Below, piece after piece: positions 1 to 64,000 of a stretch of 64,000 bases of DNA. Under the pieces are notes generated by a model that saw only the letters and a list, made by a program, of their open reading frames with translations, was not told where the DNA came from and did no database searches. The stretch's first letter is position 1. The number at the start of each line of letters is the position of its first letter. The translations under genes and the position numbers were made by a program. Source of the stretch: a virus; IMG/VR virus record IMGVR_UViG_3300011112_000003, positions 1 through 64,000 of that record; one strand, 5' to 3'.

Positions 1-290
1 CGACCACCGCCACCACCGCCACCGCCGCCACCGCCGCCACCGCCAGCAATGAACCGCCCTCGATTGTCCCGCTGCCCCCCGCCTGCCCCCCCACGCCCCG
101 CAGTCACCGCTCCCGCCTGCTGCGCCGCGCGGGTTTGCTTATCCAACTCGCGCGTGACCGCCTCTTGCGCTCGACGGAACCGATCGACTGGCTCCGTCGA
201 GAACGTACGCTTGAGGGTTGCCCCAAATCGACGAAGGAGCCGATCCTCGACGTCGATTTCTAGGGTGGTTTTATGCTTTTCGTTTGGCAA
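1..290 (-). CDS. Probable tail tape measure protein, N-terminus (partial)
   Basis: The gene runs off the left edge. A TTG at 290 behind GAGAGG fits as start and overlaps the upstream stop by about 20 bases. The roughly 96 visible residues begin with a charged helical stretch (TLEIDVEDRLLRRF near residue 9) and become glycine-rich from about residue 65, with poly-Gly from about 83. No tape-measure motif is visible. The call rests on position: it lies directly after the tail tube and tail assembly chaperone genes, where long-tailed phages keep the tape measure gene. Confidence 0.6.
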   Translation of the reverse strand, partial: MPNEKHKTTLEIDVEDRLLRRFGATLKRTFSTEPVDRFRRAQEAVTRELDKQTRAAQQAGAVTAGRGGAGGGQRDNRGRFIAGGGGGGGGGGGGGG

Positions 291-753
291 CCGTCTCGCC
301 TCTCAGAAAGCTCTGCACGAACTTGTTGTCAAAAGGTTCCCGCATGGGATCCGTTTCGGCAAGCTCCACCGCGTCCCATTCAGCGTTGCCTGTCAACTCC
401 AGTTGGTGATCGGCTATCTTCTCAGCCTCTGCGCCCGTGACCGTCTTTGTTTTCGCTCTGAAGTTCGGCGAGTAGGGATCCTTGTCCGAGTCTTGCTGCG
501 TACGGTCCTTTTTTACTGCAGCTGCGAAGTTATCCGCTTCGATGCTCTTCGCTGCTCGGAACAGAATCATCTGATCCAGCGCTTCCCGGGCCGAAAGACG
601 CAAGAGTCTCGGATCGTTGGGAGGTAGGTTGAACGTCGCACTCCACATCCCCTGGAGCATCAGATCCGGCTCCGCCTGCATCCTCGCCTTCGTCTCCGCT
701 AACGTCGATGCCTGTGCCGAGAAACCTATGCTCGTATGCCCTCGCATCGGCAT
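271..753 (-). CDS. Tail assembly chaperone, downstream frame (likely made by frameshift)
   Basis: This 160-residue ORF overlaps the preceding chaperone ORF by 224 bases in another frame. In the overlap this frame reads like protein (for example MQGMWSATFNLPPNDP-type composition), while the end of the upstream frame is low in complexity. That is the layout of the gpG/gpGT pair of tailed phages, where a minority of ribosomes shift frame to extend the first product. Relative to the upstream ORF the shift would be +1 (or -2). The C-terminal half is rich in Lys, Asp and Glu. An independent start at the ATG at 753 is the alternative. Confidence 0.6.
   Translation of the reverse strand: MPMRGHTSIGFSAQASTLAETKARMQAEPDLMLQGMWSATFNLPPNDPRLLRLSAREALDQMILFRAAKSIEADNFAAAVKKDRTQQDSDKDPYSPNFRAKTKTVTGAEAEKIADHQLELTGNAEWDAVELAETDPMREPFDNKFVQSFLRGETVAKRKA
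530..753 (-). other. Overlap zone for putative programmed frameshift of tail chaperone
   Basis: Two minus-strand frames overlap here. Protein-like composition passes from the upstream ORF (up to about residue 125) to the downstream ORF, which implies a +1 or -2 shift. No unambiguous slippery heptamer was identified by eye. Confidence 0.45.
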
Positions 754-1123
754 ACAGAATCAGCAAGGGTGGATAGTCGTATAGTTCGGCGCCGCGCTTG
801 CTGTCTCGCCACCACTGCGGGCACTTCTCATGGTCTAGCGTTATACTTAGATAGGCTAGCGACTCAGCAAGGCTCTGCGCCTCGCCATCGACGTTAGGCA
901 CCTCGTCCAAGAAACGCGTACGCAAGACGCCAATGTCCACACGCTGGGCCATAGTCGGCACTTTGAACGGGAACCTACCCTTGTAGGGGCGCCTCCCGTC
1001 CAAGGATGCCGCGTCGAGTACGAGTATCGTCTTTGGCGATAACGGCTTGTCGTCGTCCGGCGGCGTAGTCTGTGCTTCTACGGCTACTTGAGAAGCCGAC
1101 TTCCGGTTTCCTGACTGATGCAT
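530..1123 (-). CDS. Tail assembly chaperone, upstream frame
   Basis: ATG start at 1123 behind AAAGGG. The 197-residue ORF has the usual chaperone features: a short disordered N-terminus, a core with FPFKVPTMAQRVDIGVL near residue 50, LAYLSITLDHEKCPQWW near residue 90, and LLILYADARAYEHRFLG near residue 122. After that point the frame becomes Gly/Asp/Ser-rich and the overlapping second frame takes over. Such proteins bind the tape measure during tail assembly and are not virion components. Lies between the tail tube and the tape measure genes, separated from the tube by one methyltransferase-like gene. Confidence 0.7.
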   Translation of the reverse strand: MHQSGNRKSASQVAVEAQTTPPDDDKPLSPKTILVLDAASLDGRRPYKGRFPFKVPTMAQRVDIGVLRTRFLDEVPNVDGEAQSLAESLAYLSITLDHEKCPQWWRDSKRGAELYDYPPLLILYADARAYEHRFLGTGIDVSGDEGEDAGGAGSDAPGDVECDVQPTSQRSETLASFGPGSAGSDDSVPSSEEHRSG

Positions 1124-1176
1124 GAGGGTTCCCTTTCGTGGCCGGTGAGCCCCGGCATTCGGTCACCCTACCAGAA

Positions 1177-1782
1177 CTATGGCATGGCGCCGATCTCATC
1201 CTGGCTGCGGACTACGGACCGAGCCATACCTAGTAATATGTCGCGGAATGCGATGGGTGTCGCTTTACGCTCCTGCTTCGACATATGCACCCCACTGCCA
1301 TTCCTTGGTGCATTGGTTACCCATACCTCGGATTCGCCCCGACCCCACCGCAGAGAAGGCAGTTCGCATCCGAAAGCATATAACCAAGTCGCCTTCCGAG
1401 CCCGATGGCCGTAATGCACCTGCTCGACGTGCGCAGACCACCCACCACAGAATCCTTTCTGCCAGCCTCCCTTGCTGGGCGCAGGGAGATCGAACGCCCG
1501 CCATGCAGCCGAGCTAGCTGGATGTTCGAGTACCCCCCCCCATTTCCGCACAGCGCCCAAGGCAGCGGCAAACGTGCCCCCATCGTCGCCTCGCCGAGCA
1601 CCTCCCTTCGCTTCGACCACCGGCGCAAGAACCGACCACCGCGCACAGGGTGGATGCGCCACTACGGGGTATGGACCTTTGTAAAATAGGGCATCGCGAT
1701 CCGCGTCCCACAGGTCGACGCCCGGTACGCCGGAATAGACACCGTGGGTTTCGACAAACAACGCGGCAACTTGATAAGGCAC
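1177..1782 (-). CDS. Putative DNA methyltransferase-like protein with PPC motif
   Basis: GTG start at 1782 just after CTAGG; 201 residues. The protein has AHPPCARWS near residue 41, like the Pro-Pro-Cys loop of cytosine-C5 methyltransferases, then LEHPASSAAW near 85 and a C-terminal KATPIAFRDILLGMARS. This layout is familiar from phage proteins annotated as cytosine methyltransferase-like. The rest of a complete C5 enzyme (clear SAM-binding FxGxG and a target recognition domain) is not obvious at this length, so activity is uncertain. It sits as a lone enzyme between tail tube and tail chaperone. Confidence 0.45.
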   Translation of the reverse strand: MPYQVAALFVETHGVYSGVPGVDLWDADRDALFYKGPYPVVAHPPCARWSVLAPVVEAKGGARRGDDGGTFAAALGAVRKWGGVLEHPASSAAWRAFDLPAPSKGGWQKGFCGGWSAHVEQVHYGHRARKATWLYAFGCELPSLRWGRGESEVWVTNAPRNGSGVHMSKQERKATPIAFRDILLGMARSVVRSQDEIGAMP

Positions 1783-1814
1783 CCTAGTATGCCTTTAGCG
1801 GATAAAGACGACGA

Positions 1815-2258
1815 CTACGGCGCGGCGCCGATCTCGCTCTCATCCTGGATGCGCACCGCGACGAACTCGGTGTCCGTGAGTACGATGCCCCGGGCGCCGA
1901 TGTTGACCGTGTAGCGCGAGGCTTTCACCCGCTGGATGGACGCAAGCACCTCGCCCGTGACGTTGTCCTCGACGCTACCCGTGAGGTCGGGCGCGTTGAT
2001 GATATCCGCGAGCCGTGGGAAAATGCGGATGCCGTCCCGGTTCTTGATCGAGTTGGTGACCACACGGACCCACTGCGCCGTGAACGTCACGCGGTAAGCG
2101 ACGGCAACAAACTCCGCCACTTCCATCTGATCCAGCACCTCGACCGGGTCGTACTGGATCTCCTCGGAGTAGTTGACGTTGGTGCAGTACAGGACGGGCA
2201 CGCCTTCGATGAGAAGCCTTGCGCGCGCGCCTGAGAGAACTCTGCCTAGATCAGCCAT
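1815..2258 (-). CDS. Tail tube protein
   Basis: ATG at 2258; 147 residues, a normal length for a myovirus tube subunit. It follows the sheath gene by 10 bases, the usual sheath-tube order. The sequence is beta-rich, with GARARLLIEGVPVLYCTNVNY at the N-terminus and IGARGIVLTDTEFVAVRI near the C-terminus. It would polymerise as the inner tube below the contractile sheath. Assignment is by gene order and general character, not by a signature motif. Confidence 0.7.
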   Translation of the reverse strand: MADLGRVLSGARARLLIEGVPVLYCTNVNYSEEIQYDPVEVLDQMEVAEFVAVAYRVTFTAQWVRVVTNSIKNRDGIRIFPRLADIINAPDLTGSVEDNVTGEVLASIQRVKASRYTVNIGARGIVLTDTEFVAVRIQDESEIGAAP

Positions 2259-2268
2259 CGATCAGCTC

Positions 2269-4563
2269 CTACGCGGCTACGGCCACTGTCGGGGTCAGGT
2301 GTACGGTGATCGGGATAAAGTTGATCGGGTTGACCAGCGCTACCTCGATGCTGACCGGGAACACGTCCCCGACCTGCTCTACTTGCAGCGAGCGGTGCCC
2401 CACGATCTTCTCTTCCGCCACGATGCGATTGGCGACCTCGATGGCAAGCGCCTTGATCGCGCCCGTGCTGTTGCCGAGCCCGCGCTGGCCAATCTTCTTT
2501 TCGAGCGCGGTGCGGAACTCGAACACGAAGGTGTTGAGCGATTCGTTGCTCGACATCTCGACGAACGCGAGGTTGTCGTCGGCCAGGTGGGTCGTGATGC
2601 TGCGGACCCAACGGATACCCACGTTATCGACTTGCTCCGCAATCATGAGCCCGCGATCGATCAGGTCGCTCGTGTCGTCCTCGACGTCCCACGACGGGTC
2701 GTTACGGATGGCGTTGCCAATGACCAGCTTGCGCGTGAGCGGCTCCGCAATGGCGCTGCCCGCCTGCATGCCCGCGGCAACCGCTGCGAACATGAACGGC
2801 GGGAAAAACGTCGCCACGCCCGTGATCGGGTCGAAGCGCTCCAGCTCCTGACTGATCGCCGACAGATGCCGCGTGTTGAGCGCGAGGATCTGCGACTGGA
2901 TCTGAGCCCGGGTCTCGCCGGAACCACTGCCGTCGTTCTTGCCGATGCCCACGTAGCCGTTGGCCTCGCTCTTGAGGCGGCCGGTCTTCGCAATGAGTGC
3001 CGACAGCGCAAGGTTGTGGATAGCCGGATCGGCGCTGAGTGGCACCAGGATGTTGTAGCGCCGCTTCTCCAGCAGCTTGAACGCCGTCTGCCACTCGGTG
3101 ATCGTCGTGACGCCCTCGGTGCCCCCCACGAGGAACACAGCCGCGGCCGTCGTCGCTGGGGGTAGGTCGCCGCCGGTTGCCCGCGCAGCATTCACGAACT
3201 GGCTGTTTTGGGTCAGCGTGACGATCGCATCGTTCAGATCGGCAAAGAAGTCGCCCACCACCGACCGCACGTCGGTTGCTGGCCGCGTCGGGCCCACATT
3301 GTAGTCGGCGTCGACCATGAGAAACGTGGTGAAGTTGCTGACCTGTGCAGTCGCCGAGAAGCCCGGGATGGCGTTCAGGCGATCGACCACCAAGGACACC
3401 GTCGAGAATGACGTGTGGTTGGTGATCGCCGCGGCGAGGGCCAGGGCTACCGAGTTGCCGCCTGGCAGGTCGCCGAGAAGTAGCGTTGTGATCGTCCCAA
3501 ACGCCACGCTACCGACCACGGGGGTCGTGTTGGCGGCCGTGAGGTCGAACACCTCGTTGACCGGCGCTCCCGCCGTGTTCGTGCCCAGGATCACGGCGTC
3601 TGCCGCAAAGTCTGCGCCAGCTGCCATCGTCACCACGCCCGCGGCCGCGCCGTTGGTGATGTCGACCAGCCCGCGCGTGAGCACGGTCGTCAGGAGGGTG
3701 AAGAGCGTGGCGGAGATCGGGGAGTCCGACACGGTGACAGTGCCCGCAGCAACTGCGCTCAGGCGGCAGGCCAGCACCTTCGTGAAGGCGGTGGTGCCCA
3801 CGACGTTGGTCGTACCGTTGAGCGTGATCGCGTCGGTGACCAGCGCGCCTGTACCATCGAGCCCGTAGGCCGTCAGGATCATGCCCACATCGGCCGCGTT
3901 GTTGCTGACCACATCAAGCACGCCCGCGGCAGGGATATCCGCAGTGCGCTCCGACTCCAGTCCCGCCTCGGTCTTCGTAACCGCCACGGTGAAGTCGGTC
4001 GCATCGATGGTGCCTAGGGCAGTGTCATATCCATTGGCGCCCGGCGTGTAGGTCGTATCGAAAATCGGCTCTCCGCCGATATCGTCAAATACCTCTGTGG
4101 TCCCCTCGAAGACCACGATGTACTTGAGCCCGACGTTCGTGCCCGCTTCGACCTCGACGTTGATTTGCGCCGTGAACAGACCGAAATCCTTAGAGGTGAT
4201 ATCGATGGCGGCAGACCCGTTGCCGTCAGGCAAGCCCGTGCCCGACTGCGTGGCGGGGTTCACCTTCACCAAGATTTCCTTCTGCGCGCCACCCGGCACC
4301 GCATCATCTTGGCTCGGCTCGAAACAGAAGATACCCGCGGTGCGCAGGTTGCCCGATCGGTACCGCTCATTGACGGTGTTCGGGTTATTGGCATCTGCCA
4401 AGCTCTCATCGACGGTGAGCGGCGCACCACCCTCGGCCGTACCAATGAGCGCGACCGTACCCACAGACGCGGGGGATACCGCAGCTAGCGCAGTAGCGTC
4501 GATCTTGGTGACCGCTTGCGGGATGTTGAGCCTTCTGCCCCCGAAGAAGATTGCAGTAGCGAT
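2269..4563 (-). CDS. Contractile tail sheath protein (likely AUC start)
   Basis: The C-terminal half (TTITEWQTAFKLLEKRRYN, AAGMQAGSAIAEPLTRK) and the N-terminal VGTVALIGTAEGGAP are typical of myovirus sheath proteins; the middle holds long beta-rich insertions. The first canonical start in frame is GTG at 4464. The frame stays open to 4578, and this extension reads ATAIFFGGRRLNIPQAV then KIDATAL, which matches the normal N-terminus of sheath proteins. No ATG, GTG or TTG exists in the extension. The best candidate is ATC at 4561-4563, five bases after AAGG, giving 764 residues. A substitution in the assembled sequence (ATG to ATC) is the alternative. Confidence 0.85.
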   Translation of the reverse strand: MATAIFFGGRRLNIPQAVTKIDATALAAVSPASVGTVALIGTAEGGAPLTVDESLADANNPNTVNERYRSGNLRTAGIFCFEPSQDDAVPGGAQKEILVKVNPATQSGTGLPDGNGSAAIDITSKDFGLFTAQINVEVEAGTNVGLKYIVVFEGTTEVFDDIGGEPIFDTTYTPGANGYDTALGTIDATDFTVAVTKTEAGLESERTADIPAAGVLDVVSNNAADVGMILTAYGLDGTGALVTDAITLNGTTNVVGTTAFTKVLACRLSAVAAGTVTVSDSPISATLFTLLTTVLTRGLVDITNGAAAGVVTMAAGADFAADAVILGTNTAGAPVNEVFDLTAANTTPVVGSVAFGTITTLLLGDLPGGNSVALALAAAITNHTSFSTVSLVVDRLNAIPGFSATAQVSNFTTFLMVDADYNVGPTRPATDVRSVVGDFFADLNDAIVTLTQNSQFVNAARATGGDLPPATTAAAVFLVGGTEGVTTITEWQTAFKLLEKRRYNILVPLSADPAIHNLALSALIAKTGRLKSEANGYVGIGKNDGSGSGETRAQIQSQILALNTRHLSAISQELERFDPITGVATFFPPFMFAAVAAGMQAGSAIAEPLTRKLVIGNAIRNDPSWDVEDDTSDLIDRGLMIAEQVDNVGIRWVRSITTHLADDNLAFVEMSSNESLNTFVFEFRTALEKKIGQRGLGNSTGAIKALAIEVANRIVAEEKIVGHRSLQVEQVGDVFPVSIEVALVNPINFIPITVHLTPTVAVAA

Positions 4564-4578
4564 GGAATCCTTGCCTTT

Positions 4579-4734
4579 CTAGTTGGGCGCGGCCCAAGTC
4601 TTCCCGTTGAGTGCCATGCTGATCGCGGCGGGCGACACGCCCATGCTCTCCGCGATGCGCTTTTCGACCTTGGCCCAGAATCGCTTGATGGGGCTTTCCT
4701 TGCGGCGCCCGCTTCTGCCTTTGACCCCAGCCAT
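4579..4734 (-). CDS. Small basic protein, possible helix-turn-helix
   Basis: A 51-residue gene whose ATG at 4734 overlaps the upstream TGA (ATGA). It starts MAGVKGRSGRRKES and then has EKRIAESMGVSPAAISMAL, which reads like a short helix-turn-helix. Its stop lies 15 bases before the proposed sheath start, so the two are probably translated from one message. Function unknown. Confidence 0.55.
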   Translation of the reverse strand: MAGVKGRSGRRKESPIKRFWAKVEKRIAESMGVSPAAISMALNGKTWAAPN

Positions 4735-5057
4735 CAGCTCCTCGCCACCTTCAGGAAATCTTGGTAGAGCTTCATCCACTCGGCGGGAATCCGCTTCATG
4801 GTGCGGCCCTGCATGTGCCCAGATACGAATGCCGTGAGCAGCGCATCGCTCCGCCCTTGTGCCCATCGCCGCACAGTCATCTCGCGGTTGTCTGGCGCCT
4901 TCACGGGACGCGCGGCTGTCTTGCCTCCGCTAGGCTTCTTCGCCAGGGCCTCTTTCGCCGCGTCCGCTCGAAGCTGCCCGCTGGTCTTCGCCCGCACCGC
5001 AGGCGCAACAGATGCGGTGGGATCCGGGTCTCTATCGGCGGCTGGCTTTCTCGACAT
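4734..5057 (-). CDS. Hypothetical protein in tail operon
   Basis: ATG at 5057 behind AAAAGGAAC; 107 residues. The first 60 residues are Ala/Lys/Pro-rich and probably disordered. The end (EMTVRRWAQGRSDALLTAF, then RTMKRIPAEWMKLYQDFLKVA) is helical. It is the first gene after a strong terminator hairpin and overlaps the next gene by ATGA. I do not recognise it. Confidence 0.6.
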   Translation of the reverse strand: MSRKPAADRDPDPTASVAPAVRAKTSGQLRADAAKEALAKKPSGGKTAARPVKAPDNREMTVRRWAQGRSDALLTAFVSGHMQGRTMKRIPAEWMKLYQDFLKVARS

Positions 5058-5078
5058 ATCCAGTTCCTTTTGAAACGC

Positions 5079-5109
5079 AAAAAGGCAGCCCCACCGACGT
5101 GGAACTGCC
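5079..5109 (-). terminator. Rho-independent terminator
   Basis: Read on the minus strand: an 11-bp stem (5099-5109 with 5084-5094, two G-U pairs), a 4-base loop, and TTTTT directly after. It ends the connector gene transcript and lies only 22 bases before the next start codon, so the sheath-tube genes need readthrough or a promoter inside this short region. Confidence 0.8.
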
Positions 5110-5170
5110 CCTGGGCACTTTGGCAGTGCCGAGCCTCAGTAGGAATACTGTCCGTGCCCACCAATCGCTG

Positions 5171-5956
5171 TCAAGGATCCTCTGCCGGATCGATGGGATG
5201 AACGCCCCCGCGGACGCCAGCCACCACGAGGTCGTCGCCAAAGATACCGGCGATCGTCACGCTGGCAGGGTCAGTCGACATGATAATAGGTACCGTCTCC
5301 AACGACTTCATGGTCACGCCCAGGCGGCGCACGAACATGTTTTCGGGGAGATAGGAATCCTGCGGATTCATCTCATTGCCGTCGTACCGCGTCTCTACTA
5401 TCCCACAGCGCTGCATGACCCGTTCAGATCCCGTCAGGACAGCCTTCGCGAAGTGATAGAGGTACAGGCACATGTCTGGATGCGTCGCGTAGATGTAGAC
5501 GCCGTACGTCTTCTCGTACATCGCACCCTCGAACTCAGACGCCTCTTCAGCCGGATCCCCTGGTCTCGTCTGGCCTATGTATTGCGATAGGGCCGCCTGG
5601 TCCTCCACGTCGCGCTCCAACACCACGGCCATGCTCGGAAAGACACTGCTCGATCGGGGGTAGCTCAGGATGGGTACCGGGGGCGTGTTCTGGAAGCTCG
5701 TGATGTAGCTCTCGCGCTCGTCGACGGTGATCGCCGGATCGAAGAAGAAGCTGAAGAACCGGCGCAGGTCATCCACATTGGCCGGGTCGCTCAGGCGCTC
5801 ACTCTCAGTGCGCAGCAGCTTCAGGATAACCCGCTCGGGCATGACGATGCTGTGAGCACCCGCGGCCTGCTGGTAGTTGATCGCGGGCGCATCCTCGGGG
5901 AACTTCTGACCCTCAAACGTGCCCCCGAAGTTCCGCGGGTCTTTGCGATTCGCCAT
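5171..5956 (-). CDS. Neck or tail-completion structural protein
   Basis: ATG at 5956 behind AAGGGATAG; 261 residues, 2 bases after the upstream stop. The protein has a region with VDERESYITSFQNTPPVPIL near residue 75 and a beta-rich second half (YEKTYGVYIYATHPDMCLYL). It lies between a gp10-like gene and the sheath operon, where phages encode the tail terminator or completion protein. The longer in-frame upstream extension is an artefact of the neighbouring gene. Confidence 0.55.
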   Translation of the reverse strand: MANRKDPRNFGGTFEGQKFPEDAPAINYQQAAGAHSIVMPERVILKLLRTESERLSDPANVDDLRRFFSFFFDPAITVDERESYITSFQNTPPVPILSYPRSSSVFPSMAVVLERDVEDQAALSQYIGQTRPGDPAEEASEFEGAMYEKTYGVYIYATHPDMCLYLYHFAKAVLTGSERVMQRCGIVETRYDGNEMNPQDSYLPENMFVRRLGVTMKSLETVPIIMSTDPASVTIAGIFGDDLVVAGVRGGVHPIDPAEDP

Positions 5957-5958
5957 GA

Positions 5959-6753
5959 CTATCCCTTCGTAGCTGCCCGGAACATCTGTGTGGCGATCCC
6001 GGTGATGTGCTTCTGCGTCTTCTGAGCGTAGCGTACGGCTTTGATGCCCGGATGAAACCAGTGCTCGGTTGCTTTGCCTTCGCTGTCTTCTGCGCCGCGG
6101 TTGATGCCTTCGCTTATCACGCGGAACGACGTGTGGCTCGATTGCGTCGCTTTCTTGTACTTCTTCTCTTGGCGAATGATGCCCTTGTACACGCTGCTGC
6201 CGTGCCATGGCTTCGCTTTTGTGGTCAGGATCTTGTGCGCCTGCTGGCTGACATGCGCGCTCGCCGCGCTCAGCCGCTCGCCGTACTGCACCTTGTGCGC
6301 CGCGGCCGCGGTCCCGCGCGAGGGCCGCGAAAGCGTGGGGGCGAGCCGCTGTGCCGCGGCATGGATGCTCACCGGCATTGAGGGGCCTGTGTTGCGCCCG
6401 CTCGAACCTGAGGCACCGTGACTGAAGGGGATAATCAGGTACTTGCCGTGCTTGCCGTGTTTCACCTTCGGGCCATTCAGCATCCAGTCACGCATGTCGC
6501 CGCCCTGGAACCCCTGCTCGACGAGGTTGGGCAGCACCCCCGACAGCGTGATGGTGAACTTACGATCGCCTTCCTCGGAAGTGAGCGCCTGGACGTATTC
6601 GCGGCTCGTGGACTTGAGCCCCGTCTGCGCCTGCCGCTTCCAATATGCGAGCGCGGCCGCGCCCATGCCCCGCACCATGCGCTCCTGGTCAGAGCGCGTG
6701 GGCAGCATCCCGAGCACATCGATAGCAATGCGGCTGATATCTACCTTGATCAT
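5959..6753 (-). CDS. Head-tail joining protein (HK97 gp10-like)
   Basis: ATG at 6753; 264 residues. It begins MIKVDISRIAIDVLGML, followed by a helix and GLKSTSREYVQAL, then a stretch rich in Ser/Gly/His and a basic C-terminal part that includes EHWFHPGIKAV. The pattern, including the 'WFHPG' phrase, resembles gp10-type head-tail joining proteins, and the position between connector and tail genes agrees. Confidence 0.55.
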   Translation of the reverse strand: MIKVDISRIAIDVLGMLPTRSDQERMVRGMGAAALAYWKRQAQTGLKSTSREYVQALTSEEGDRKFTITLSGVLPNLVEQGFQGGDMRDWMLNGPKVKHGKHGKYLIIPFSHGASGSSGRNTGPSMPVSIHAAAQRLAPTLSRPSRGTAAAAHKVQYGERLSAASAHVSQQAHKILTTKAKPWHGSSVYKGIIRQEKKYKKATQSSHTSFRVISEGINRGAEDSEGKATEHWFHPGIKAVRYAQKTQKHITGIATQMFRAATKG

Positions 6754-6756
6754 GGC

Positions 6757-7650
6757 TCAACATGCCCCAGTCACCGGCAGCTGCCTGTCGGAATCCTGTA
6801 GAAAGTCGAGCTGCGCGGAGGCCTGCAGGGGCAGCGGTTGTATCTTATCAGGAGACTCTTTGAACCCCTTGACGTCGGATCGCTGCGCATGTGGATGACT
6901 CATCACGATCCACACGGGATGGAAGTCGTACAGGACGCTCACAATGGTTCCGTCGGGCACCTTGCTGTTGCCGGTCGACGTCCAAACGATATGCCCTTGG
7001 TCGTTGAGGTCGAAATCGATCCCTTGTTCGAGCGTGACGAAACTACCCGACGCCGCCGTCTTCACGAGAATCTTCGTCATGTGTGCGATGCGGTAGCGCG
7101 CAACGTCCGTGTTCGCGGGCAGGTTCCGGAGCCGCCCCCGACGGTTGCCTTTTTTGATAAGCTCATTGAAGCTCATCAAGTCGTCGACCATCTCCAGCGA
7201 GTCACGCCAGGACAAGCGATAGGGCGCCTGCGTTGAGACTGCGACCTCGCCGGATGCCCACAGGCCGAACTTCTCATACAGTCGGGTGCTCGCAGAAAAT
7301 GCCGCCATGACCGCCTGGATCTCCAGCGGATCGACGTAGAAGTATCCCGACCCGTTACAGTCCGTGCAGGCTAGGTCCGCCTGCTGCGTCTCGTCGCGCA
7401 AGCACGGGCACAGCATCGCCTTGCGCCAGATGATCCGCTTGCCGTGCTGCAGGATGAGACGGTCAAACTCTTCTGGGCGGAAGTCGGCGCGGGTCTTGTC
7501 CTTGGGCAGCTCGTCGTTGGACTGCGCGAGCGGATCGACATCGCCCGCTTGTCCTGGGATGGCGTTGTTGAATGTCCGCGCGGGCGCGAATGGCGTTGCC
7601 GTAGCGCCCGGCGGGGGCGGGCGATACCCGTCGTCACTGGGGTGACTCAC
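6757..7650 (-). CDS. Connector-region protein with zinc motif
   Basis: GTG at 7650 overlaps the upstream stop (GTGA); 297 residues. The N-terminal 50 residues are Pro-rich and likely disordered. A CPCLRDETQQADLACTDC motif near residue 80 looks like a four-cysteine zinc site. The remainder is mixed alpha/beta. It sits in the connector gene series between the adaptor protein and the gp10-like gene. No family recognised. Confidence 0.5.
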   Translation of the reverse strand: MSHPSDDGYRPPPPGATATPFAPARTFNNAIPGQAGDVDPLAQSNDELPKDKTRADFRPEEFDRLILQHGKRIIWRKAMLCPCLRDETQQADLACTDCNGSGYFYVDPLEIQAVMAAFSASTRLYEKFGLWASGEVAVSTQAPYRLSWRDSLEMVDDLMSFNELIKKGNRRGRLRNLPANTDVARYRIAHMTKILVKTAASGSFVTLEQGIDFDLNDQGHIVWTSTGNSKVPDGTIVSVLYDFHPVWIVMSHPHAQRSDVKGFKESPDKIQPLPLQASAQLDFLQDSDRQLPVTGAC

Positions 7651-8270
7651 GGGATGTGCTTCCAGGTGATGCGACGGACGATCTGAGAGGTGGTGGCCTG
7701 CGAGATACCGAACTCCACAGACAGCGCCGTCTGTGTGACGCCGCCCGCCGCGTGGCGTCTACGCAAATCTCGCACCCGTTCCTCAGTCATGACCGAAAGC
7801 CCCTGCTGCTCGCCTGTCGCTATACGGCGGCGCTCTACGCAGTCTGCCATGTTGTCGAGCTGCGTGCCTAGCACCAGGTGTTCGGGGTTCACACAAGGCT
7901 TGTTGTCGCAGGTGTGGCGGACCAGCTTGCCCTCGGGGATGTCGCCCTTGTAGAGGCGGTAACTCGCCACATGGGCGCCGATGCGGGATACCCCGTCCAA
8001 CGCAAACGACGCATACCTCTTCGCCTTACTACCAGCAAATACCCAACAGTCGCCGAGCTTTCGGTTCGTCGACAGCAGCGCCTCGAATCGGATCTTTGGA
8101 TCGGTTTTATTTGGTCCATGTTTGAGCTTGAACCCGCGCCCGCGTAGGTAACGCGATACTGAAACCCGGTTCCTACCTATCTGCTCCGCGATGGCAGGGG
8201 CACGAGTACCCCGCTCAGCCAGCGCGATCATGGTTTGCTGCTCTTCGAGTGTGAATGCATATCCGCCCAT
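7647..8270 (-). CDS. HNH homing-type endonuclease with two HTH segments
   Basis: ATG at 8270; 207 residues. The N-terminus has a helix-turn-helix (TRAPAIAEQIGRNRVSVSRYL). The centre has the HNH core LVRHTCDNKPCVNPEHLVLG, followed by DNMADCVERRR. The C-terminus has a second HTH (TALSVEFGISQATTSQIVRR). Such free-standing HNH genes are selfish elements that cut DNA lacking them. It interrupts the connector gene block. Its C-terminal HTH resembles the gene fragment at the right edge of the window. Confidence 0.85.
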   Translation of the reverse strand: MGGYAFTLEEQQTMIALAERGTRAPAIAEQIGRNRVSVSRYLRGRGFKLKHGPNKTDPKIRFEALLSTNRKLGDCWVFAGSKAKRYASFALDGVSRIGAHVASYRLYKGDIPEGKLVRHTCDNKPCVNPEHLVLGTQLDNMADCVERRRIATGEQQGLSVMTEERVRDLRRRHAAGGVTQTALSVEFGISQATTSQIVRRITWKHIP

Positions 8271-8297
8271 ATAGGCGCTGTAGCACAGGTATTACGA

Positions 8298-8315
8298 AGT
8301 AACCAACAAGTTACT
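8298..8315. repeat. Short inverted repeat AGTAAC-N6-GTTACT
   Basis: A perfect 6-bp inverted repeat with 6-base loop overlaps the stop codon of the adaptor gene, just before the HNH gene region ends upstream. There is no T-tract, so termination is doubtful. Confidence 0.3.
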
Positions 8316-9429
8316 ACGCCACAATCATCCCGATCCCCTTATAAAAGCGCCGCAGCTTGGGGATCTGCTCTTTGATTTGCTTGGAGTACTGAATGATGCG
8401 GGCGCCGTACCCGGCGTTCGTTGCCGACGACGTGGTGCCGATGGTCTGGCTCAAGCCGTCTAGTGAGAGGCTCAGGTTTGCAATGCCCGCGCCCGCGATG
8501 AGATCCCCGAATATCGAGAAAGGCCCGAGCGCCGCGAACATACCGATCAGATCGACGATGTTGCGGGGCACCTTGCCTGACTCGAAACCCGCGACAGTTG
8601 TCAGCCTGAACAACTGAGGCAGGTAGTCGAGCCCGTTGTAGATGCCAGGTAGGAAGCTGCCCCCCGCGCCCACCAGCACCTCGGTGAGTGTGCCTGCCGT
8701 GGGCACGATCTGGATCTGCCCCGCCGCCGGGTTGATGCGGAGCCATTCGTTGGGGAATATCACGACATTTTGACCCGACGGGTACTGCACCGCGAACTCG
8801 TCGACACAGATGAGTGGATAGTTGTCGAGCTGGATGAAGTCGAACGCCTGGTAGTCGCCGCGGTAGTAGTCGTGCAGCTCACTGAACGATGTCGGCAAGA
8901 TCGGTATGTCCAACTCATGCTCGAACCATCGGATCGCCGACAGGATATAGTGTTGGAATGTAGCGTCCGTCAGGGGCGTCCCAGTGTTGTCTGTGATATC
9001 CACGCCAAAGAAGTAGCGGGCTTTCAGTTGCTCGACGGTGAGGATCCCCAGTAGCGCTAGGCCGAGCCCCTCGATGGCGACAGAGGGCTGCGTGAGCCGC
9101 GTCTCGCCCGCGATGGTGCCGATGTAGCGGAAACGGTACTGGAAGGTCTCATCGCCGCGACGGTCGTAGAACTCCATCACGGGCTGATCGGACTTGAGCA
9201 CAATGCGCTCGGAGGGAACGCTGATCTCCAGGAAGCTCAGGCCTCCATCCGTGCTGCGCTCAACCACCAAACGCTCGTAGCCCGCCTCAACCACCGCTGC
9301 GATATTGTCATCGGTTGTGGTCAGCCGGATGACCGAACCCAGCGCTTGTGCGTTGACGCCAGGGTTGGCACCCTCCGCCAAATCGATGGGGATCGAGTTC
9401 TGCTGGCCGAGTGTAGACGCGATGGACAC
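8314..9429 (-). CDS. Head-tail adaptor / virion structural protein
   Basis: GTG at 9429; 371 residues. The N-terminal 130 residues are beta-rich (ERLVVERSTDGGLSFLEI, like a small Ig or fibronectin-type fold). The middle has LKARYFFGVDITDNTG and ILSAIRWFEHELDIPILP, typical of phage adaptor proteins that attach below the portal. The C-terminus is Gly/Ile/Leu-rich and ends in YSKQIKEQIPKLRRFYKGI. It fits the connector gene series. Confidence 0.6.
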   Translation of the reverse strand: MSIASTLGQQNSIPIDLAEGANPGVNAQALGSVIRLTTTDDNIAAVVEAGYERLVVERSTDGGLSFLEISVPSERIVLKSDQPVMEFYDRRGDETFQYRFRYIGTIAGETRLTQPSVAIEGLGLALLGILTVEQLKARYFFGVDITDNTGTPLTDATFQHYILSAIRWFEHELDIPILPTSFSELHDYYRGDYQAFDFIQLDNYPLICVDEFAVQYPSGQNVVIFPNEWLRINPAAGQIQIVPTAGTLTEVLVGAGGSFLPGIYNGLDYLPQLFRLTTVAGFESGKVPRNIVDLIGMFAALGPFSIFGDLIAGAGIANLSLSLDGLSQTIGTTSSATNAGYGARIIQYSKQIKEQIPKLRRFYKGIGMIVA

Positions 9430-9445
9430 CTCGGGCAGCGTACCC

Positions 9446-9958
9446 CTACATCACCGGGACGTCGATGCCATCAAGTATGTCACGGCCCGCCTGCTGGTTC
9501 TTCAGAGCCTTCTTCTTCACCCGCTCGAACCTGCGGATGCGTGCGGTGCCTCCGGCGCTCCTGGGCAGCCTGTCGACGGCGCGGTAGGCCAAATCGGAGG
9601 CCCGCTGTTCATAGAATCCGTTTCGCACTTTGATAACCGCGTCTGAAGTCGTCTGCGCTTGCTCCTGGATGGGCGCAATCATCGTGACGACTTCCGCCTT
9701 TTTGATAGGGTCCTCGTGTGCGGGCAGCTGTGCATGGGCAGTCGAGCTGGTGTTGTGTTTCACGAGGTCGTCTGCCTTCAACAGGGTTCCCGTGAAAGTC
9801 ATCAGGGTCACCATCCCGAGGATGATGAAGCCGATAACTCCCACGGCAGTCTTCCAGGACATCGAGACTCCCGTCTTGTCGACGTTGACCATTGTGGGAC
9901 GGCTGTCGCCCGGTGGCGGGTTCGAGTGGGCGTCGGTGGATGAATCATGTGCTGACAC
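9446..9958 (-). CDS. Single-span membrane protein (holin- or spanin-like?)
   Basis: GTG at 9958 behind GGAGG with 8-base spacing is the best start; 170 residues. After a polar N-terminus there is one membrane segment (AVGVIGFIILGMVTLMTFTG, about residues 40-60), then a charged helical tail with many Lys/Arg near the end. It could be a holin, spanin or other membrane protein, but the sequence does not settle this. A 22-bp palindrome lies just upstream. Confidence 0.55.
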   Translation of the reverse strand: MSAHDSSTDAHSNPPPGDSRPTMVNVDKTGVSMSWKTAVGVIGFIILGMVTLMTFTGTLLKADDLVKHNTSSTAHAQLPAHEDPIKKAEVVTMIAPIQEQAQTTSDAVIKVRNGFYEQRASDLAYRAVDRLPRSAGGTARIRRFERVKKKALKNQQAGRDILDGIDVPVM

Positions 9959-10022
9959 TGCTGTGACCTCCGTCACAAGCCTAAACTGGGTGCCCTGCAT
10001 TGGCCAAGTGCCCTGAGCCCTC

Positions 10023-10044
10023 TTGTCACCCCGCGGGGTGACAA
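10023..10044. promoter_or_regulatory. Perfect 22-bp palindrome (operator or hairpin)
   Basis: The palindrome has half-site TTGTCACCCCG and no spacer. It lies between the gene ending at 10133 and the membrane protein gene. No T-tract follows on either strand, so a protein-binding site or RNA-processing hairpin is more likely than a terminator. Confidence 0.5.
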
Positions 10045-10132
10045 TCCGCCCTCGAAAGCTAGCATGCGGGGGATCCCTCACTATCAACGAAGGGCGTTGG
10101 GTAAGCTGCCCAGGGTCGGGCTCCCGGTTAGG

Positions 10133-10573
10133 TTACCGTGCCGCCTTCGAGATCTCCGGTGCGCCCCCTACCTCGAAATCGTCTTCTGACATTTCCACGC
10201 CGACGCGCTCGACCACGACTTCGGTGCCGTCAACGTTCACCGATGTGGGCAGATCGGGCCGCTCGATCGCGTCGCCGGTCTCGACGTCGATCTCGACGTC
10301 GGGCAGCCGGTAGTAGTGTAACCCGTCGCGCCCCTTGCGTATTTCATCGAAGCTAGTGGCCATGTGGGCCTCAGGTACGAAGTTCCGGAGCGCGATACCG
10401 TAGGCGGCGGACGGCAACACACCTGCAGACCGCCCCTCACTCGCGGGGCGGTAGCGGGACGGTCGACGCTCACGTTTGGCGCTTTCGATCTCTAGGGACT
10501 GCAGCGTGGCGTGGTCACCCCGGACGGCGTCGCGTCTGGTGGTTACGCCTTTCCTGATCTGCCTCAGTCTCAT
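10133..10573 (-). CDS. Hypothetical protein downstream of fibre
   Basis: ATG at 10573 overlaps the fibre gene stop (ATGA); 146 residues. The N-terminal half is basic (RLRQIRKGVTTRRD and RERRPSRYR). The C-terminal half is acidic, with GLHYYRLPDVEIDVETG and VNVDGTEVVVERVGVEM. It may be a small capsid or tail accessory protein. I do not recognise it. Confidence 0.55.
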   Translation of the reverse strand: MRLRQIRKGVTTRRDAVRGDHATLQSLEIESAKRERRPSRYRPASEGRSAGVLPSAAYGIALRNFVPEAHMATSFDEIRKGRDGLHYYRLPDVEIDVETGDAIERPDLPTSVNVDGTEVVVERVGVEMSEDDFEVGGAPEISKAAR

Positions 10574-13500
10574 GGTGTGATCCCCGCGTCTGCGAGCAAC
10601 GTTGCCGTGATGTTTGTCACCTGCCCCGCAGTAAGCGCGCCCGTGGTGATGCCCGCGGAGCGCACTCGCCCGGCTAGCTCGTCGCCGTTCGTGTGGTTGG
10701 CCCCCATCGTTACCTGGTCCACCGGGCCGTCCCACGTGCCCGTCTTGGTCGTCGTTCCGATCTCGACGCCATCCTCGAAAAGGAACATGTCGCTACCGTC
10801 ATACAAGCCCCGGTATAGGTGGTCACCAGCGATGTCCAAGCCGGAAATAGCTACAGCCAGCTCGAGCAGCGAACCCCCCGCACGCACCGCAAAAACCAGA
10901 TCGGTCCCAACCTGCGCGATGTAGGCGATGGTCTGCGCACCTGACTGGTCCCATGCGTTGATCACATGGCGGGTAGCCGAGACCTCGTCGTCGAAACTAG
11001 CGACAGCGAACAGGCTGACCACCGTAGTCGAGCCCCCCGCCCATAGGTCCGTGGCGGCGGTGCCCACCAAGTGCGTAGTGCCTAAGAAGTCCACCCAGTT
11101 GATGCCACCGATGCGGGTCAGGTCAGGGGGCGCTGCACCGGTGTCCGTAGGGTCGCAGTTGTGGTAGCGGTCGATCAGGGTCTCCACCTTCACCGAAGGC
11201 GAAGCAGCTTCCATCGCGCGGTCCGATGCCGTGATGTAGAAGGCACCCTCGGCCCCGGCAATGTCTACGAAGTCGTCGACGCCATGCGTGAGCCCGTTGT
11301 CGGTTTCCATGTAGGTGTCCATGTCCGCGATCTCTTGTGCGGTGAGGGTCCCAGTGGCAAGCCAACAAGCACCTAGAAACCCGTTGAAGACTAGGCCGGG
11401 AATCGTCTTTTTTCCTAGGGAGACCTCGGAGCAATCGAGAGTTAGCGTTCCAGTCTTAGGGGTACTCGCCGCGGACACCCCGTTTACGTACACCGTAATA
11501 TTCGACCCGTCGTAGTGAACCCGGTACACCTGAAGAGCACTGGGCGTGGTGGTCACATCTACGAACGACGACGAGCCCCCAGCATTCACCGACGCCCTTA
11601 GCTCGGTAGCTGAGTTAGATAGCACCCGGATGCCCGATTCATCCGCTAGTCCATCACCGAACGATACCGCCACGTCCGTGTTGCTCGGGTCCCTCCACCT
11701 AGCACTAAACCAAAGGTTGATTTCGGTCTCCCCTGAGTCCCAAAGATTCTCGGTCGCGGTGCCCTCTAGAAACTGTACCAAACCGTCGTCGAAGTCCCCG
11801 CAAGGGATGTCGTTCAGGTAGACTATGTGGGGCTGCCGGGTAACCGTAGCCTGCGAGACGCTGCAGTTGTTCGGCCCCACCGCATCGGTTAGCTCCGCGG
11901 TATCCGGATAGGTGCCCGCTACGCGGCCGGTGAAGTCCACGCCGAACACGAACTTGTTACTAATCGAAAGCGGATACAGATCCTGATTCACCAGCTCAAG
12001 CGTGACCGCGATGCGCCGAGCGCTGATATCTCCGGACCCCACCCTGTCGGTGAATAGATCGATCAGCGGCTCGGCGCCGAACACGAAGGGTACGAGCAGG
12101 TCGCACCCGAGCGCGGTGTAGTTCTCGAAGGGTTGGAACCAGTCGGCCACCTCGTCGCCGTCAATCGTGAGCAGCGCCGTGGCGCCGCCGTCAGGGCCGC
12201 CCGAGCCCCACGTGGCCGCTGTGTCCGTCTTCAACTCCAGCGCCGCCGTAACTCGGTACTCGCCCGATAGCAGCGGCGTGGCCTGCAGCGGCTCGGCTAG
12301 GATAGTCTCAGGGCCGGCGCCGTCATTGGTGATCGGCCCGATCGCCTTGGCGGTTTGGATGACTCCCAATGCAGCCAGCGCGGCTATCTTCGCGTCGGTG
12401 TCGTCACGAACTTCGACGATCGCCGCTTGCACTTCGATTGCTGCGATGTCCCCGTCAGGCGTGAACGTGACCAGAGCGGCGCTGTAGTCCCCGGCATTAG
12501 CCAAGACGATCCCAGTCCGGTCGAACACGCTAAGCACCGAGCTAGAGCCCCCCAAAACGCCCGTCGAAATCGGCACAAACTTTGCTTGAGCAGGGTTCGA
12601 TAGGTCAGTCGCATTCCCCTTGACGATGATAGCGGTTCGCCGAGTGTTCTTTATGTCGGCGACGGCCGGGACGGTCACCGGGTTCTCGGTAAACAGCGCA
12701 CTTTCAGCAGCCGCGAGCGTGTTGTACTCTGCCTGGCCGATTGTTAGGGCAGTGCCGTTATTGGAAAAGTCCATCCAATAGATGGCCCAGTTGTTCATCC
12801 CAACTGGCTGCAGCGTGTCTGAGCCATCGTCCCAGAAGCCAGCAGGTACATCAGTCTGGAACGTGAGGTTGAAGCCGCCTGCCTGCGTAGAGTCGATGTA
12901 TGACTGGAGGAAGAATGGGACCGGGTCTTGTGCAGGGTTCGGCTGCTCGTTCGGGTTCGTGATGCTAAACGCACCATTGAGAAACGGCAGGTGTGTGGAG
13001 CCTGCAGACTTAGAAATCGTCAGGTCGGACGCGGCCGCTGTGTACTGGTTTCCCTCATTGACGGAGCCCAACTTCTTCGCATAGTCGACAAGCGCCTGGG
13101 ACACATTGGCCGCGGGTTGCTGTTCGGTTGGTATGCTCGTGATGTTCGCATTGTCCACGTGGACCACGGCTTGGATGCACGCGTTAGTACGGCGCGACAC
13201 TGGGTCAGGAGCAACGTTCGTCTTGACCAGTCCTCCGTCCGGGGCAATCGCCAACGACGTGAACAACGTGGTGGCTAGGTCTAGCGGGTCCTCACCTATA
13301 AACGGCCCGAAGTCGACACGAGTCGGAGATACGGTTGGGTTGTTGGGATCGACGTGCATGGCAACGCCTGCCGCCACGTCGAACTTTGAAGGGTCTCCTC
13401 CGTTCACGGTGACCCGGCCGCCGGATATGATCCCTGTGCTGGAACTCGCGCCTACATAGAAAACCTCACCCAGTAGCGCGCCACTGATCGCTATCTCGGT

Positions 13501-13668
13501 CGCCGACTGCACGACACCGATGCCGTTAGTACCGACTATGCTGCGGAACTCTAACGCAACGCCATTCTTCTGCGCGAAGACGCCCGCTCCTCCCCCTAGG
13601 TTGGTGCCAGTGTTATCCTCACCGACTGAGGCGGGCGAGCCAAGCAGCGCTCGGGTCAGGATGGGCAT
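10570..13668 (-). CDS. Large virion fibre / receptor-binding protein with two lectin-like domains
   Basis: ATG at 13668 behind CGAGGTG and overlapping the upstream stop; 1032 residues. The N-terminus (GAGVFAQKNGVALEFRSI, NGIGVVQSATEIAISG) resembles attachment segments of phage fibres. The C-terminal third holds two concanavalin/LamG-like modules at about residues 640-790 and 870-1025, each with a HYDGSNITVYVNG- or LYDGSDMFLFEDG-type strand pair. These would bind a surface glycan. The gene sits between two small decoration genes and the connector block. Whether the fibre is on the head or the tail cannot be told. Confidence 0.7.
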   Translation of the reverse strand: MPILTRALLGSPASVGEDNTGTNLGGGAGVFAQKNGVALEFRSIVGTNGIGVVQSATEIAISGALLGEVFYVGASSSTGIISGGRVTVNGGDPSKFDVAAGVAMHVDPNNPTVSPTRVDFGPFIGEDPLDLATTLFTSLAIAPDGGLVKTNVAPDPVSRRTNACIQAVVHVDNANITSIPTEQQPAANVSQALVDYAKKLGSVNEGNQYTAAASDLTISKSAGSTHLPFLNGAFSITNPNEQPNPAQDPVPFFLQSYIDSTQAGGFNLTFQTDVPAGFWDDGSDTLQPVGMNNWAIYWMDFSNNGTALTIGQAEYNTLAAAESALFTENPVTVPAVADIKNTRRTAIIVKGNATDLSNPAQAKFVPISTGVLGGSSSVLSVFDRTGIVLANAGDYSAALVTFTPDGDIAAIEVQAAIVEVRDDTDAKIAALAALGVIQTAKAIGPITNDGAGPETILAEPLQATPLLSGEYRVTAALELKTDTAATWGSGGPDGGATALLTIDGDEVADWFQPFENYTALGCDLLVPFVFGAEPLIDLFTDRVGSGDISARRIAVTLELVNQDLYPLSISNKFVFGVDFTGRVAGTYPDTAELTDAVGPNNCSVSQATVTRQPHIVYLNDIPCGDFDDGLVQFLEGTATENLWDSGETEINLWFSARWRDPSNTDVAVSFGDGLADESGIRVLSNSATELRASVNAGGSSSFVDVTTTPSALQVYRVHYDGSNITVYVNGVSAASTPKTGTLTLDCSEVSLGKKTIPGLVFNGFLGACWLATGTLTAQEIADMDTYMETDNGLTHGVDDFVDIAGAEGAFYITASDRAMEAASPSVKVETLIDRYHNCDPTDTGAAPPDLTRIGGINWVDFLGTTHLVGTAATDLWAGGSTTVVSLFAVASFDDEVSATRHVINAWDQSGAQTIAYIAQVGTDLVFAVRAGGSLLELAVAISGLDIAGDHLYRGLYDGSDMFLFEDGVEIGTTTKTGTWDGPVDQVTMGANHTNGDELAGRVRSAGITTGALTAGQVTNITATLLADAGITP

Positions 13669-14042
13669 CAAGCACCTCGGGAAATCAGCGTGATAAACAG
13701 ATTGGCGCTCCCGGCGGGGCTCGCCACTGCGGCAATCCGGTCGTTGTCTCCCTTCAGGATGTTGACTTCGATACCCGCGACGCCTGTCTGCGTCATCGGG
13801 AAATGCGGTACGGAAGCTGCGATCGAAATCAGTCCGCCACCTTTCACGAACTCGCCCATCGCTACCCAGATTGTAGACCCAACGCCCACATTTCCGATGT
13901 GCAGAAGATAGCGGCCCGGAGGGAATGCGCCGTCATCGTCGGTCGTCTGCGAAGCGACGTCGGCCACAGCGAGCAAACGCGTCGCACCAATCGTTGCCGC
14001 GTAGAACGCGATATCGTCATCGCCTCTATGTGCGTCACCCAT
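13668..14042 (-). CDS. Small structural protein, paralog of next gene
   Basis: ATG at 14042 overlaps the upstream stop; 124 residues, beta-rich. Its central part (PPGRYLLHIGNVGVGSTIWVAM) matches the neighbouring gene's APGRYRLSTLNVAGGATALWV in position and pattern, and both start with a short D-D-x-x-x-FYA motif. The pair looks like a tandem duplication, probably of a head decoration or fibre-base protein. Confidence 0.65.
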   Translation of the reverse strand: MGDAHRGDDDIAFYAATIGATRLLAVADVASQTTDDDGAFPPGRYLLHIGNVGVGSTIWVAMGEFVKGGGLISIAASVPHFPMTQTGVAGIEVNILKGDNDRIAAVASPAGSANLFITLISRGA

Positions 14043-14418
14043 CGGCTGAAATCCTTGTGATCACCACATCGACGGTGCCCGCATTCGTGATGAACGTGAG
14101 CCCGTCGGATGCTGTGAATCCCCGGACATTCCCCTGCCCGGGCGGACGCGCGATGAAGATCGGTTTGAAACGCGGATTCTCAAGCAAGTCGATCGGCGTG
14201 TTGGGCGCGGCCGCCTGCGCGTTCTGCAGGTTTGCATGCGGCCCCTGACGTACCCACAGCGCCGTGGCACCCCCCGCGACATTCAGCGTGCTGAGACGGT
14301 ACCGCCCCGGCGCTAGAGCTGCTGGCAGCCCCGCCGAGACGGCACTCGCACTGACGACGATGCTATCCCCGATGCGCTCCGCGTAGAAATGCTTTAGATC
14401 GTCGCCATTCGCGGCCAT
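14035..14418 (-). CDS. Small structural protein, paralog of preceding gene
   Basis: ATG at 14418; 127 residues, beta-rich, ending in TASDGLTFITNAGTVDVVITR. It shares GDDLKHFYAERIG at the N-terminus and APGRYRL near residue 37 with the gene at 13668-14042. It lies in the late operon between the coiled-coil protein and the large fibre. Confidence 0.65.
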   Translation of the reverse strand: MAANGDDLKHFYAERIGDSIVVSASAVSAGLPAALAPGRYRLSTLNVAGGATALWVRQGPHANLQNAQAAAPNTPIDLLENPRFKPIFIARPPGQGNVRGFTASDGLTFITNAGTVDVVITRISADG

Positions 14419-14433
14419 CGCTGCCCCTTGCTG

Positions 14434-15126
14434 CTACCCGTCGGGATAGATCGCCTTGTCCAAAACCACACGAAGCTCATCGGCGTTGAGCTTCTTCTGC
14501 GCCCCCGTCAACTCGACCTCCCATTGCTTCGCGACGCCGAGCAGCGCTGCCTTGTTCATGCCGTCCAGCTCCGGGCCCGGTACTTCACCACTCTCGCCCT
14601 CGCCCTCGCCCTCGCCCTCGCCCTCGCCACCCTCGTTGGCATCCCCCGCGGAGGTGCCCGGGCCCGGCGGTACGGGCGCGCCTGCCTCAATGGCTCGCGT
14701 GAGCTGGGCTTGCAGCGTGGTCACCTGCGCACGAAGCTCGCTCGACTCCCCGCGCAAGCGTCCGATCTCTTCGGACTTGCTCTGTACGGACAACTGCAGG
14801 TCGGCGCGCAGTGCTTCGGAGGTGCCCATCTGCCGCCTGCCCTCCGCGATGATGCCGTTGGCCTCGCCGAGCTGCGTTTGTAGCGCTTCCAGCTCACCGG
14901 GGCGCCCCGCAGCGCCCGCTTGCGCCATCGCGGCTGCCGGATCGAACGGGGACGACGCAGGGGGTGCGGCAGGCCCGCGCGCGCTGTTCGACCAGCCGGG
15001 AGTCGCTAGCAGCTGATCGGCGTGAGCCTCCTGCATTGCGAATACGCCATCGAAGTCGCCCGTATAGTTGGCGCCCTTCACGTTGACTACGACGTTCGCG
15101 AGATTCTTGTTCTGAATATTCTTCAT
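14434..15126 (-). CDS. Coiled-coil virion-associated protein with (Gly-Glu)n linker
   Basis: ATG at 15126; 230 residues. The N-terminal 45 residues look folded (NLANVVVNVKGANYTGDF). A coiled coil follows at about residues 75-145. Next comes a Gly-Glu repeat encoded by six hexanucleotide repeats, then a C-terminal segment (ALLGVAKQWEVELTGAQKKL) like the SAP/HeH-type domain seen at the ends of phage head proteins. It directly follows the major capsid gene. Confidence 0.6.
   Translation of the reverse strand: MKNIQNKNLANVVVNVKGANYTGDFDGVFAMQEAHADQLLATPGWSNSARGPAAPPASSPFDPAAAMAQAGAAGRPGELEALQTQLGEANGIIAEGRRQMGTSEALRADLQLSVQSKSEEIGRLRGESSELRAQVTTLQAQLTRAIEAGAPVPPGPGTSAGDANEGGEGEGEGEGEGESGEVPGPELDGMNKAALLGVAKQWEVELTGAQKKLNADELRVVLDKAIYPDG
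14593..14628. repeat. Six tandem CTCGCC hexamers
   Basis: The perfect hexanucleotide repeat encodes alternating Gly-Glu on the minus strand within the coiled-coil protein. It is a likely site of length variation. Confidence 0.85.
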
Positions 15127-15149
15127 TGAGATAGACCTTTCTTATGATC

Positions 15150-15184
15150 AAAACCGGGGCGACGAGCACGCGCCCACCGCCCCG
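15150..15184 (-). terminator. Probable terminator after major capsid gene
   Basis: On the minus strand a 7-bp GC stem (15178-15184 with 15155-15161) and 16-base loop are followed by GTTTTG. The loop is long, so termination may be partial, which would leave capsid mRNA in excess. Confidence 0.5.
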
Positions 15185-15210
15185 ACTCTACCAGCGGCCT
15201 GGTCTACGAG

Positions 15211-16623
15211 CTACAGCGAGCCAGCGGCGCGACCGACGTTCTTGACCACGATGTTCTTCGCGGGCGTGTACATCTTCACGCCACCGTAGAGCACCTGAGC
15301 CCAGCGGATGCTGGTGTCGACGGCCGCAAGCGGAATGCGGGTCATCGGCAAGAGCTGCGCCCAGCTGAATGAACGCTGGTTCTGCATGAGCACGAAGCCC
15401 GTGGACGTCCCGGGGATGTCCGCGTTGTTGTCGGTGACCACCTGGGTTGCCGCCGTGCGCGGGATGCGGATCATGAGGCGCGCGGTATTGGCTGCGCCGC
15501 CAACCTCGGACCGATAGATCTCGTAGTAGGTCGGGTTCTGCCCGTTGTCCTGGATGGTGAACGTCACCTGGTCGCCAGCCACCACGGCCACGGCGGCACT
15601 GGTCACGGGGGCGGACAGGCCAAAGCGGTTGCCCGCAACCACCTGGTAGATGTACATGCCCGCGTCAGCGACGACGAACTGCGACAACGGGTTGGCGGCA
15701 GCGGCAGGCGCCACGATGATGCTCGGCAGGTTGGGCCGTTTGTCTGTCTTGCCCAGTCCGTTGGTGGGCGAAAGCGGGCCCTCCTGGATGAACACGTGGT
15801 CATGCAGGTTGATGCGTCCGTGCTGCCCCTGGAAGGCCGTGACGGTCGCGCCGAGCACACCGGGTGCCGGGGAGTAGGCGAAGCGCTGCCGCTCGTAGAC
15901 CTGCTTGGCGAGGTCGGCGAAAGCGCCTGTCGCGAAGTAGGCATCGGTTGCGGTGCCGAAGTTCTGGCGAATGCGCAACAGCATGTCGTTGAGCGCGTTC
16001 TCGCTGAGCGGCGCGCCGCGCAGGTCGATGACGTTGTTGGGCGCACCGTCGGTGATGAGCTTCTGGAGTCCGTCGAACTGCTCGGGGATGAGCGTGGAGT
16101 CGCCGAAGAACAGAGCGTTCTCGTTGTTCTTCAGGAGATCCATGGTCTTGTTCATGGTCTCCATCGCGATCACGTTGCCGGTGCTCGCCCGGATGGTGTT
16201 CGCGACGTGGGTCACACGCCCGGTCACGCCGAGATACTTGATAAGCATCGTGACGCGCTCGTAGGTGCTGTCCTCTTCCTCGGGCAGATCACCTTCCCCC
16301 ATGAAGCCCAGGTTGAACCTGGTCGACCCGCCCTGGCCGTAGCTCAGAAGGCGATTGAACTCCTCGACCGTATTGGTCGCGGGGATCTTCGGGATGGTCT
16401 TGAAGAGCTTGATCTCATCCATCTCGTAGGTGAGATTCTTCATCGTCCCTTCGAGGGATTCGACGCGCAGCGGGAAGCCTACGCCGGGCGCTACGCCCGG
16501 ATCGTTGACGTCGTTGCCCGCGACAAGGGCTTTGCGGAGGTCCGCGATTTCGTCGCCAGCGGACGAGCCGTAGCCACTGTAATCGCGGTAGTCCTGCGCT
16601 GAAATGAATGCTCCGACTGACAT
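15211..16623 (-). CDS. Major capsid protein (HK97-type) with inserted Ig/FN3-like domain
   Basis: ATG at 16623 behind AAGGAG; 470 residues. The first half has capsid features: a long N-terminal segment, LFKTIPKIPATNTVEEFN near residue 75, GNVIAMETMNKTMDLLKNN near 150, and ALFFGDSTLIPEQFDGL near 175. At about residues 315-400 an inserted beta-sandwich-like unit (YIYQVVAGNRFGLSAPV, then PTYYEIYRSEVGG) reads like a fibronectin-type surface domain. It follows scaffold and protease genes and precedes a terminator. Confidence 0.85.
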   Translation of the reverse strand: MSVGAFISAQDYRDYSGYGSSAGDEIADLRKALVAGNDVNDPGVAPGVGFPLRVESLEGTMKNLTYEMDEIKLFKTIPKIPATNTVEEFNRLLSYGQGGSTRFNLGFMGEGDLPEEEDSTYERVTMLIKYLGVTGRVTHVANTIRASTGNVIAMETMNKTMDLLKNNENALFFGDSTLIPEQFDGLQKLITDGAPNNVIDLRGAPLSENALNDMLLRIRQNFGTATDAYFATGAFADLAKQVYERQRFAYSPAPGVLGATVTAFQGQHGRINLHDHVFIQEGPLSPTNGLGKTDKRPNLPSIIVAPAAAANPLSQFVVADAGMYIYQVVAGNRFGLSAPVTSAAVAVVAGDQVTFTIQDNGQNPTYYEIYRSEVGGAANTARLMIRIPRTAATQVVTDNNADIPGTSTGFVLMQNQRSFSWAQLLPMTRIPLAAVDTSIRWAQVLYGGVKMYTPAKNIVVKNVGRAAGSL

Positions 16624-16689
16624 GGTGTATCTCCTTGGGGGGTCTCTCGCGGGTGCGTTTTCAGCGCAGGTGAATCGTTGGGGTTTGGC

Positions 16690-17742
16690 CTACTGGTAGG
16701 TCCGAGCGGCTTCGCTCTCACTGGGGTTGGCAACGTGGAAGTCGTTGACCGCCTTCAAGGTCTCTTCCGATGCCTGGTTGCCGCCTTCGAGCATGCCGAC
16801 GAGTTCCGCCGTTCGCTGCCCGCCGATCTCGCGCATGCCCTTCACCAGGTTCATGTAGGTGAGCGACGCGACGATCTCGGACTTCTTCAGCGGCTCTCCG
16901 GCGCCCACGCCCGCCTCGCCCGGCATGGCCTTGGCCAAAGCCGCCGCGGCCGAGGTTGAGACCGCGCCGCGCGGTGCCTGCGGGGTGGACTCGACCAGCC
17001 CGAGGCGGTTGCCCAGCTCCTCGATGACCCGGGCCTGACTCTTCATGAGCATGCCCGTCTGGTGGACCGCCCCAGCTAGCACCCGGTTGACGCCAGCCTG
17101 GTCACCGAATCCCTTCACCAGGGTGACGTTCACAGCGTCGATCTGCGTGGCCGTGTTGGCGACGTAGGCCGTGAAGAAATCGGTGCCGTCCATGAGCGGG
17201 CCCAACTCGGGGTCCGCGCGGTAGGTCTCGATCGACTTGGCCATCGGCTCGCCGCCGCCCGCGTCGCCCGCCTTGCCCATCCCCTTCGGCGTGACGTCGT
17301 GGGCTCCCGGGTAGCCCATGTAGCCCTTCATCGAGCCGTTCTTGTCGTAGTGGCTCTGCGCGTGGGCGGTCATCTTGCCCACGTAGCCCTCCATGCTCTC
17401 GTCCTCGTCTTCTTCCGGCTCCGCAGTCGCCTTGCCTGACATGGCTCCGGCGAGTGTAGTGATCTGACCCGCATCCCAACCCGCCTCTAGGAGCTTGCCG
17501 ATCATCATGTTGTCGAGGGGCTTGGGCGCGGGCGCCCTGCCTCCGCCCGTGACCGCGGCAGTCTTGGCATCCTCGCCATCAACACGACCCGAGGACTGGA
17601 TGCCATTGGCGTCCACGGTACCTCCGGCGCCGCCCTTCAGGAGATCGGTCGCAGCGGCCGACTGCGCGAGCGCGTCGAGGGCATCGCCGAGGCTATCTAC
17701 GGTGACGCCATCTGCGGCGGCGGGAGTCTGTGTTCCGGGCAT
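16690..17742 (-). CDS. Scaffold / capsid assembly protein
   Basis: ATG at 17742 behind GAGAGGAAC; 350 residues. The protein is Ala/Gly-rich and acidic, with predicted disorder and helices (SDLLKGG-type stretches, EEDEDESMEGYVGKM near residue 100, then a long helical C-terminus with QARVIEELGNRLGLVE). It lies between the prohead protease and the major capsid genes, the normal place for the scaffold. The longer in-frame extension upstream overlaps the protease and is not coding. Confidence 0.65.
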   Translation of the reverse strand: MPGTQTPAAADGVTVDSLGDALDALAQSAAATDLLKGGAGGTVDANGIQSSGRVDGEDAKTAAVTGGGRAPAPKPLDNMMIGKLLEAGWDAGQITTLAGAMSGKATAEPEEDEDESMEGYVGKMTAHAQSHYDKNGSMKGYMGYPGAHDVTPKGMGKAGDAGGGEPMAKSIETYRADPELGPLMDGTDFFTAYVANTATQIDAVNVTLVKGFGDQAGVNRVLAGAVHQTGMLMKSQARVIEELGNRLGLVESTPQAPRGAVSTSAAAALAKAMPGEAGVGAGEPLKKSEIVASLTYMNLVKGMREIGGQRTAELVGMLEGGNQASEETLKAVNDFHVANPSESEAARTYQ

Positions 17743-17761
17743 GGTCTTCGTTCCTCTCGGG

Positions 17762-18514
17762 CTAGGCGTGGTGCCGTGCCGTGTAGTCCACAATCTGCGT
17801 CGCGAATGCGCGACTGAATCCAGGTCGGATAGCGAGGAGCAGCTCGACGGCCGCACCCTTGGTGAGCTTCCGCTTCCGCTTCTTCTTCTCGTCGTCGTCG
17901 ACGCCTTCAAGGGCTTCGGTCTGCAACGGCTCCGCGCTCCCGGGCTCACCCGCGGGAATACTCACGGATAGCGACTTCGCGAGCACATCGAGACTCGTCT
18001 CCGTGTTCACAGGGCAGCGCGTGATCGCAACCTCGCGAACTTCAGCCTTGCGCACGATCTTCGAGTTCTTGGGGTCCCGCTTCAGGATACTGCCCTCGAC
18101 ACTAAAGCCGAGCTTGCGGCCGCTTCCGCCCTTGTGCAGGCCCTGAGCAATCTTCCACAGCGAATCGGCGCGTGGGTTGACGTCCTCGGGGAGCAGCTCG
18201 CCTTCGACGTACCAGCCCTTGTGCCCCTTCGCGAGGGTGTCGAGCCGCACCATGGTCGGGTAGCCCACGAGCGAATCGCCCGCGCCGTCATGGTTGTCGT
18301 TGAACCAGCCCTTTTTCAGGAACGGCCCGAAGTCGAGGCCCTCCTGGATAAGTGTCTCGCCCGCACGGTCCATGTGGTCCGTCGAAATGTACCCGCCGAT
18401 GAACCGCCCCGAACGCCCGTCGACCTTGGATTTCTCCATCGACTCCATTTCCATATCGAACCGAAAAACGGCCGATGGATCAGTGGGTCGGGTAGTAGGC
18501 GCGGTTTGAAGCAT
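17762..18514 (-). CDS. Prohead maturation protease
   Basis: ATG at 18514; 250 residues. It has the herpesvirus/HK97-type protease pattern: GYISTDHMDRAGETL near residue 42, a His in WFNDNHDG near residue 72, and a Ser in KLGFSVEGSIL near residue 137. It would digest the scaffold during capsid maturation. The C-terminal 50 residues are Lys-rich (DDDEKKKRKRKL). It heads the protease-scaffold-capsid series. By analogy with T4 gp21, it is a candidate to process tagged internal proteins (see findings). Confidence 0.8.
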   Translation of the reverse strand: MLQTAPTTRPTDPSAVFRFDMEMESMEKSKVDGRSGRFIGGYISTDHMDRAGETLIQEGLDFGPFLKKGWFNDNHDGAGDSLVGYPTMVRLDTLAKGHKGWYVEGELLPEDVNPRADSLWKIAQGLHKGGSGRKLGFSVEGSILKRDPKNSKIVRKAEVREVAITRCPVNTETSLDVLAKSLSVSIPAGEPGSAEPLQTEALEGVDDDEKKKRKRKLTKGAAVELLLAIRPGFSRAFATQIVDYTARHHA

Positions 18515-18635
18515 TGGCTGGTCGTATTGGAAAGGGGGCGATGCCTACCGCAGCTTTTGCGGGGCGCCCCTGGATTCCTCAACCAACGAAGAACGGGCCT
18601 ACAGGATGGATACTGTTTCGGCGGCTAGGTCGATG

Positions 18636-18875
18636 TCAAGTACGATCTGCTCGGACACGGAGATGCAGACGCGGCCCAGCTTTGCGTAACTGTACCCCCT
18701 CGCCTAGCCTGCCTATGATAACTGCGCGTCTACACCGCACGCAGTTGACCTCAATATCCCCTGACTTGTGCAGGACAACCATGGTCCTTCCAAGCTTCAT
18801 TTTATCGCCAGACTCGCTCTTTCTGAAAAGAGGCTGCTGACAGTGCGGGCATGCGTTGCCTGTACCAACGGGCAT
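18636..18875 (-). CDS. Com-like zinc ribbon protein
   Basis: ATG at 18875; 79 residues with two CxxC pairs (ACPHCQQPLFRKSE and VNCVRCRRAVI) 35 residues apart. The layout and the 'PLF(R/K)' phrase match the Com family, named for the phage Mu translational activator, often found beside portal or protease genes. The residues after about 55 are Arg-rich and may not be conserved. Confidence 0.6.
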   Translation of the reverse strand: MPVGTGNACPHCQQPLFRKSESGDKMKLGRTMVVLHKSGDIEVNCVRCRRAVIIGRLGEGVQLRKAGPRLHLRVRADRT

Positions 18876-18912
18876 CGCTGGACCCTACCGTAAATCCAAG
18901 TAACCTGCTGCG

Positions 18913-19407
18913 ATGGTTGAGATCGATGTCTGGAAGCATGGTGTCGTGGTTGCGAAAGCAAAAGTCGACACCCAGGACATGCACTTCGGCGATCACAAGT
19001 GGTTCCTCGCCAAAGATAAGTACGCCTACCGGAAATCAGGACCTGCTACCAATAGGGTAGCGCACTTCCTACATCGAGAAATCATGGGCAACCCCCCAGG
19101 CATGCTGGTCGATCACCGCAATGGGGATGAGCTAGATTGTCAGCGCGATAACCTGCGTGTAACAGATAGAGCAGGTAACGCGCAGAACCGGCGTGGAGCT
19201 AACGCGAGATCCCGGAGTGGCGTGCGCGGGGTAAGCATTCTGCCGTCAGGAAAATACGAGGCGCGGGTGACGCACGAAGGAAAAAACTATCGTGTCGGGC
19301 CTTTCGCGGATCTAGTCAGCGCAGAACGGGCGGCCATAGCGAAGCGCCAAGAGTTCAGATTCCTCACGGGTGCGGAAGATCCCGCCGCAAGCCCAGTCGC
19401 TTCCTAG
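18913..19407 (+). CDS. HNH endonuclease with AP2 DNA-binding domain (plus strand)
   Basis: One of only three plus-strand genes. 164 residues. The HNH core is at about residues 50-90 (HFLHREIMGNPPGMLVDHRN, then LDCQRDNLRVTDRAGNAQN). An AP2-type domain is at about 97-140 (SGVRGVSILPSGKYEARV, then GKNYRVGPFADLVSAERA). This HNH-AP2 architecture is a known mobile homing endonuclease type. Its end overlaps the convergent InPase-like gene by 44 bases, so it looks like an insertion between that gene and the Com-like gene. Confidence 0.85.
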   Translation: MVEIDVWKHGVVVAKAKVDTQDMHFGDHKWFLAKDKYAYRKSGPATNRVAHFLHREIMGNPPGMLVDHRNGDELDCQRDNLRVTDRAGNAQNRRGANARSRSGVRGVSILPSGKYEARVTHEGKNYRVGPFADLVSAERAAIAKRQEFRFLTGAEDPAASPVAS

Positions 19408-20092
19408 CGGCCTTGCGTAGTTGCTTTCCCCAAGTCGACGACATCGCAGAGTGCCCGCAAGCTCCGCAAATAGTTTTGCTCCATTGGCCTCCCCGAGTCC
19501 GGTAGCTACCGTCCGCATCCTCGACGCCGCATTCTGGGCAAGCGCCGTACCCGGCCTTGCGTAAGGGGACGCTGATGCCCAACTTGGGCGCATGCGCATC
19601 CACTGGCCGAGCACGCTGTTTTACTGGGCCCTCGTGTTTCACCAGGGGATCGAGCTTCGTGGTGGCGAGGGCTTGCTTGCGGAACTCGCCCATGGGTACG
19701 GCTTTGATGCGGCCGAAGAATCCCGGCTTGTCGTAGCAGGTCATGTAGGCGCGCCGCGCAGACATCGCGCTATCAAATCCCAGGAAGACCTTCTGTTCGT
19801 CGAACACCTGGAAGTCTGGCGCCTTCATCTGATCGACCACGTAGGCGTGTGTCGCGTTCGGGTCCGGCCCGATGTAGCAGTCGATGTGATCGCCATCCGC
19901 GCCCATGGTTCCGCGGATATATCCATAGTCGTGGGGCATGCGCGTCTTGCCCTCTTTGCCAACGTGCGGATCGTACCAGTGCCGGAATGCCCCGCTGCGC
20001 GTCTCGATGGAAATCTCCAGGCCCTGGAACTTCCTTCGCCGCTGGAGCTTCCGCGCCTTGAGTAGCGCATCGGCGCTGTAGACCTGCTGCAT
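19364..20092 (-). CDS. InPase-like domain protein with C-terminal zinc ribbon
   Basis: ATG at 20092; 242 residues (a TTG at 20110 is possible). Residues about 25-130 match the phage 'inorganic pyrophosphatase-like' domain: GLEISIETRSG, HWYDPHVGKEGKTRMPHDYG, GADGDHIDCYIGPDP, DFQVFDEQKVFLGFDS and GFFGRIKAVPMGEFR. The C-terminus adds a CPEC...CGAC zinc ribbon at about 180-215. In other phages the domain is found on capsid-associated proteins; its true substrate is unclear. The gene is the first of the late block. Confidence 0.7.
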   Translation of the reverse strand: MQQVYSADALLKARKLQRRRKFQGLEISIETRSGAFRHWYDPHVGKEGKTRMPHDYGYIRGTMGADGDHIDCYIGPDPNATHAYVVDQMKAPDFQVFDEQKVFLGFDSAMSARRAYMTCYDKPGFFGRIKAVPMGEFRKQALATTKLDPLVKHEGPVKQRARPVDAHAPKLGISVPLRKAGYGACPECGVEDADGSYRTRGGQWSKTICGACGHSAMSSTWGKQLRKAARKRLGLRRDLPHP

Positions 20093-20254
20093 AGGCGCAG
20101 CATGCCACAAAAAGACGCCCGCCTGATCCGGGGGGGTGGACCTTGGCGAGCGCCGGGTACTGCAGGGGGGAGCGTAGCTATCCTACGGCAATCCGCAAAG
20201 AGCGACTAACGCCGCCCCCTTGCCGGGCGCCATTCGCGACAGGAGGATGCGCAC

Positions 20255-20482
20255 ATGGACACTTTCCCCGATGAAATGAAGCTGCTGCTCGCGCGGGTGA
20301 TCCAGGCAGTGGCCAACGACCGCGGGTGCCAGCCCGATGATCTTTCGCATGCCCTCGCGGCCGAACTCCGAGATTTTGGCCTGCGGTGCCGAAGGTTCGG
20401 GGATAACGAGGGGTTCGAGCGGGCACACTGCGAACCGACGGTGCGCACTACCCTGCCGGGATTTCCGGTTCTTCGGCGATAG
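20255..20482 (+). CDS. Small plus-strand protein
   Basis: ATG at 20255 has a strong AGGAGG 8 bases upstream, which decides strand and start. 75 residues, with a helical amphipathic N-terminal half (DEMKLLLARVIQAVANDRG) and a basic C-terminus. Its end overlaps the convergent gene at 20448 by 35 bases. The minus-strand frames across it have no such ribosome site. Function unknown. Confidence 0.55.
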   Translation: MDTFPDEMKLLLARVIQAVANDRGCQPDDLSHALAAELRDFGLRCRRFGDNEGFERAHCEPTVRTTLPGFPVLRR

Positions 20483-20807
20483 CCGGATCGTCCTGGCCCA
20501 TCCGAGAATCCTCGCCGACCGCGCTGCGCATTTCGCCCACGACGAGTTCCAACAGCGCGAGGCTCGTAGGGATCACCTTCACGTTGGGCTTGTACTCGGG
20601 CGGGGAGGGCACCTCGTAGCACAGCAGCACGGTCGCGATGCCCCCACGGTTCTTGCCCAGTAGGATCGCGGTGAGCGTGTTGCGCTCCAGTGCTCCCGCG
20701 TGGGGGTCATCCACTATGGTGGGGCCGAACTCGCGCGCGTACCCGTGCTGCACCAGAAAATCGTTGACCTGCTCGCTATCCAAAATCACGTCGCACTTGA
20801 TGGTCAT
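20448..20807 (-). CDS. Hypothetical protein
   Basis: ATG at 20807 overlaps the Acb2-like gene stop (ATGA), so the two are co-translated. 119 residues: MTIKCDVILDSEQVNDFL, then beta-rich IATVLLCYEVPSPPEYKP and an acidic tail. No family recognised. The overlap with the Acb2-like gene makes a linked role possible. Confidence 0.55.
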   Translation of the reverse strand: MTIKCDVILDSEQVNDFLVQHGYAREFGPTIVDDPHAGALERNTLTAILLGKNRGGIATVLLCYEVPSPPEYKPNVKVIPTSLALLELVVGEMRSAVGEDSRMGQDDPAIAEEPEIPAG

Positions 20808-21178
20808 GGCGTCTGGGTCCCCTCAACACCGCGATCCGTCCGGTTGAACGTCCGTGAGCCCATGTGGCCCATGGCCTCGCGCAGCGCCAGCAGCGTGTGG
20901 TGATTCTCCATGCAGGCGAACCGGCCCGCCTGCCAGCGGTCAATGCGATCGATGAGGACCGCGAGTAGCGCCTCATCCGTCACGCCGTTGACCCCTTCCG
21001 CGGGCGGCCCGGTGTGGAACTTGATTGCGAGATTTGCGACGTTCGTGATATCACCATCCACCACAATGGCGTAGTTCCCGCACGACTCATCAGGGCCATC
21101 CGCGGTGGCGGTCACCTGAATCTTCGGGTTGGTCGAACCGCCCGTGCGTCGGTGGCTCAGAATCTCGTAATCGTTCAT
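20804..21178 (-). CDS. acb2: Acb2-like cyclic-nucleotide sponge (anti-CBASS/anti-Thoeris type)
   Basis: ATG at 21178, preceded by a start-associated motif. 124 residues. The C-terminal 75 residues carry the Acb2 pattern: IKFHTGPPAEGVNGVTDEAL, LLAVLIDRIDRWQAGRFAC, ENHHTLLALREAM and RTFNRTDRGVEGTQ. Acb2 proteins bind cyclic oligonucleotide signals and blunt CBASS or Thoeris immunity. The N-terminal 45 residues form a separate beta-rich unit (KIQVTATADGPDES, NYAIVVDG) also seen in longer phage members. It lies at the boundary between the accessory and late blocks. Confidence 0.75.
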   Translation of the reverse strand: MNDYEILSHRRTGGSTNPKIQVTATADGPDESCGNYAIVVDGDITNVANLAIKFHTGPPAEGVNGVTDEALLAVLIDRIDRWQAGRFACMENHHTLLALREAMGHMGSRTFNRTDRGVEGTQTP

Positions 21179-21188
21179 GACCTACCCG

Positions 21189-21197
21189 TATCGGATA
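21189..21197 (-). promoter_or_regulatory. Start-associated motif before Acb2-like gene
   Basis: Minus strand TATCCGATA, 10 bases before the ATG at 21178. Confidence 0.6.
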
Positions 21198-21207
21198 CAG
21201 TCCCTAC

Positions 21208-21441
21208 ATGAACCGCCGAGATTTCCTGAAGTCATTGCCCGCCCTCCCCTTACTGGCTGCCGCTCCCGCCCTGAAAGAGGACGAGACTGAGATCCGTGCC
21301 GACAAACTCGTCGCGCGCATCCCGTCGAACTGGTCACCCAGAAAGATGCAGCAGGCGGTAGATGCCCTCACCAAGTTTGAGTCCGGGGAGATCCGAACGC
21401 TGGTGTTCACAGACGACGCGACTTTGTACCGCGTGCCCTGA
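21208..21441 (+). CDS. Small exported protein with twin-arginine-like signal (plus strand)
   Basis: 77 residues. The N-terminus MNRRDFLKSLPALPLLAAAP has the twin-arginine motif RRDFLK and a short hydrophobic run. The mature part (KLVARIPSNWSPRKMQQAVDAL) is short. It lies convergent to, and one base from, the zinc-ribbon gene at 21442. No clear Shine-Dalgarno is visible, which lowers confidence. Similar short RRDFLK proteins occur in some phages; the role is unknown. Confidence 0.5.
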   Translation: MNRRDFLKSLPALPLLAAAPALKEDETEIRADKLVARIPSNWSPRKMQQAVDALTKFESGEIRTLVFTDDATLYRVP

Positions 21442-21639
21442 CTACGCCGCGTGGACCGCGTCACAGCCGCGGCACTCGATGCGCCCCGAGCTGCGCGCGA
21501 ACCGACCGCCGCAGTCGACGCACACGCCCGTGCGCAACGCGACATCGCGGTCAGCCTGGGCCGTCGCGATGACGTGTTGGACAGTTGCTGCCTCTTCCAG
21601 GGTATGACCCTGGGCCATTAGCTGTTCGATGCGGTTCAT
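21442..21639 (-). CDS. Small zinc-ribbon protein
   Basis: ATG at 21639 behind GGATAGCC; 65 residues. A helical N-terminus is followed by CVDCGGRFARSSGRIECRGC, a four-cysteine zinc ribbon. Probably a nucleic-acid- or protein-binding accessory protein. Confidence 0.6.
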   Translation of the reverse strand: MNRIEQLMAQGHTLEEAATVQHVIATAQADRDVALRTGVCVDCGGRFARSSGRIECRGCDAVHAA

Positions 21640-21644
21640 GATGG

Positions 21645-21917
21645 CTATCCAGATACGCTATCCAAGCACAGATCGCAAATGCCTATCCCTACAACGGCCA
21701 CATTTTTCGGATAGCACACCTTGCGGCCGCACTTTTTCCGACAATCACGCACCGTCACGCCCTGCAGGCCCCGCTCGCCTGTGCCGGGACAGCACGAAAC
21801 ATGACCGCATGCCCCCTCCGGTCGGCCGTGCTTCGTGCATTCGCCGGTCATGCGAACGGCCACCTCGCGGAAACAAACCGGGCAGGTTCCCCGGGGTCGC
21901 TTGATCGGCTCGCCCAT
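21645..21917 (-). CDS. Cysteine-rich zinc protein
   Basis: ATG at 21917 with a start-associated motif 10 bases upstream; 90 residues. Ten cysteines in CPVCF, CGHVSCC and a C-terminal CxxxC...CDLC set suggest more than one zinc site. Function unknown. Confidence 0.6.
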   Translation of the reverse strand: MGEPIKRPRGTCPVCFREVAVRMTGECTKHGRPEGACGHVSCCPGTGERGLQGVTVRDCRKKCGRKVCYPKNVAVVGIGICDLCLDSVSG

Positions 21918-21927
21918 GCTCGAAATG

Positions 21928-21937
21928 TAGCGGATAA
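21928..21937 (-). promoter_or_regulatory. Start-associated motif
   Basis: Minus strand TTATCCGCTA upstream of the ATG at 21917. Confidence 0.6.
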
Positions 21938-21939
21938 GG

Positions 21940-22590
21940 TCAGCGCTTGGAAGGCGTACGGCCGTCGCATCGTACGGGCATTACGACCGCAGTCAGCTCG
22001 GGCACACTGTCACTCGTGACGTGGATCGGGTCCGACTCTCCCCCCGTACGGAACATCAGGGTGGGGGTCTTTCCCGTACGGCATGCGTCCGTAAATAGCT
22101 CCCCAAGCTGGAGGATGTACTCAGCCGCGCCCGCGAACCACGCGGTGGGGGGCGGGTACTTGCCCGGGCGCAAGATCTTCGCGTACTGGCTCACGAATGG
22201 AACTTCGGATAAGGACACGCCGTTGATGGTCACAGCGCCCAGATCATGCTCGATGCGGATCGGGCGCGGTCCGTCCTCAGGGAACGAGGCTGCCTTCTCG
22301 CTCAGGATCAGGTCAATGCGCGCGTCTTTGGCGCCGCGTTGCGTCCGCTCGGCTGCCCGCATGAGCGCAGGCAGCAAGGTGGTCAGGGAGTCCCCCTGAA
22401 CCCCCACCTGGGCTTCATCCGGCAACTCCATGTGTTGGGACCACTCGACCAACCAGTGCCCGTTGGTGCCCACAAAGCGCACTTCGTCACCGGTCACGTC
22501 GATGAGCACATTCGGGGTGTTGTTACCGGCCGCGGCGGATGCCACCTGCAGGCCCCGCACCAGATCGCTCGTTTTCATTCGGATACGCAT
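21940..22590 (-). CDS. DNA sliding clamp-like protein (short)
   Basis: ATG at 22590, or ATG at 22578 (MKTSDLVRGL), which directly follows GTATCCGA. 216 residues. VRFVGTNGHWLVEW near residue 38 corresponds to the 'TDGHRL' strand of beta clamps, and the end PELTAVVMPVR matches the typical 'MPVR' end. Bacterial DnaN is about 370 residues with three domains, so this is either a two-domain clamp or a clamp-fold protein. No phage polymerase is in view for it to serve. Confidence 0.6.
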   Translation of the reverse strand: MRIRMKTSDLVRGLQVASAAAGNNTPNVLIDVTGDEVRFVGTNGHWLVEWSQHMELPDEAQVGVQGDSLTTLLPALMRAAERTQRGAKDARIDLILSEKAASFPEDGPRPIRIEHDLGAVTINGVSLSEVPFVSQYAKILRPGKYPPPTAWFAGAAEYILQLGELFTDACRTGKTPTLMFRTGGESDPIHVTSDSVPELTAVVMPVRCDGRTPSKR

Positions 22591-22591
22591 G

Positions 22592-22804
22592 TCAGCTGAT
22601 CTCCATGGACTTGATGAACTCGGCAGCGGTGAGACACCCCTTCGCCACGAGCTTGTGCTGCTGGGATCTCCTCAGATATTTGGCGTGGCCGACCAACGCC
22701 GCATGCAGGCCGCTGCGCAACGCCTCGGCCAACTTCACGCGATCGTCCCCGTCGTCCATGCGCAGGGTATCGTTCGCCTTCAATATTTCGATGATAGTCG
22801 GCAT
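22592..22804 (-). CDS. Hypothetical small helical protein
   Basis: ATG at 22804; 70 residues, MPTIIEILKANDTLRMDDGD then a helical Lys/Ala-rich part. The longer in-frame extension overlaps neighbouring genes. Lies between the clamp-like gene and a 47-residue gene. Unknown. Confidence 0.55.
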   Translation of the reverse strand: MPTIIEILKANDTLRMDDGDDRVKLAEALRSGLHAALVGHAKYLRRSQQHKLVAKGCLTAAEFIKSMEIS

Positions 22805-22806
22805 TT

Positions 22807-22950
22807 TCAGCTGGTCACTTTCCGGAACTTCGCTCGGTAGTGGCGGATTGTCGCAAGCAACATCCACGGTAGGTCGGGGAAGGATACGTAGAGCCCTAGG
22901 AATCCCAGCGGGATATCGTGCGCCGGGCTGCCGCAGTAGTGCGCGTGCAT
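22807..22950 (-). CDS. Very small hydrophobic protein
   Basis: 47 residues, ATG at 22950 overlapping the upstream stop (TAATG). The centre (GFLGLYVSFPDLPWMLLATI) is hydrophobic and could contact the membrane. Unknown. Confidence 0.45.
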   Translation of the reverse strand: MHAHYCGSPAHDIPLGFLGLYVSFPDLPWMLLATIRHYRAKFRKVTS

Positions 22951-23387
22951 TAGATATCCTCCAGGCACTTCCCCATTTCTCGGACAGCGAGCGCAGTGCC
23001 TTGGCGTTCGCCCTCTTCGTACCACCGCTTTGGGCATTGCGGATCGCAGCCCCTGTGCTTGGTGCCGCACGTCGATAAGCAGCGTGGTTCGGTGAGCGGC
23101 TTCTCAACAGGCCCTCGCATCCCAGGCAAATCAGCGGCGCAGCTCGGGGGTGGGCGAGCGGCGAAGTACTTCCCCTCGCGCATTACTTCTTCCCCGTGTT
23201 TCGTAGCTTCCGCGAGGGTCAGATATTCACCTTCGGGATCCAGCGACTCCCCGTCATGTGTCCACGCTACGCGATAGCATGCCGACTCTTTAGGGCGGCG
23301 GGTGACACCTACATCCCCCATCTGACCATCCTTGTCTTCGCGTATCCACCACTCCACAGCACCGTCACTCACTCGTACCCATTCCAT
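22950..23387 (-). CDS. Hypothetical protein with C-terminal cysteine cluster
   Basis: ATG at 23387 behind AAGGAGGGGG; 145 residues. The N-terminus is beta-rich (WVRVSDGAVEWWIREDK). The C-terminus has CLSTCGTKHRGCDPQC, a likely zinc site. A start-associated motif lies 30 bases further upstream. Unknown function. Confidence 0.55.
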   Translation of the reverse strand: MEWVRVSDGAVEWWIREDKDGQMGDVGVTRRPKESACYRVAWTHDGESLDPEGEYLTLAEATKHGEEVMREGKYFAARPPPSCAADLPGMRGPVEKPLTEPRCLSTCGTKHRGCDPQCPKRWYEEGERQGTALAVREMGKCLEDI

Positions 23388-23416
23388 GTGCTACCCCCTC
23401 CTTACGCCTACCCTTC

Positions 23417-23425
23417 TATCGGATA
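23417..23425 (-). promoter_or_regulatory. Start-associated motif
   Basis: Minus strand TATCCGATA, 29 bases before the ATG at 23387. It is the most distant of the set and is followed by a separate strong ribosome site. Confidence 0.5.
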
Positions 23426-23431
23426 TACTGC

Positions 23432-23797
23432 TCAGCCCCTGTAGTTCGCGCCGTGGACGGTCACGCCGTAGTCCTTGGCCTCGCCAAGGATGGTGCCTCG
23501 TGCGTGGTTGAGTGCGGGCGCCTTCCAGCTCGCCGCCTTGAGTACGGAGCCCACGGGGAACTTACCCTCCGCCTTCTGGATGAACACGAAGATCGACTTC
23601 TGGCCCCCGCCGTCATGGGTCGTGGTCCAGATGCGGAGGTACTTCTTCCCGCTGCCGATGGTCAGCTTGCACGGGCGCAGGTTCGGGTACTGCGTCGCGT
23701 AGTGGTGGTCGATCTGCGCCTGCGCAGTCTCCACGAAACGGGTGACAGCTTCGTCGAAGGTCTCGGTGGCGTCGGCGGTCTGCGTGTCGGCGGTCAT
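23432..23797 (-). CDS. Hypothetical protein under GTACGTAC operator
   Basis: ATG at 23797; 121 residues. It has a Thr/Asp/Glu-rich start, a helix, and a beta-rich half with KLTIGSGKKYLRIWTTTHD and SIFVFIQKAEGKFPVGSVLKAA. This composition is seen in phage single-domain proteins of unknown role. Two GTACGTAC palindromes 22 bp apart lie just upstream. Confidence 0.6.
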   Translation of the reverse strand: MTADTQTADATETFDEAVTRFVETAQAQIDHHYATQYPNLRPCKLTIGSGKKYLRIWTTTHDGGGQKSIFVFIQKAEGKFPVGSVLKAASWKAPALNHARGTILGEAKDYGVTVHGANYRG

Positions 23798-23834
23798 TTG
23801 TCGTTCCTACTTTCGGTTGGCGCTGCGTCACCAG

Positions 23835-23868
23835 CTGTACGTACAGTGCCAGACCTCCGTACGTACGG
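23835..23868. promoter_or_regulatory. Tandem GTACGTAC operator 1
   Basis: Two palindromes, CTGTACGTACAG and CCGTACGTACGG, are 22 bp apart centre to centre. TATCCAAA and TTGAC lie just upstream in the minus direction. Confidence 0.7.
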
Positions 23869-24192
23869 TCAACCCTTATTTTGGATATAGGCCAACTCTC
23901 TTTTGGCGTCGGCCACCGCGCGCTTCGCAACCGTTTCTTTCGAGCGCCTCGCCCATGCGCGCTGTTCCTTCTGCGTGGGCTCTGCTTCCCCCCGCTCCAG
24001 CAGGAACGCGGTCAAGTTCTCTGCCCCGGCAAGCTCCGCCCGTGCCACGAGCGCCGCTTTGATAGCGGGCGTGGTTCGGATATCGATGCGTGCAGTCAGT
24101 GGGTTGTCTCTCGGGACCATGCGCTGCTCTCCAATGCGTACGCGGTCATCGGGATTGACTGCGATGCGCTTCGTTCTTGGTTCTCGGTTCAT
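23869..24192 (-). CDS. Likely ribbon-helix-helix regulator
   Basis: ATG at 24192; 107 residues, basic. At about residues 28-65, PLTARIDIRTTPAIKAALVA then AGAENLTAFLLERGE fits a beta strand plus two helices of the ribbon-helix-helix fold, followed by a long charged helix. Such proteins bind short palindromes as pairs of dimers. GTACGTAC double palindromes lie both upstream and downstream of the gene, so it is the best candidate to bind them and regulate itself. Confidence 0.55.
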   Translation of the reverse strand: MNREPRTKRIAVNPDDRVRIGEQRMVPRDNPLTARIDIRTTPAIKAALVARAELAGAENLTAFLLERGEAEPTQKEQRAWARRSKETVAKRAVADAKRELAYIQNKG

Positions 24193-24213
24193 CGTACTCC
24201 CCAGTGTTGCACG

Positions 24214-24246
24214 GCGTACGTACAGTACGCAAGCCTGTACGTACTG
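24214..24246. promoter_or_regulatory. Tandem GTACGTAC operator 2
   Basis: Palindromes at 24215-24224 and 24236-24245, 21 bp apart, sit upstream of the ribbon-helix-helix gene. The surrounding 200-base gap (24193-24393) has no gene. Confidence 0.7.
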
Positions 24247-24393
24247 TTCTCAGTTTTGCGGTGCGCTCAGCTACGCGCTCCGCGATTCGCTCTACGTCCC
24301 CCCGGTCGTGTTTCTACAACGGGCCGCCCCTGTACTTCTGAAGGGGGCAGCCGAGCCTTTTCTCAGTTTCTGCCTCGCTCCCCAGGACGCGAT

Positions 24394-25491
<1,098 letters not shown>

Positions 25492-25501
25492 AGCCCCACC
25501 T

Positions 25502-25723
25502 CTATCGGATAACGGTTGCGGTCACGTGGTCCACGGGGCGGGGAACTTCGCCGGTTTGCTGGCTGCCCTTCGGGTTGAGCGTCCATTCCTCGCCGCTGTC
25601 TTTCCAGATCACCAGCTTGACCTTCCAGCCGCGCGCGGTCGCCAGGCGGAATATCTCGTCAATCTTCCCCTTGAACTGCAAGCGGGCGAGGTTGGCGAAG
25701 AATGGATCGTCAGTCACCGACAT
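25502..25723 (-). CDS. Small protein, stop codon inside start-associated motif
   Basis: ATG at 25723 overlaps the upstream gene end by 14 bases; 73 residues (LARLQFKGKIDEIFRLATAR, WKVKLVIWKDSGEEW). Its last codons, including TAG, are formed by the start-associated motif of the next gene. Unknown function. Confidence 0.55.
   Translation of the reverse strand: MSVTDDPFFANLARLQFKGKIDEIFRLATARGWKVKLVIWKDSGEEWTLNPKGSQQTGEVPRPVDHVTATVIR
25503..25512 (-). promoter_or_regulatory. Start-associated motif
   Basis: Minus strand TTATCCGATA followed by GAGGTGG and the ATG at 25491. Confidence 0.65.
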
Positions 25724-26225
25724 CGATCTCGACCCCTGTCGTTGACTCCCACTTGAGCATGGGCTCGCCCATTTCGATCTGCGGCACCAGGGTGCCCTGT
25801 TCATCGCCCTTGCGCGGTCGCGTGAGCGTGTCTGGCGGGATGAGCCACGGCTCGGGGTCTAGCGTGCATGTCTTATCGCGCTGGTGGTCGCAGGAAGCCG
25901 TAACGCCGTGGCGCCTGCATATGTTCGGCCGGTGGTCGTAGACGGTGCAGCCGGTCGGCCCGAGGTGCTTGCAGGTGAACTCGGGGAGGTGGTGCTCGCT
26001 GGGGCTCCTCTGCGCCCAGGGTATGTCGGCGAGGCTCTGCTCCGATCGGATCGGTCCCTGGAATGGGATAAGCATGTTCGCGATGAACTCGCTTTCCTCC
26101 CACGTCGGGCGGCCCCAGTGCCCTTTGTTGCGTAGGGCTTCGATCGTATCCCTGCCTGTGGGCGCAATGGATAGCGGGAAGCGCTCGCAGCACTGGCCGC
26201 TGCATGACGTCTTTTCATTCGGCAC
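25710..26225 (-). CDS. YkgJ-type zinc- or iron-chelating protein
   Basis: GTG at 26225 behind CGAGGTG and overlapping the upstream stop; 171 residues. CSGQCCERFPLS at the N-terminus and CKHLGPTGCTVYDHRP then CRRHG near residue 105 match the YkgJ/UPF0153 family, whose clustered cysteines bind a metal or Fe-S centre. The biochemical role of the family is not settled. The longer in-frame extension is a shadow of the upstream gene. Confidence 0.7.
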   Translation of the reverse strand: MPNEKTSCSGQCCERFPLSIAPTGRDTIEALRNKGHWGRPTWEESEFIANMLIPFQGPIRSEQSLADIPWAQRSPSEHHLPEFTCKHLGPTGCTVYDHRPNICRRHGVTASCDHQRDKTCTLDPEPWLIPPDTLTRPRKGDEQGTLVPQIEMGEPMLKWESTTGVEIDVGD

Positions 26226-26562
26226 TTGCCACCTCGAAGTATCTCCGCCCCATCCGAGTAGCAGACCTCGGCGGGCCCCACCACGAGCGCAGCTTGCCCG
26301 CGCGTTCCAGCCTATCCAGGTGGGCGCGTGCGGCTGACACCGTGACGCGCAGCGCATCGCCCACCTCGACCGAATAGGCAGGGCCCATGACCCGGAGGAA
26401 CCGTAAGATAACCTGGTCCGCGTAGTCACGTCGGGCGAGTCGCACACTCGTGCGGGCCTGTATCTCCCTCAGGATGGCGGACCAGTTGCTCAACTCCAGG
26501 ATCCCAATGTCCTGCGGCGGGCCCGGATGCCGTGGGGCTCGTGCTGATACTCTAGGCAGCAT
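26215..26562 (-). CDS. Winged-helix DNA-binding protein
   Basis: ATG at 26562; 115 residues. QVILRFLRVMGPAYSVEVGD followed by VTVSAARAHLDRLERAGKLR is a clear winged-helix pattern, with a basic wing. Probably a transcription factor or DNA adaptor in the accessory operon. Confidence 0.6.
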   Translation of the reverse strand: MLPRVSARAPRHPGPPQDIGILELSNWSAILREIQARTSVRLARRDYADQVILRFLRVMGPAYSVEVGDALRVTVSAARAHLDRLERAGKLRSWWGPPRSATRMGRRYFEVASAE

Positions 26563-26815
26563 CCTCGACCTTGCGCGTATCCGAGGGCAGTGAGGCAGGC
26601 CAGGAGAACCCACCACCAGCAGGACTGCGCAGTTTCACATCCCCACCCTCGATGGCCTCGATGCTTCGCGGCGCCTGCCAGGTGCTGTGCATGAGCTTGT
26701 CCCCAACAATCCAGCCCTCCCGCTCTATCAGATCCATCGCCGGGACTCGCTTGCCTCGACTCGCTCGATTCTTTTGGACCCTCGGTGGTCGGCCGCCTGC
26801 TACTCGCTCGGTCAT
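26552..26815 (-). CDS. Hypothetical small protein
   Basis: ATG at 26815 overlaps the upstream stop (ATGA); 87 residues. Basic N-terminus, then DLIEREGWIVGDKLMHST. It ends VEDAA, where the GAGGAT codons serve as ribosome site for the next gene. Unknown. Confidence 0.55.
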   Translation of the reverse strand: MTERVAGGRPPRVQKNRASRGKRVPAMDLIEREGWIVGDKLMHSTWQAPRSIEAIEGGDVKLRSPAGGGFSWPASLPSDTRKVEDAA

Positions 26816-27081
26816 TCAGTGTCCTCAATCGCTTTGGCCACTCGGGCCCGTAAACTCTCGTCGCCCTCACGCTGCGCGATCCACACGTTGAACCGCTCCT
26901 GTGAGCCATGCATCGACTCGCTCGACGGGGACCAGCCGCGGCGCTTCAGGCCGTAGTGCTTGGCCCACACGTCCAGTTCTCCCACTTCACCCGCGTCCCG
27001 GTTGCGCCACAGCTGATCGGGCGTGAGCCCGTGTTGCTTCGGTAGCTCCGCGAGTAGGTCTTTCGCGCGTTGGCTGGGCAT
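26812..27081 (-). CDS. Hypothetical small helical protein
   Basis: ATG at 27081 with a start-associated motif 10 bases upstream; 89 residues (RAKDLLAELPKQHGLTPDQL). Charged and helical; unknown. Confidence 0.6.
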   Translation of the reverse strand: MPSQRAKDLLAELPKQHGLTPDQLWRNRDAGEVGELDVWAKHYGLKRRGWSPSSESMHGSQERFNVWIAQREGDESLRARVAKAIEDTE

Positions 27082-27090
27082 GCCTAGCTA

Positions 27091-27100
27091 TATCGGATAA
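27091..27100 (-). promoter_or_regulatory. Start-associated motif
   Basis: Minus strand TTATCCGATA between the stop at 27102 and the ATG at 27081. Confidence 0.65.
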
Positions 27101-27101
27101 G

Positions 27102-27572
27102 TCAGGCTTCGTGGTTCGCGAGCCAGCGCCCGACGGCCACCAACTCGATCACGTCATCGTAGTCTGTAATGATAGCGCGGCTCCTGGCCTCCGTGAGTAG
27201 GCGCCGCAACTGGACCGCCGCGGCCGCGAGCTGCTCGGGCTTTGGCTTTGGCGCCAGCTTCGGTAGCTCGCGGGGTAGGTTACACGTCACGTCCCAGACG
27301 ATCACCTTGCGGTGGGTCACCGTACACGTGCGCGTCCCGCATTCAGCAACCACCCCACGATCGCGCAACTCCCCGAATCGATTGCGCGCGCCCGAGTAGT
27401 TCACACCCGCGTTGCCGTTCGATATTCGGTCTGCGTCGATCTTGAGCAGGCATTCGTTCGCGGTGAGCGGGCCATCGCTGTAGAGCTTCCGGTAGATACC
27501 CGTCTGCTGTCTGCCGATCGAACCGTCCGCGATGATCGCGTGGTAGGCCGCGATGCTGGTTTGCCTGGTCAT
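27102..27572 (-). CDS. Winged-helix DNA-binding protein
   Basis: ATG at 27572 overlaps the upstream stop (ATGA); 156 residues. The N-terminus TRQTSIAAYHAIIADGSIGR, then YRKLYSDGPLTANECLLKI and RNRFGELRDRGVV, is the pattern of phage winged-helix proteins that resemble a replication or transcription adaptor. The C-terminal helix is Ala-rich. Confidence 0.6.
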   Translation of the reverse strand: MTRQTSIAAYHAIIADGSIGRQQTGIYRKLYSDGPLTANECLLKIDADRISNGNAGVNYSGARNRFGELRDRGVVAECGTRTCTVTHRKVIVWDVTCNLPRELPKLAPKPKPEQLAAAAVQLRRLLTEARSRAIITDYDDVIELVAVGRWLANHEA

Positions 27573-27796
27573 TGGGTAGGCACGTAGTGCTTGCCGCAGC
27601 CAACGCACTTGCCCTCGACAAACGCCATGGCGCGACACTGCGAGCACACCTTGGCTTGGTGTTCCTTTGGCCGCTGCCAGTAGTGATACACAGTGCCCGG
27701 GTAGGCAGCTGCCGACCCGCCCAGCATCCACCCGTCACCACCCGGAGGCACCGGGGCAAGATCAGCCACCTGCACGGTCGTCGCAAACTCCATCAT
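27569..27796 (-). CDS. Small zinc-ribbon protein
   Basis: ATG at 27796; 75 residues ending CSQCRAMAFVEGKCVGCGKH, a four-cysteine ribbon. Overlaps the winged-helix gene. Confidence 0.55.
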   Translation of the reverse strand: MMEFATTVQVADLAPVPPGGDGWMLGGSAAAYPGTVYHYWQRPKEHQAKVCSQCRAMAFVEGKCVGCGKHYVPTQ

Positions 27797-27799
27797 CGC

Positions 27800-28060
27800 T
27801 CACCTATCAAATCTGCTGCCGAGCGCCGCCACTGCAGCATCGGCCGTGTGCGTCGCGTTGTCGTAGTTCAGGTCGCCCTCGTAGGCGGCCGCCATGATCC
27901 TCCCCCATAGCCGCTGCCTGTCGTTCTCAGGCGGATCGGGTATGGAGCGCACCGCGAGGTCGTGCGCAGCCGTGCGGACGACGTCGGCCAGCGCCTGGCG
28001 GTCGATCGGCGCAGTGCTTTCCAAGAAATCGAGGATCTCTGCGAAGGTCTTCCTCTTCAT
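27800..28060 (-). CDS. Hypothetical helical protein
   Basis: ATG at 28060; 86 residues, all-helical by eye (FAEILDFLESTAPIDRQALA). Unknown. Confidence 0.55.
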   Translation of the reverse strand: MKRKTFAEILDFLESTAPIDRQALADVVRTAAHDLAVRSIPDPPENDRQRLWGRIMAAAYEGDLNYDNATHTADAAVAALGSRFDR

Positions 28061-28272
28061 TCTGGATTCTCCCGGACGTACTTATCCCGCCGCTCTTTGT
28101 GTACCGCCACCTTGAATGGACCAGACCACGACAGGGATCTCCGTAAGATGCTGAGCCGCTCACGCGCGATGCATCCGCTGCCCGGGCTAGCGCCACAGAA
28201 CGGGCACTGCACGGACAGCTTCTGCGCGCGCGTGATGCGCCTAGTCGCGGTCATCCCCAGCCTATCCTGCAT
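28057..28272 (-). CDS. Zinc finger protein (CPxCG...C...HxxR type)
   Basis: ATG at 28272 overlaps the upstream stop (TGATG); an internal ATG after GGATAGG is possible. 71 residues. VQCPFCGASPGSGC, then HKERRDKY near the end, is a compact phage zinc finger. Confidence 0.6.
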   Translation of the reverse strand: MQDRLGMTATRRITRAQKLSVQCPFCGASPGSGCIARERLSILRRSLSWSGPFKVAVHKERRDKYVRENPE

Positions 28273-28565
28273 CACACTACCGCCTCTTCTCTCGTCGCTA
28301 CGAAGCCCTCGCCGTTCAGTAGCGCGAGTGCCAGTGTCTTCGGGGTGAGCCGCGCAGTGAGCGTCACCCGGTTGATCGGCAGAAGCTTTGCAACTGCGGC
28401 CACGCCGCCGGGGCGCCCCAAGTCCTTGAACAGTTCGCCCCTTCGCGACCGCGCGGCCGCCTTGCTCGCAAACCACTCGGTGGAGATACCGAGTACCTCC
28501 AACTCGTAGAGCACAGCGCCGTGTGCCGCGCAGCCACGGACGAATGACGCAGCGTTGCTAGGCAC
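28272..28565 (-). CDS. Hypothetical protein
   Basis: GTG at 28565 is the likely start (a TTG at 28586 is in frame); 97 residues. LLPINRVTLTARLTPKTLAL is typical of short phage proteins in which lysines and arginines line a beta sheet. Unknown. Confidence 0.5.
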   Translation of the reverse strand: MPSNAASFVRGCAAHGAVLYELEVLGISTEWFASKAAARSRRGELFKDLGRPGGVAAVAKLLPINRVTLTARLTPKTLALALLNGEGFVATREEAVV

Positions 28566-29013
28566 GGTCCCGGATCGCGGCTTCAACTGCCTGCGCAGCG
28601 GCCTCCCAACCCTTCCGCATGGGCGCGCTCACGCTATCCCAATCACTCGTGTAGTGGTCGTCCTCGAAGAGCAGGCATGCGCGATCGAATGCGTCATGCG
28701 CGACCTGTGCTAGCGACGCCTCGGTCTGTTGGCCGATCAGCATGTACCCGCCCTCGAAGGTCGCGCGCGGGCTGAAACTCTCGTATCCATCAGCATAGCG
28801 GACGTAGTAGCCGTGAATCTTCGGCTCGTGCTTTTCGATGTAGCCAACGCTGACTTCGACCTCCCCAGCAGTAGCTCCGATAAGGCGGTAGTACTCGCGG
28901 GGGTCCGCATAGCCGGGCTCGACTACGGTCATGCGCCTGATCTCACCGATCTTGAGCGCATGCACTTCCTTGTGGCTGCGATACGTCGGTAGCTTGCCTT
29001 CGTTTTCACTCAT
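28558..29013 (-). CDS. Phage protein with YRSHKEVHALKI domain, copy 1
   Basis: ATG at 29013 behind AGGATAGT with a start-associated motif; 151 residues. YRSHKEVHALKIGEIRRM at residue 11 and HGYYVRYADGYESFSP, then FEGGYMLI, form a domain common in phages, often cut to its N-terminal 60 residues. A second copy is at 47518. The C-terminus is a helical unit ending in GWEAAAQAVEAAI. Role unknown. Confidence 0.65.
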   Translation of the reverse strand: MSENEGKLPTYRSHKEVHALKIGEIRRMTVVEPGYADPREYYRLIGATAGEVEVSVGYIEKHEPKIHGYYVRYADGYESFSPRATFEGGYMLIGQQTEASLAQVAHDAFDRACLLFEDDHYTSDWDSVSAPMRKGWEAAAQAVEAAIRDRA

Positions 29014-29015
29014 GA

Positions 29016-29177
29016 CTATCCTGTAGCTGATAAGTTCCTGCGGGGGCGGTTCCAGTACGGGCTCTTGCACCCATACGCGGGGCAGACCGTCGGGAGGGGG
29101 TTGCCCTCTTTGCGCGGGAGCCACTCGTTGCCACAGCGTTCGCAGCGGTACGCCGTCACCAGCTTCTTGAAGATCAT
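29016..29177 (-). CDS. Small zinc-ribbon protein
   Basis: ATG at 29177; 53 residues. AYRCERCGNEWLPRKEGN, then CPAYGCKSPYWN, is a rubredoxin-like phage zinc ribbon. The longer in-frame extension overlaps the next gene and is rejected. Confidence 0.6.
   Translation of the reverse strand: MIFKKLVTAYRCERCGNEWLPRKEGNPLPTVCPAYGCKSPYWNRPRRNLSATG
29024..29033 (-). promoter_or_regulatory. Start-associated motif (variant)
   Basis: Minus strand TTATCAGCTA, followed by AGGATAGT and ATG at 29013. Confidence 0.5.
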
Positions 29178-29431
29178 GAACTGCGCCTCGGTCGCTGCGT
29201 GGGGTCCCACGCCTCCTGCACGGGCGCATGCACCCCGCAGACGCCTGGCGCCGCCCCCTGGCCCGCAGGGGTCGCACAGCGCGGGCACAGGAGCTTCCCA
29301 CACACCTCGCCGTGCAGGTTGCCTCTGAGCTTGTAGTCGCATTGCTTCACCGCGCGGTTGCCGCACCCACAGTACTCGACGCCAGCATTGAAGCCCCTGC
29401 GGCAAACGAAGATATCTACCTGATTTGCCAC
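29174..29431 (-). CDS. Cysteine-rich protein
   Basis: GTG at 29431; 85 residues with nine cysteines (YCGCGNRAVKQC, CGKLLCPRC, VCGVHAP), probably two zinc sites. It resembles zinc-finger adaptors of actinophage and proteobacterial phages in style only. Confidence 0.55.
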   Translation of the reverse strand: MANQVDIFVCRRGFNAGVEYCGCGNRAVKQCDYKLRGNLHGEVCGKLLCPRCATPAGQGAAPGVCGVHAPVQEAWDPTQRPRRSS

Positions 29432-29444
29432 AGGAGCTTCCCCC

Positions 29445-29744
29445 TCACTCCTTACGGAGCTTCTTCCCTTTCAGTAGCTCACGCGCACTCGACTCGATAT
29501 GCGCGCCGACGATACCTGTGAAGCTGGCGATGGCCAGATCAGCCGTGAGACAGCGACGTACGGAAACCTGCGCGAGCGCGTTGATGACCACCTGATCAGG
29601 CTGATCTACGCACAGCTCTTCAATAAGTGCGGTGAGAGATTCGATCTTCCGACCGACATGCTGCATCTGCCGCTGCGCAGCGGTCTTCTTCGGGGACTTG
29701 GGCTTAGCCGCCTTCTTCTTTTGAGCTTTCTTTTTCGCTGCCAT
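29445..29744 (-). CDS. Lys-rich N-terminus protein
   Basis: ATG at 29744 behind AGGATAGCC; 99 residues. The first 25 residues are almost all Lys/Ala (histone-H1-like tail, AAKKKAQKKKAAKPKSPKK). The rest is helical (GRKIESLTALIEELCV). Possibly DNA-binding. Confidence 0.55.
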   Translation of the reverse strand: MAAKKKAQKKKAAKPKSPKKTAAQRQMQHVGRKIESLTALIEELCVDQPDQVVINALAQVSVRRCLTADLAIASFTGIVGAHIESSARELLKGKKLRKE

Positions 29745-29746
29745 GG

Positions 29747-29926
29747 CTATCCTTTCATTGCGGTCGGTCGCGACCGTGAATCTTCGCTGTCTTCGCCCAG
29801 CGCAGCGGCATACTCGGCCTCGATCTGCTCAAGCGTAACGCGCCGCGTGCGGTCTTCGATGGTCGCCTTCTTCTCCGCCTTGCGCTTCGTCTTCTGCTTT
29901 TGCTTGTGGCGCTTTTGCCTATTCAT
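29747..29926 (-). CDS. Small Lys-rich protein
   Basis: A 59-residue gene with ATG at 29926. It starts MNRQKRHKQKQKTKRKAEKK and continues TIEDRTRRVTLEQIEAEY, then an acidic stretch. Its final GGA-TAG is also the GGATAG ribosome-site motif of the next gene. The stop of the upstream exonuclease gene overlaps its leader. Probably nucleic-acid-binding. Confidence 0.55.
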   Translation of the reverse strand: MNRQKRHKQKQKTKRKAEKKATIEDRTRRVTLEQIEAEYAAALGEDSEDSRSRPTAMKG

Positions 29927-29927
29927 A

Positions 29928-30527
29928 TCAGCCCCTGTTCTTGTGCGCCTGCGTGCGCTGCCTTCGGATAAGCTCGCCGTAGGTCATGATCCCAATGTAG
30001 CGACGCATCGCCCACAGCAGCTCGCCCGTTGCCGTGGCGTCCGCGAGCGCATCATGCGCATCTGTCAGCTCCACACCCCATCGCGCGCAAGCCTCGCCCA
30101 GCTTGTTGCCCTTGACGCCCTGCTTCTTCGCGAAGTACCGGACCATCACCAGCGGGTCTATCCACGGCCCGTAGTCTGGTACCAGGTCGAGCGCAAACCG
30201 CTCCGCGATGCCGCGGTCGAACTCTTCGTTGTAGGCGCAGAACACCGCACCCGCACAGACCCGGTACATATCCTTGGAAGCCAATGCGTCCTCTGCGCTC
30301 GGCGCGCCCCTCACGTCCGCGTCCCGGATGCCGTGGACCTTCGTCGCGTGGAAAGGGATCGGGATGCCGGGGTCCACGAGGGTCTTGTGGCTGTCGGTCA
30401 CGCGCCCCTTCTCGAAGCGCACGGCCGCGACCTGGACCACCCCACACGCTTTCTTGTTGACCCCCGTGGTCTCGAAGTCGATGACGGTGATAGGTATGTC
30501 GTACCAGATCGCGAAGTGGTCGATCAC
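29928..30527 (-). CDS. DnaQ-like 3'-5' exonuclease
   Basis: GTG at 30527 overlaps the upstream stop (GTGA); 199 residues. It has the DEDDh motifs: VIDFETTG near residue 15, a middle FCAYNEEFDRGI near 97, and DAHDALADATATGELLW near 160. Likely proofreading or nucleotide-recycling exonuclease acting on DNA. Confidence 0.85.
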   Translation of the reverse strand: MIDHFAIWYDIPITVIDFETTGVNKKACGVVQVAAVRFEKGRVTDSHKTLVDPGIPIPFHATKVHGIRDADVRGAPSAEDALASKDMYRVCAGAVFCAYNEEFDRGIAERFALDLVPDYGPWIDPLVMVRYFAKKQGVKGNKLGEACARWGVELTDAHDALADATATGELLWAMRRYIGIMTYGELIRRQRTQAHKNRG

Positions 30528-30943
30528 GCCTGGCCCTGCGACTGCGCTAACGCTAGTAGCCCCCGCATGTTCTCAGCTACGGCTGAGTTATCCTTCGCCC
30601 GCAGGATGTGCCTACCGCAAGCCTCCCCCCACCCAGCACTCCCTGCACGCTGATCCGCGCGCACACTCTGCAGGATATAGCCCTCGGGGTAGAACGCCGC
30701 GTAGCCCGCGAGGCGCCCCGCAATCGCATCGTCCGCCAGATCCCGGAAGCCCCAGATCTCACTACTGCAGTAGTGCTCCGCGAGTAGCACCCCGCACTCG
30801 GACAGCGCGACACACATCCCATCCCCACCCGAAGAATCTAGGCTGAACATGTAGATGGTTCCCGCCTGCTTTCGGATCGGGGACTCACCGCGACGCGACC
30901 GCATGTGCTCTGCGAAGCCTAGATTATCCAGCTTGCCGGTCAT
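30524..30943 (-). CDS. Tagged accessory protein (L-x-N-FAxxMRxxRGE family), isolated copy
   Basis: ATG at 30943; 139 residues. The N-terminus KLDNLGFAEHMRSRRGESPI carries the same tag as the 51.6-59.7 kb array, 20 kb away from it. The C-terminal part reads like a Ntn-type or protease-fold protein (TIYMFSLDSSGGDGMCVALS, VLLAEHYCSSEIWG) but I do not identify it. Confidence 0.65.
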   Translation of the reverse strand: MTGKLDNLGFAEHMRSRRGESPIRKQAGTIYMFSLDSSGGDGMCVALSECGVLLAEHYCSSEIWGFRDLADDAIAGRLAGYAAFYPEGYILQSVRADQRAGSAGWGEACGRHILRAKDNSAVAENMRGLLALAQSQGQA

Positions 30944-31239
30944 TCGGGTAGCGTATCCTCAACCGAGCGAGGGGGCGTGCGCGCCGTCACGAGTAGCTTG
31001 GGGTCCTGGCCGCGCCGCGCGCGTATCGAGTACAGCCTTGATGCTGTCAGTGCGCAGTGGTCCGCGCCCACACCCGTCGCCGTCATGTGGTTGACGCTGA
31101 TAGCCATGCACGACGCAGCCATCTCTTCCTGCGTTATGCCTCGCGAGCGACCGAGCGCAATGACCGCATCCGCGAACGTCTCCATGCGCTTCTCGTCGAA
31201 GTCCGCAGGATCGATAAGCCCAATCTTCGTCACCATCAT
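30940..31239 (-). CDS. Hypothetical protein
   Basis: ATG at 31239 behind GGGAGGCGA; 99 residues. Helical, with GRSRGITQEEMAASCMAIS, HTH-like but not convincing. It ends SVEDTLPE, encoded by the ribosome site of the next gene. Confidence 0.5.
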   Translation of the reverse strand: MMVTKIGLIDPADFDEKRMETFADAVIALGRSRGITQEEMAASCMAISVNHMTATGVGADHCALTASRLYSIRARRGQDPKLLVTARTPPRSVEDTLPE

Positions 31240-31595
31240 TCGCCTCCCGGCAGCGTATCCTCAAGGCAGTCGTGTTGCTCGCCCACAGTCTGTACGTGAT
31301 AATCGATCTGGCTGTGGGCGCAAGCCAGCCGCAAGCCCAGGTTGCCGCCTCGCCCCATTTGGTTGCCGAACCATCCCACACAGAACTCCTCTGCCCCGGG
31401 CTCCGACTCGTGGCACGCCATCATGCGCAGGGTGCCGTCGCGCGTGGCGAATGAGCCCGGCTCCGCGATGGTACTCTCCAGCGCCGCGTGCTTGCCCTCA
31501 CAGTAGCCGTTCGGGATATCGTACGGGTCGGTGGAGGTCTTCCATGGGCACTTGGCGCACTGCAGGCGGACAGGCCGCCGCCCCTTCTTAGCCAC
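31236..31595 (-). CDS. DUF6283-like cysteine protein
   Basis: GTG at 31595; 119 residues. LQCAKCPWKTSTDPYDIPNG at the N-terminus, then MMACHESEPGAEEFCVGWFG, match the DUF6283 phage family (CxxCPW ... CH ... C.GW). Four conserved Cys and one His probably bind a metal. Function unknown. Confidence 0.65.
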   Translation of the reverse strand: MAKKGRRPVRLQCAKCPWKTSTDPYDIPNGYCEGKHAALESTIAEPGSFATRDGTLRMMACHESEPGAEEFCVGWFGNQMGRGGNLGLRLACAHSQIDYHVQTVGEQHDCLEDTLPGGE

Positions 31596-32778
31596 GGTAC
31601 TGACTCCTCGTGCGTGACGTCTCGACTGTGTGCTGCCACTGCGGGTCGCTGTTATCGTCGTAGCTCCCGCGGAACAACTCGATCTTGAACGACGCGGCCT
31701 CGCCCATGTCGCCGTCGGGCACGTCGCCCGTGGTCGCCTTGGTGAACCAATCGTCAAAGGCTGCGCGTATCTGATCGCGCAACTCGCGGGTGGCCTTGGG
31801 CATCGGGGTAATGTCGGGTGGACTCATGTCTACCGCTTTATCGGATACGGGTGGGTCGTCGCCGTCGTTGTGCCAAGGCGTGTTGTGCTGCGGGCAGGCT
31901 AGGCTATCGCCGTTCTGATCGACCCCTGCGAACCCTGCGTGCTCGCCCTTATCTCGCAGGGGCGTACACCGGCAACCCTCCCGCTGCAACTTAGGCGATA
32001 ACCACGTCAGGCCCCCCGCGCTGTGGTGTCTCCCGTCATGGGCCGCGGGCAGCACACACGCCGCGTTCACGTGCTCGGGGTGGCGATGCACGCAGGCGGC
32101 GCGCCAGAACCCAGACCCGGTGCGATGGGCCCCCTCGTGGCCTTGGGCCCGGTCACAATAATCCCAGGCTATGCCCGGGCGCGGGACACTACACAGCGCG
32201 GCAGACGCAGACCACTGCAGACCTCCCGCCGTCTTGTGCTCCATCTTGTGGCCCTCGGTCAGCGAGCACACCTTATCCACAGCAGTGGGATGGCGCTTCG
32301 TACAAGGCGCGGTGACAGCCCCGCAGTTCTCCCAATGGGCAGTGCCACCTTCATCTTTAAATCCCACGTGCTGCCCCTCGTGGTCCGCGGCCAGGCTACA
32401 GCCGATCTTCGGATATAAGCGCGCCTTGGAATCACATCTCGGATCTGCGAAGCGCAGCAGCATGGCCACGTGAACTATCTCGCCCGTCGCCAGTCGATTC
32501 GGGTGATTCCTAGGAAGGGTGGATATCACGTCGTGCAGCCACGCCAACTCATGCGGTCGAAACACCAGCACTAACCCCTCGGGGCCGCTCCTCAGCGCGG
32601 GAAAGCCGTGCCTCGCGCGCTCCCTGTTGACCCATTCAGGGTCCTCAGGTTTACGGCCGGCGAGGCTCTTCGCGATATCAGCCTCACACCGTAAGCAGAA
32701 GAGCGCTTCCCGTCGGTATGCGCATTGGTTCGTGCAATCTCGGAAGTTGCAGCGTCCTGGAAGATCTCCGTCAGTCAT
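31588..32778 (-). CDS. Cys/His-repeat protein, possibly two genes fused
   Basis: ATG at 32778 with a start-associated motif upstream; 396 residues. After a CTNQC...CLRC zinc site come four or five repeats of the form C-x4-5-GH-x-x-H-x8-W (CSLTEGHKMEHKTAGGLQW, CDRAQGHEGAHRTGSGFW, CVLPAAHDGRHHSAGGLTW). Near residue 310 a complete start-associated motif lies in frame and is followed by ATG at 31827. The last 79 residues may therefore be a separate protein whose upstream neighbour lost its stop. The shared repeat also occurs at 39626 and 47974. Confidence 0.6.
   Translation of the reverse strand: MTDGDLPGRCNFRDCTNQCAYRREALFCLRCEADIAKSLAGRKPEDPEWVNRERARHGFPALRSGPEGLVLVFRPHELAWLHDVISTLPRNHPNRLATGEIVHVAMLLRFADPRCDSKARLYPKIGCSLAADHEGQHVGFKDEGGTAHWENCGAVTAPCTKRHPTAVDKVCSLTEGHKMEHKTAGGLQWSASAALCSVPRPGIAWDYCDRAQGHEGAHRTGSGFWRAACVHRHPEHVNAACVLPAAHDGRHHSAGGLTWLSPKLQREGCRCTPLRDKGEHAGFAGVDQNGDSLACPQHNTPWHNDGDDPPVSDKAVDMSPPDITPMPKATRELRDQIRAAFDDWFTKATTGDVPDGDMGEAASFKIELFRGSYDDNSDPQWQHTVETSRTRSQYRG
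31839..31848 (-). promoter_or_regulatory. Start-associated motif inside an open frame
   Basis: Minus strand GTATCCGATA lies within the coding frame above, 11 bases before an in-frame ATG at 31827. Confidence 0.5.
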
Positions 32779-32788
32779 ACCCACCCCG

Positions 32789-32798
32789 TATCGGATAC
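32789..32798 (-). promoter_or_regulatory. Start-associated motif
   Basis: Minus strand GTATCCGATA followed by GGGGTGGG and ATG at 32778. Confidence 0.6.
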
Positions 32799-33299
32799 TC
32801 AGCTCGCGGGCGGCTCGAAGGGCGGCGCAGTCGCGAGCTGGATAGCCGTCGCGATGGCGTTGGTCACCGCATGCCGGTTGCTCCAGTCGATCTTGTCGCG
32901 ATCAATCACAATCTTGGCGTGGTCGTAGGCCGCTCGCGCGATGACTTGCGCATCGTCGTTCAGGTCGAGCGGCTTGTACCCCGGGGCGAAGCCGAGGAAC
33001 GCCGCGCTCACCGCCATCTTGAAGCAGCCGTACCTGACCTGCGCGGGGATGTCTGGGCCTTGCGAATCGATATAGTTCTGGAGCATTTCAATGTAGCTGC
33101 GCACCGCCTGATCCATCACGCCGTCCCACGTGCGTCCCATCGAAGGCTGCGGGGCGCCTGCCCCCTGGTAGATCTGCCGCATACCGTCGGGGAGCTGCGA
33201 AGCTGTCGAGGGCGGGGTAGGATACTTGTGGGGGAACTTGGCTGGGGGGAAGCGCCCTCGAACCACGTTATCCTTCTTTGGGGTTTCGTCGTCGCTCAC
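32799..33299 (-). CDS. Hypothetical protein
   Basis: GTG at 33299 overlaps the upstream stop (GTGA); 166 residues. A Pro-rich disordered N-terminus is followed by DQAVRSYIEMLQNYIDSQG and a helical core. Unknown. Confidence 0.55.
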   Translation of the reverse strand: MSDDETPKKDNVVRGRFPPAKFPHKYPTPPSTASQLPDGMRQIYQGAGAPQPSMGRTWDGVMDQAVRSYIEMLQNYIDSQGPDIPAQVRYGCFKMAVSAAFLGFAPGYKPLDLNDDAQVIARAAYDHAKIVIDRDKIDWSNRHAVTNAIATAIQLATAPPFEPPAS

Positions 33300-33493
33300 G
33301 GGTCTATCAATCCATCGAGATCCACCATGCCCCCGGCAGCATCCAGCACAGCCTTCGCGCACGCCTCCCACGCGGCCTTCTGCCGGTCGTTGATGCCCAC
33401 CGCCCAGTTGCCCGAGTTGCTCCAGTGCTGCTGCATGAACGCCTCGTAGGCAATCTGGCCGGGTGTGTGCGCGACTTCCTCGGGCTTGCTCAT
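33296..33493 (-). CDS. Small phage helical protein
   Basis: ATG at 33493; 65 residues, PGQIAYEAFMQQHWSNSG then DRQKAAWEACAKAVLD. This 'A-Y-x-A-F ... W-x-A-A-A-x-A-V' unit is common as a stand-alone phage protein or as a C-terminal module. Role unknown. Confidence 0.6.
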   Translation of the reverse strand: MSKPEEVAHTPGQIAYEAFMQQHWSNSGNWAVGINDRQKAAWEACAKAVLDAAGGMVDLDGLIDP

Positions 33494-34122
33494 CCCGGCT
33501 CGGCGGCAACACCGTCGCTGCTGTCCTTGGTGGGTGCCATCACCGCCGAACGAATCGATTCGAGCGCCGCGCAGTCGTCCGGACCGTAGCCGCGGATGAT
33601 CGCGGAGCCCTTCACGAGTATCCAGGTCGTGCGCAACTTCCCTTCGTGCATGGAGTCGTGATGCGCCTCGACCAACCAGCCCGCGCTTCGGAAGATGCCG
33701 ATCGTCACCTGAAGCGGCGCCACCTTCGTAGCTGCTTCGGCTTTTAGCCGGGCATCAAGCTGACGAGCCTCCGCCCCCATCAGCTCTTTGACCAAGGTCT
33801 CGATCTCCGCGCCCTTGGTCGCCGACTTCTTCGCGGCCTCGCTCAGCTCCTCTCGCGTCCTTTCCTCCTCTGCTACCGCAGACTTTATCGCTTGCGGGAC
33901 TACGACCCTCATGGCGGTGTCGAGACGCTCTGCCGCCTCCACTTCGCTTACTCCCGAGGCAACTGCGGTTGCTATCACCGCGGCAACCGTTTCTTCGGCC
34001 GTCGCAGTTGCCTTGGATACGCCCTCTAGTGCAGCCACATGCGCCGCGTTTGCCGAAAGCTCCAGAGCTACGTAGCGCTCCAGATCCTCCCTCAGCGTCG
34101 TCTCTTCTCTATCTCTTGACAT
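33490..34122 (-). CDS. Coiled-coil protein with C-terminal phage domain, paralog A
   Basis: ATG at 34122 behind GGAGGAT; 210 residues. The first 135 residues are Ala/Glu-rich helix. The last 70 (QVTIGIFRSAGWLVEAHHDS, LRTTWILVKGSAIIRGYG, ALESIRSAV) match the C-terminal part of the next gene, so the two are paralogs. The domain is found in other phages as a stand-alone protein of unknown role. Confidence 0.6.
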   Translation of the reverse strand: MSRDREETTLREDLERYVALELSANAAHVAALEGVSKATATAEETVAAVIATAVASGVSEVEAAERLDTAMRVVVPQAIKSAVAEEERTREELSEAAKKSATKGAEIETLVKELMGAEARQLDARLKAEAATKVAPLQVTIGIFRSAGWLVEAHHDSMHEGKLRTTWILVKGSAIIRGYGPDDCAALESIRSAVMAPTKDSSDGVAAEPG

Positions 34123-34141
34123 GATATCCTCCTAGGGCGGC

Positions 34142-34591
34142 TCATGATGTTGTCCTCATCTGCCGCATGAACTCTTGCGCGGCTTGCTCCGCAACCGCCT
34201 CCCGTTGTAGCAGCTCCAGGCGGATGCATTCGAGCGCCTCGCCGTCGGTGCGGCCGCGCCCCTGCACGAACGTGGTGCCCTTCGTGAACATCCAGAACGT
34301 GTGCAGCTCCCCCGCGTGGCGGAAGTCGTTGTGCGCCGCGACCGTCCAGCCTATTCCGCGCAGCGCGTTGAGCGTGACGTAGAACGGGGGCCGCGCCGCT
34401 TCCGCAGCTGCCTCCGCCTCTGCTGTCTTGCGACGCACCTGCGCCACCGCATCCACGTAATCCCCGTAGTCCTCCGCGGGGTGATCGTCGCAGGGCAGCT
34501 TCGCACCGCACTCGACACAGTGCGTACCACAGTACTCGCACGTGTTATCGCCCGCGCAGGTGCAGCCCTTATCTGAAAGTAGGTCAACCAT
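34142..34591 (-). CDS. Zinc protein with C-terminal phage domain, paralog B
   Basis: ATG at 34591 behind AGGATAGG; 149 residues. An N-terminal zinc cluster (CTCAGDNTCEYCGTHCVEC) is joined to YVTLNALRGIGWTVAAHND, LHTFWMFTKGTTFVQG and EALECIRLEL, the same domain as in the gene at 33490. Probably duplicated with exchange of N-terminal parts. Confidence 0.6.
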   Translation of the reverse strand: MVDLLSDKGCTCAGDNTCEYCGTHCVECGAKLPCDDHPAEDYGDYVDAVAQVRRKTAEAEAAAEAARPPFYVTLNALRGIGWTVAAHNDFRHAGELHTFWMFTKGTTFVQGRGRTDGEALECIRLELLQREAVAEQAAQEFMRQMRTTS

Positions 34592-34763
34592 ACCTATCCT
34601 TACTCGACGGCGACAGCTCGAAGTTGCTGCATTGGTGCAGCACCGACTTGCTGCGCCGTGCGCACTCCTCACACCGCACCACACCCTTGCCCTGATGGAC
34701 GTGCGCGTTGCGCGGATGGCCGCATACGCAGGTGTTCCCGCGGTTTGGTTTCTTGGGCGCCAT
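34584..34763 (-). CDS. Small zinc finger protein
   Basis: A 59-residue gene with ATG at 34763 behind AGAGGTAGAG and a start-associated motif. TCVCGHPRNAHVHQGKG and RCEECARRSKSVLHQC suggest a treble-clef zinc site. Its stop overlaps the next start. Confidence 0.6.
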   Translation of the reverse strand: MAPKKPNRGNTCVCGHPRNAHVHQGKGVVRCEECARRSKSVLHQCSNFELSPSSKDRYG

Positions 34764-34773
34764 GCTCTACCTC

Positions 34774-34783
34774 TATCTGATAA
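34774..34783 (-). promoter_or_regulatory. Start-associated motif (variant)
   Basis: Minus strand TTATCAGATA followed by GAGG and ATG at 34763. Confidence 0.6.
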
Positions 34784-34798
34784 GCCTGGCACCTCGGC

Positions 34799-34891
34799 TC
34801 ATGGCGTCCACATTCGGGACCATGCGTATAGCCCCGCCATTATGATTGCCAGCATCAGCAGTGCCCCTACCGCTACTTCTCCGCTATCCAT
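34799..34891 (-). CDS. 30-residue membrane peptide
   Basis: ATG at 34891 overlaps the upstream stop (TAATG). MDSGEVAVGALLMLAIIMAG then LYAWSRMWTP is one short membrane segment with a basic end. It is one of several micro-membrane proteins in the accessory block. Confidence 0.45.
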   Translation of the reverse strand: MDSGEVAVGALLMLAIIMAGLYAWSRMWTP

Positions 34892-35601
34892 TACGTACCC
34901 CCATCGTCGGTGCCATTCCGCTCTTTCTCGATGTCTAGTACCCCAGCGGCCGTCACTGCAAGTATGGCGAGTACGGCGTCGAGCGCATGCCGGTAGGCGA
35001 CCCAATATATCTTGGGCGCCGTGTTGTTCCTCTTGGGTGCGTCGCGCTTCTCATCGACAACCAACTTCCGCACCTTCCCCATCGCTTCAGACAGTTCGGC
35101 GCGGGCTGCGTCGCGCTCGCGGACCGCGATCGTGTAGCCGTAGTTCGCCAGCGCCCTCCCGATACCGCCCCTGCTGCGCTTGCACCGCTCAACCGTCCAG
35201 TTCGCTACGGATTCTGCGTGCTGGCATCGCCGGTTGAGGCGCCCGTTCGTCTCCCGGGCCACGACCAGTTCCTCAGCACTTTCAGCACGCCCGGCTGCGT
35301 GGGCTTTGGCTAGGGCTTTCTCGACGACGGACCACCCCATGGCCTCCGTACTGGCACGGGCGCCGGTAAGCACGCGCTTGGTTTCCTTGTCTCGGGCCAC
35401 GCCTGCGGCACGGTCGAACGGTGGCCCCACCTCCCCCACCGGCTCGACGTCCAGTGCGATACGGAGTTCCTCTGCGCATGACAGCATGGCGTCGCGCCGC
35501 ACCATCTGGTAGCCCGCAGCCTCGCCCGCCCATCGATGGTGTAGTGCCTCCAGAATCTGCCGCAGACTCGCCGCCGTCTCGATTGCGCTGGGGTCAGGCA
35601 T
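34891..35601 (-). CDS. Hypothetical coiled-coil protein
   Basis: ATG at 35601 overlaps the upstream stop; 236 residues. Long helices with Ala/Glu/Arg (VARETNGRLNRRCQHAE, RERDAARAELSEAMGKVRKL) and a hydrophobic segment near the end (LDAVLAILAVTAAGVL). Unknown; possibly membrane-associated. Confidence 0.55.
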   Translation of the reverse strand: MPDPSAIETAASLRQILEALHHRWAGEAAGYQMVRRDAMLSCAEELRIALDVEPVGEVGPPFDRAAGVARDKETKRVLTGARASTEAMGWSVVEKALAKAHAAGRAESAEELVVARETNGRLNRRCQHAESVANWTVERCKRSRGGIGRALANYGYTIAVRERDAARAELSEAMGKVRKLVVDEKRDAPKRNNTAPKIYWVAYRHALDAVLAILAVTAAGVLDIEKERNGTDDGGT

Positions 35602-36040
35602 TGGGGGCTCCGAACAGAGCGGCGCGGACCTCGCGGGCGACAGCAATCATCAGCGTCCGGTTGTTCTCCGGCACATCCATCCACGGGACCGCGCTGGCCT
35701 CGCGAGTCTTGTAGCCATGGGCAGGGGCCAGTCGCTCGTAGGTGGTGTGGAACAGTTCGGCGATGTCCTCGTCTGTTGCGGGCTCGGTGGGTGGAACGAC
35801 GCCGAACACCGCATCGCTCGGTAGTCTGTAGAGCAGCTCCGCCGCGTTCTTCATCGCCACCAGCTGCGGGTCATCCGGGTCCGACGGGTCTGTGTCGCCG
35901 AACAGCGCGTCACAGGTGGAGTGCAACGCATCGAGGACGGGCCGGACCTCGGCGGCCATCTCAACGCGGCCCTCGCTGACCCCGTTTTGGTGCGCCATCC
36001 TCAGGGCGGCGGCTGGGTAGGTGTTCGTATTTTCAGACAT
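35594..36040 (-). CDS. Hypothetical protein
   Basis: ATG at 36040 (tandem ATGATG after GGAGAG); 148 residues, helical and acidic, ending in NRTLMIAVAREVRAALFG, a C-terminal pattern seen in other small phage proteins. Unknown. Confidence 0.55.
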   Translation of the reverse strand: MSENTNTYPAAALRMAHQNGVSEGRVEMAAEVRPVLDALHSTCDALFGDTDPSDPDDPQLVAMKNAAELLYRLPSDAVFGVVPPTEPATDEDIAELFHTTYERLAPAHGYKTREASAVPWMDVPENNRTLMIAVAREVRAALFGAPNA

Positions 36041-36068
36041 CATCTCTCTCCGGGTCGAGGGGTGAAGC

Positions 36069-36100
36069 GGGGCGGCCCCTCCCAATGGAAAAGCCGCCCC
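36069..36100. repeat. 8-bp GC hairpin
   Basis: GGGGCGGC (36069-36076) and its complement (36093-36100) are separated by 16 bases, between the secreted protein gene and the next gene. No T-tract is present, so it is only a weak terminator candidate. Confidence 0.35.
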
Positions 36101-36122
36101 TACGTCATGCTACTGCGACCAG

Positions 36123-36605
36123 CTAAGACTCCGGCTCGCACTCAGGGTCGACGAAGCATCTCGCAACCCCCACGGTCCCGATTTGCGCTCCCGTGATGCC
36201 TGCGGTGTCCAGCACCAGGTCGGGTTCACCCTCCCCCGCGTTCCTCTTCAGGGCGCCGGAACCTTGTCCTGTGAAGGTGTAGCCATCCATGCCGTAGCCG
36301 TAGCACTGCACGCGTTCCTCCGGGTCCGAGGCGGCATCGCTACATTTCCATCTGGAGCTGAAGGTCCCCGCGGGAACGACGATTTCCAGTACACCAATGG
36401 CGCGGCCGTAGGCGTCCTTGGAATCCTCGAAAACGAAGCACCCCGACCCGAGATCAACCGTGTCCTCTGCGCCGGTCAGGTGGCAGAGGTAGGCTCCGTC
36501 CTCGATGAGCACCGTGGTGACGGACTCGTCCTCCCCCTCCTCGGCCAAAGCCGTGTAAGAGAACAGGGCGAACAGCGTTAGTAGTAGTGGTAGTAAGTAT
36601 CGCAT
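36123..36605 (-). CDS. Secreted cysteine-containing protein
   Basis: ATG at 36605; 160 residues. MRYLLPLLLTLFALFSYTAL is a clear Sec signal peptide with likely cleavage after ALA (residue 21). The mature part is acidic and beta-rich with six cysteines that could form three disulfides, which suits the periplasm. An unusual product for a phage; possible role in envelope modification or superinfection exclusion (inference only). Confidence 0.65.
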   Translation of the reverse strand: MRYLLPLLLTLFALFSYTALAEEGEDESVTTVLIEDGAYLCHLTGAEDTVDLGSGCFVFEDSKDAYGRAIGVLEIVVPAGTFSSRWKCSDAASDPEERVQCYGYGMDGYTFTGQGSGALKRNAGEGEPDLVLDTAGITGAQIGTVGVARCFVDPECEPES

Positions 36606-36659
36606 TTGAGAGTTTTTCTTTCCTTGTTGGTCGGCAGTGCGAGAGACATGGTCGTCCCT

Positions 36660-36902
36660 TTACGCTGTCACAGTCGTGTATGGGATATCGTTCAGCACGA
36701 ACTTGGCAATCGCGCGCAGTAGAGCCGCACGCACACTCTCGCCGGGCGGCTCCAGCTTCAGGGCGCGCACGCCAATATCTATCAGCTCGCCGAACGGTAT
36801 GCGCTCGGCCTCGGGCTGCTCGGTCGCCCAGTGCATGAACTGCAGAAGGCGCGAGTACTTGTGCGCGATCGCGTCGTCTTCGGCGTCAGTCTTCGCCGAC
36901 AC
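36660..36902 (-). CDS. Hypothetical helical protein
   Basis: GTG at 36902 overlaps the upstream gene end by 17 bases; 80 residues (LLQFMHWATEQPEAERIPF, ESVRAALLRAIAKFVL). Unknown. Confidence 0.5.
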   Translation of the reverse strand: MSAKTDAEDDAIAHKYSRLLQFMHWATEQPEAERIPFGELIDIGVRALKLEPPGESVRAALLRAIAKFVLNDIPYTTVTA

Positions 36903-37359
36903 TGGCCTGCGCCCTCGCACTCTCCGTCGCCCGCGCGAGGATCCCCTCGATGTCCGGCTTGGTCCAGTTCTTAGGCTTTAGAACCTTGCCGTCGCTCGGT
37001 CGCCGCGTCACTACGCCGCCCGGGAACTTTGCCATGTTGGTGCGCTGGATCTCGCCGAACACCTCGCGCATGGGGAAACCGCACGCGACGCCCATACCAA
37101 TCGCCACGTAGATGATATCGCCGAGTGCGTCGGCCATCTCTGGCAGGTCGTTCGCATCCACCGCGCGGTGCAGTTCTTGTCGTTCCTCACGGATGAGCCG
37201 TAAGCACAGCTGCAGCGTTTCCTCGGGAGGCATGCGCGGCTCGGCGCCTACCTTGTCTGGATGGCCGATCCGCCAGAACTTCTCCACCTGCGCGAATACG
37301 TCGCGTGCCTCTTCCTCCCACAGCGCCCGAAAGGCATTCGACATCGTTCCCTCACTCAT
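36886..37359 (-). CDS. MazG-like / PRA-PH family nucleotide pyrophosphohydrolase
   Basis: ATG at 37359; 157 residues. RLIREERQELHRAVDANDLP, EMADALGDIIYVAIGMGVAC, FGEIQRTNMAKFPGGV and GKVLKPKNWTKPDI are the motifs of the phosphoribosyl-ATP pyrophosphohydrolase-like all-alpha NTP pyrophosphatases. The Glu-Glu and Glu-x-x-Asp helices bind Mg2+. Likely controls nucleotide pools; ThyA is 1 kb downstream in the same run of genes' upstream direction. Confidence 0.8.
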   Translation of the reverse strand: MSEGTMSNAFRALWEEEARDVFAQVEKFWRIGHPDKVGAEPRMPPEETLQLCLRLIREERQELHRAVDANDLPEMADALGDIIYVAIGMGVACGFPMREVFGEIQRTNMAKFPGGVVTRRPSDGKVLKPKNWTKPDIEGILARATESARAQASVGED

Positions 37360-37603
37360 CGGCTTTCTCCCGCGTCTTGATCTCGCGCTGCAGGTACCAC
37401 AGCGCCTTCTTCAAATCCTGAGTGGTTGCGCCCTTGTGCTCGGCACGTGCGATGTACTTCACGGTGTTGCCCAGGCAAAAGCCCAGGCCCCACGCCTCGA
37501 TGACCTTGATCGCTTCGTAGGTGTTATCTTCACCCCCGTAGTGCGCAGGATGGTCGACCTGTTCGGCCTCGGGTTTCGACGGCGGGCCCATGGGATCCTG
37601 CAT
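37352..37603 (-). CDS. DUF3310 family phage protein
   Basis: ATG at 37603 overlaps the upstream stop (TGATG); 83 residues. VDHPAHYGGEDNTYEAIKVI, FCLGNTVKYIARAEHKG and QDLKKALWYLQREI match DUF3310, a helical family often found near nucleotide metabolism genes. Biochemical role unproven. Confidence 0.8.
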   Translation of the reverse strand: MQDPMGPPSKPEAEQVDHPAHYGGEDNTYEAIKVIEAWGLGFCLGNTVKYIARAEHKGATTQDLKKALWYLQREIKTREKADE

Positions 37604-37929
37604 CACGGGTACACCGCGAAGTACGCCCGCTTGCGAATGAAGTCCCAACGCAGGTACGGCGCTTCCGTCCCGCACTGCATGGCCTTGATGACGCCGCTGA
37701 TATCTACCAGGCCATGGACAAGGATATGTGTCAGCTCCGCACGCTCGTCGTCCAAGTCGGTGACCAGCACCGTGTGGCGCGTGCGGCTGGGCTTCCCGAA
37801 CTCGCCTGCTGTCGGGTCCCACCCATCCACGTCGTACTCCCACACGGTTGTGTTGTAGATGTGGATCCTCAGGTCGCCGCAAGCATGCTCGGTGCGCTGC
37901 GGTGGCCCCTGGCCGACGTCGTTACTCAT
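37603..37929 (-). CDS. Hypothetical protein
   Basis: ATG at 37929 (ATGA overlap); 108 residues, beta-rich (LRIHIYNTTVWEYDVDGW, HTVLVTDLDDERAELTHILV). Unknown. Confidence 0.55.
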   Translation of the reverse strand: MSNDVGQGPPQRTEHACGDLRIHIYNTTVWEYDVDGWDPTAGEFGKPSRTRHTVLVTDLDDERAELTHILVHGLVDISGVIKAMQCGTEAPYLRWDFIRKRAYFAVYP

Positions 37930-38132
37930 GCCCTGCGCTCCCACGGTAGTGTTGTGATCCGCGCCTCCGCCTCACCCAACTTGCGGCGCCTGATGTCGAT
38001 CGCTTCCTGCAGACCGCGTGCGTACTCGACGCGCCCGCCCAGGTGGTCCAGACGGTACGTGAACCCATCGGCGACCGCCTGCCTGTCCTCAGGGGTCACC
38101 GCATCCAGCGCTTTCCTGAACGCGAGGCTCAT
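37926..38132 (-). CDS. Hypothetical helical protein
   Basis: ATG at 38132 overlaps the thyA stop (ATGA); 68 residues (FRKALDAVTPEDRQAVADGF, ARGLQEAIDIRRRKL). Unknown. Confidence 0.55.
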   Translation of the reverse strand: MSLAFRKALDAVTPEDRQAVADGFTYRLDHLGGRVEYARGLQEAIDIRRRKLGEAEARITTLPWERRA

Positions 38133-38995
38133 ACCGAGACGTCGCCCTTGATCGTCGGCCAGGCATCGTACCCCTCCAGCTCGATGTGCTCCCACTTGAA
38201 GCGGTCAATATCCCCCACGCCGCTGTCGAGCACCAGATGGGGCAGCGGCCGCGGCTCGCGCTCCAACTGCTCGCGCACCTGCTCGCGGTGGTTGTTGTAG
38301 ATATGCACGTTCCCGAACGACATGATCAGGTCGCCCACTTCGAGGCAGGTCACCTGCGCGAGCATGTGCGTGAGTAGCGCGTAGCTCGCCGTGTTGAACG
38401 GCACGCCCAAGAACATGTCGGCCGAACGCATGAGGAGCTGGCACGACAGCTTGCCTGCATCCACGTCGAACTGCACGAGTGTGTGGCACGGTGGGAGCGC
38501 CACATCGTCGGCCTCCAGCGGGTTCCAGCCCGTGAGGATAATGCGGCGGCTGTTGGGGTTCACGACCAGAGTCTTGACGATGGCCGCAATCTGGTCGACG
38601 CCATCGTTTTCGTAGGTGTAGACGGTGCCCGACCCCGCGGGGGCCGTGCGCTTGGTCCCACCGAAGTTACGCCACTGGTGACCATAGACCGGGCCCAGCT
38701 CGCCAGGCGCCCGGCCGAACTCCGCACACTTCGCGGGCGTCGCCCACTCGGCCCAGATGTTCACGTTCTTATCCCGCAGCACATGCTCGTGGGTCGAGCC
38801 GGACAGCATCCACAGCAGCTCTTCCGCGATAAGCCGCAGGGGCAGCTTCTTCGTGGTGAGCAGCGGGAAGCCCTTCGCGAGGTCGAACCGCATGGACGCG
38901 CCGAACAGCGCAGTGGTCCCCGTGCCAGTCCGGTCGCCGCGGGGCGTGCCGTTGTCGAGGATGTTGCGGAGTAAGTCGAGGTATTGAACGGTCAT
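38129..38995 (-). CDS. thyA: Thymidylate synthase
   Basis: ATG at 38995 with a start-associated motif upstream; 288 residues, close to the family's 264. GDRTGTGTTALFG near residue 20, the catalytic Cys in LPPCHTLVQFDV near 165, RSADMFLGVPFNTASY near 185 and VHIYNNHREQVREQL near 225 are all present. It makes dTMP from dUMP with methylene-tetrahydrofolate. With the MazG-like gene it forms a small nucleotide-pool module. Confidence 0.97.
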   Translation of the reverse strand: MTVQYLDLLRNILDNGTPRGDRTGTGTTALFGASMRFDLAKGFPLLTTKKLPLRLIAEELLWMLSGSTHEHVLRDKNVNIWAEWATPAKCAEFGRAPGELGPVYGHQWRNFGGTKRTAPAGSGTVYTYENDGVDQIAAIVKTLVVNPNSRRIILTGWNPLEADDVALPPCHTLVQFDVDAGKLSCQLLMRSADMFLGVPFNTASYALLTHMLAQVTCLEVGDLIMSFGNVHIYNNHREQVREQLEREPRPLPHLVLDSGVGDIDRFKWEHIELEGYDAWPTIKGDVSV

Positions 38996-39246
38996 GGGTT
39001 CTCTCTGTCGGATAGGGGGAGCAACGCAGGGTGAACCGCAGGTACCGGCGCATTGCTGGCCACGCGGTCATCGTCGGGGTCTTTCCGGATCAGGCAGCCC
39101 TGCGGCGGAGAACCATCTGTATGCACGTCACCCATCCGATCGCCGAGTGTGAGCTTGGGATGGCCACAGAACCCCAGTTCCGGGCCGTGAGCTTTTCGCC
39201 CGACACCGCGTACGTAGGGGCAGCCGCCGCAACTGTGGATAGTCAT
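38992..39246 (-). CDS. Small cysteine-rich protein
   Basis: ATG at 39246; 84 residues. CGGCPYVRGVGRKAHGPELG then FCGHPKL...GCLIRK suggests an N-terminal metal site, followed by a disordered tail. Overlaps thyA by ATGA. Confidence 0.55.
   Translation of the reverse strand: MTIHSCGGCPYVRGVGRKAHGPELGFCGHPKLTLGDRMGDVHTDGSPPQGCLIRKDPDDDRVASNAPVPAVHPALLPLSDRENP
39006..39015 (-). promoter_or_regulatory. Start-associated motif before thyA
   Basis: Minus strand CTATCCGACA followed by GAGAGAACCC and ATG at 38995; lies inside the end of the upstream gene. Confidence 0.55.
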
Positions 39247-39629
39247 GCTATGCCTCTATCGGATAAGAATGCCTGCGCGGTTGAAATCGCAGCATCAAGA
39301 TCTCCGAGGTCCCCAGCCGCACGGGACCGGATGTCGGCCAGTAGTTCTGGAAGCTTGCGGGCTGCTAGCAACCGGAACGACCACTGGGACTTCGTGAGGG
39401 CGGTGGGTTCCATGTCAGCAACCCGCATTTCCTGCCCTGGGGTGTGGGGCTTTCTCCTGATGTAGAGCCCCCATACGTGCTCGTGCCTCTCCCATGTCAG
39501 GTCAACGCCGTCCTCTAGCCGGACCACGCCCCGGGCGCCCAGGTTCAATGTGTACAGACGCGATGATGCAGCGATGAGTGCTTCGTCCAGGCGTTTGCGC
39601 GCAGCCTGTACGGCGCCCCTCGCGTTCAC
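39243..39629 (-). CDS. Hypothetical protein
   Basis: GTG at 39629 overlaps the upstream stop (GTGA); 128 residues. A central beta part (YTLNLGARGVVRLEDGVDLT, VWGLYIRRKP) lies between helices. Unknown. Confidence 0.55.
   Translation of the reverse strand: MNARGAVQAARKRLDEALIAASSRLYTLNLGARGVVRLEDGVDLTWERHEHVWGLYIRRKPHTPGQEMRVADMEPTALTKSQWSFRLLAARKLPELLADIRSRAAGDLGDLDAAISTAQAFLSDRGIA
39257..39266 (-). promoter_or_regulatory. Start-associated motif
   Basis: Minus strand TTATCCGATA followed by GAGG and ATG at 39246. Confidence 0.65.
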
Positions 39630-40489
39630 GACTCGTCGTTCCACACGATCAGCCCGAGCTTGTCATCATCGACTTCATGGGCGCCTTCATGGCCATCAGG
39701 ATGGGCGCACTGCAGGCCCGTGGCCGAGTCCTCCGCCTTGCACCGCATCTCCTTCGGCTGCGGCGGGTCGAACCCTCGCCCATTCTTCTCTTCCACGCGT
39801 TCGCACAGGGCGTCCTGCAGGTCGAACTCGTACAGGTTGGCGAGACGCAAAGACGCCGTCATGAGGTCTGCGGCCGCGTCTCGGATAGCCTCCCGCTGCC
39901 TGGTCGTAGGGGCGCCCGGCTCGATGGCGTTGGCGCCCGCCGGGTGGTCCATGGACTCGAACACGGCCGCGAGCTTCCCCACGGTCTTCATTGCGTGCAG
40001 CGTCGTGTGCGTCCCGAGGATGTGCGGGACCTTGCTCCCCTCCGCTACCATCACGCCATCGGAGTAGGGTACGGTCCAGGGTTGGTGCTTCTGTGCGTGG
40101 CGGATGGTCAGGTCGGGGCTGGGCAGGAACTCGCAGAGCTTCCCGAGGTCATGCTGCTGCTCAGCAAACCGCATGATGACCTTCAGGTCGCGCACGCGAT
40201 CGGGCGGCTTCAGGCGGTTGCCGTCCAGCTCCACCAGCACGTCACTTGCTGATATCCCCGCGGGGGTCATATGCGGCCCATCGTGGCCTTCCCGCAACAG
40301 ACACCGACGGTCGCGGTGGCCCATCTCTTCGAAGCACACAGGGGCGCCTGCGTTGTGTTCCTCTGGCGTAACGTATCCTTCGGCGGGACGCCCCATGGGC
40401 ACAACCTTCAGCCTCTCTATGAGACCGCTCAGGTCATCCCGATCGCCGTACCCCCACTCGGTCACTATCTCTTCTATGCGGTCGGTCAT
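39626..40489 (-). CDS. MazG-like helical protein with Cys/His repeats
   Basis: ATG at 40489 (ATGA overlap); 287 residues. The core (HTTLHAMKTVGKLAAVFESM, ADLMTASLRLANLYEFDLQD, ERVEEKNGRGFD) resembles all-alpha NTP pyrophosphatases of the MazG type, by pattern only. Two C-x4-GH-x-G-x-H units flank it (CLLREGHDGPHM and CAHPDGHEGAHEV), the same repeat as in 31588-32778. Confidence 0.5.
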   Translation of the reverse strand: MTDRIEEIVTEWGYGDRDDLSGLIERLKVVPMGRPAEGYVTPEEHNAGAPVCFEEMGHRDRRCLLREGHDGPHMTPAGISASDVLVELDGNRLKPPDRVRDLKVIMRFAEQQHDLGKLCEFLPSPDLTIRHAQKHQPWTVPYSDGVMVAEGSKVPHILGTHTTLHAMKTVGKLAAVFESMDHPAGANAIEPGAPTTRQREAIRDAAADLMTASLRLANLYEFDLQDALCERVEEKNGRGFDPPQPKEMRCKAEDSATGLQCAHPDGHEGAHEVDDDKLGLIVWNDES

Positions 40490-40788
40490 TTGGATATCGC
40501 CTCCATGCAATCGCGGGCCTTCCCGTAGAACCCCTGAGCCCGCCACGCCTGTTTTATGATCTCCCGAACCGTGACCCGGCACTCAGTATCGTAGTCGCGC
40601 GCCATGTTCCGGCGGAAGCTCCGGTGGTACTCCGCCGCAGCGCGCTGCGCTTCCCGAGCAGCCTGCAAGCATCGACACACCAAAGCCGCCCGCTTGTCCT
40701 TGCAGTAACAGCACCCGCAGCGCTCCGGGACGACTCGCGTATAACAACTGCAACGGTCGAGGGGCAGTGCGCAGGATTCGCAGATCAT
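40486..40788 (-). CDS. Cysteine-rich N-terminus protein
   Basis: ATG at 40788; 100 residues. CESCALPLDRCSCY and CGCCYCKDKRAALVCRC form a dense metal site, followed by a long helix. Unknown. Confidence 0.55.
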   Translation of the reverse strand: MICESCALPLDRCSCYTRVVPERCGCCYCKDKRAALVCRCLQAAREAQRAAAEYHRSFRRNMARDYDTECRVTVREIIKQAWRAQGFYGKARDCMEAISK

Positions 40789-40792
40789 ACTA

Positions 40793-41074
40793 TCATGCCT
40801 TGTCGAGTAGTTTGACGATGTGCTTGATGAAGACGAGCCCGAACAGGCAGGTCGCTACGGCGAATCCGAACAGCGAGGCCAGCAGCTTGAGCATCGCCCA
40901 TGGGTGCGTCACCGCAAGATAAGTGCAGCCGGCGAAGGTGCTCGCGAGGATGGCGCAGCACACCACCAGGCCCGTAACTTCGACGATGGTTGCGCCCGCG
41001 CGCTTGGCAGCAAGCTGATTGGCATCACGCACTCGCGCTCGCTCCTCTCGTACTAGCTGTCCAGGGTCGGTCAC
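40793..41074 (-). CDS. Two-span membrane protein
   Basis: GTG at 41074 overlaps the upstream stop; 93 residues. A charged helix is followed by two membrane segments (VVCCAILASTFAGCTYLAV and LLASLFGFAVATCLFGLVFI) and a short basic tail. Unknown role. Confidence 0.6.
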   Translation of the reverse strand: MTDPGQLVREERARVRDANQLAAKRAGATIVEVTGLVVCCAILASTFAGCTYLAVTHPWAMLKLLASLFGFAVATCLFGLVFIKHIVKLLDKA

Positions 41075-41352
41075 GCGCTGGTGCTCCTCTCCTTATCGAA
41101 CCGTGCGTGGATAGCTAGCGGCACAGCACTACGCTCCCACAGGAACACGTGGGTCGCGCCGATCACGAGCACGTCGCCCGGCAGCGGCGAATCGGCCCAG
41201 TCGATATCGACCATGATAAGGTGACCGTTCTCGAACACCATGCGGGTCGTCTGAGCCGTATGGCTCACCTCCGCGATGCGGGCCATGACGCAGTTGGGGT
41301 GTTTGGGGCGCTCGAACTCAGAGGCACCGGTTATCTTCGTGAACTCAGCCAT
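41071..41352 (-). CDS. Small beta-rich protein
   Basis: ATG at 41352 behind GGATAGAAG; 93 residues (VMARIAEVSHTAQTTRMVF, GDVLVIGATHVFLWER). Unknown. Confidence 0.55.
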   Translation of the reverse strand: MAEFTKITGASEFERPKHPNCVMARIAEVSHTAQTTRMVFENGHLIMVDIDWADSPLPGDVLVIGATHVFLWERSAVPLAIHARFDKERSTSA

Positions 41353-41373
41353 GTTTCTTCTATCCAATCCTAC

Positions 41374-41565
41374 CTAGGTACGAGGCAACGGCGTGGGCTC
41401 GGGCTTCTCGGTCGACTCCTGGGGCGCCTTCACTCCAGCCTGCGTACGCCACAGTTCCCCCGCCGTCTTCCAGGCGTGGTGCTCGGGGCTTTTCCTGTAC
41501 GCCCGGCTTGCCTCCTGGAAGCACGTCGCCGACCGCTCCATCATTTCCGCATTGCTCATCGACAT
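41374..41565 (-). CDS. Small hypothetical protein
   Basis: ATG at 41565 behind AGGAGATAG and a degenerate start-associated motif; 63 residues, helical with a Pro-rich end. Unknown. Confidence 0.5.
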   Translation of the reverse strand: MSMSNAEMMERSATCFQEASRAYRKSPEHHAWKTAGELWRTQAGVKAPQESTEKPEPTPLPRT

Positions 41566-41568
41566 CGT

Positions 41569-41688
41569 CTATCTCCTGTATACGATAAATCCGATCGCCC
41601 CCCGGGCGCCTGCCCCACCGCCGCACAACAGCAGATTTGGACAGAGCCCCCGAGGGACTACCCAGTTGTGCCCCCGCTCGGAATGCAC
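41569..41688 (-). CDS. Possible 39-residue peptide
   Basis: Weak call. In the 221-base gap 41566-41786 this frame ends 3 bases before the next start and reads HNWVVPRGLCPNLLLCGGGA. It uses GTG at 41688, but the frame stays open upstream to 41796 without a canonical start. A competing frame (to 41800) overlaps the next gene completely. Confidence 0.25.
   Translation of the reverse strand: MHSERGHNWVVPRGLCPNLLLCGGGAGARGAIGFIVYRR
41579..41588 (-). promoter_or_regulatory. Start-associated motif (degenerate)
   Basis: Minus strand TTATCGTATA followed by AGGAG and ATG at 41565. Confidence 0.4.
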
Positions 41689-41786
41689 GGGGTGGGGCCA
41701 GCGGAGTTGCGGTGGGCGCGCAGCACGATCGAAACCGTCCTGCCGCTTGTGCCCGCTCTCCGAAGTATTTAGGTTGGGCCTTCCCG

Positions 41787-42059
41787 CTACCCAGCGTCAC
41801 GATCGAACAGGTGGAAGATCAAGCCGCCACCCTGTAGCTGGAAGGTCCCGACATAGACCACAGATTCCAAACCGTCTGCCGCGTGTCCCGTTCCGCGGAT
41901 AGCGAGGTGCCGCTTCTTTGGTGGCGCCGACGTATCGACCAAAGCCCACAGGCAAGGCTCCCCACGCTGCACCTGGACGTCGAGCAGCCGTGCGCCCTCC
42001 GGCATTTCGACTACCAGTTCATCACCGATGGTCAGTTTGTATTTGTGGATAGATTTCAT
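41787..42059 (-). CDS. DUF7352-like phage protein
   Basis: ATG at 42059; 90 residues. MKSIHKYKLTIGDELVVEMP, ARLLDVQVQRGEPCLWALVD and YVGTFQLQGGGLIFHLF match a widespread single-domain phage family of unknown role. Confidence 0.7.
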   Translation of the reverse strand: MKSIHKYKLTIGDELVVEMPEGARLLDVQVQRGEPCLWALVDTSAPPKKRHLAIRGTGHAADGLESVVYVGTFQLQGGGLIFHLFDRDAG

Positions 42060-42078
42060 CAGGTCCCTTTCTGCGACG

Positions 42079-42597
42079 CTACTCTGCATCCAAGGCGCGC
42101 TGCAGGCTGTCGAGCGCCGCCTGCGTATCGGACTCGAAGTCACCGCACATGCGGAGCCCCGCACTGTCCTGCAGCGACGCTTGGAAGCGGAGGGGCGCCA
42201 TCCTGCGGTATAGCTCTAGCCGGCCGCCATGGGGTAGCCCTACGGTTTCGGTGCCCTCACCGGGGTTGTGAAAGACGAACTGATACCTCTCGCCGTTCCA
42301 CACGCCGTTGTAGGTGAGGAGGTCAGCGGGGGCCGCAGTGGTGCGCACGGGCAGGGACGCCCGCACCGCGCAGTCCTTGGCCTCCATGAGCTTGCGCAAC
42401 GCTGCGCTGCGCTCGGCACAGCGCGAGATGTTCCGCACGAGACCCGTGGCGAGCGTACAGAAGTGAGCCGAGACGAGCTGCAGGTGATCGGGTAGGTGCT
42501 CGAACTGGAAGTATTGCAGGATCGGGTCGACGCTGATCTCTTCGTCAGTCGGAGCTATCGTCGAGTCCGGCCGAAGCGGGAAGCTGTCTATGCTCAT
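42079..42597 (-). CDS. Hypothetical phage protein
   Basis: ATG at 42597; 172 residues. ILQYFQFEHLPDHLQLVSAH and ALRKLMEAKDCAVRASL form a helical unit common in phage genomes; the rest is beta-rich. A terminator-like hairpin and a mini-ORF precede it. Confidence 0.6.
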   Translation of the reverse strand: MSIDSFPLRPDSTIAPTDEEISVDPILQYFQFEHLPDHLQLVSAHFCTLATGLVRNISRCAERSAALRKLMEAKDCAVRASLPVRTTAAPADLLTYNGVWNGERYQFVFHNPGEGTETVGLPHGGRLELYRRMAPLRFQASLQDSAGLRMCGDFESDTQAALDSLQRALDAE

Positions 42598-42683
42598 GAT
42601 AGGCCTTTCAAAAATAGGAGGGCGCAGCGCCGAGTAGCGCTTCCCGGATGACGACGGGGGACTGTTCTACGCTGCGCCCTCAC
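42594..42683 (-). CDS. Possible leader peptide over a terminator hairpin
   Basis: Weak call. From GTG at 42683, 12 bases after a start-associated motif, a 29-residue Arg-rich frame runs through the hairpin and stops in the ATGA overlap with the next gene. The layout is like an attenuator or a translational coupling leader. No ribosome site is seen. Confidence 0.3.
   Translation of the reverse strand: MRAQRRTVPRRHPGSATRRCALLFLKGLS
42610..42681 (-). terminator. Rho-independent terminator
   Basis: A perfect 12-bp stem (42670-42681 with 42618-42629) with 40-base loop is followed 3 bases later by TTTTT (42614-42610) on the minus strand. It separates the operator-controlled gene at 42703 from the gene at 42079. 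Confidence 0.7.
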
Positions 42684-42690
42684 AGGAGTA

Positions 42691-42700
42691 TATCGGATAA
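42691..42700 (-). promoter_or_regulatory. Start-associated motif before the hairpin
   Basis: Minus strand TTATCCGATA. The nearest annotated start is 94 bases away, across the terminator; a GTG mini-ORF is 8 bases away. Confidence 0.5.
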
Positions 42701-42702
42701 GT

Positions 42703-42966
42703 TCAGGTAGCTCGCTTGGCGAATGCCGTGGTCCTAGCTTCGAGGCCATGCGCGTACCCCTCGCGCCACTCCGCGCCCATGGCTGCCATCACAGCTCCGG
42801 GCGTCGGCGCCCTGCATGCGCCCTGCGTCCAACCGGCGCGATACTCTACAGTCCCACACGTGTCGCCGCGCTCCACTACCGCCCCAGCGAGGCGCATTTC
42901 CGCCTCGGAGAATCCAGTCCCTCCAAGATACGCCGCGTAGTTCAGTTTCACCTCTGTCGTCGCCAT
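42703..42966 (-). CDS. Small protein under GTACGTAC operator
   Basis: ATG at 42966 behind AGGAGG; 87 residues (VKLNYAAYLGGTGFSEAEMR, GAEWREGYAHGLEART). Double palindrome upstream and terminator downstream make it a one-gene unit. Unknown. Confidence 0.6.
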   Translation of the reverse strand: MATTEVKLNYAAYLGGTGFSEAEMRLAGAVVERGDTCGTVEYRAGWTQGACRAPTPGAVMAAMGAEWREGYAHGLEARTTAFAKRAT

Positions 42967-42990
42967 AGGCCATGCCTCCTGTCGTTCTTA

Positions 42991-43024
42991 GTGTACGTAC
43001 ACTCCCACGCCTCTGTACGTACAG
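42991..43024. promoter_or_regulatory. Tandem GTACGTAC operator 3
   Basis: TGTACGTACA at 42992-43001 and at 43014-43023, 22 bp apart; TTGAC overlaps and TTTATCCAAA lies just upstream on the minus strand. Confidence 0.75.
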
Positions 43025-43048
43025 TCAAGCCCTCTTTGGATAAAAGAT

Positions 43049-44938
43049 TCAGGCGTGGGCCGGGGCTCTATGCCCGCTGTAGCCGGGCTTGAACAGTAGG
43101 TGCTGCAGGAAGTCTAGGATCACGAGACGTCTACGCGAGGCGGCCTCGTACAGCACAACTTGGATATCTGTACTGGTCGATCGCAACCTGTGGCATTCCC
43201 GGCACTGCTTGGTGCCTTTGGGGCGAGCGTAGACGAAATGGTCCCCGGGGCACGGCTTGCCCCCGCGCGAGCTGAAGTAGTCACCGCTACACCCATTACG
43301 CTTGTGCCCTCCCTTGTGCAGTTGGTGCCTGCCGCAGTGGGACCTACCTGAGCCCCCGGCTACAACAGCGAGCAGGCACGCACGCCTGTCTATGATATCC
43401 ACCATCCTGTCGGCTGCCCGATCCTCCGCTGGCAGTAGCGCGCCCACCGACTCACGCGCCCATAGCCCGTTGATCCGCAGGGCTATCTGATGCGGCCTGT
43501 ACTGCAACGTCTTCACGAGCGGTAGGTTGTCCGCAGCCCACCCGATCGGAGGCGCGGGCAGCAACTGCTCGATGGCGCTGCTGGGGTTATCCCCCCGAGC
43601 CTTCCCATCGAACTGCTCGAACACCTTGCTTCGGATAAGCCACAAGGGTGGGCCTGCCTCCAGAGGGGCTTTCTTGGGTGGCGGCTTCGGCTCTGGTCCA
43701 ATCGCCACGAGGTCGCCTGGCGCGTCCACGAGCGGGGCATCCGGGACAGTCGGCCTGGGGAACTCGTGACCGCACTCGCACACGTGCAATCCCCTCGGGA
43801 CAATCGCACAGCATTCGGGACATTCCTTGGTAAGCGCATCGCCTTTCTTGCTGACCTTGCTCTCCAGTGAGAACTCGCGGTCATCCTGCGGCAGCCCGTG
43901 CTTCATGGCGTTCCCCGCATGGTCTAGGATGAGTGCGCCCACGCCTTCCCACGGACGCAAGATACGCCCGCCCTGCTGCAGGTAGAGGCCCATCGACTTG
44001 GTGGGCCTCGCAAGGATGGCGACCTTCACCGCAGGCATATCCCAGCCCTCGCAAAGTACGGAACAATTAGATAAGACTGTAGTCTCCCCGCTGGCGAGCC
44101 GCCGCAGGATCGCGGCACGCTCTGCGGTGGGCGTCATGGCGTCGAGGTGCTCCGCGCGGATGCCTGCAACAATGAACGCATCCACGATTGCTTTCGAGTG
44201 CGCGACGTTCACCGCGAACGCCACAGTCCGACGCCCTTCCGCGTGCTTCTCCCAGTGTGCCACGATGCCGCCCACAAGACCGCCCGTGTTCACCGCGGCG
44301 GCCAACTCTGCTTCGTCGTAGTCGCCTCCGCGCACTCGGATGCCGGAGAGGTCGGGCAGGGAGCCGCTGGGGGCCGAGAAGACTCGGGGCTCCACGAGGT
44401 AGCCATCTTCGATCAACGCCCGCGGGGTCGTGACGACCACCATCTCCTGGAACACGTCGCCCAGCCCCTGGCCATTGGCGCGGTACGGTGTGGCGGTCAT
44501 GCCTAGCAGTGCTGCGCTTGCGTAGTGCTCAGCAGCTTTGCGGTAGGTCTTCGCGGTAGCTCGGTGACACTCGTCGATGAACACGAGGTCAGCGGCAGGC
44601 TTCAGTTCCCTGCGGCTCCAGGTGGATATGCTGGCAATCTGCACGGGGGCCGTGGGGTTCGTGCGCGGGTCCTTGCCCATCATCACCCCCAGCCTCGCCG
44701 AGGGCACGCCCGCGTCCAGTAGCTTCTCGTAGGTCTGCCCGATCAACTCACGTCGATGCGCGAAGAACACCACGCGCTTGCCGAGCCTGTGTGCCGCCTC
44801 AATGATGTGCGCCGCGATAACCGTCTTGCCGCCGCCCGTCGGGGCCACGAGAAGCACCCGGCGCACTGTGGGGGTGAATGCCGACCGCGCCCGATCTACC
44901 GCTTCGAGCTGGTATGGCCGTAGCTCTACGCTGTTCAT
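43049..44938 (-). CDS. SF2 DNA/RNA helicase with C-terminal zinc domain
   Basis: ATG at 44938 with start-associated motif and AGGAG; 629 residues. Motifs in order: LRPYQLEAV near residue 6, Walker A APTGGGKT near 33, DECH box FIDECHRATAKT near 120, GMTATPYR near 145, and LQQGGRILRPWEGV near 325. This is an ATP-dependent superfamily 2 helicase. A CPECC...CECGHEF zinc ribbon follows at about 385, then a C-terminal extension with an unusual Cys/His cluster (HCGRHQLHKGGH, CRECHRLR) near 560-600. Confidence 0.92.
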   Translation of the reverse strand: MNSVELRPYQLEAVDRARSAFTPTVRRVLLVAPTGGGKTVIAAHIIEAAHRLGKRVVFFAHRRELIGQTYEKLLDAGVPSARLGVMMGKDPRTNPTAPVQIASISTWSRRELKPAADLVFIDECHRATAKTYRKAAEHYASAALLGMTATPYRANGQGLGDVFQEMVVVTTPRALIEDGYLVEPRVFSAPSGSLPDLSGIRVRGGDYDEAELAAAVNTGGLVGGIVAHWEKHAEGRRTVAFAVNVAHSKAIVDAFIVAGIRAEHLDAMTPTAERAAILRRLASGETTVLSNCSVLCEGWDMPAVKVAILARPTKSMGLYLQQGGRILRPWEGVGALILDHAGNAMKHGLPQDDREFSLESKVSKKGDALTKECPECCAIVPRGLHVCECGHEFPRPTVPDAPLVDAPGDLVAIGPEPKPPPKKAPLEAGPPLWLIRSKVFEQFDGKARGDNPSSAIEQLLPAPPIGWAADNLPLVKTLQYRPHQIALRINGLWARESVGALLPAEDRAADRMVDIIDRRACLLAVVAGGSGRSHCGRHQLHKGGHKRNGCSGDYFSSRGGKPCPGDHFVYARPKGTKQCRECHRLRSTSTDIQVVLYEAASRRRLVILDFLQHLLFKPGYSGHRAPAHA

Positions 44939-44951
44939 GTGCTCCTACTAG

Positions 44952-44961
44952 TAGCGGATAA
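44952..44961 (-). promoter_or_regulatory. Start-associated motif before helicase
   Basis: Minus strand TTATCCGCTA followed by AGTAGGAG and ATG at 44938. Confidence 0.65.
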
Positions 44962-44964
44962 GAC

Positions 44965-45189
44965 TCAAGCGCCCCACACCGGGCCCCCGTACAGCTTGTG
45001 CTCTCGCGTCGTCGCCCCGCAGTCCTGGCATGTGGTGATCTGCGCCACCCCTCCCGACACTTCCGGATCGAGTAGCGTCTTCCGCCAGCAAGCCATCCTC
45101 GGGTGCTCGCAGGGCCGTCCCGCACGCCGCCGGATGCGCATGTGCCTCGCGTACCCCCGGGCGTCCAGGCCCCGCGTGCTAGCGATCAC
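44965..45189 (-). CDS. Tagged accessory protein (L-x-x-x-x-YAxxMRxxRR), isolated copy
   Basis: GTG at 45189 overlaps the upstream stop; 74 residues. The N-terminus GLDARGYARHMRIRRRAGRP is a variant of the array tag. A zinc site follows (CEHPRMACWRK...CQDCGATTREH). Only 6.5 kb from the main array. Confidence 0.55.
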   Translation of the reverse strand: MIASTRGLDARGYARHMRIRRRAGRPCEHPRMACWRKTLLDPEVSGGVAQITTCQDCGATTREHKLYGGPVWGA

Positions 45190-45446
45190 TTCCGCCTCGC
45201 ATACTCCCGCCAGCGCTGGCCCAGGCGCACGCCCGGCGTCCTACGCGGTGGGTGCAGCGGCGCTCGGACCTCAGGCGGGAAGCGGTAGGGATCGCGGGCG
45301 CACGACGTCAGGTCCAGGCGCAGCTGTTGGATGCCCACGCGCAGGTCTTCGCGGTCGATCAGGGTTTCTGCGTATGCGTGGTCGACGCCCGTGACGAGGA
45401 TAAGCACATCCTTCCCCGTGAAGGTGCAGCGGTAGTTCGTGATCAT
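45186..45446 (-). CDS. Hypothetical protein
   Basis: ATG at 45446; 86 residues, beta-rich start (NYRCTFTGKDVLILVTGV), basic end. Overlaps both neighbours. Unknown. Confidence 0.5.
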   Translation of the reverse strand: MITNYRCTFTGKDVLILVTGVDHAYAETLIDREDLRVGIQQLRLDLTSCARDPYRFPPEVRAPLHPPRRTPGVRLGQRWREYARRK

Positions 45447-45760
45447 CCCTCCGCCATTATCCGCGCAATCGCCTCTATCTGCTTATCAGTCGCTTCCCGA
45501 CACACGTCCGCCGCTACCCGAGTACGCAGCTCAGTGGGCGACTCGAACTCCAGTGTGACCTTCCACTCGCGCACCTGCATGGCCAGCTGCGCAAGGCTGC
45601 GCGGTAGGATAAGCATACCGTCACCACACCAGTCCGATCCGCAGGGGGGCTCGAAGGCCGTGGGGCCGAACGCACCCTTCACGCGCACGCCCCGTCTACC
45701 GTCGCGTGGCATCAACTCGTATCCGTGGGAACGGGGAAAGAACTTCAGGTCTATCTTCAT
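45443..45760 (-). CDS. Hypothetical protein
   Basis: ATG at 45760 (ATGA overlap); 105 residues (MKIDLKFFPRSHGYELMPRD, AMQVREWKVTL). Unknown. Confidence 0.55.
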   Translation of the reverse strand: MKIDLKFFPRSHGYELMPRDGRRGVRVKGAFGPTAFEPPCGSDWCGDGMLILPRSLAQLAMQVREWKVTLEFESPTELRTRVAADVCREATDKQIEAIARIMAEG

Positions 45761-46017
45761 ATCACCCGCCACATGATCAGCGCCATTAGGTAGCCCGCCA
45801 GCCAGCACAGCATGAACGCCAGCGCTATCACCTTCGAGCCGATGCGCTCGTGCAGATCCGCTATCTCTTTGTTGCGCAGCTCCACCGCGGCCTCAAGTGC
45901 CACGATCGCCTGGTCGGGGTCGCGAGTGATCCGCGAGTAGCCGAGGATGTCGGTGTTCGTGCGCAGTGCGAGTAGGCCACGGTGGCTCGGGTCGCGGCAC
46001 ACCAGGATATCGGTCAT
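45757..46017 (-). CDS. Single-span membrane protein
   Basis: ATG at 46017; 86 residues. A soluble N-terminal part with a coiled coil (VALEAAVELRNKEIADLHERI) leads to a C-terminal membrane segment (VIALAFMLCWLAGYLMALI). Unknown. Confidence 0.55.
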   Translation of the reverse strand: MTDILVCRDPSHRGLLALRTNTDILGYSRITRDPDQAIVALEAAVELRNKEIADLHERIGSKVIALAFMLCWLAGYLMALIMWRVI

Positions 46018-46112
46018 TCCCCGTCCACCCAGTCGATGACAGCCGCTGCCAGACACAGGCACAGGAACATGATTCCGAGTACGAGTGCCGTGATCATTTC
46101 TGGGGTGATCAT
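46014..46112 (-). CDS. 32-residue membrane peptide
   Basis: ATG at 46112 overlaps the upstream stop and its own TGA overlaps the next ATG. MITPEMITALVLGIMFLCLC then LAAAVIDWVDGE is one membrane segment. The double overlap supports translation. Confidence 0.5.
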   Translation of the reverse strand: MITPEMITALVLGIMFLCLCLAAAVIDWVDGE

Positions 46113-46468
46113 TCGCTCACCCAGCGCAGGCCACACCAGATGCGCTTGCACTCATCGCACTGCGCCGCAACGGGTACGCCATGACGCTGCTCCAGCGGGC
46201 TCGGCTCCATCTTCGCACCACACAGCGTAGGGCCGTTGCGGCCGCGGTGCCAGGCGTACACGGGCTTGTCTTTCATCGGATCGCCGTCGCCCAGCTTGTT
46301 CGATACCCAGTAGTCCATGTCCGCTTGGGCTTCCGCGAGCTTGTTGATATCGACCCACAGGGCGTTCGGGAACCCGTAGTGGCCGCTCGGGATAATGCGG
46401 CCGCCTGCGCGAGCGAGCATGAGCTTGGCCAGCTCGGATAGCCCCGCGTCGAGCTTCTTCTCGCTCAT
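46109..46468 (-). CDS. Hypothetical zinc-site protein
   Basis: ATG at 46468 behind GAGGGGATA; 119 residues. Helical N-terminus, VYAWHRGRNGPTLCGAKMEP in the middle, and CDECKRIWC near the end. Unknown. Confidence 0.55.
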   Translation of the reverse strand: MSEKKLDAGLSELAKLMLARAGGRIIPSGHYGFPNALWVDINKLAEAQADMDYWVSNKLGDGDPMKDKPVYAWHRGRNGPTLCGAKMEPSPLEQRHGVPVAAQCDECKRIWCGLRWVSE

Positions 46469-46542
46469 GCGTATCCCCTCCGCGCCAGCGTGATGCATGT
46501 CGCCGCGAGTAGCGCCAGTTGGATATACTCTTGGATCGTCAT
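46465..46542 (-). CDS. 25-residue peptide with its own start-associated motif
   Basis: ATG at 46542 behind AGGAGTAGG and a start-associated motif; overlaps both neighbours by ATGA. MTIQEYIQLALLAATCITLA then RRGYA is a short hydrophobic helix with a basic end. The dedicated motif argues that this micro-gene is real. Confidence 0.5.
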   Translation of the reverse strand: MTIQEYIQLALLAATCITLARRGYA

Positions 46543-46811
46543 CGCTTGCCTACTCCTGCTGTAGCGGATAACCGTGCTCTGAATGAGCCGTAGATCCGGA
46601 TCGCCCGTTCGAGCCCATCCCAAGGCGCCTGTGAGTCCCCCTGGCGATACGGCGGGATATCCAGCACCGCATGCGCCGCCATCCGCACGCGGTGCTCTGC
46701 GCCGGGGGTACGAAGCACGCGGTACGAGGCGTCCTGCAGGCCCTCCCCCCGCTGTCTGCCCAAGCACTTGCTGGCCCGGTCGTAAAGCCGCTGCCCCTCC
46801 AGTACTAACAT
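46539..46811 (-). CDS. Hypothetical basic protein
   Basis: ATG at 46811 behind AAGGGATAGG; 90 residues. It contains YRVLRTPGAEHRVRMAAHAV. Unknown. Confidence 0.5.
   Translation of the reverse strand: MLVLEGQRLYDRASKCLGRQRGEGLQDASYRVLRTPGAEHRVRMAAHAVLDIPPYRQGDSQAPWDGLERAIRIYGSFRARLSATAGVGKR
46562..46571 (-). promoter_or_regulatory. Start-associated motif
   Basis: Minus strand TTATCCGCTA, 19 bases before ATG at 46542; lies within the upstream coding sequence. Confidence 0.6.
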
Positions 46812-46824
46812 CGCCTATCCCTTC

Positions 46825-47004
46825 TCATCGCCTACCCTCCACGACGTCCTTCGCCCACTGCCGCATATCGTCGAGCCACCGCTGCGCCTCAGGCGACACG
46901 ACGCGCACAACCGGCGCCGGGTCTCCGCGCATCACGCGCATGAGCTTCGCATAGTCTGTATTGGATAGGCCTGTAGTCCCCACGATGTGCAGGCGCCCTG
47001 CCAT
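46825..47004 (-). CDS. Tagged accessory protein (LSNxxYAxxMRxxRGDP), isolated copy
   Basis: ATG at 47004; 59 residues. GLSNTDYAKLMRVMRGDPAP begins at residue 12 and its DNA has CTATCCAAT, as in the array. The short rest is helical (QRWLDDMRQWAKDVVEG). It is the smallest family member and is about 5 kb from the array. Confidence 0.6.
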   Translation of the reverse strand: MAGRLHIVGTTGLSNTDYAKLMRVMRGDPAPVVRVVSPEAQRWLDDMRQWAKDVVEGRR

Positions 47005-47006
47005 TA

Positions 47007-47276
47007 CTACGCGCTGCCTGTGTGGACGGCGTTGATGACTGTGCCCTCCACAGGCGCCAAGGACTCGCCATCGGAGAGGGACCCGCCAGTACCATCGGGC
47101 CGCTTGTACGTCACGGTCAGTTGCTGGCCAGGTTTGCGGGCCAGGGCACACACGGTGGAGTAGGGCAACGGTACGTCGTCGAGCACGTAGTTCATCCCGT
47201 TGATTGCCATCTCTACTGTCGGTTTTGCCATTAGCTCGTTGTCTTTCTTGTTGCCTGTGATGTGCAGCCGCGTCAC
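47007..47276 (-). CDS. Multiubiquitin-like beta-grasp protein
   Basis: GTG at 47276 (GTGA overlap) or ATG at 47231; 89 or 74 residues. VEMAINGMNYVLDDVPLPYS, TVCALARKPGQQLTVTYKR and the end VEGTVINAVHTGSA match the single-domain 'multiubiquitin' family found in phages and bacteria, a ubiquitin-like beta-grasp fold. No diglycine end or conjugation enzyme is seen here. Confidence 0.6.
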   Translation of the reverse strand: MTRLHITGNKKDNELMAKPTVEMAINGMNYVLDDVPLPYSTVCALARKPGQQLTVTYKRPDGTGGSLSDGESLAPVEGTVINAVHTGSA

Positions 47277-47515
47277 TGCACCAACCTGATACGGTCCGTC
47301 TTCGGGATAGCCACTGACTCAGGGACCACACCGGTACCCATGAGCGCTTGCGCATCCTCGTCGAACCACAACCCAGTCAGCGTGCCGATGCGCTCGCCTG
47401 CGTCGTTGCGGATGCCCTCGTCGATGACTCCCTTGGCGGCCGACTCGCGTAGCGTATCCGCCGGCCACTCGTCGGAGACTGTGATCAGGATCATCGTGAC
47501 TTTCTTGTCTGTCAT
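47273..47515 (-). CDS. Hypothetical protein
   Basis: ATG at 47515; 80 residues (KKVTMILITVSDEWPADTLR, ERIGTLTGLWFDEDA). Unknown. Confidence 0.55.
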   Translation of the reverse strand: MTDKKVTMILITVSDEWPADTLRESAAKGVIDEGIRNDAGERIGTLTGLWFDEDAQALMGTGVVPESVAIPKTDRIRLVQ

Positions 47516-47517
47516 CG

Positions 47518-47967
47518 CTAGTCCGCCGTTATCCGCGTCAGCTCTATCGGCGGGAAGGACCAGGACTCTCCCTCATCGTCCACAACGTCTATGTACGGGT
47601 ATTCGTCCAGCGCCACTTGGTCAACGGCCACAATGAACTCTCGGTTGCCGGAGGTCTTTACGCGCTCGCCCTTTTTGAGTAAGGCGCAGGATATCCGCGT
47701 GTAGCCGTCCTCGAACGCCTTCGCGGGCGAGTAGGCTGTGTAGCCATCCGCATCCTCGTAGACCACGTAGTAGCCGCCAACCTCGACCAGCGAATGCGCG
47801 GCAAGCCACTTCGCGCTTACCTGAACAGTGATCTCCGACAGCTCCCCCTCCAGTTCCAGAACCACAGCATCGTCGCAAGGGCTCTGCTGCATGCCTATGA
47901 TCTTCGCCGCCTTGACCTCCTTGTGGCAGCGGTACTTGGATAGTGCTGTTGTCCTTATGTCGCTCAT
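47518..47967 (-). CDS. Phage protein with YRCHKEVKAAKI domain, copy 2
   Basis: ATG at 47967; 149 residues. YRCHKEVKAAKIIGMQQSPC, VGGYYVVYEDADGYTAYSP and FEDGYTRI match the gene at 28558, followed by a different beta-rich C-terminus. A divergent paralog pair. Confidence 0.65.
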   Translation of the reverse strand: MSDIRTTALSKYRCHKEVKAAKIIGMQQSPCDDAVVLELEGELSEITVQVSAKWLAAHSLVEVGGYYVVYEDADGYTAYSPAKAFEDGYTRISCALLKKGERVKTSGNREFIVAVDQVALDEYPYIDVVDDEGESWSFPPIELTRITAD

Positions 47968-47973
47968 TCTTTG

Positions 47974-48438
47974 TTATCCTCGCAGACTGATTAGATACTC
48001 GACGGTCTGGCCCTCGTCCACGATCATCTTCAGGAGCGTGCGCACCATCGCGATGCTGATCGTTCCGTCCTTGACCCGGTCGAGCGCCACGCCCATCTGC
48101 TCCTGTAGGAAGTCCACGGTGACCGCGTGCGTACGGCATGCAGGGTTCTTCAGTTCGGCCTCGACCTGCGCGGCCGCCCCGGGGTGCAGGGCCATCAACT
48201 CCGGGATGGAGCAGTGCATGCCTGTGTGGTCCTTCGGTCGCTTGCAGGTGGCGCCGTCCTTGCGCTCGTTGCATAGCGTCACAACCTCCAACTCGGCCGC
48301 ACTGAACTCGGTCGCATCGAACTCCACACCACCAATCGTCACGGTGGACTCGGGTTCCATCGGCGGCGGGCACAGCGGGCAATGGCTGCCTGGCATCCCG
48401 TGATAGTCGTGCGTACACCCCTGCCCAAGTAGCGCCAT
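47974..48438 (-). CDS. Hypothetical protein with Cys/His unit
   Basis: ATG at 48438 behind GGAGGGTTGAG; 154 residues. CTHDYHGMPGSHCPLCPPP near the start and CKRPKDHTGMHC near residue 75 (the C-x4-H-x-G-x-H unit seen in two other genes), then helices. Unknown. Confidence 0.55.
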   Translation of the reverse strand: MALLGQGCTHDYHGMPGSHCPLCPPPMEPESTVTIGGVEFDATEFSAAELEVVTLCNERKDGATCKRPKDHTGMHCSIPELMALHPGAAAQVEAELKNPACRTHAVTVDFLQEQMGVALDRVKDGTISIAMVRTLLKMIVDEGQTVEYLISLRG

Positions 48439-48439
48439 C

Positions 48440-48793
48440 TCAACCCTCCGTACCTTCGGGCCATTGCTCTTCACAGCGTGGCCTATATCCCAGCATCTCT
48501 TCCACGAACGAGTTCGCCTCCAGCTGCTCCAGCGTCTGTCGCGCATTCAGCACGATCAACCCGAGTGCGTTCTCCCTTGAGCCGTCACAGTGCTTGTATA
48601 GGATAGCGTTGCCGTAGCGCACGCCGCGGTGTCGCGCGGTCCACTGCCTGCCTTCGTACTTGCGGCACTCGGAAATCTCGAACTCCCGCACGCGGGCCAT
48701 CCCCAGCACGCGCAGCAAGTCGCGCGGGACGTGGGCGGTGCCTATGTCTGCCGCGGCGTTTGTGATGTCTCGGCCGCGCCTCTTGGTGCCCAC
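48440..48793 (-). CDS. Hypothetical protein
   Basis: GTG at 48793 overlaps the upstream stop (TAGTG); 117 residues (VREFEISECRKYEGRQWTAR, GNAILYKHCDGSRENALGL). Unknown. Confidence 0.5.
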   Translation of the reverse strand: MGTKRRGRDITNAAADIGTAHVPRDLLRVLGMARVREFEISECRKYEGRQWTARHRGVRYGNAILYKHCDGSRENALGLIVLNARQTLEQLEANSFVEEMLGYRPRCEEQWPEGTEG

Positions 48794-49404
48794 TACCCAT
48801 CCCTCCCTGGGATAGCGAACACCGCCCGCTTGATCTGCTCCCACTCGGTGCAAGGCCCGCATCCGCGCGGCACTGATGGATCCGTGGCGCTGGGGTCGTG
48901 CTTGTGGTCCGACAGATGCACGAGCCGGGCACGCTCCGCTGCGAGTGCTCGGGCGACGCTGTTGACCGCCTCGGTCACCTCCCCCAGTTCGCCGAGTGCT
49001 GCGCGGGCTGCGGCGATGTCCGGGGCGCTCGGCGGCTCGGGGATGTTGGTCAGGTCGGGCGCCTCCACCGCTACGCACGTAACATCCTCGACAGTGAAGC
49101 ACGGCGGGTCCAGCCCCATCACGCGCGAATACGCCTCGATCGAGTCGTGCTTCCGTGGTCCCGCCTGATAGGCCGCTCGGTACGCCCTCCGCTCGATCTC
49201 CTGCATGTTGTCCCACACCTGCACCTCGCGACTCGGGTAGCGCATGATGCCCTCAGCCAAGGCGCGGGGGCCAACGTCAGACTGCAGAGCCTCTTCGATC
49301 GAGGCGTATGACCGCAGAGCCCTCTCGAAAGTCATCTTGACTGTGAGCGGCGTTCGCTCAGAGTCGGGCACCTCGGCGTCGATGGTCGTTGGCGTCTTGG
49401 TCAT
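48793..49404 (-). CDS. Hypothetical helical protein
   Basis: ATG at 49404; 203 residues. It contains AEVPDSERTPLTVKMTFERA near the start; the phrase AEVPDS recurs near the start of the next upstream gene. Long helices follow, with a C-terminal CGPC. Unknown. Confidence 0.55.
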   Translation of the reverse strand: MTKTPTTIDAEVPDSERTPLTVKMTFERALRSYASIEEALQSDVGPRALAEGIMRYPSREVQVWDNMQEIERRAYRAAYQAGPRKHDSIEAYSRVMGLDPPCFTVEDVTCVAVEAPDLTNIPEPPSAPDIAAARAALGELGEVTEAVNSVARALAAERARLVHLSDHKHDPSATDPSVPRGCGPCTEWEQIKRAVFAIPGRDG

Positions 49405-49919
49405 CCTATCTTCACCTTCAGCCCTAGTAAGGCGCTGTGATAATCAAACTCCGGGTCAGCCCGCTTCGCCGCACTGACGTCGAGACATGCCTGGAAATGC
49501 GCATCATCCATGTGTCTCCAGTGCTTCGGCATGTCGACCATCGGGATTTTGTGAACGGACGCATAAAGCGCCATGGCCTCATCGGAGAGCCGGGTCTTCA
49601 TCGACGCCGTCACTGAATAGAGGTCGACGGACCCGCCGTCACCGACGCGGGCGGACAACACGTACATCACGTCGTCTTCGTCCTCTTCCTTGCGGACGAA
49701 TGCGTCTTGCTTCGAGAACGACACCCCCTTGCGGAGATCGCGGAACCCCACCGCAACCTCAGTGAGGTCTCCACATCTCACCATGCCGGCTAGCAGTTCG
49801 CCAATGTCCCACGGCCAGCAGCACGTCTTAGAGTCGGGCACCTCCGCGCTTTCGGTAGTCGAGTCGATCTTGTTCTTGCTTGGCTTGTTCACCGGGTCGG
49901 TCTTCGAGGGGTCGGTCAT
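49401..49919 (-). CDS. Hypothetical protein
   Basis: ATG at 49919 lies 92 bases inside the end of the head protein gene; 172 residues. A disordered Thr/Ser/Lys start with AEVPDSKTCCWPWD, then beta-rich EEDEDDVMYVLSARVGDGGS and HWRHMDDAHFQACL. Unknown. Confidence 0.5.
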   Translation of the reverse strand: MTDPSKTDPVNKPSKNKIDSTTESAEVPDSKTCCWPWDIGELLAGMVRCGDLTEVAVGFRDLRKGVSFSKQDAFVRKEEDEDDVMYVLSARVGDGGSVDLYSVTASMKTRLSDEAMALYASVHKIPMVDMPKHWRHMDDAHFQACLDVSAAKRADPEFDYHSALLGLKVKIG

Positions 49920-51654
49920 TTCGGTTCTTTCTCCAGATGCCCTTGTAGGCTCGGTGCAGCATCGAGAACGCGAGTGGGAACTGCATCATGATAAGCTTGC
50001 GCTCGTACAGGTAGAGCCGCGTCAGCTCGGCCGCGTTCTCGATCGGCGCGGTCTGCGCGTAGGGACTCACGAACCCTTCCCGCTTGCTGACCCCGAACAG
50101 TTTCTTGTGCCATTTGATAACCGGCGCTTCTCCACCCCAGCAGTACATGAGCCACACGTTCAGGGAGTGGCCCAACTCGTGTTCCAGCACATGCTTCAGG
50201 CGTGCCAACGGTAGTGTACCGGATACTCGGATTTCGTTGCCGGTCCAGTAGGCGAGGTCGTGGTCCTCCATGGCGTTGTCGACGCGCGGTTGGTCTTCGC
50301 AGATAAGCGTGACACCCACGCGCCTGTCGAATATCTCGGGAGGCGTTCGGTCTATCACCGCCTGGGCCACAGACAGCTTCTGCGGATCACCTATGCGGAT
50401 GGCGCAACCACGCTCGGGCACGACGTTCCCCCAGGTCAGGTGCGCTTTGCGTAGGTCGCCCGGTAGCAGCTGCGAGCGCAACAGACTCTGCGGCATGAGA
50501 TCGCCATCTTCGTTGAAGCCCCAGCCGTTCGGTACATGGATAAGTTCGCAAGAACACCAAGGGTGGATAGGGCCTATCGTCGCTTGCCACGCGCTTTGCT
50601 TCTTACCGACGTTCGTGCCGTTCGCCTGTAGCTCGGACAGCTTGAAGATACGCAGGGGCGAGCCTTCACCGGAGGTGTAGTGAAGGGCCACGCACCTCGG
50701 ACAGGCGCCGGGCGATGGTTGCTTCGCCACATTGATTTCGTCTGGGTCGCCCTCGCGTTCGATGAGCCCTGCGGTGAGCCCCTGCTGCATGGCGCTCTGC
50801 TTCTCGGTTGCTGAGATACGCTTGAAGTCTCGCGCCCAGTCCTGCGTGCGGTGCCCGAGGTCGCTCGCCAGCTTCCGCCAACTCTCCTGGCGCTCGATGT
50901 TCATATCCAACTCGTCGCGCACATCCGCCTGATATTTCGCGCGCAGCACAGCATCCGCCTCGACCGCGATGGTACTGAAGTCGTCGCCCACTCGGTTGCC
51001 CAGGCCTACGATGGTGTTCGCCGCATTGCCCGATGCCCAGGTGCGCGCGGCCTGCTCTTGGGTAGATAGGGTTGGGTCGCCGTACTTGGTGCGCCAGGGG
51101 TCCACGCCCAAGGTTGCCGCCTGTCCGCGCAGTTGCGGATCGCGTCCCATGGATATCCCGTAGTTGTACGCATCCGCGATGGCCTGCGCGCTCGGTGGGG
51201 CAGTCTCGCCGGGCTCGGCCTGGTAGCTGGCCTTCATGTCCTGTGGGAGCACGCCGCTGTCGATGAGCCGCTGGATATCCGCAGCGTCCACGTACTCCCC
51301 GCCCACCTGCGTCGCGATGAACGCTAGGTGGTAGTCGTTCACGATCCTGCGTATCTCCCGCAGGTGCTCCGGGTTGGCGATGGGGTCGTAGGGGCCCTCC
51401 GCCTTCTTCAGGCTATCATGGACTATCTTGGACTCCGCGTAATCGCGGATAACGCTGAGCATCTTATCTAGTTGCTTGCGGTATGCGCGCTCGAACTGCT
51501 CCGCGGACTGCTGCATTGCCTTGTAGTGCTGGAAAGTCCGCTCGGAGTACTTCACGCGCTCGGCTTTCAAGAGATACTCCGGGCCCATCACGTACTGCGC
51601 GAGTTCTAGGCGGTCCATGTCTGCTGGGGCGTCTATTGAGATATGTTTGGTCAT
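49828..51654 (-). CDS. MuF-type head morphogenesis protein fused to metalloprotease-like domain
   Basis: ATG at 51654 overlaps the first array gene (ATGA); 608 residues. Residues about 1-390 are a portal-associated minor head protein: long helices, then the zinc signature CPRCVALHYTSG ... GPIHPWCSCEL. The C-terminal 150 residues carry HVLEHELGHSLNV (about residue 490) and YAQTAPIENAAELTRLYL, the HExxH plus downstream Glu of a zinc metallopeptidase. The protein could be carried in the head and delivered with the DNA. It lies next to the tagged gene array. Confidence 0.8.
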   Translation of the reverse strand: MTKHISIDAPADMDRLELAQYVMGPEYLLKAERVKYSERTFQHYKAMQQSAEQFERAYRKQLDKMLSVIRDYAESKIVHDSLKKAEGPYDPIANPEHLREIRRIVNDYHLAFIATQVGGEYVDAADIQRLIDSGVLPQDMKASYQAEPGETAPPSAQAIADAYNYGISMGRDPQLRGQAATLGVDPWRTKYGDPTLSTQEQAARTWASGNAANTIVGLGNRVGDDFSTIAVEADAVLRAKYQADVRDELDMNIERQESWRKLASDLGHRTQDWARDFKRISATEKQSAMQQGLTAGLIEREGDPDEINVAKQPSPGACPRCVALHYTSGEGSPLRIFKLSELQANGTNVGKKQSAWQATIGPIHPWCSCELIHVPNGWGFNEDGDLMPQSLLRSQLLPGDLRKAHLTWGNVVPERGCAIRIGDPQKLSVAQAVIDRTPPEIFDRRVGVTLICEDQPRVDNAMEDHDLAYWTGNEIRVSGTLPLARLKHVLEHELGHSLNVWLMYCWGGEAPVIKWHKKLFGVSKREGFVSPYAQTAPIENAAELTRLYLYERKLIMMQFPLAFSMLHRAYKGIWRKNRNDRPLEDRPGEQAKQEQDRLDYRKRGGARL

Positions 51655-51851
51655 GGCAGCATGCTTCCCATCCCGCAACCGAAGTTCCGCAGCTTGGCCT
51701 CGGCTCTCGTGATGCCCTCGCGGTCAGCCCGCTCCTGGTGGATGTCCCGCCCCGGGCTCTTGGTTGGGAGGTAGATCCGAGGCAGTCCTCGCGCTCCCCT
51801 GTTCCTCCGCATGCGGATGGCAAAGGCTTCGTTGGATAGGTTCTTAGTCAT
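51651..51851 (-). CDS. Array gene 1: tagged protein
   Basis: ATG at 51851; 66 residues. Starts MTKNLSNEAFAIRMRRNRG, the array tag, followed by a short basic tail (PRIYLPTKSPGRD, EGITRAEAKLRNFG). It is the last array gene before the head protein and overlaps it by ATGA. Lacks any recognised domain. Confidence 0.75.
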   Translation of the reverse strand: MTKNLSNEAFAIRMRRNRGARGLPRIYLPTKSPGRDIHQERADREGITRAEAKLRNFGCGMGSMLP

Positions 51852-52177
51852 GAGTCCGATACCAATGATAGGGGGATGTTGATTGTCTTCGAGAAGATAA
51901 CGAGGTCGCTCAGGCGCATGCTGACTTCGACGACTCCCGGTGATGTCTCGACCACCTCCGCAGACACCACCCCAGGCATGGCCTCGACGCTCTTCTTGAT
52001 GCCTCCCACAGTGGGCTTCCGCCATGGCCCTGCGCCCAGCATCAAGGCCTCCCACTGCTCAATGAACTCCGCGTACTGCTCCCCCTTTGTCATGACCGGT
52101 ACACGGATCAGTCGCGGCTCTCCACGTTGCTCCCGCATACGATCTGCGTAGTCGTCGTTGGATAGGTTGTTCGTCAT
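51848..52177 (-). CDS. Array gene 2: tagged protein, cargo type A
   Basis: ATG at 52177; 109 residues. Tag MTNNLSNDDYADRMREQRG. The C-terminal 60 residues (GIKKSVEAMPGVVSAEVVET, GVVEVSMRLSD) match array gene 3, so these are paralogs in both tag and cargo. The cargo reads as a small alpha/beta sandwich. Confidence 0.8.
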   Translation of the reverse strand: MTNNLSNDDYADRMREQRGEPRLIRVPVMTKGEQYAEFIEQWEALMLGAGPWRKPTVGGIKKSVEAMPGVVSAEVVETSPGVVEVSMRLSDLVIFSKTINIPLSLVSDS

Positions 52178-52181
52178 TATC

Positions 52182-52478
52182 TTAGGCCGTGTCCATACGT
52201 ATCGTGAAGGACTGAATACTAGGCGCAGGGTCTCGGAGCCGCAGCTCGACGATGACCTCCCCTGGCACCCCACGAGTCACCTTCGCACTCTCCACTCTGG
52301 GCATGCGTGCGGCAGCTTCTTTGATGTCGCTCAATGTCGGCGCCGGGGGGCGGAACAGCCCCGGCGAGAAGGCGCGGATGTCTAGTAGGGGTGTGGACGA
52401 CACCGGGAGCTTCGGTGGCTCCCCCCGTTGACGCCGGGCATGCTCGGCGAACTCCCTGTTGGATAGATCGTTGGTCAT
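52182..52478 (-). CDS. Array gene 3: tagged protein, cargo type A
   Basis: ATG at 52478; 98 residues. Tag MTNDLSNREFAEHARRQRG (Ala in place of the Met before Arg). Cargo DIKEAAARMPRVESAKVTRG, GEVIVELRLRDPAP parallels array gene 2. Its stop is separated from the next start by only 4 bases. Confidence 0.8.
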   Translation of the reverse strand: MTNDLSNREFAEHARRQRGEPPKLPVSSTPLLDIRAFSPGLFRPPAPTLSDIKEAAARMPRVESAKVTRGVPGEVIVELRLRDPAPSIQSFTIRMDTA

Positions 52479-52855
52479 GTCTTGTACTCCCGGATCACAG
52501 ACTGCTTCGCGCCAAAATCCCATCCCAGGTAGTAGGTTGACCGTCGGTCGTAGTCGCGGGCCTCCGGGTTGGTCTTCAGGGGCTTCATGGGCATGCATAC
52601 GGGTCGGTGGGTGTCCATCCAGCGCAAGGCTTGGATGTCTACCTGGCCTCGACTGAACCACGCCGCTCCTGGCTCTCTCCATGCCCGCTGTAATGCGGCT
52701 ATCTCAGCATAGGCATCGGACAGGAGCATCACACGGCGGCCCCCTTGCTCGTCGTCGTACTCCAGTACGCAGTTGTCCGGCAGTGGGTAGAGTCTGAGTC
52801 CTGCGATCAGGATGTTGGTGCGGCCCTCCATCGGGGCTCTGGGATGTCTGGTCAT
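52475..52855 (-). CDS. Untagged gene inside the array
   Basis: ATG at 52855; 126 residues. MTRHPRAPMEGRTNILIAGL has no tag and no TATCC element. The rest is alpha/beta (ALQRAWREPGAAWFSRG, RSTYYLGWDFGAKQ). The only array gene before 57.2 kb without the signature, which makes it a useful contrast. Confidence 0.65.
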   Translation of the reverse strand: MTRHPRAPMEGRTNILIAGLRLYPLPDNCVLEYDDEQGGRRVMLLSDAYAEIAALQRAWREPGAAWFSRGQVDIQALRWMDTHRPVCMPMKPLKTNPEARDYDRRSTYYLGWDFGAKQSVIREYKT

Positions 52856-53205
52856 ATCTGCCTTCCAAGGTTCTGCCAGCCATCGGGCTCATGGTACTTG
52901 AGGAATGTGACGCGCCATAGGTCGGGGCCCGCCTCGCCCACGTGTAGCTTCACGTGGCTCACCAGTTCGCTCAGGTGGACTACGCAATGGGACTTGTTCG
53001 AGATAGGCGAGCCGCGCTCGTCGGTGGGGCGCAATAGGATGCAGTCCTTAGGCAGTCCGATATCCTTTGCGAACTGCGGTAGCTCCGTGTGCTTGGGGGT
53101 CCAGGCGAGTACCCACATGGTGCGTCCGCGGATGGGTGGCGGGGCCTGCCCTCGCTTACACCGTTGGCGGCTGGCGAAGTCTTCGTTGGATAGACCTCGG
53201 GTCAT
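52852..53205 (-). CDS. Array gene 4: tagged protein, cargo type B
   Basis: ATG at 53205 behind GAGG (a GTG at 53226 also possible); 117 residues. Tag MTRGLSNEDFASRQRCKRG (Gln for Met). Cargo ends CVVHLSELVSHVKLHVGEAG, PDLWRVTFLKYHEPDGW, a beta unit shared with array genes 7 and 9. Confidence 0.8.
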   Translation of the reverse strand: MTRGLSNEDFASRQRCKRGQAPPPIRGRTMWVLAWTPKHTELPQFAKDIGLPKDCILLRPTDERGSPISNKSHCVVHLSELVSHVKLHVGEAGPDLWRVTFLKYHEPDGWQNLGRQI

Positions 53206-53222
53206 GCGGTCCTCGATGTGCT

Positions 53223-53684
53223 TCACGTAGCGTACCCATCACAGGGCGTGACATGGCTCAGCCCCGCCAGCCCACATGCTGCATGGACTACCGACTGTAG
53301 GACTATGTTTTCCCTGCGCTCGCTGGCGTAGGGCTGGCGGTTGAGTTGGATAAGGCGGCCTTCAGGGCTCACCATGTTGACCGTGTACTGGTCGTCGTCA
53401 TTGCCGGAACCGGGCCCGCTGAGCAACCCCGCGTTCAATGCCTTGACGTTCAGGAACGGACCGAAGCCATCGGAGATAAAGGCATGCTCCTTTTTCTCTG
53501 CATCCCACAGCGCCCACCTACCCGTGGCGATAGCGATGCTGTAGGTAAGCCTGTTTAGGTCGAGGGTCACTAGCCCGCCGGCTAGGCACTGTGTCATGAC
53601 GACGGGTGGCCAGAACAATTGAGGCTCCCCTCGCCTCTCACGCATACGACTGGCAAAGTCTTCGTCGGATAAGTCTTGAGTCAT
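53223..53684 (-). CDS. Array gene 5: tagged protein
   Basis: ATG at 53684; 153 residues. Tag MTQDLSDEDFASRMRERRG with TTATCCGAC at the DNA level. Cargo is beta-rich (GGLVTLDLNRLTYSIAIATG, DQYTVNMVSPEGRLIQLNR). Unknown fold. Confidence 0.8.
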   Translation of the reverse strand: MTQDLSDEDFASRMRERRGEPQLFWPPVVMTQCLAGGLVTLDLNRLTYSIAIATGRWALWDAEKKEHAFISDGFGPFLNVKALNAGLLSGPGSGNDDDQYTVNMVSPEGRLIQLNRQPYASERRENIVLQSVVHAACGLAGLSHVTPCDGYAT

Positions 53685-54055
53685 AGCCGCTTGATGTCCA
53701 AGGTGGAGTGGTCGCCGGGGGGCACGATGGCATTCCTGCATTTCAGCTGAATCCGCGTAGGTACGTCGAACACCCAAGTCCCCCACAACCGCACAACTGC
53801 CGCCGGGCCACGCGCGGGGTGTGCGCTCGCAATAAAAATCCCTGTCGTGGCGTTGCTGAGATGCAGCGATGGAACAGCGCCTTCGTCACCCCAGCCCAGC
53901 ATGGCCATGGCCGTGATCCTGTAGCTGCCGGGCGAATGGATGTCCGCACTCAGCAGCGTCTGCCACATCGGTGATTGCTGCTGCTGCTTCGGCAGTTCCC
54001 CCCGCTGCGCTCTCATGCGCTCGGCGTACGCTTCGTTGGATAGGCTTTGAGTCAT
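53681..54055 (-). CDS. Array gene 6: tagged protein, beta-sandwich cargo
   Basis: ATG at 54055; 124 residues. Tag MTQSLSNEAYAERMRAQRG. Cargo SPGSYRITAMAMLGWGDEGA, VVRLWGTWVFDVPTRIQLK looks like a jelly-roll or Ig-type sheet, similar in pattern to array genes 10 and 11. Confidence 0.8.
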   Translation of the reverse strand: MTQSLSNEAYAERMRAQRGELPKQQQQSPMWQTLLSADIHSPGSYRITAMAMLGWGDEGAVPSLHLSNATTGIFIASAHPARGPAAVVRLWGTWVFDVPTRIQLKCRNAIVPPGDHSTLDIKRL

Positions 54056-54384
54056 TTCGATGGCTCGCAGCCAGGCCTGAACGTGACTTGCCAAATGTCC
54101 GGCCCGTCATCGCTCACTTCCACTTCATCCGCGTGGCTCCAGTGGCTCTCATGGACTGCCCGGAACCGGGCATCCGGTAGGGCAGCTCCCCTAGCGTCGC
54201 ATTCGAGCATCACGACGAAACCATTCTCAAAGCCGGGGCTCGGACGGAATTCCTCGGGCAGATCCTTGTGATGCCTGCGCCACACCTGCATGCGGACTGG
54301 GCCCCGGCCCAATCGCTTGGGCGGCTCTCCCCTGTTGCTCCGCATGCGCGCCGCATAGCTGCTGTTGGATAATGCACGGGTCAT
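54052..54384 (-). CDS. Array gene 7: tagged protein, cargo type B
   Basis: ATG at 54384; 110 residues. Tag MTRALSNSSYAARMRSNRG. C-terminus ESHWSHADEVEVSDDGPDIW then QVTFRPGCEPSK parallels array genes 4 and 9. ATGA overlap with the next gene. Confidence 0.8.
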   Translation of the reverse strand: MTRALSNSSYAARMRSNRGEPPKRLGRGPVRMQVWRRHHKDLPEEFRPSPGFENGFVVMLECDARGAALPDARFRAVHESHWSHADEVEVSDDGPDIWQVTFRPGCEPSK

Positions 54385-54845
54385 CGGCGCGGCCGCTGCG
54401 TGATCTGCGCGTCTCCCACCGCCATCGCTTCGGCAAGATCTGTTACCCCCTGCTTTACTGTGATGGTGGCGATCAACACCGCGGACATCAAATCGGGGTG
54501 CTCGACGTATGGCTCTGTATCAAAGGCAACTGCTGCTTCAGAGAGAGAGTCGTACACCACGAGCCCGTACACTGCGGTTGTGATGCCCTCCTTCCGCCAG
54601 TGGTACACCCGCTGGTTGTGGAACTTGCCTTCCGGAACGGGTACGGGCTCGGGCGCCCACGGGGGTTGGTAACGCTCAGGATCTATATCCTCACCCCGCT
54701 CGCCCCGAAAGGTCAGGTCACCGTCCGCGTTGACAAATGCGCAAGTCAACCCGGGCAACTCAGGCAGTCCCAGCGCCAGTGGCGATTCCCCACGCTTCCC
54801 ACGCATGAGATTGGCGAATGCTGCGTTAGATAGGCCCTGGGTCAT
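54381..54845 (-). CDS. Array gene 8: tagged protein
   Basis: ATG at 54845; 154 residues. Tag MTQGLSNAAFANLMRGKRG. Cargo contains FVNADGDLTFRGERGEDIDP and a helical YDSLSEAAVAFDTEPYVEH. Unknown fold. Confidence 0.8.
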   Translation of the reverse strand: MTQGLSNAAFANLMRGKRGESPLALGLPELPGLTCAFVNADGDLTFRGERGEDIDPERYQPPWAPEPVPVPEGKFHNQRVYHWRKEGITTAVYGLVVYDSLSEAAVAFDTEPYVEHPDLMSAVLIATITVKQGVTDLAEAMAVGDAQITQRPRR

Positions 54846-55201
54846 ACCATCCACTTCCCCATGCTCGTAGTCCAGCCCGGCGGGGTGAGTCCGGGCAGGA
54901 AGGATATCTCGCAGATGTCGGGCTGCTCTGGCAGCAGGCTCCGGGCCTTGAACTTGAACCGCGCCTCATCCAAATCGGTCCAGGGCACCACAAATCGTTG
55001 GATGCTTCGGATCCACGCCCCGTTATCCCACACCATCGTGACCATCATCTCGTCTTCGCCTATCTCGCCCCATGGGCAGCCCACCGGCAGTACGTGCGTG
55101 CTGCAGTGCATGGTCGCTTGGAACCACCAGCGTCTGATAGGTTCTTCGCGTTTGCTCCGCATGTGGTTGGCGAACGCATTGGGGGATAGGTCTTGGGTCA
55201 C
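54842..55201 (-). CDS. Array gene 9: tagged protein, cargo type B
   Basis: GTG at 55201 overlaps the next stop; 119 residues. Tag TQDLSPNAFANHMRSKREEP (Pro for Asn, Glu for Gly). Cargo ends PDICEISFLPGLTPPGW, matching array genes 4 and 7. Confidence 0.8.
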   Translation of the reverse strand: MTQDLSPNAFANHMRSKREEPIRRWWFQATMHCSTHVLPVGCPWGEIGEDEMMVTMVWDNGAWIRSIQRFVVPWTDLDEARFKFKARSLLPEQPDICEISFLPGLTPPGWTTSMGKWMV

Positions 55202-55575
55202 AGGCGCCCGTACTCTTCCACGAGCAGTCGCGGTGATCCGCCGCGCACCAACCCCCCAGTCACCCGCATGTATATCTTGCGGTCCATGGCCCATGCGTAT
55301 CGATCGCTGAGCGCCATGGTGTGCCATTCATCGGCGGGCACCGTCATGCGTATCTCCTGAAGCAGACCCGACATATCATACAAGCTGAGGATGACTTCGC
55401 CCGGGCCCCGCACAATGACACTGACCGTCACACAGTAGGTGTTCCCATCGCCCGGTACGATGGCCTCACCCAGGTTGTTGATATTGAACTTTGGGGCGGG
55501 CAAGCGCATCAGGGGCTCCCCACGGCGCGCCCGCATGTGATTCGCATAGCGCAGGTTGGATAGGCTTTGGGTCAC
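55198..55575 (-). CDS. Array gene 10: tagged protein, cargo type C
   Basis: GTG at 55575; 125 residues. Tag TQSLSNLRYANHMRARRGEP. Cargo FNINNLGEAIVPGDGNTYCV ... DRKIYMRVTGGLVRGGSPRL is a clear paralog of array gene 11. Beta-rich. Confidence 0.82.
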   Translation of the reverse strand: MTQSLSNLRYANHMRARRGEPLMRLPAPKFNINNLGEAIVPGDGNTYCVTVSVIVRGPGEVILSLYDMSGLLQEIRMTVPADEWHTMALSDRYAWAMDRKIYMRVTGGLVRGGSPRLLVEEYGRL

Positions 55576-55970
55576 GCGATGGGCTCCACGAGTATGCGCC
55601 ACGATCCTTCGCGCACCGTACCCCCGGTCACGCGCAGGTAGATCTTGCGGTCCGAGCTGCAGGTGTAGTGATGGCGGAGCCCCACGACGCGCCACGAGTC
55701 GCTGTCCAGATCCTCGCGCCAATCCTCCAGCATGCCCGCCCTGTCGTACAGCCCTACGATGACGGCGCTGGGGCCCTTCACCCAGAGGGAGCCCTTCACG
55801 TGGACATGCGCCATCACGCTGTATGTCCTCATGTCCCCCGTGATCGTGGCCTCTGCTACGTTATTGATATTGAACGGCTGTTGGATAGGAGCGGGCTCCG
55901 GTGGCTGCCCGCGGAGTAGGCGCATGTGCTCGGCGTACGCCCCGTCGGATAAGGTCGTTGTGTCTACCAT
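55572..55970 (-). CDS. Array gene 11: tagged protein, cargo type C
   Basis: ATG at 55970; 132 residues. Tag TTTLSDGAYAEHMRLLRGQP with TTATCCGAC in the DNA. Cargo FNINNVAEATITGDMRTYSV ... DRKIYLRVTGGTVREGSWRI matches array gene 10 along its length, with a short insertion. Confidence 0.82.
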   Translation of the reverse strand: MVDTTTLSDGAYAEHMRLLRGQPPEPAPIQQPFNINNVAEATITGDMRTYSVMAHVHVKGSLWVKGPSAVIVGLYDRAGMLEDWREDLDSDSWRVVGLRHHYTCSSDRKIYLRVTGGTVREGSWRILVEPIA

Positions 55971-56362
55971 TCGCTGCACGCTATGACTGTAGGGTTGGGG
56001 CCGGGCGTGTTCAGGAACGCGGTCCACATGTTGGTGACTCCCTTGTCCTCATCATCGTGATATTTGATGGTCAGTGCTTCGATGCGCCCGATCGAACTCG
56101 TCTCGCATTGCGACTCACGGCCCCAGTCCAGCTCCTCGGCGCTTTTCCAGGCCAGATCCGTCACAGCCGCCATGTCGGTGGTGTCGCCGCCTATCCACCA
56201 CCGCACGTCCTCAATCTCCACCACGAACAATGTGTAGCCCTGCCTGTGGTGCCGCTCGCGCATCGGGTCGCTATGGATAAGGCCTGCCTGCACTTGCCGC
56301 CTGCGTATCCTGAAGCGCACCGCGAGCGCATCGTTGGTGAGGTGGCGCGTGTCGTAGGGCAT
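55964..56362 (-). CDS. Array gene 12: divergent tag
   Basis: ATG at 56362; 132 residues. MPYDTRHLTNDALAVRFRIR keeps the L-T-N and Arg positions but has lost the aromatic, the Met and the TATCC element (codons are CTC ACC AAC). Cargo TLFVVEIEDVRWWIGGDTTD is unlike its neighbours. Either degenerate or the outgroup of the family. Confidence 0.6.
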   Translation of the reverse strand: MPYDTRHLTNDALAVRFRIRRRQVQAGLIHSDPMRERHHRQGYTLFVVEIEDVRWWIGGDTTDMAAVTDLAWKSAEELDWGRESQCETSSIGRIEALTIKYHDDEDKGVTNMWTAFLNTPGPNPTVIACSEW

Positions 56363-56364
56363 TA

Positions 56365-56937
56365 CTACGCCAAACTCAGGGTGTGCCGGTGGAACGCGAC
56401 GTCCATGGGGGCGAGGTACCAGAAGGTCAACGACACCACGGCCGTGTCTCGACTCTTCTGGTCGATATCCCCGACCTGGACTTCACGTATCTCACGGATG
56501 GCGGGTATGTCGCACAGCGCTACCAGCATGTCCCGCTCGGTAGGCTTACGTTCGGATATCACGTCCACCGAGCCCGACCACTGGCGCCAAGTGCGCATGT
56601 CCGGCCGTAGCACGAACGGCACGCGCGAGAAGTCTACGTCGATTCCGTGAATGTCCGGCCAATAGCTGATCATGGTTCGCTGTTGGCCCGATGTGCTGGT
56701 GACCGTGCGGACCTTCAAGACCATGCTCGGGTTCCCAGGCAGGCCCGTGCCTAGGAGGGCCACAACCGAGCGTAGGATATCGTCTGGGTCTGCATTGGTG
56801 TCGAGGAAGCGATCGGCATGCACAAGCGCAACGCACCCCGCCCATACACGCGCGCCATGAGGGATGGGATCCAGCGGGTGCTTGCGAGTCGCACGCATGT
56901 GGCGCGCGAAGTCCTGATTGGATAGCGCGAGGGTCAC
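56365..56937 (-). CDS. Array gene 13: tagged protein
   Basis: GTG at 56937; 190 residues, the longest intact tagged cargo. Tag TLALSNQDFARHMRATRKHP. Cargo has GCVALVHADRFLDTNADPDD and IPAIREIREVQVGDIDQKSR; the last part resembles cargo type A in its 'P-x-I-x-x-V' pattern. Unknown fold. Confidence 0.78.
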   Translation of the reverse strand: MTLALSNQDFARHMRATRKHPLDPIPHGARVWAGCVALVHADRFLDTNADPDDILRSVVALLGTGLPGNPSMVLKVRTVTSTSGQQRTMISYWPDIHGIDVDFSRVPFVLRPDMRTWRQWSGSVDVISERKPTERDMLVALCDIPAIREIREVQVGDIDQKSRDTAVVSLTFWYLAPMDVAFHRHTLSLA

Positions 56938-57188
56938 CCCCACCTCGCGCCAGATGCGCGCGCCCGCTCGCGCTCGCTCAGCTGGGATATGCCTGGCTTT
57001 GAGCGGCATCGCTTGCACACGGGGTTCATGTTCTTCGCGCGGTACTTGCGGCCGCACTCGTCACAGCGTGGCCAGTTGGCTCGCTTGTCTGGTCCCTTGA
57101 CCTGTTTCTCGCGCACGCACCTCTTCACGCGCATGCGCTGAGCAAAGTCTTCGTCGGATAGGCCGCGCGTTGCTGAGTCGTTGTTCAC
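56934..57188 (-). CDS. Array gene 14: tagged zinc-ribbon protein
   Basis: GTG at 57188; 84 residues. Tag ATRGLSDEDFAQRMRVKRC starts later than usual (residue 6). Cargo is CDECGRKYRAKNMNPVCKRC, a zinc ribbon, with a basic surround. A nucleic-acid-binding cargo is likely. Confidence 0.75.
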   Translation of the reverse strand: MNNDSATRGLSDEDFAQRMRVKRCVREKQVKGPDKRANWPRCDECGRKYRAKNMNPVCKRCRSKPGISQLSERERARASGARWG

Positions 57189-57904
57189 AGCGCGCACTCC
57201 AGGTAGCAGACCAGTCCGTTGCCCCAGTCCATGCACCGCGAGCCCGGCAACCCTGTACAGTCGGCTTCGGTCGTGCAGCTCGGTGCCGCGTGGTCGTCGG
57301 TGCCTCCGGTGCCGCAGAAGGCAGCATCCCCGGTAGCCACCGACTGACCGCACGCCATGCCCACAGGGCACGCCTCGGGTGACGGCGGCCCGCAACAGAA
57401 GCTAGCGCAGTTCCCACACTCGCCTACCGGCCGCTCTTGCCCCGGGACACACGGCGCAAGCCGGCACGTAGGCCCCGTATCACCATCCCCGTCGCCGTCT
57501 CCACGGTCCCCATCCCCAGCACCATCGCCGTCCCCGTCACCACTGCCGCCATCGCCGACCCCGCCGCCAGTGCCCGCACCATCACCATCTCCGTCACCGT
57601 CCCCACCTCCATCGCTGCCACCAAGTAATCCCCCGCTATCCCCATTCCCGCCAGTGCCGTCCCCCAGGCCCACGCTACCATCGTTCGGATAGTCGTCTTC
57701 GCAAGGAAGCCCACCGCAGGGATCACCGCGGTCACTCGGACCCCCAGCACCAGCAGATCCCATGCTGTCCACCCAATCACCACTCCTATCCAAATCATCA
57801 CTACCTCCGTCCTGACCACAGCACGCATTGTCTACGGCAACATCGCCGTCCGTGATTGCAGTGCAGCCCGTGAGCAGCGCCAAAATGATAATCAGATGTC
57901 CCAT
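57185..57904 (-). CDS. Lipoprotein with Gly-Asp repeats and cysteine-rich end
   Basis: ATG at 57904; 239 residues. The start MGHLIIILALLTGCTAITDG has a lipobox (LLTGC, Cys at residue 14). Residues about 75-150 are Gly-Asp-Gly-Asp repeats that could bind Ca2+ like thrombospondin type-3 repeats. The end has 10 or more cysteines in the CTTEADCTGLPGSRCMDWG style of Myxococcota surface proteins. Outer-membrane location expected. Probably acquired from the host. Confidence 0.7.
   Translation of the reverse strand: MGHLIIILALLTGCTAITDGDVAVDNACCGQDGGSDDLDRSGDWVDSMGSAGAGGPSDRGDPCGGLPCEDDYPNDGSVGLGDGTGGNGDSGGLLGGSDGGGDGDGDGDGAGTGGGVGDGGSGDGDGDGAGDGDRGDGDGDGDTGPTCRLAPCVPGQERPVGECGNCASFCCGPPSPEACPVGMACGQSVATGDAAFCGTGGTDDHAAPSCTTEADCTGLPGSRCMDWGNGLVCYLECAL
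57480..57620. repeat. Degenerate GGTGAC/GGCGAT repeat region
   Basis: Short imperfect repeats encode the Gly-Asp stretch of the lipoprotein. They account for the many open frames on both strands here. Confidence 0.7.
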
Positions 57905-58323
57905 CACGCGGTCCCTCCTACCTGCCAGGCCGTCCACACCCACGCGCTACCATCCCAGATGCCTTCGCAACGTGAACCGCTGACGGTCTGGAATGTCCCT
58001 GTGATCTTCGAGGGGCCGTTCACCACTATTTTCTGTCCCCCGTCTTTTGCCCACTCCTTCCGCGCCTGTTCGTACTGCCTAAGTTCACCCGCGAACTCTT
58101 CGGCAGACATGGTGCGTACGTACACATCAGTATCTGCTATCTCGTCCCACTCGTAGACCTCACGGCAGGGACGACAAGGGGGCCCATACCAGACCACAGA
58201 GGTGTCAACCTCTTCGCTGACCTCGGCACGTATGAACGGTTCCCCCAGCCAGGGATCGGGGAAGGCTACCCCCAGCTCACCCAACATCGCTTTGGCGCCC
58301 GCAAGATTGCTCAGATGTCCCAT
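57904..58323 (-). CDS. Hypothetical protein
   Basis: ATG at 58323; 139 residues. Its first 13 bases, ATGGGACATCTGA, are the same as those of the lipoprotein gene. It has VVWYGPPCRPCREVYEWDEI (a CxxC) and a helical SAEEFAGELRQYEQARKEWA. Unknown; overlaps both neighbours. Confidence 0.55.
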   Translation of the reverse strand: MGHLSNLAGAKAMLGELGVAFPDPWLGEPFIRAEVSEEVDTSVVWYGPPCRPCREVYEWDEIADTDVYVRTMSAEEFAGELRQYEQARKEWAKDGGQKIVVNGPSKITGTFQTVSGSRCEGIWDGSAWVWTAWQVGGTA

Positions 58324-59057
58324 CGCACACTCCCCTCGCACCCCTGCGTGTTGCACGCGATGCTGATATCTTCGTTGCCTGCCCACATGAGCCAGGCGCC
58401 CACACCCGTGACGATTGCGCCCAGCGGCAACAGCACGTCGGTCGCGATACCTAGTGTATCAACGGTGCTGCCTAAATCACGGCCCTCGCGCAGGTCTCCC
58501 GCGGCACACTGGCGGTCGGCCCCGCATAGCGTGTCGAGGTCACTGTCAGCCCCCACGGCCAGGACGCCGGTAATGCTGCCCGCCAGAATGAGCGCTCCGC
58601 CGCCCACGAGCAGGCTGACGGGCAGAACGTCGCTGCGGACGGGCGCTGGCACGGGCGCGACCGCCTGAGGGGCCTGCGGGGGCTCCTGGGGCGGTTCTGG
58701 CTCGGGTGGCTCCTCGAACTTCGTGAATGGGCCCTCATCCGCAGGTTTCCGCAAGCGCACGATGCGGCCCCGCACTTCGTCGCCCCGTGGTGTGTCAGCC
58801 TCCCACCGCAGGAACCGCTCGTAGGCCGCGACCGCTTCCGCGTCATGGCTCAGTGCCTCGTGCGCCAGACCGATGTTGTAGTGCAGCTTGGGATGCCCCG
58901 ATTCCCGCAAGGACTGCTGCCAATGAGTCATGGCCACCGTGTAGTCACCCGCATCGTAGGCAGTTCGGCCCGCCTCGAATGCAGTGCGGCCGCGCTCGCT
59001 CATCTGTGCGGAAACTGGAATCGCTATCAGGCAAATAGCTAATGAAATCCTCATCAT
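58311..59057 (-). CDS. TPR membrane protein of Myxococcota type
   Basis: ATG at 59057 behind GGAGG, directly after operator 4; 248 residues. MMRISLAICLIAIPVSAQ is a signal peptide. Tetratricopeptide repeats follow (FEAGRTAYDAGDYTVAMTHW, LHYNIGLAHEALSHDAEAVA), then a Pro/Glu-rich linker, two membrane segments (LLVGGGALILAGSITGVLAV and LPLGAIVTGVGAWLMWAG) and between them GADSDLDTLCGADRQC. This order is very familiar from Myxococcota genomes, so the gene looks host-derived. The upstream frame is open but is separated by the operator. Confidence 0.75.
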   Translation of the reverse strand: MMRISLAICLIAIPVSAQMSERGRTAFEAGRTAYDAGDYTVAMTHWQQSLRESGHPKLHYNIGLAHEALSHDAEAVAAYERFLRWEADTPRGDEVRGRIVRLRKPADEGPFTKFEEPPEPEPPQEPPQAPQAVAPVPAPVRSDVLPVSLLVGGGALILAGSITGVLAVGADSDLDTLCGADRQCAAGDLREGRDLGSTVDTLGIATDVLLPLGAIVTGVGAWLMWAGNEDISIACNTQGCEGSVRWDI

Positions 59058-59079
59058 AGCTCGGTCCTCCCCCAAGTCC

Positions 59080-59111
59080 TGTACGTACGGTACCGCAACC
59101 GCGTACGTACT
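59080..59111. promoter_or_regulatory. Tandem GTACGTAC operator 4
   Basis: TGTACGTACG at 59080-59089 and CGTACGTACT at 59102-59111, 22 bp apart, upstream of the TPR gene. TTTATCCAAA precedes it. Confidence 0.75.
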
Positions 59112-59131
59112 GCAAGCGCATTTGGATAAAG

Positions 59132-59336
59132 CTAATTGAATCTGTATTTCGCTCGGTACATGTGGGCTTCCCCGGGGACCTCTCCAAGGTCGTAGCCCGT
59201 CGCCTCCGGGCGGAGCCTGCGCCATTGCCCGATCGTGGAACTCCCGAGACGCCTTATCGAGGTCGAAGGGCGTGGGCACCTCGCAGCGCAGGCGGCGCAT
59301 ACGCTTGGCGAACTGCACGTTGTTCTCACTACGCAT
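59132..59336 (-). pseudogene. Array gene 15: tagged gene, probably frameshifted
   Basis: ATG at 59336 gives MRSENNVQFAKRMRRLR, a shortened form of the tag without L-S-N. The frame then runs open into the TPR gene, with unnatural composition across the operator. Another frame carries a natural-looking end (GQWRRLRPEATGYDLGEVPG, then AHMYRAKYRFN) and a stop at 59132, just before TTTATCCAAA. A one-base indel near 59215-59240 would join them. It may be a decayed gene or a sequence error. Confidence 0.5.
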
Positions 59337-59691
59337 CCCCAGACCCTCGGCGGAACAAGGCCTTCACCTGAATCTCCGCGCTCCACAGGCCGGACGCAAC
59401 CCATGGGCGGATGCGCACGATGTGGTGCTCTTTGAGCTTCGGGTTACCGCCCGGTTGCCTGGTCACCAGAATGCGCGGCGCAAGTAGATGCTCGCGGGGC
59501 AGGTAGTGCATCTGATCGTCCGGCACGCGGTTGCCCAGCAGCGAGCACGGGATCACATCGAACCCATCCTGCAGTTGGGTCGACCGCATGACCATGTGCA
59601 GTTCGATCCATGCGAGCAGTGCAGACTTGTCACCCCGCTTGGCCCGCATGTGCGCCGCGAACTCTTCGGCGCCTAGCTCAGTCGTCGTCAC
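59329..59691 (-). CDS. Array gene 16: tagged protein
   Basis: GTG at 59691; 120 residues. Tag TTTELGAEEFAAHMRAKRGD (Gly-Ala for Ser-Asn; DNA CTAGGCGCC, so no TATCC). Cargo has LLAWIELHMVMRSTQLQDG and LVTRQPGGNPKLKEHHIV. It is the array's first gene in transcription order and overlaps the gene before it by 14 bases. Confidence 0.72.
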   Translation of the reverse strand: MTTTELGAEEFAAHMRAKRGDKSALLAWIELHMVMRSTQLQDGFDVIPCSLLGNRVPDDQMHYLPREHLLAPRILVTRQPGGNPKLKEHHIVRIRPWVASGLWSAEIQVKALFRRGSGDA

Positions 59692-60037
59692 GGGGCGGCG
59701 GGGCCTTGCGCCCGAGCAGGGCCACCATGTGTTGACGATGGCCCGCGGCACATTCCAACCAGAACCTGACCTCAGCCATACGCTGCTCCGCGGAACGCAG
59801 TGCGCGCCGCATGTCTGCCTGGATCTCCAACACCTCCCGGGGTGTGCCTCCGGGCGGCGGGAAATCGCGAGGGTCCGTGTAAGCGAGCGTAATATCCAGT
59901 CGCGCCGCCTGGGCTTGCTCGCGCGCGATGAGGTGGGCGAGCGCGACTTCGGTACCGCCTTTCTTGCACACCTCCGAGAACTCACGCTGCAGCGCTTCGA
60001 TTGGATCTTCGGTGGGGGGTGTCTCTTCGTCTGCCAT
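59678..60037 (-). CDS. Hypothetical helical protein
   Basis: ATG at 60037 with a start-associated motif; 119 residues. Acidic N-terminus, then long helices (ALQREFSEVCKKGGTEVALA, REVLEIQADMRRALRSAEQR). No tag. Unknown. Confidence 0.6.
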   Translation of the reverse strand: MADEETPPTEDPIEALQREFSEVCKKGGTEVALAHLIAREQAQAARLDITLAYTDPRDFPPPGGTPREVLEIQADMRRALRSAEQRMAEVRFWLECAAGHRQHMVALLGRKAPPPRDDD

Positions 60038-60047
60038 GCCCACGCTA

Positions 60048-60057
60048 TATCGGATAA
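60048..60057 (-). promoter_or_regulatory. Start-associated motif
   Basis: Minus strand TTATCCGATA followed by GTGGGC and ATG at 60037. Confidence 0.65.
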
Positions 60058-60060
60058 GAG

Positions 60061-60669
60061 CTACGCGATGCCAATGGTCCGCGCGTACACTTCTCTCGCT
60101 CGTGCCTGCGCGGAGCGGGCCTTTCCAGTCGCCTGCCAGATCTCCGGGTCGGTGTGCCCCGGGTCCCGGTCATCGAGGGCGTGCAACATTTCGTGAATGA
60201 CGGGCTCGCCTTCGCTGATCACCAGGCTGATTAGGCTTACGCGAATCACGGCGAGGGGCATGTGCCCTCCAACGCTTCGCGGAACCTCGTCCAGGTACGC
60301 AGCTGCTTTCCGCAAGTACTCCCGCGGCTCGTGGTCGAACTCCACATCGGGTCTGAACCAAACCGCCACCTCCCCGATTTTCTTGTGGGGGCCGGTCTGC
60401 CCGGTAAGGGTCCAGCCGTGGCCCGTTGCAGCCACTGCTTTCGCACAGGACCCTTGCAGTACGATACTCGGCGCCCCCGCGGAGGTCAGCACGTGGACCT
60501 CGTAACCCTCGTAACCCGAGGTCCTGCGCGACCCTTCCAGGCCCGGCCAACGGTACCGACGACCAAGCCAGAAGTAGTGCAGCAGCAGCCAGACACCAGC
60601 AAACAGCAACCCCCCAACCGAGATGATGGTGATAACCCAATCTTTCACGTCCATTTCACTAATGCTCAT
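60061..60669 (-). CDS. Membrane-anchored HExxH zincin-like protein
   Basis: ATG at 60669; 202 residues. One N-terminal membrane segment (VITIISVGGLLFAGVWLLLH, residues about 11-32), a basic stretch, a beta-rich middle, and VIHEMLHALDDRDPGHTDPE near residue 160, an HExxH zinc motif followed by a third His. Likely a membrane-bound protease or a similar zinc hydrolase facing one side of the inner membrane; substrate unknown. Confidence 0.6.
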   Translation of the reverse strand: MSISEMDVKDWVITIISVGGLLFAGVWLLLHYFWLGRRYRWPGLEGSRRTSGYEGYEVHVLTSAGAPSIVLQGSCAKAVAATGHGWTLTGQTGPHKKIGEVAVWFRPDVEFDHEPREYLRKAAAYLDEVPRSVGGHMPLAVIRVSLISLVISEGEPVIHEMLHALDDRDPGHTDPEIWQATGKARSAQARAREVYARTIGIA

Positions 60670-60914
60670 GATCTGCCTACTACCTCCGCAAGACGGTCCT
60701 CTACTTGTCGCGCACGCTCTTCTCGTTTGACCTTGCTGGCCATCTTCAGGATCTTGCGCGCGAGCGACGGGAAATGCTCGCTGCGAACAACCGTCCAGAA
60801 CTCCCTGTGGAGCGGCAGCATCCTGAAGATATGTACGAGCAGCTTGACCTCGCCAGGGGTGAAGCTGTTACTGGCCGCTACTCTCCGCCTGAGCTTCTTC
60901 CCGTTTTCTGCCAC
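60666..60914 (-). CDS. Hypothetical basic helical protein
   Basis: GTG at 60914 behind GAGGTCGCG, 47 bases inside the previous gene; 82 residues (VAENGKKLRRRVAASNSF, EVKLLVHIFRMLPLHREFW). Strongly basic; unknown. Confidence 0.5.
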   Translation of the reverse strand: MAENGKKLRRRVAASNSFTPGEVKLLVHIFRMLPLHREFWTVVRSEHFPSLARKILKMASKVKREERARQVEDRLAEVVGRS

Positions 60915-61368
60915 CCGCGACCTCACACCTCTCCGCCCATGCTTGGATGGACTCGAACGCAGCCAGATCAGTCGCGTGTTCCTCATCGGATAGCGCGCAG
61001 AAGATAGAACTCTCGACGGGACCGCTGGCCACGATGAGCCGCCCGAGCCCACGGGCGGCCGTCCGGTTGGCCCTGATCTGCGCGAGCGCGTAGCCCGCCT
61101 CGAACCACGCACCCGCTGTGCGGGTCTCAGGCGTCAACAGCCAAAAGACCCGGGCGGTGTCAACCATGTCCAGGTCTTTGGTGGCGTAGCCTCGCGCGTC
61201 CTCCCGCGATAGCTCGGCGTCCGTCGGCCCCCCGTCAGCCTGGACGTCCGCTATGACCGCGGCCCAGTCGTACGCCAGCTCCAGGTACCGGGAACCCAGT
61301 AGCAGCCCCTTCACGAAAGTGAATCGGGCGGTCTCTTTACTGGATGCGGCGACGTAGACTTTGATCAT
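60868..61368 (-). CDS. Nucleoside 2-deoxyribosyltransferase-like protein
   Basis: ATG at 61368 with a start-associated motif; 166 residues. VYVAASSKETARFTFVKGLL, KDLDMVDTARVFWLLTPE, TAGAWFEAGYALAQI and LIVASGPVESSIFCALSD fit the Rossmann-like deoxyribosyltransferase/DRT fold. The Glu of WFEAGYAL is the catalytic position. It may act on modified nucleosides or NAD-like signals. Confidence 0.7.
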   Translation of the reverse strand: MIKVYVAASSKETARFTFVKGLLLGSRYLELAYDWAAVIADVQADGGPTDAELSREDARGYATKDLDMVDTARVFWLLTPETRTAGAWFEAGYALAQIRANRTAARGLGRLIVASGPVESSIFCALSDEEHATDLAAFESIQAWAERCEVAGGRKREEAQAESSGQ

Positions 61369-61377
61369 GCCCTACTT

Positions 61378-61387
61378 TATCGGATAG
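61378..61387 (-). promoter_or_regulatory. Start-associated motif
   Basis: Minus strand CTATCCGATA followed by AGTAGGG and ATG at 61368. Confidence 0.65.
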
Positions 61388-61410
61388 GCCCCCCCGATCA
61401 GTGTAGAGCT

Positions 61411-62184
61411 TTACGGCGTGGCTACCAAATCCCCGGCGAGGAAAGCTGTCAGCTTGAGTGCGCTGGTGAGCGACAAGTTCGTGACCTGTAGGGCGCTTGC
61501 CTGCACCGTCCCCAAGAAATAGGCCTGGAGACCCTCCGCCGCCGATGAGCCCGCTGGGTCGGCCGGTCGAAGCACCTGAATGTCCGTTGTGCCAGGCTCC
61601 GCAGCAGTTCCCGCGTTGGTGGCAGCTGTGAGCCCCAGGGCCGTCAGAACGGCTGCTGTGCTCGACGCCAGGACTTCTACGGTGCTACTCGGTCCGGTCG
61701 ACAGGGAGCGCAGCAGTAGCTCGGCCACGTTGGGGAAGGCGATCGGCTTGGCCACGAACGCGGCATTGGTGTTCGCCGCGTCGAAGTTGATGCGGGCCAC
61801 CACCTCGTCGCGGGTCTGGTCGGCCACGTCGAAGGTGACAGTGATCGGGATGGTGTCCACGACCAACTCCAGCACCTCCCCCCCTGTGAATCCCGTCGGG
61901 TACGTCCCCGCAACGCCCAGCAGCACACCAGCCGTGGCGAGCGCGGCCGCGAGCGCAAGGGAAAACTCACTGTCGCCCGACAGGTAGAGGTAGCGAAGAT
62001 CGGTGATGTCGCCGAAGTCGATCTGCTCCGTCTCACCACCCAAGATCTCATAGGTCGTGGTGGTCGAGTGCTCCAGCGTATCCAGGATCTGACTGATCAC
62101 GCCCTGACCGCCGAACACCTTGTTGACGAGGTCGCCGTTGAGACCTGCAATCAGGTCAAGAGTGGTTGAGATACGAATGCCCAT
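61411..62184 (-). CDS. Structural protein (portal-adjacent)
   Basis: ATG at 62184, 3 bases after the portal stop; 257 residues. Ala/Thr/Leu-rich beta repeats (VDTIPITVTFDVADQTRDEV, NTNAAFVAKPIAFPN) resemble the inserted domains of the sheath protein in style. Probably a head or neck structural protein; family not recognised. Confidence 0.55.
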   Translation of the reverse strand: MGIRISTTLDLIAGLNGDLVNKVFGGQGVISQILDTLEHSTTTTYEILGGETEQIDFGDITDLRYLYLSGDSEFSLALAAALATAGVLLGVAGTYPTGFTGGEVLELVVDTIPITVTFDVADQTRDEVVARINFDAANTNAAFVAKPIAFPNVAELLLRSLSTGPSSTVEVLASSTAAVLTALGLTAATNAGTAAEPGTTDIQVLRPADPAGSSAAEGLQAYFLGTVQASALQVTNLSLTSALKLTAFLAGDLVATP

Positions 62185-62187
62185 GCT

Positions 62188-63915
62188 TCAGCTCCCTACG
62201 TCGATTTCGATGTGTCGACGGCCCTCTGCGACCGACTCGCGCCGCTCGGATTTTCGTAGTTCCTCTGCGACGATATTGGAGACCGTCAGGGATGCCGCAA
62301 GTGCCTCAGCCTGCGAATCCGCAAACCCCCCATCGCCCCCATCACCATCCTGGTCGGCGGGCTCGTCGTCACCGCCATCGCCGGGCTCGTCGTCGCCAAA
62401 CAGATCGTCGTTATCCTCCGACCCATCGCTTTCGCCCGCGCCCAAGTCCTCACCATTGCCGTCGGTGCCCTCCTGGGCCGACTTGTTCGCCTGCCACACA
62501 GTGTTCAGGATAACCTGACCCAGCCCGTCGGGTAGCGGCTCCAAGTCCTGCTCCGCGCGGATCTCATCGACGTACTTCCAGTTCTCCACCTCAGTCTTGC
62601 GGCGCTCACGCTCTTTGCCTTCCGCCTTCGCGTCGAGGCCCGTGAACTGGAACTCTAGCTCGGGCGCTAGCTCCCAGATGAGGTGGCGATTGATATTGTC
62701 GGAGACGTGATCAGCAAGCGGCGCGAGCCCCTTGTCCTTCGACTCGACCACCTCCGCTTCGTTCGGTCGGGACTGGCTGAGGCTCGACGTCTGTCCGCTG
62801 TTGCCAAAGATGAAGTTGATCTCCGTCGGGTCAACGCCGTAGATCGCACAGATCAGCTTCGTGAGCCAATCCATCCACTGGCCGTACTCCATCTCCCGAT
62901 TGTTGGTGTGCATGTTGATCCACTGCACCTCCTCGGAGTTTAGGATAGGAGTTTTCCACGCGTTCTGGACGCCCGTGATCATCGAATACCACATGCGCCG
63001 GAACGCACGGAGCTGCCGGTCGGGTAGGGAACCCTTGATATTTAGGATCCCCTTGATGGCGCTACCCTGCGTGAAAAATCTTGTATTATATTCAAAACCG
63101 TACAGCCACGCGGTCACCAAGCGCACGATCTGTTCAGTCGGAGCGAAGCCAAAACCATTCGTGCGCAGGTCCGAACGCGGGTTCATGACGCACCATGCAA
63201 GGTCGTCGACCCCGAACTCGGCGATGACTGAGTTGTCGTAGACCTGCAGGTGGGACACCCGGCTGCGCAGCTCGGACGTCGTCATGTGCTCGGTGTCCGC
63301 GACCGCGGGGCGGATGGTCTCTGCGGGCAAGCAGATAAAGCGCGAGGGGCGCTGCGCCCGGTCGCGGATCTTCTCGAAGCACCATTGGTCGTATGTGAGG
63401 ATATCGCGCGTCGACTTCTTTATGAACATGCGGAAGCTGTCACGATCGGATGGCCGCTCATCGGGCTGCAGGAACGCAGTCGTTTCGAGCATGGCTTCCA
63501 GCTGGGCCGCTTGCCTTTGCTCAGACGAGGTCATCTTGACCATGTTGTCGCGGCGGTCCCGCTTGATGATCCTGTAACCCTTATCGTAGACACCCTGCTG
63601 CGGGCGCGCGAAGGCCGCGAGCTGATTGGTGCGCAACTGGATGATCGCTGCGATCACCGTGTTCTGCACCGCCATCTGCCGCAGCGATTCGTAGGTCAAA
63701 CTGCTCGGTCGCTGGCGCCAACCCCCCCAATCCATCACTGAGTACGGATCGTGAAAAAGAGCCCTTGGCTTCTCGTCTGTGGGTTGCGCCAACGTACCAA
63801 AACCCGTCGACGCGAGCGCCTTCTGCATCTCGTCGAAGGGCACATCCTCCTGGCTAGTGTCCTGCCAACTGACCAGTTCACGAGCAGTGCCTGCGATGTC
63901 ACCGATAAGTCCCAT
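62188..63915 (-). CDS. Portal protein
   Basis: ATG at 63915; 575 residues, normal length. Typical portal pieces: AVQNTVIAAIIQLRTNQLAA near residue 60, TYDQWCFEKIRDRAQRPSRF near 170, VTAWLYGFEYNTRFFTQGSA near 265, and YGQWMDWLTKLICAIYGVDP then NFIFGNSGQTSSL near 345-375. The C-terminal 90 residues are acidic (Gly/Asp/Glu), a disordered tail. Forms the dodecameric DNA entry vertex. Confidence 0.92.
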   Translation of the reverse strand: MGLIGDIAGTARELVSWQDTSQEDVPFDEMQKALASTGFGTLAQPTDEKPRALFHDPYSVMDWGGWRQRPSSLTYESLRQMAVQNTVIAAIIQLRTNQLAAFARPQQGVYDKGYRIIKRDRRDNMVKMTSSEQRQAAQLEAMLETTAFLQPDERPSDRDSFRMFIKKSTRDILTYDQWCFEKIRDRAQRPSRFICLPAETIRPAVADTEHMTTSELRSRVSHLQVYDNSVIAEFGVDDLAWCVMNPRSDLRTNGFGFAPTEQIVRLVTAWLYGFEYNTRFFTQGSAIKGILNIKGSLPDRQLRAFRRMWYSMITGVQNAWKTPILNSEEVQWINMHTNNREMEYGQWMDWLTKLICAIYGVDPTEINFIFGNSGQTSSLSQSRPNEAEVVESKDKGLAPLADHVSDNINRHLIWELAPELEFQFTGLDAKAEGKERERRKTEVENWKYVDEIRAEQDLEPLPDGLGQVILNTVWQANKSAQEGTDGNGEDLGAGESDGSEDNDDLFGDDEPGDGGDDEPADQDGDGGDGGFADSQAEALAASLTVSNIVAEELRKSERRESVAEGRRHIEIDVGS

Positions 63916-63918
63916 GAC

Positions 63919-64000
63919 CTACTTCACGTGCCTCCAGTTACGACCGCATATGACCTGCGAAATCGTCGGCTGTTTCACACCATACTCGCGTGCCAGGCTG
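63919..64000 (-). CDS. C-terminal helix-turn-helix of a gene beyond the edge (HNH type?)
   Basis: Partial; stop at 63919. The visible end SLAREYGVKQPTISQVICGR then NWRHVK is a helix-turn-helix like the end of the HNH endonuclease at 7647 (LSVEFGISQATTSQIVRR, TWKHIP). A third HNH gene just upstream of the portal is likely. Confidence 0.6.
   Translation of the reverse strand, partial: SLAREYGVKQPTISQVICGRNWRHVK

Follow-up and report, generated by a model that had tools for sequence, protein, structure and literature searches.

Nineteen minus-strand genes within one 64,000-base window of viral DNA carry the same short peptide tag, TxxLS[ND]xx[FY]AxxMRxxRGE, which is independent of the cargo it is attached to, occurs at either protein end, is confined to one clade of phages, and sits on cassettes that turn over rapidly. 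The window spans positions 1-64000 of the 72,078-base IMG/VR virus record IMGVR_UViG_3300011112_000003 (this phage, G000). We strongly infer that the tag is a short linear docking motif. With roughly even confidence, we regard it as a portable docking peptide for one partner conserved in the clade, most likely in the assembling head, by which cargos are brought onto or into the virion.

An array at 51651-59691 accounts for 16 of the tags, each in frame near the start of a minus-strand ORF, as the initial annotation had claimed for the region between the portal and MuF genes. Three more reside elsewhere in the window, at 46953, 45153, and 30916 (Table 1). A profile rebuilt from 36 tags of the clade detected a 20th copy beyond the window, at 70166-70219 of the contig, upstream of terL. 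With a 17-residue profile, the tags in the window score 21-42 bits and the reversed window reaches a maximum of 10.5; the best score in reversed relatives was 16.2, compared with 31-46 for the tags used, and an earlier tag profile gave no hits in 643 kb of shuffled DNA. By these three controls, the tag pattern is far above chance. An HMM built from 16 tags matched 16 of the 19 with E-values between 4e-11 and 2e-16, although the tags that built a profile match it by construction, and the independent support comes from the controls and from members found later. A peptide-level tag shared by diverse, mostly unrelated cargos, as initially proposed, was borne out. We dropped the idea that the common MT start is a mere by-product of ATGA gene overlaps; by inspection, a threonine three residues ahead of the leucine recurs in non-overlapping and in C-terminal tags.

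Table 1. Tagged genes and head-module genes of this phage (positions in the window).
Coordinates	Strand	Feature
62188..63915	-	Portal protein; Pfam Phage_portal match
61411..62184	-	Conserved gene after portal (p61411); in relatives MuF normally comes next
59329..59691	-	Tagged gene (VTTTELGAEEFAAHMRAKRGD); cargo without assignment
58311..59336	-	Signal-peptide/TPR protein with an in-frame degenerate tag (SENNVQFAKRMRRLRCE); probably a fused or decayed cassette
56934..57188	-	Tagged gene; zinc-ribbon-like cargo (CDECGRKYRAKNMNPVCKRC)
56365..56937	-	Tagged gene; cargo without assignment
55964..56362	-	Tagged gene; divergent tag (HLTNDALAVRFRIRRR)
55572..55970	-	Tagged gene; beta cargo with 47% identity to its paralogue 55198-55575
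55198..55575	-	Tagged gene; C1q/TNF-like jelly-roll cargo; tag helix at residues 5-17 and low-confidence linker in AF2 model
54842..55201	-	Tagged gene; weak relation to 52852/54052 family
54381..54845	-	Tagged gene; cargo without assignment
54052..54384	-	Tagged gene; paralogue of 52852-53205
53681..54055	-	Tagged gene; cargo beta-rich by eye, without family match
53223..53684	-	Tagged gene; cargo resembles part of large virion protein 10570-13671 (E 2e-4)
52852..53205	-	Tagged gene; cargo of the same family as that of 54052-54384
52182..52478	-	Tagged gene; paralogous to 51848-52177
51848..52177	-	Tagged gene; sole cargo in common with related contig G040:C157 (68% identity)
51651..51851	-	Tagged gene, 66 aa, overlapping MuF gene start
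49828..51654	-	Minor head protein, MuF-like, at the downstream edge of the array; weak match to minor head family
46825..47004	-	Tagged gene outside array
44965..45189	-	Tagged gene outside array; divergent tag; upstream of helicase gene
30524..30943	-	Tagged gene outside array
17762..18514	-	S78-like prohead protease candidate
16690..17760	-	Scaffold-like ORF, flanked by the protease and MCP genes; possible docking partner from its position only
15211..16623	-	SU10-like major capsid protein (SU10_MCP match)

Many neighboring genes of the array overlap by four bases, as in a compact operon, and homology comparison of the cargos detected three paralogue pairs (55198/55572, 52852/54052, and 51848/52182) in addition to singletons. 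The tag copy at 59312, which continues in frame into a 341-residue protein with a signal peptide and TPR repeats, may have decayed or become fused. Portal, p61411-type gene, and MuF are essentially contiguous in about 25 relatives, which were found by their portals. In this phage, 9.7 kb with the 16 tagged genes part p61411 from MuF, and the relative G001 has an untagged insertion of similar size between the same two genes. The contig of a close relative, L133 (G040:C157), comes from a Gammaproteobacteria MAG that may be a mixed bin; its major capsid protein is 92% identical and its MuF protein 75% identical to those of this phage. At the same site it carries three tagged genes, of which only the last, adjoining MuF, has a shared cargo (68% identity over 107 residues). 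With 16 tagged genes against three and a single one shared at this level of capsid identity, the cassette content has turned over almost wholly while the capsid protein hardly changed, a fast cargo turnover that counts in favor of the initial reading.

A profile search across related phages, a check suggested with the initial annotation, found the tag in 10 of 24 related records; about half of the related records searched show none, many of them being fragments. The same annotation had named occurrence as a DNA-binding or folding unit in unrelated non-phage proteins as evidence against its proposal. The profile found the tag in none of 16 bacterial genomes and in none of three other phages (SPO1, LysYB1, and phage G). 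Searching 50,697 phage records by tblastn with one tag returned no match, a 22-residue query having little power, and strict-motif DNA-pattern scans of IMG/VR gave chance matches only. From the 93 stretches of a GTDB pattern scan, the profile and a frame check left one array, that of L133, and the rest look like chance; a MuF-based scan gave no match.

Among relatives, about 25 proteins bear the motif at their N- or C-termini. N-terminal copies occur in G001, G024, G040, G041, G012, G015, and G019. At least nine proteins of relatives carry the tag at the C-terminus, some running up to the stop codon and several ending 0-8 residues before it; an example is L077:14556, which ends in KLSNRDFAKLMRERRSGGR followed by the stop codon. 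Further C-terminal tags are found in L079:8287, L090, L106, L096:8412, and L220:7963, as well as in L083 and L098, whose proteins end in SREAS and a stop codon. Some of these copies stand behind coiled-coil regions. The motif is thus not the N-terminal-only leader that had been proposed, and because C-terminal copies exist, a leader released by protease cleavage after RGEP, for which we found no support, is disfavored as a general account. A homology search with 21 tagged proteins of relatives showed mostly unrelated cargos and a few orthologous pairs. The tagged protein of G015 consists of a domain of PHROG 2164 followed by the tag, and among the listed tblastn matches from Staphylococcus and Bacillus phages all end at or before residue 116 of 218, ahead of the tag, which suggests a fusion.

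The large majority of N-terminal tags reside inside or adjoining structural or packaging modules. Both this phage and G040 have tags in the portal-MuF interval, and tags lie a short distance upstream of terL in G001, G024, G040, G041, and this phage. Relatives also have tagged genes in replication and nuclease modules, namely in the interval between DnaB-like helicase and primase, beside RuvC/TerS, and near SbcCD.

The consensus T-x-x-L-S-[DN]-x-x-[FYL]-A-x-x-[ML]-R-x-x-R, in which the two arginines are nearly invariant, suggests a capped helix with a hydrophobic face of L, F, A, and M. AlphaFold models agree with an isolated helix, a loose linker, and then a folded cargo. For the protein 55198-55575, a helix is predicted at residues 5-17, followed by a low-confidence stretch around residues 26-30 and an all-beta domain with pLDDT mostly above 90. 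The weaker model of 51848-52177 has a helix at residues 7-17 and a low-confidence linker. The cargo of 55198-55575 matched C1q-like phage proteins as well as C1q/TNF-like jelly-rolls in the PDB (TM up to 0.59); a viral search with it gave no match. Comparison of the cargos with Pfam, PHROGs, NCBIfam, and PADLOC gave nothing useful, almost none being recognized by these curated libraries. The top fold match of the cargo 51848-52177, the SPO1 anti-CBASS protein Acb4, was too weak to be retained (E=0.028, TM 0.32-0.39, low-confidence model).

The portal of this phage is distantly SPO1-like, being about 34-38% identical to SPO1-type portals. At 17762, where a protease had been presumed, the ORF matches Peptidase_S78 below threshold (E=3.5e-4; the protease of SPO1 itself, as positive control, gave 2.9e-6), so that the presumption is plausible. 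The 356-residue ORF in the scaffold position, between this candidate and the capsid protein gene, is without family match. Given the S78-like match, the ORF in the scaffold position, and the portal, capsid, and MuF matches, a protease-matured head is plausible, and the head-module setting proposed for the array is sustained.

In the explanation we prefer, a capped amphipathic helix of 15-17 residues (T-x-x-L-S-[DN]-x-x-[FYL]-A-x-x-[ML]-R-x-x-R-G-E) on a loose linker to unrelated small proteins would be recognized by a single partner conserved across the phage clade. The tag would recruit fast-changing accessory proteins to one destination, with the cassettes kept in a compact operon of the head module. 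The partner would most likely reside in the assembling head as scaffold, portal, or packaging complex, so that tagged cargos might be loaded into or onto the virion and possibly delivered to the next host. We lean toward a part of the head as the partner because most N-terminal copies lie in the head module, the cargos are small, their turnover resembles that of T4 internal proteins, and a protease candidate is encoded. The tagged genes in replication and nuclease modules are not predicted by a head signal and count against this lean.

Variation at third codon positions had been taken initially as a sign of selection on the peptide. This holds for the codons of T2, A11, R15, R18, and G19, where the modal base makes up 34 of 67, but not for the L-S codons: in the 14 tags with L-S, the third base is A at L5 in all 14 and C at S6 in 13, so that the hexamer YTATCC is frozen (Fisher p=6e-6 against the five other conserved codons; an indicative value, the tags being related). 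Since these third bases are near-fixed while the other codons drift, there is an additional nucleotide-level constraint in this array and in two genes of G040, which share YTATCC. The genome also has a start-associated element, TATCCGATA, ahead of many untagged genes, and YTATCC resembles half of it, a link between the two being at most putative. Both the frozen hexamer and this element would suit a conserved stretch that is mainly a recombination or regulatory site at gene starts, translated by chance. We consider such a nucleic-acid element very improbable, given that elsewhere in the tag the peptide is kept while its codons vary freely, that the tag is also C-terminal, and that the serine codon is AGC, AGT, or TCG in other phages; the DNA-level constraint is at most an addition to that on the peptide. 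Hardly credible is a non-functional relict of duplication, such as helix 1 of a lost DNA-binding domain, to which the tandem paralogues in the array might point. Against it, the tag is better conserved than the cargo in 10 of 10 pairs (orthologues and paralogues), all seven orthologous pairs compared carry it at the same end in both members, and it has spread to the C-termini of unrelated proteins.

The other explanations accept a docking function and differ in the destination. Docking on the exterior of the virion as capsid or tail decoration, with the array as exchangeable adhesion or display modules, is unlikely in our estimate. The one well-modeled cargo adopts a C1q/TNF-like jelly-roll, which is common among phage fiber and capsid-associated proteins, and the cargo of 53223-53684 resembles part of the virion-type protein 10570-13671, which also carries a laminin-G domain; receptor-binding proteins of Klebsiella phages are known to dock by short conserved N-terminal peptides (PMC6872550). 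Yet the fold matches are only modest, with TM not exceeding 0.64 and every PDB hit at an E of 0.001 or higher, and the zinc-ribbon-like cargo, the DnaJ-type zinc motif of one G040 tagged protein, the cargos of 66-79 residues, and the tagged proteins of replication modules are unlike surface modules. Slightly better placed, though still rather unlikely, is an intracellular hub apart from the virion (replisome, packaging complex, host factor, or a protease that reads the tag as a degron), the head location being incidental. The tagged genes between helicase and primase, beside RuvC/TerS, and near SbcCD would fit such a hub, as would the C-terminal tags behind coiled coils, whereas the concentration of N-terminal tags in or next to structural and packaging modules speaks against it. 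The shape of the tag is also like that of helical docking motifs. The MIM1 helix of ESCRT-III, which is bound by MIT domains, follows a [DE]xxLxxRLxxL[KR]-like pattern, and the tag is likewise helical, terminal, and portable. The top PDB match was the MIM1 peptide of Vps46, but with E=0.36 the likeness is at most convergence, and we dropped an MIT partner because the MIT domain PF04212 is absent from this phage record; the relative G012 has one sub-threshold match. Less likely than not, in our estimate, a terminal helical address peptide at either end would direct head, packaging, and replication proteins alike to a single hub, with a cassette array in some members and effectors swapped among close relatives.

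Under our preferred reading of a portable docking peptide, the tag resembles an address label by which a little-known group of phages would gather diverse proteins at one place during infection. The 17-residue label groups about 20 unassigned genes in one genome, and more in relatives, which become testable as a group, and its profile is a means to find further cassettes elsewhere. If the destination were the particle, the tag would add to the T4 and P1 means of carrying proteins into the host a second one, unrelated in sequence and unusually rich, and could serve as a portable tag to load foreign proteins.

Our literature and database search found no described system with this signature, in agreement with the initial annotation. 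The closest comparison is the capsid targeting sequence of the T4 internal proteins IPI-III, which is N-terminal and cut by gp21 (PMC3012670; PMC9026906). As in T4, a short peptide is common to otherwise highly diverse, unrelated small phage proteins, with head-module logic and fast cargo diversification; the prohead protease of this phage is a sub-threshold candidate and its scaffold a candidate by position. Unlike the T4 sequence, to which we saw no sequence relation, the tag is not strictly N-terminal, having C-terminal copies in relatives, and it is found on many more genes; cleavage and packaging, as in T4, are hypothetical for the array tag. In P1, the N-terminal 30 residues of DarB suffice to route a reporter to the capsid (PMC9024508), a signal reported for one very large protein rather than a family-wide 17-residue motif on many small ones. 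In Klebsiella and K1-5/SP6-like phages, secondary receptor-binding proteins attach through conserved N-terminal docking peptides (PMC6872550), likewise an arrangement of a short conserved peptide that varies by phage group, exchangeable modules, and one adaptor. Their cargos are large tailspikes or depolymerases, whereas those of the tag are small, varied, and mostly unassigned, with one C1q-like and one virion-protein-like, and some tagged genes reside in replication modules. MuF and polyvalent proteins also have variable, virion-linked effector regions (PMC5512222) that adjoin head genes, and this phage encodes a MuF protein and a polyvalent-type pyrophosphatase-like domain; however, their domains are fused in a single chain, in contrast to the separate small proteins that share a short helix here. 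The tag thus appears to work like the T4 targeting sequence, the P1 DarB signal, or the receptor-binding protein docking peptides, but we do not file it as a member of any of these systems because the defining features of each are at most partly matched.

The window contains 10 copies of the repeat TATCCGATA, where 0.16 would be expected; all lie on the coding strand, and an ATG or GTG triplet follows 5–14 bases downstream in 9 of them. The repeat probably acts as a promoter or as a translation element specific to the phage. Related phages carry different repeats, CATTATCCTTTG-like in G012 and AATCGTGTAAG-like in G019.

Features in the window: examples of the start-associated repeat and two genes within the tagged array
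Feature	Position	Strand	Location
TATCCGATA copies (examples)	61386, 60056, 39265, 32797, 31847, 27099, 25511, 21197	minus	
Signal-peptide/TPR protein	58311-59336		within array
Lipoprotein with Gly-Asp repeats	57185-57943		within array

The two listed proteins, judged by eye, have a host-derived appearance in the deltaproteobacterial style. In the related phage G001 (L006, L095), the interval from p61411, the conserved gene after the portal, to the MuF-like minor head protein gene matches the insertion place of the array and is occupied by accessory genes that lack the tag, about 10 kb in all, one of them ThyX-like. An intein interrupts MuF in a related phage contig (L133:3267-6371; PF14890, E 3.9e-10), unlike the window's own MuF, which is intein-free.

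The stand-alone gene at 19364-20110 encodes a pyrophosphatase-like domain (PHROG 4660, 10089), a type occurring in polyvalent, virion-delivered phage proteins. As for the tagged gene at 51848-52177, the best fold match of its low-confidence model is the SPO1 anti-CBASS protein Acb4 (E 0.028), a weak lead that its product may be an anti-defence cargo.
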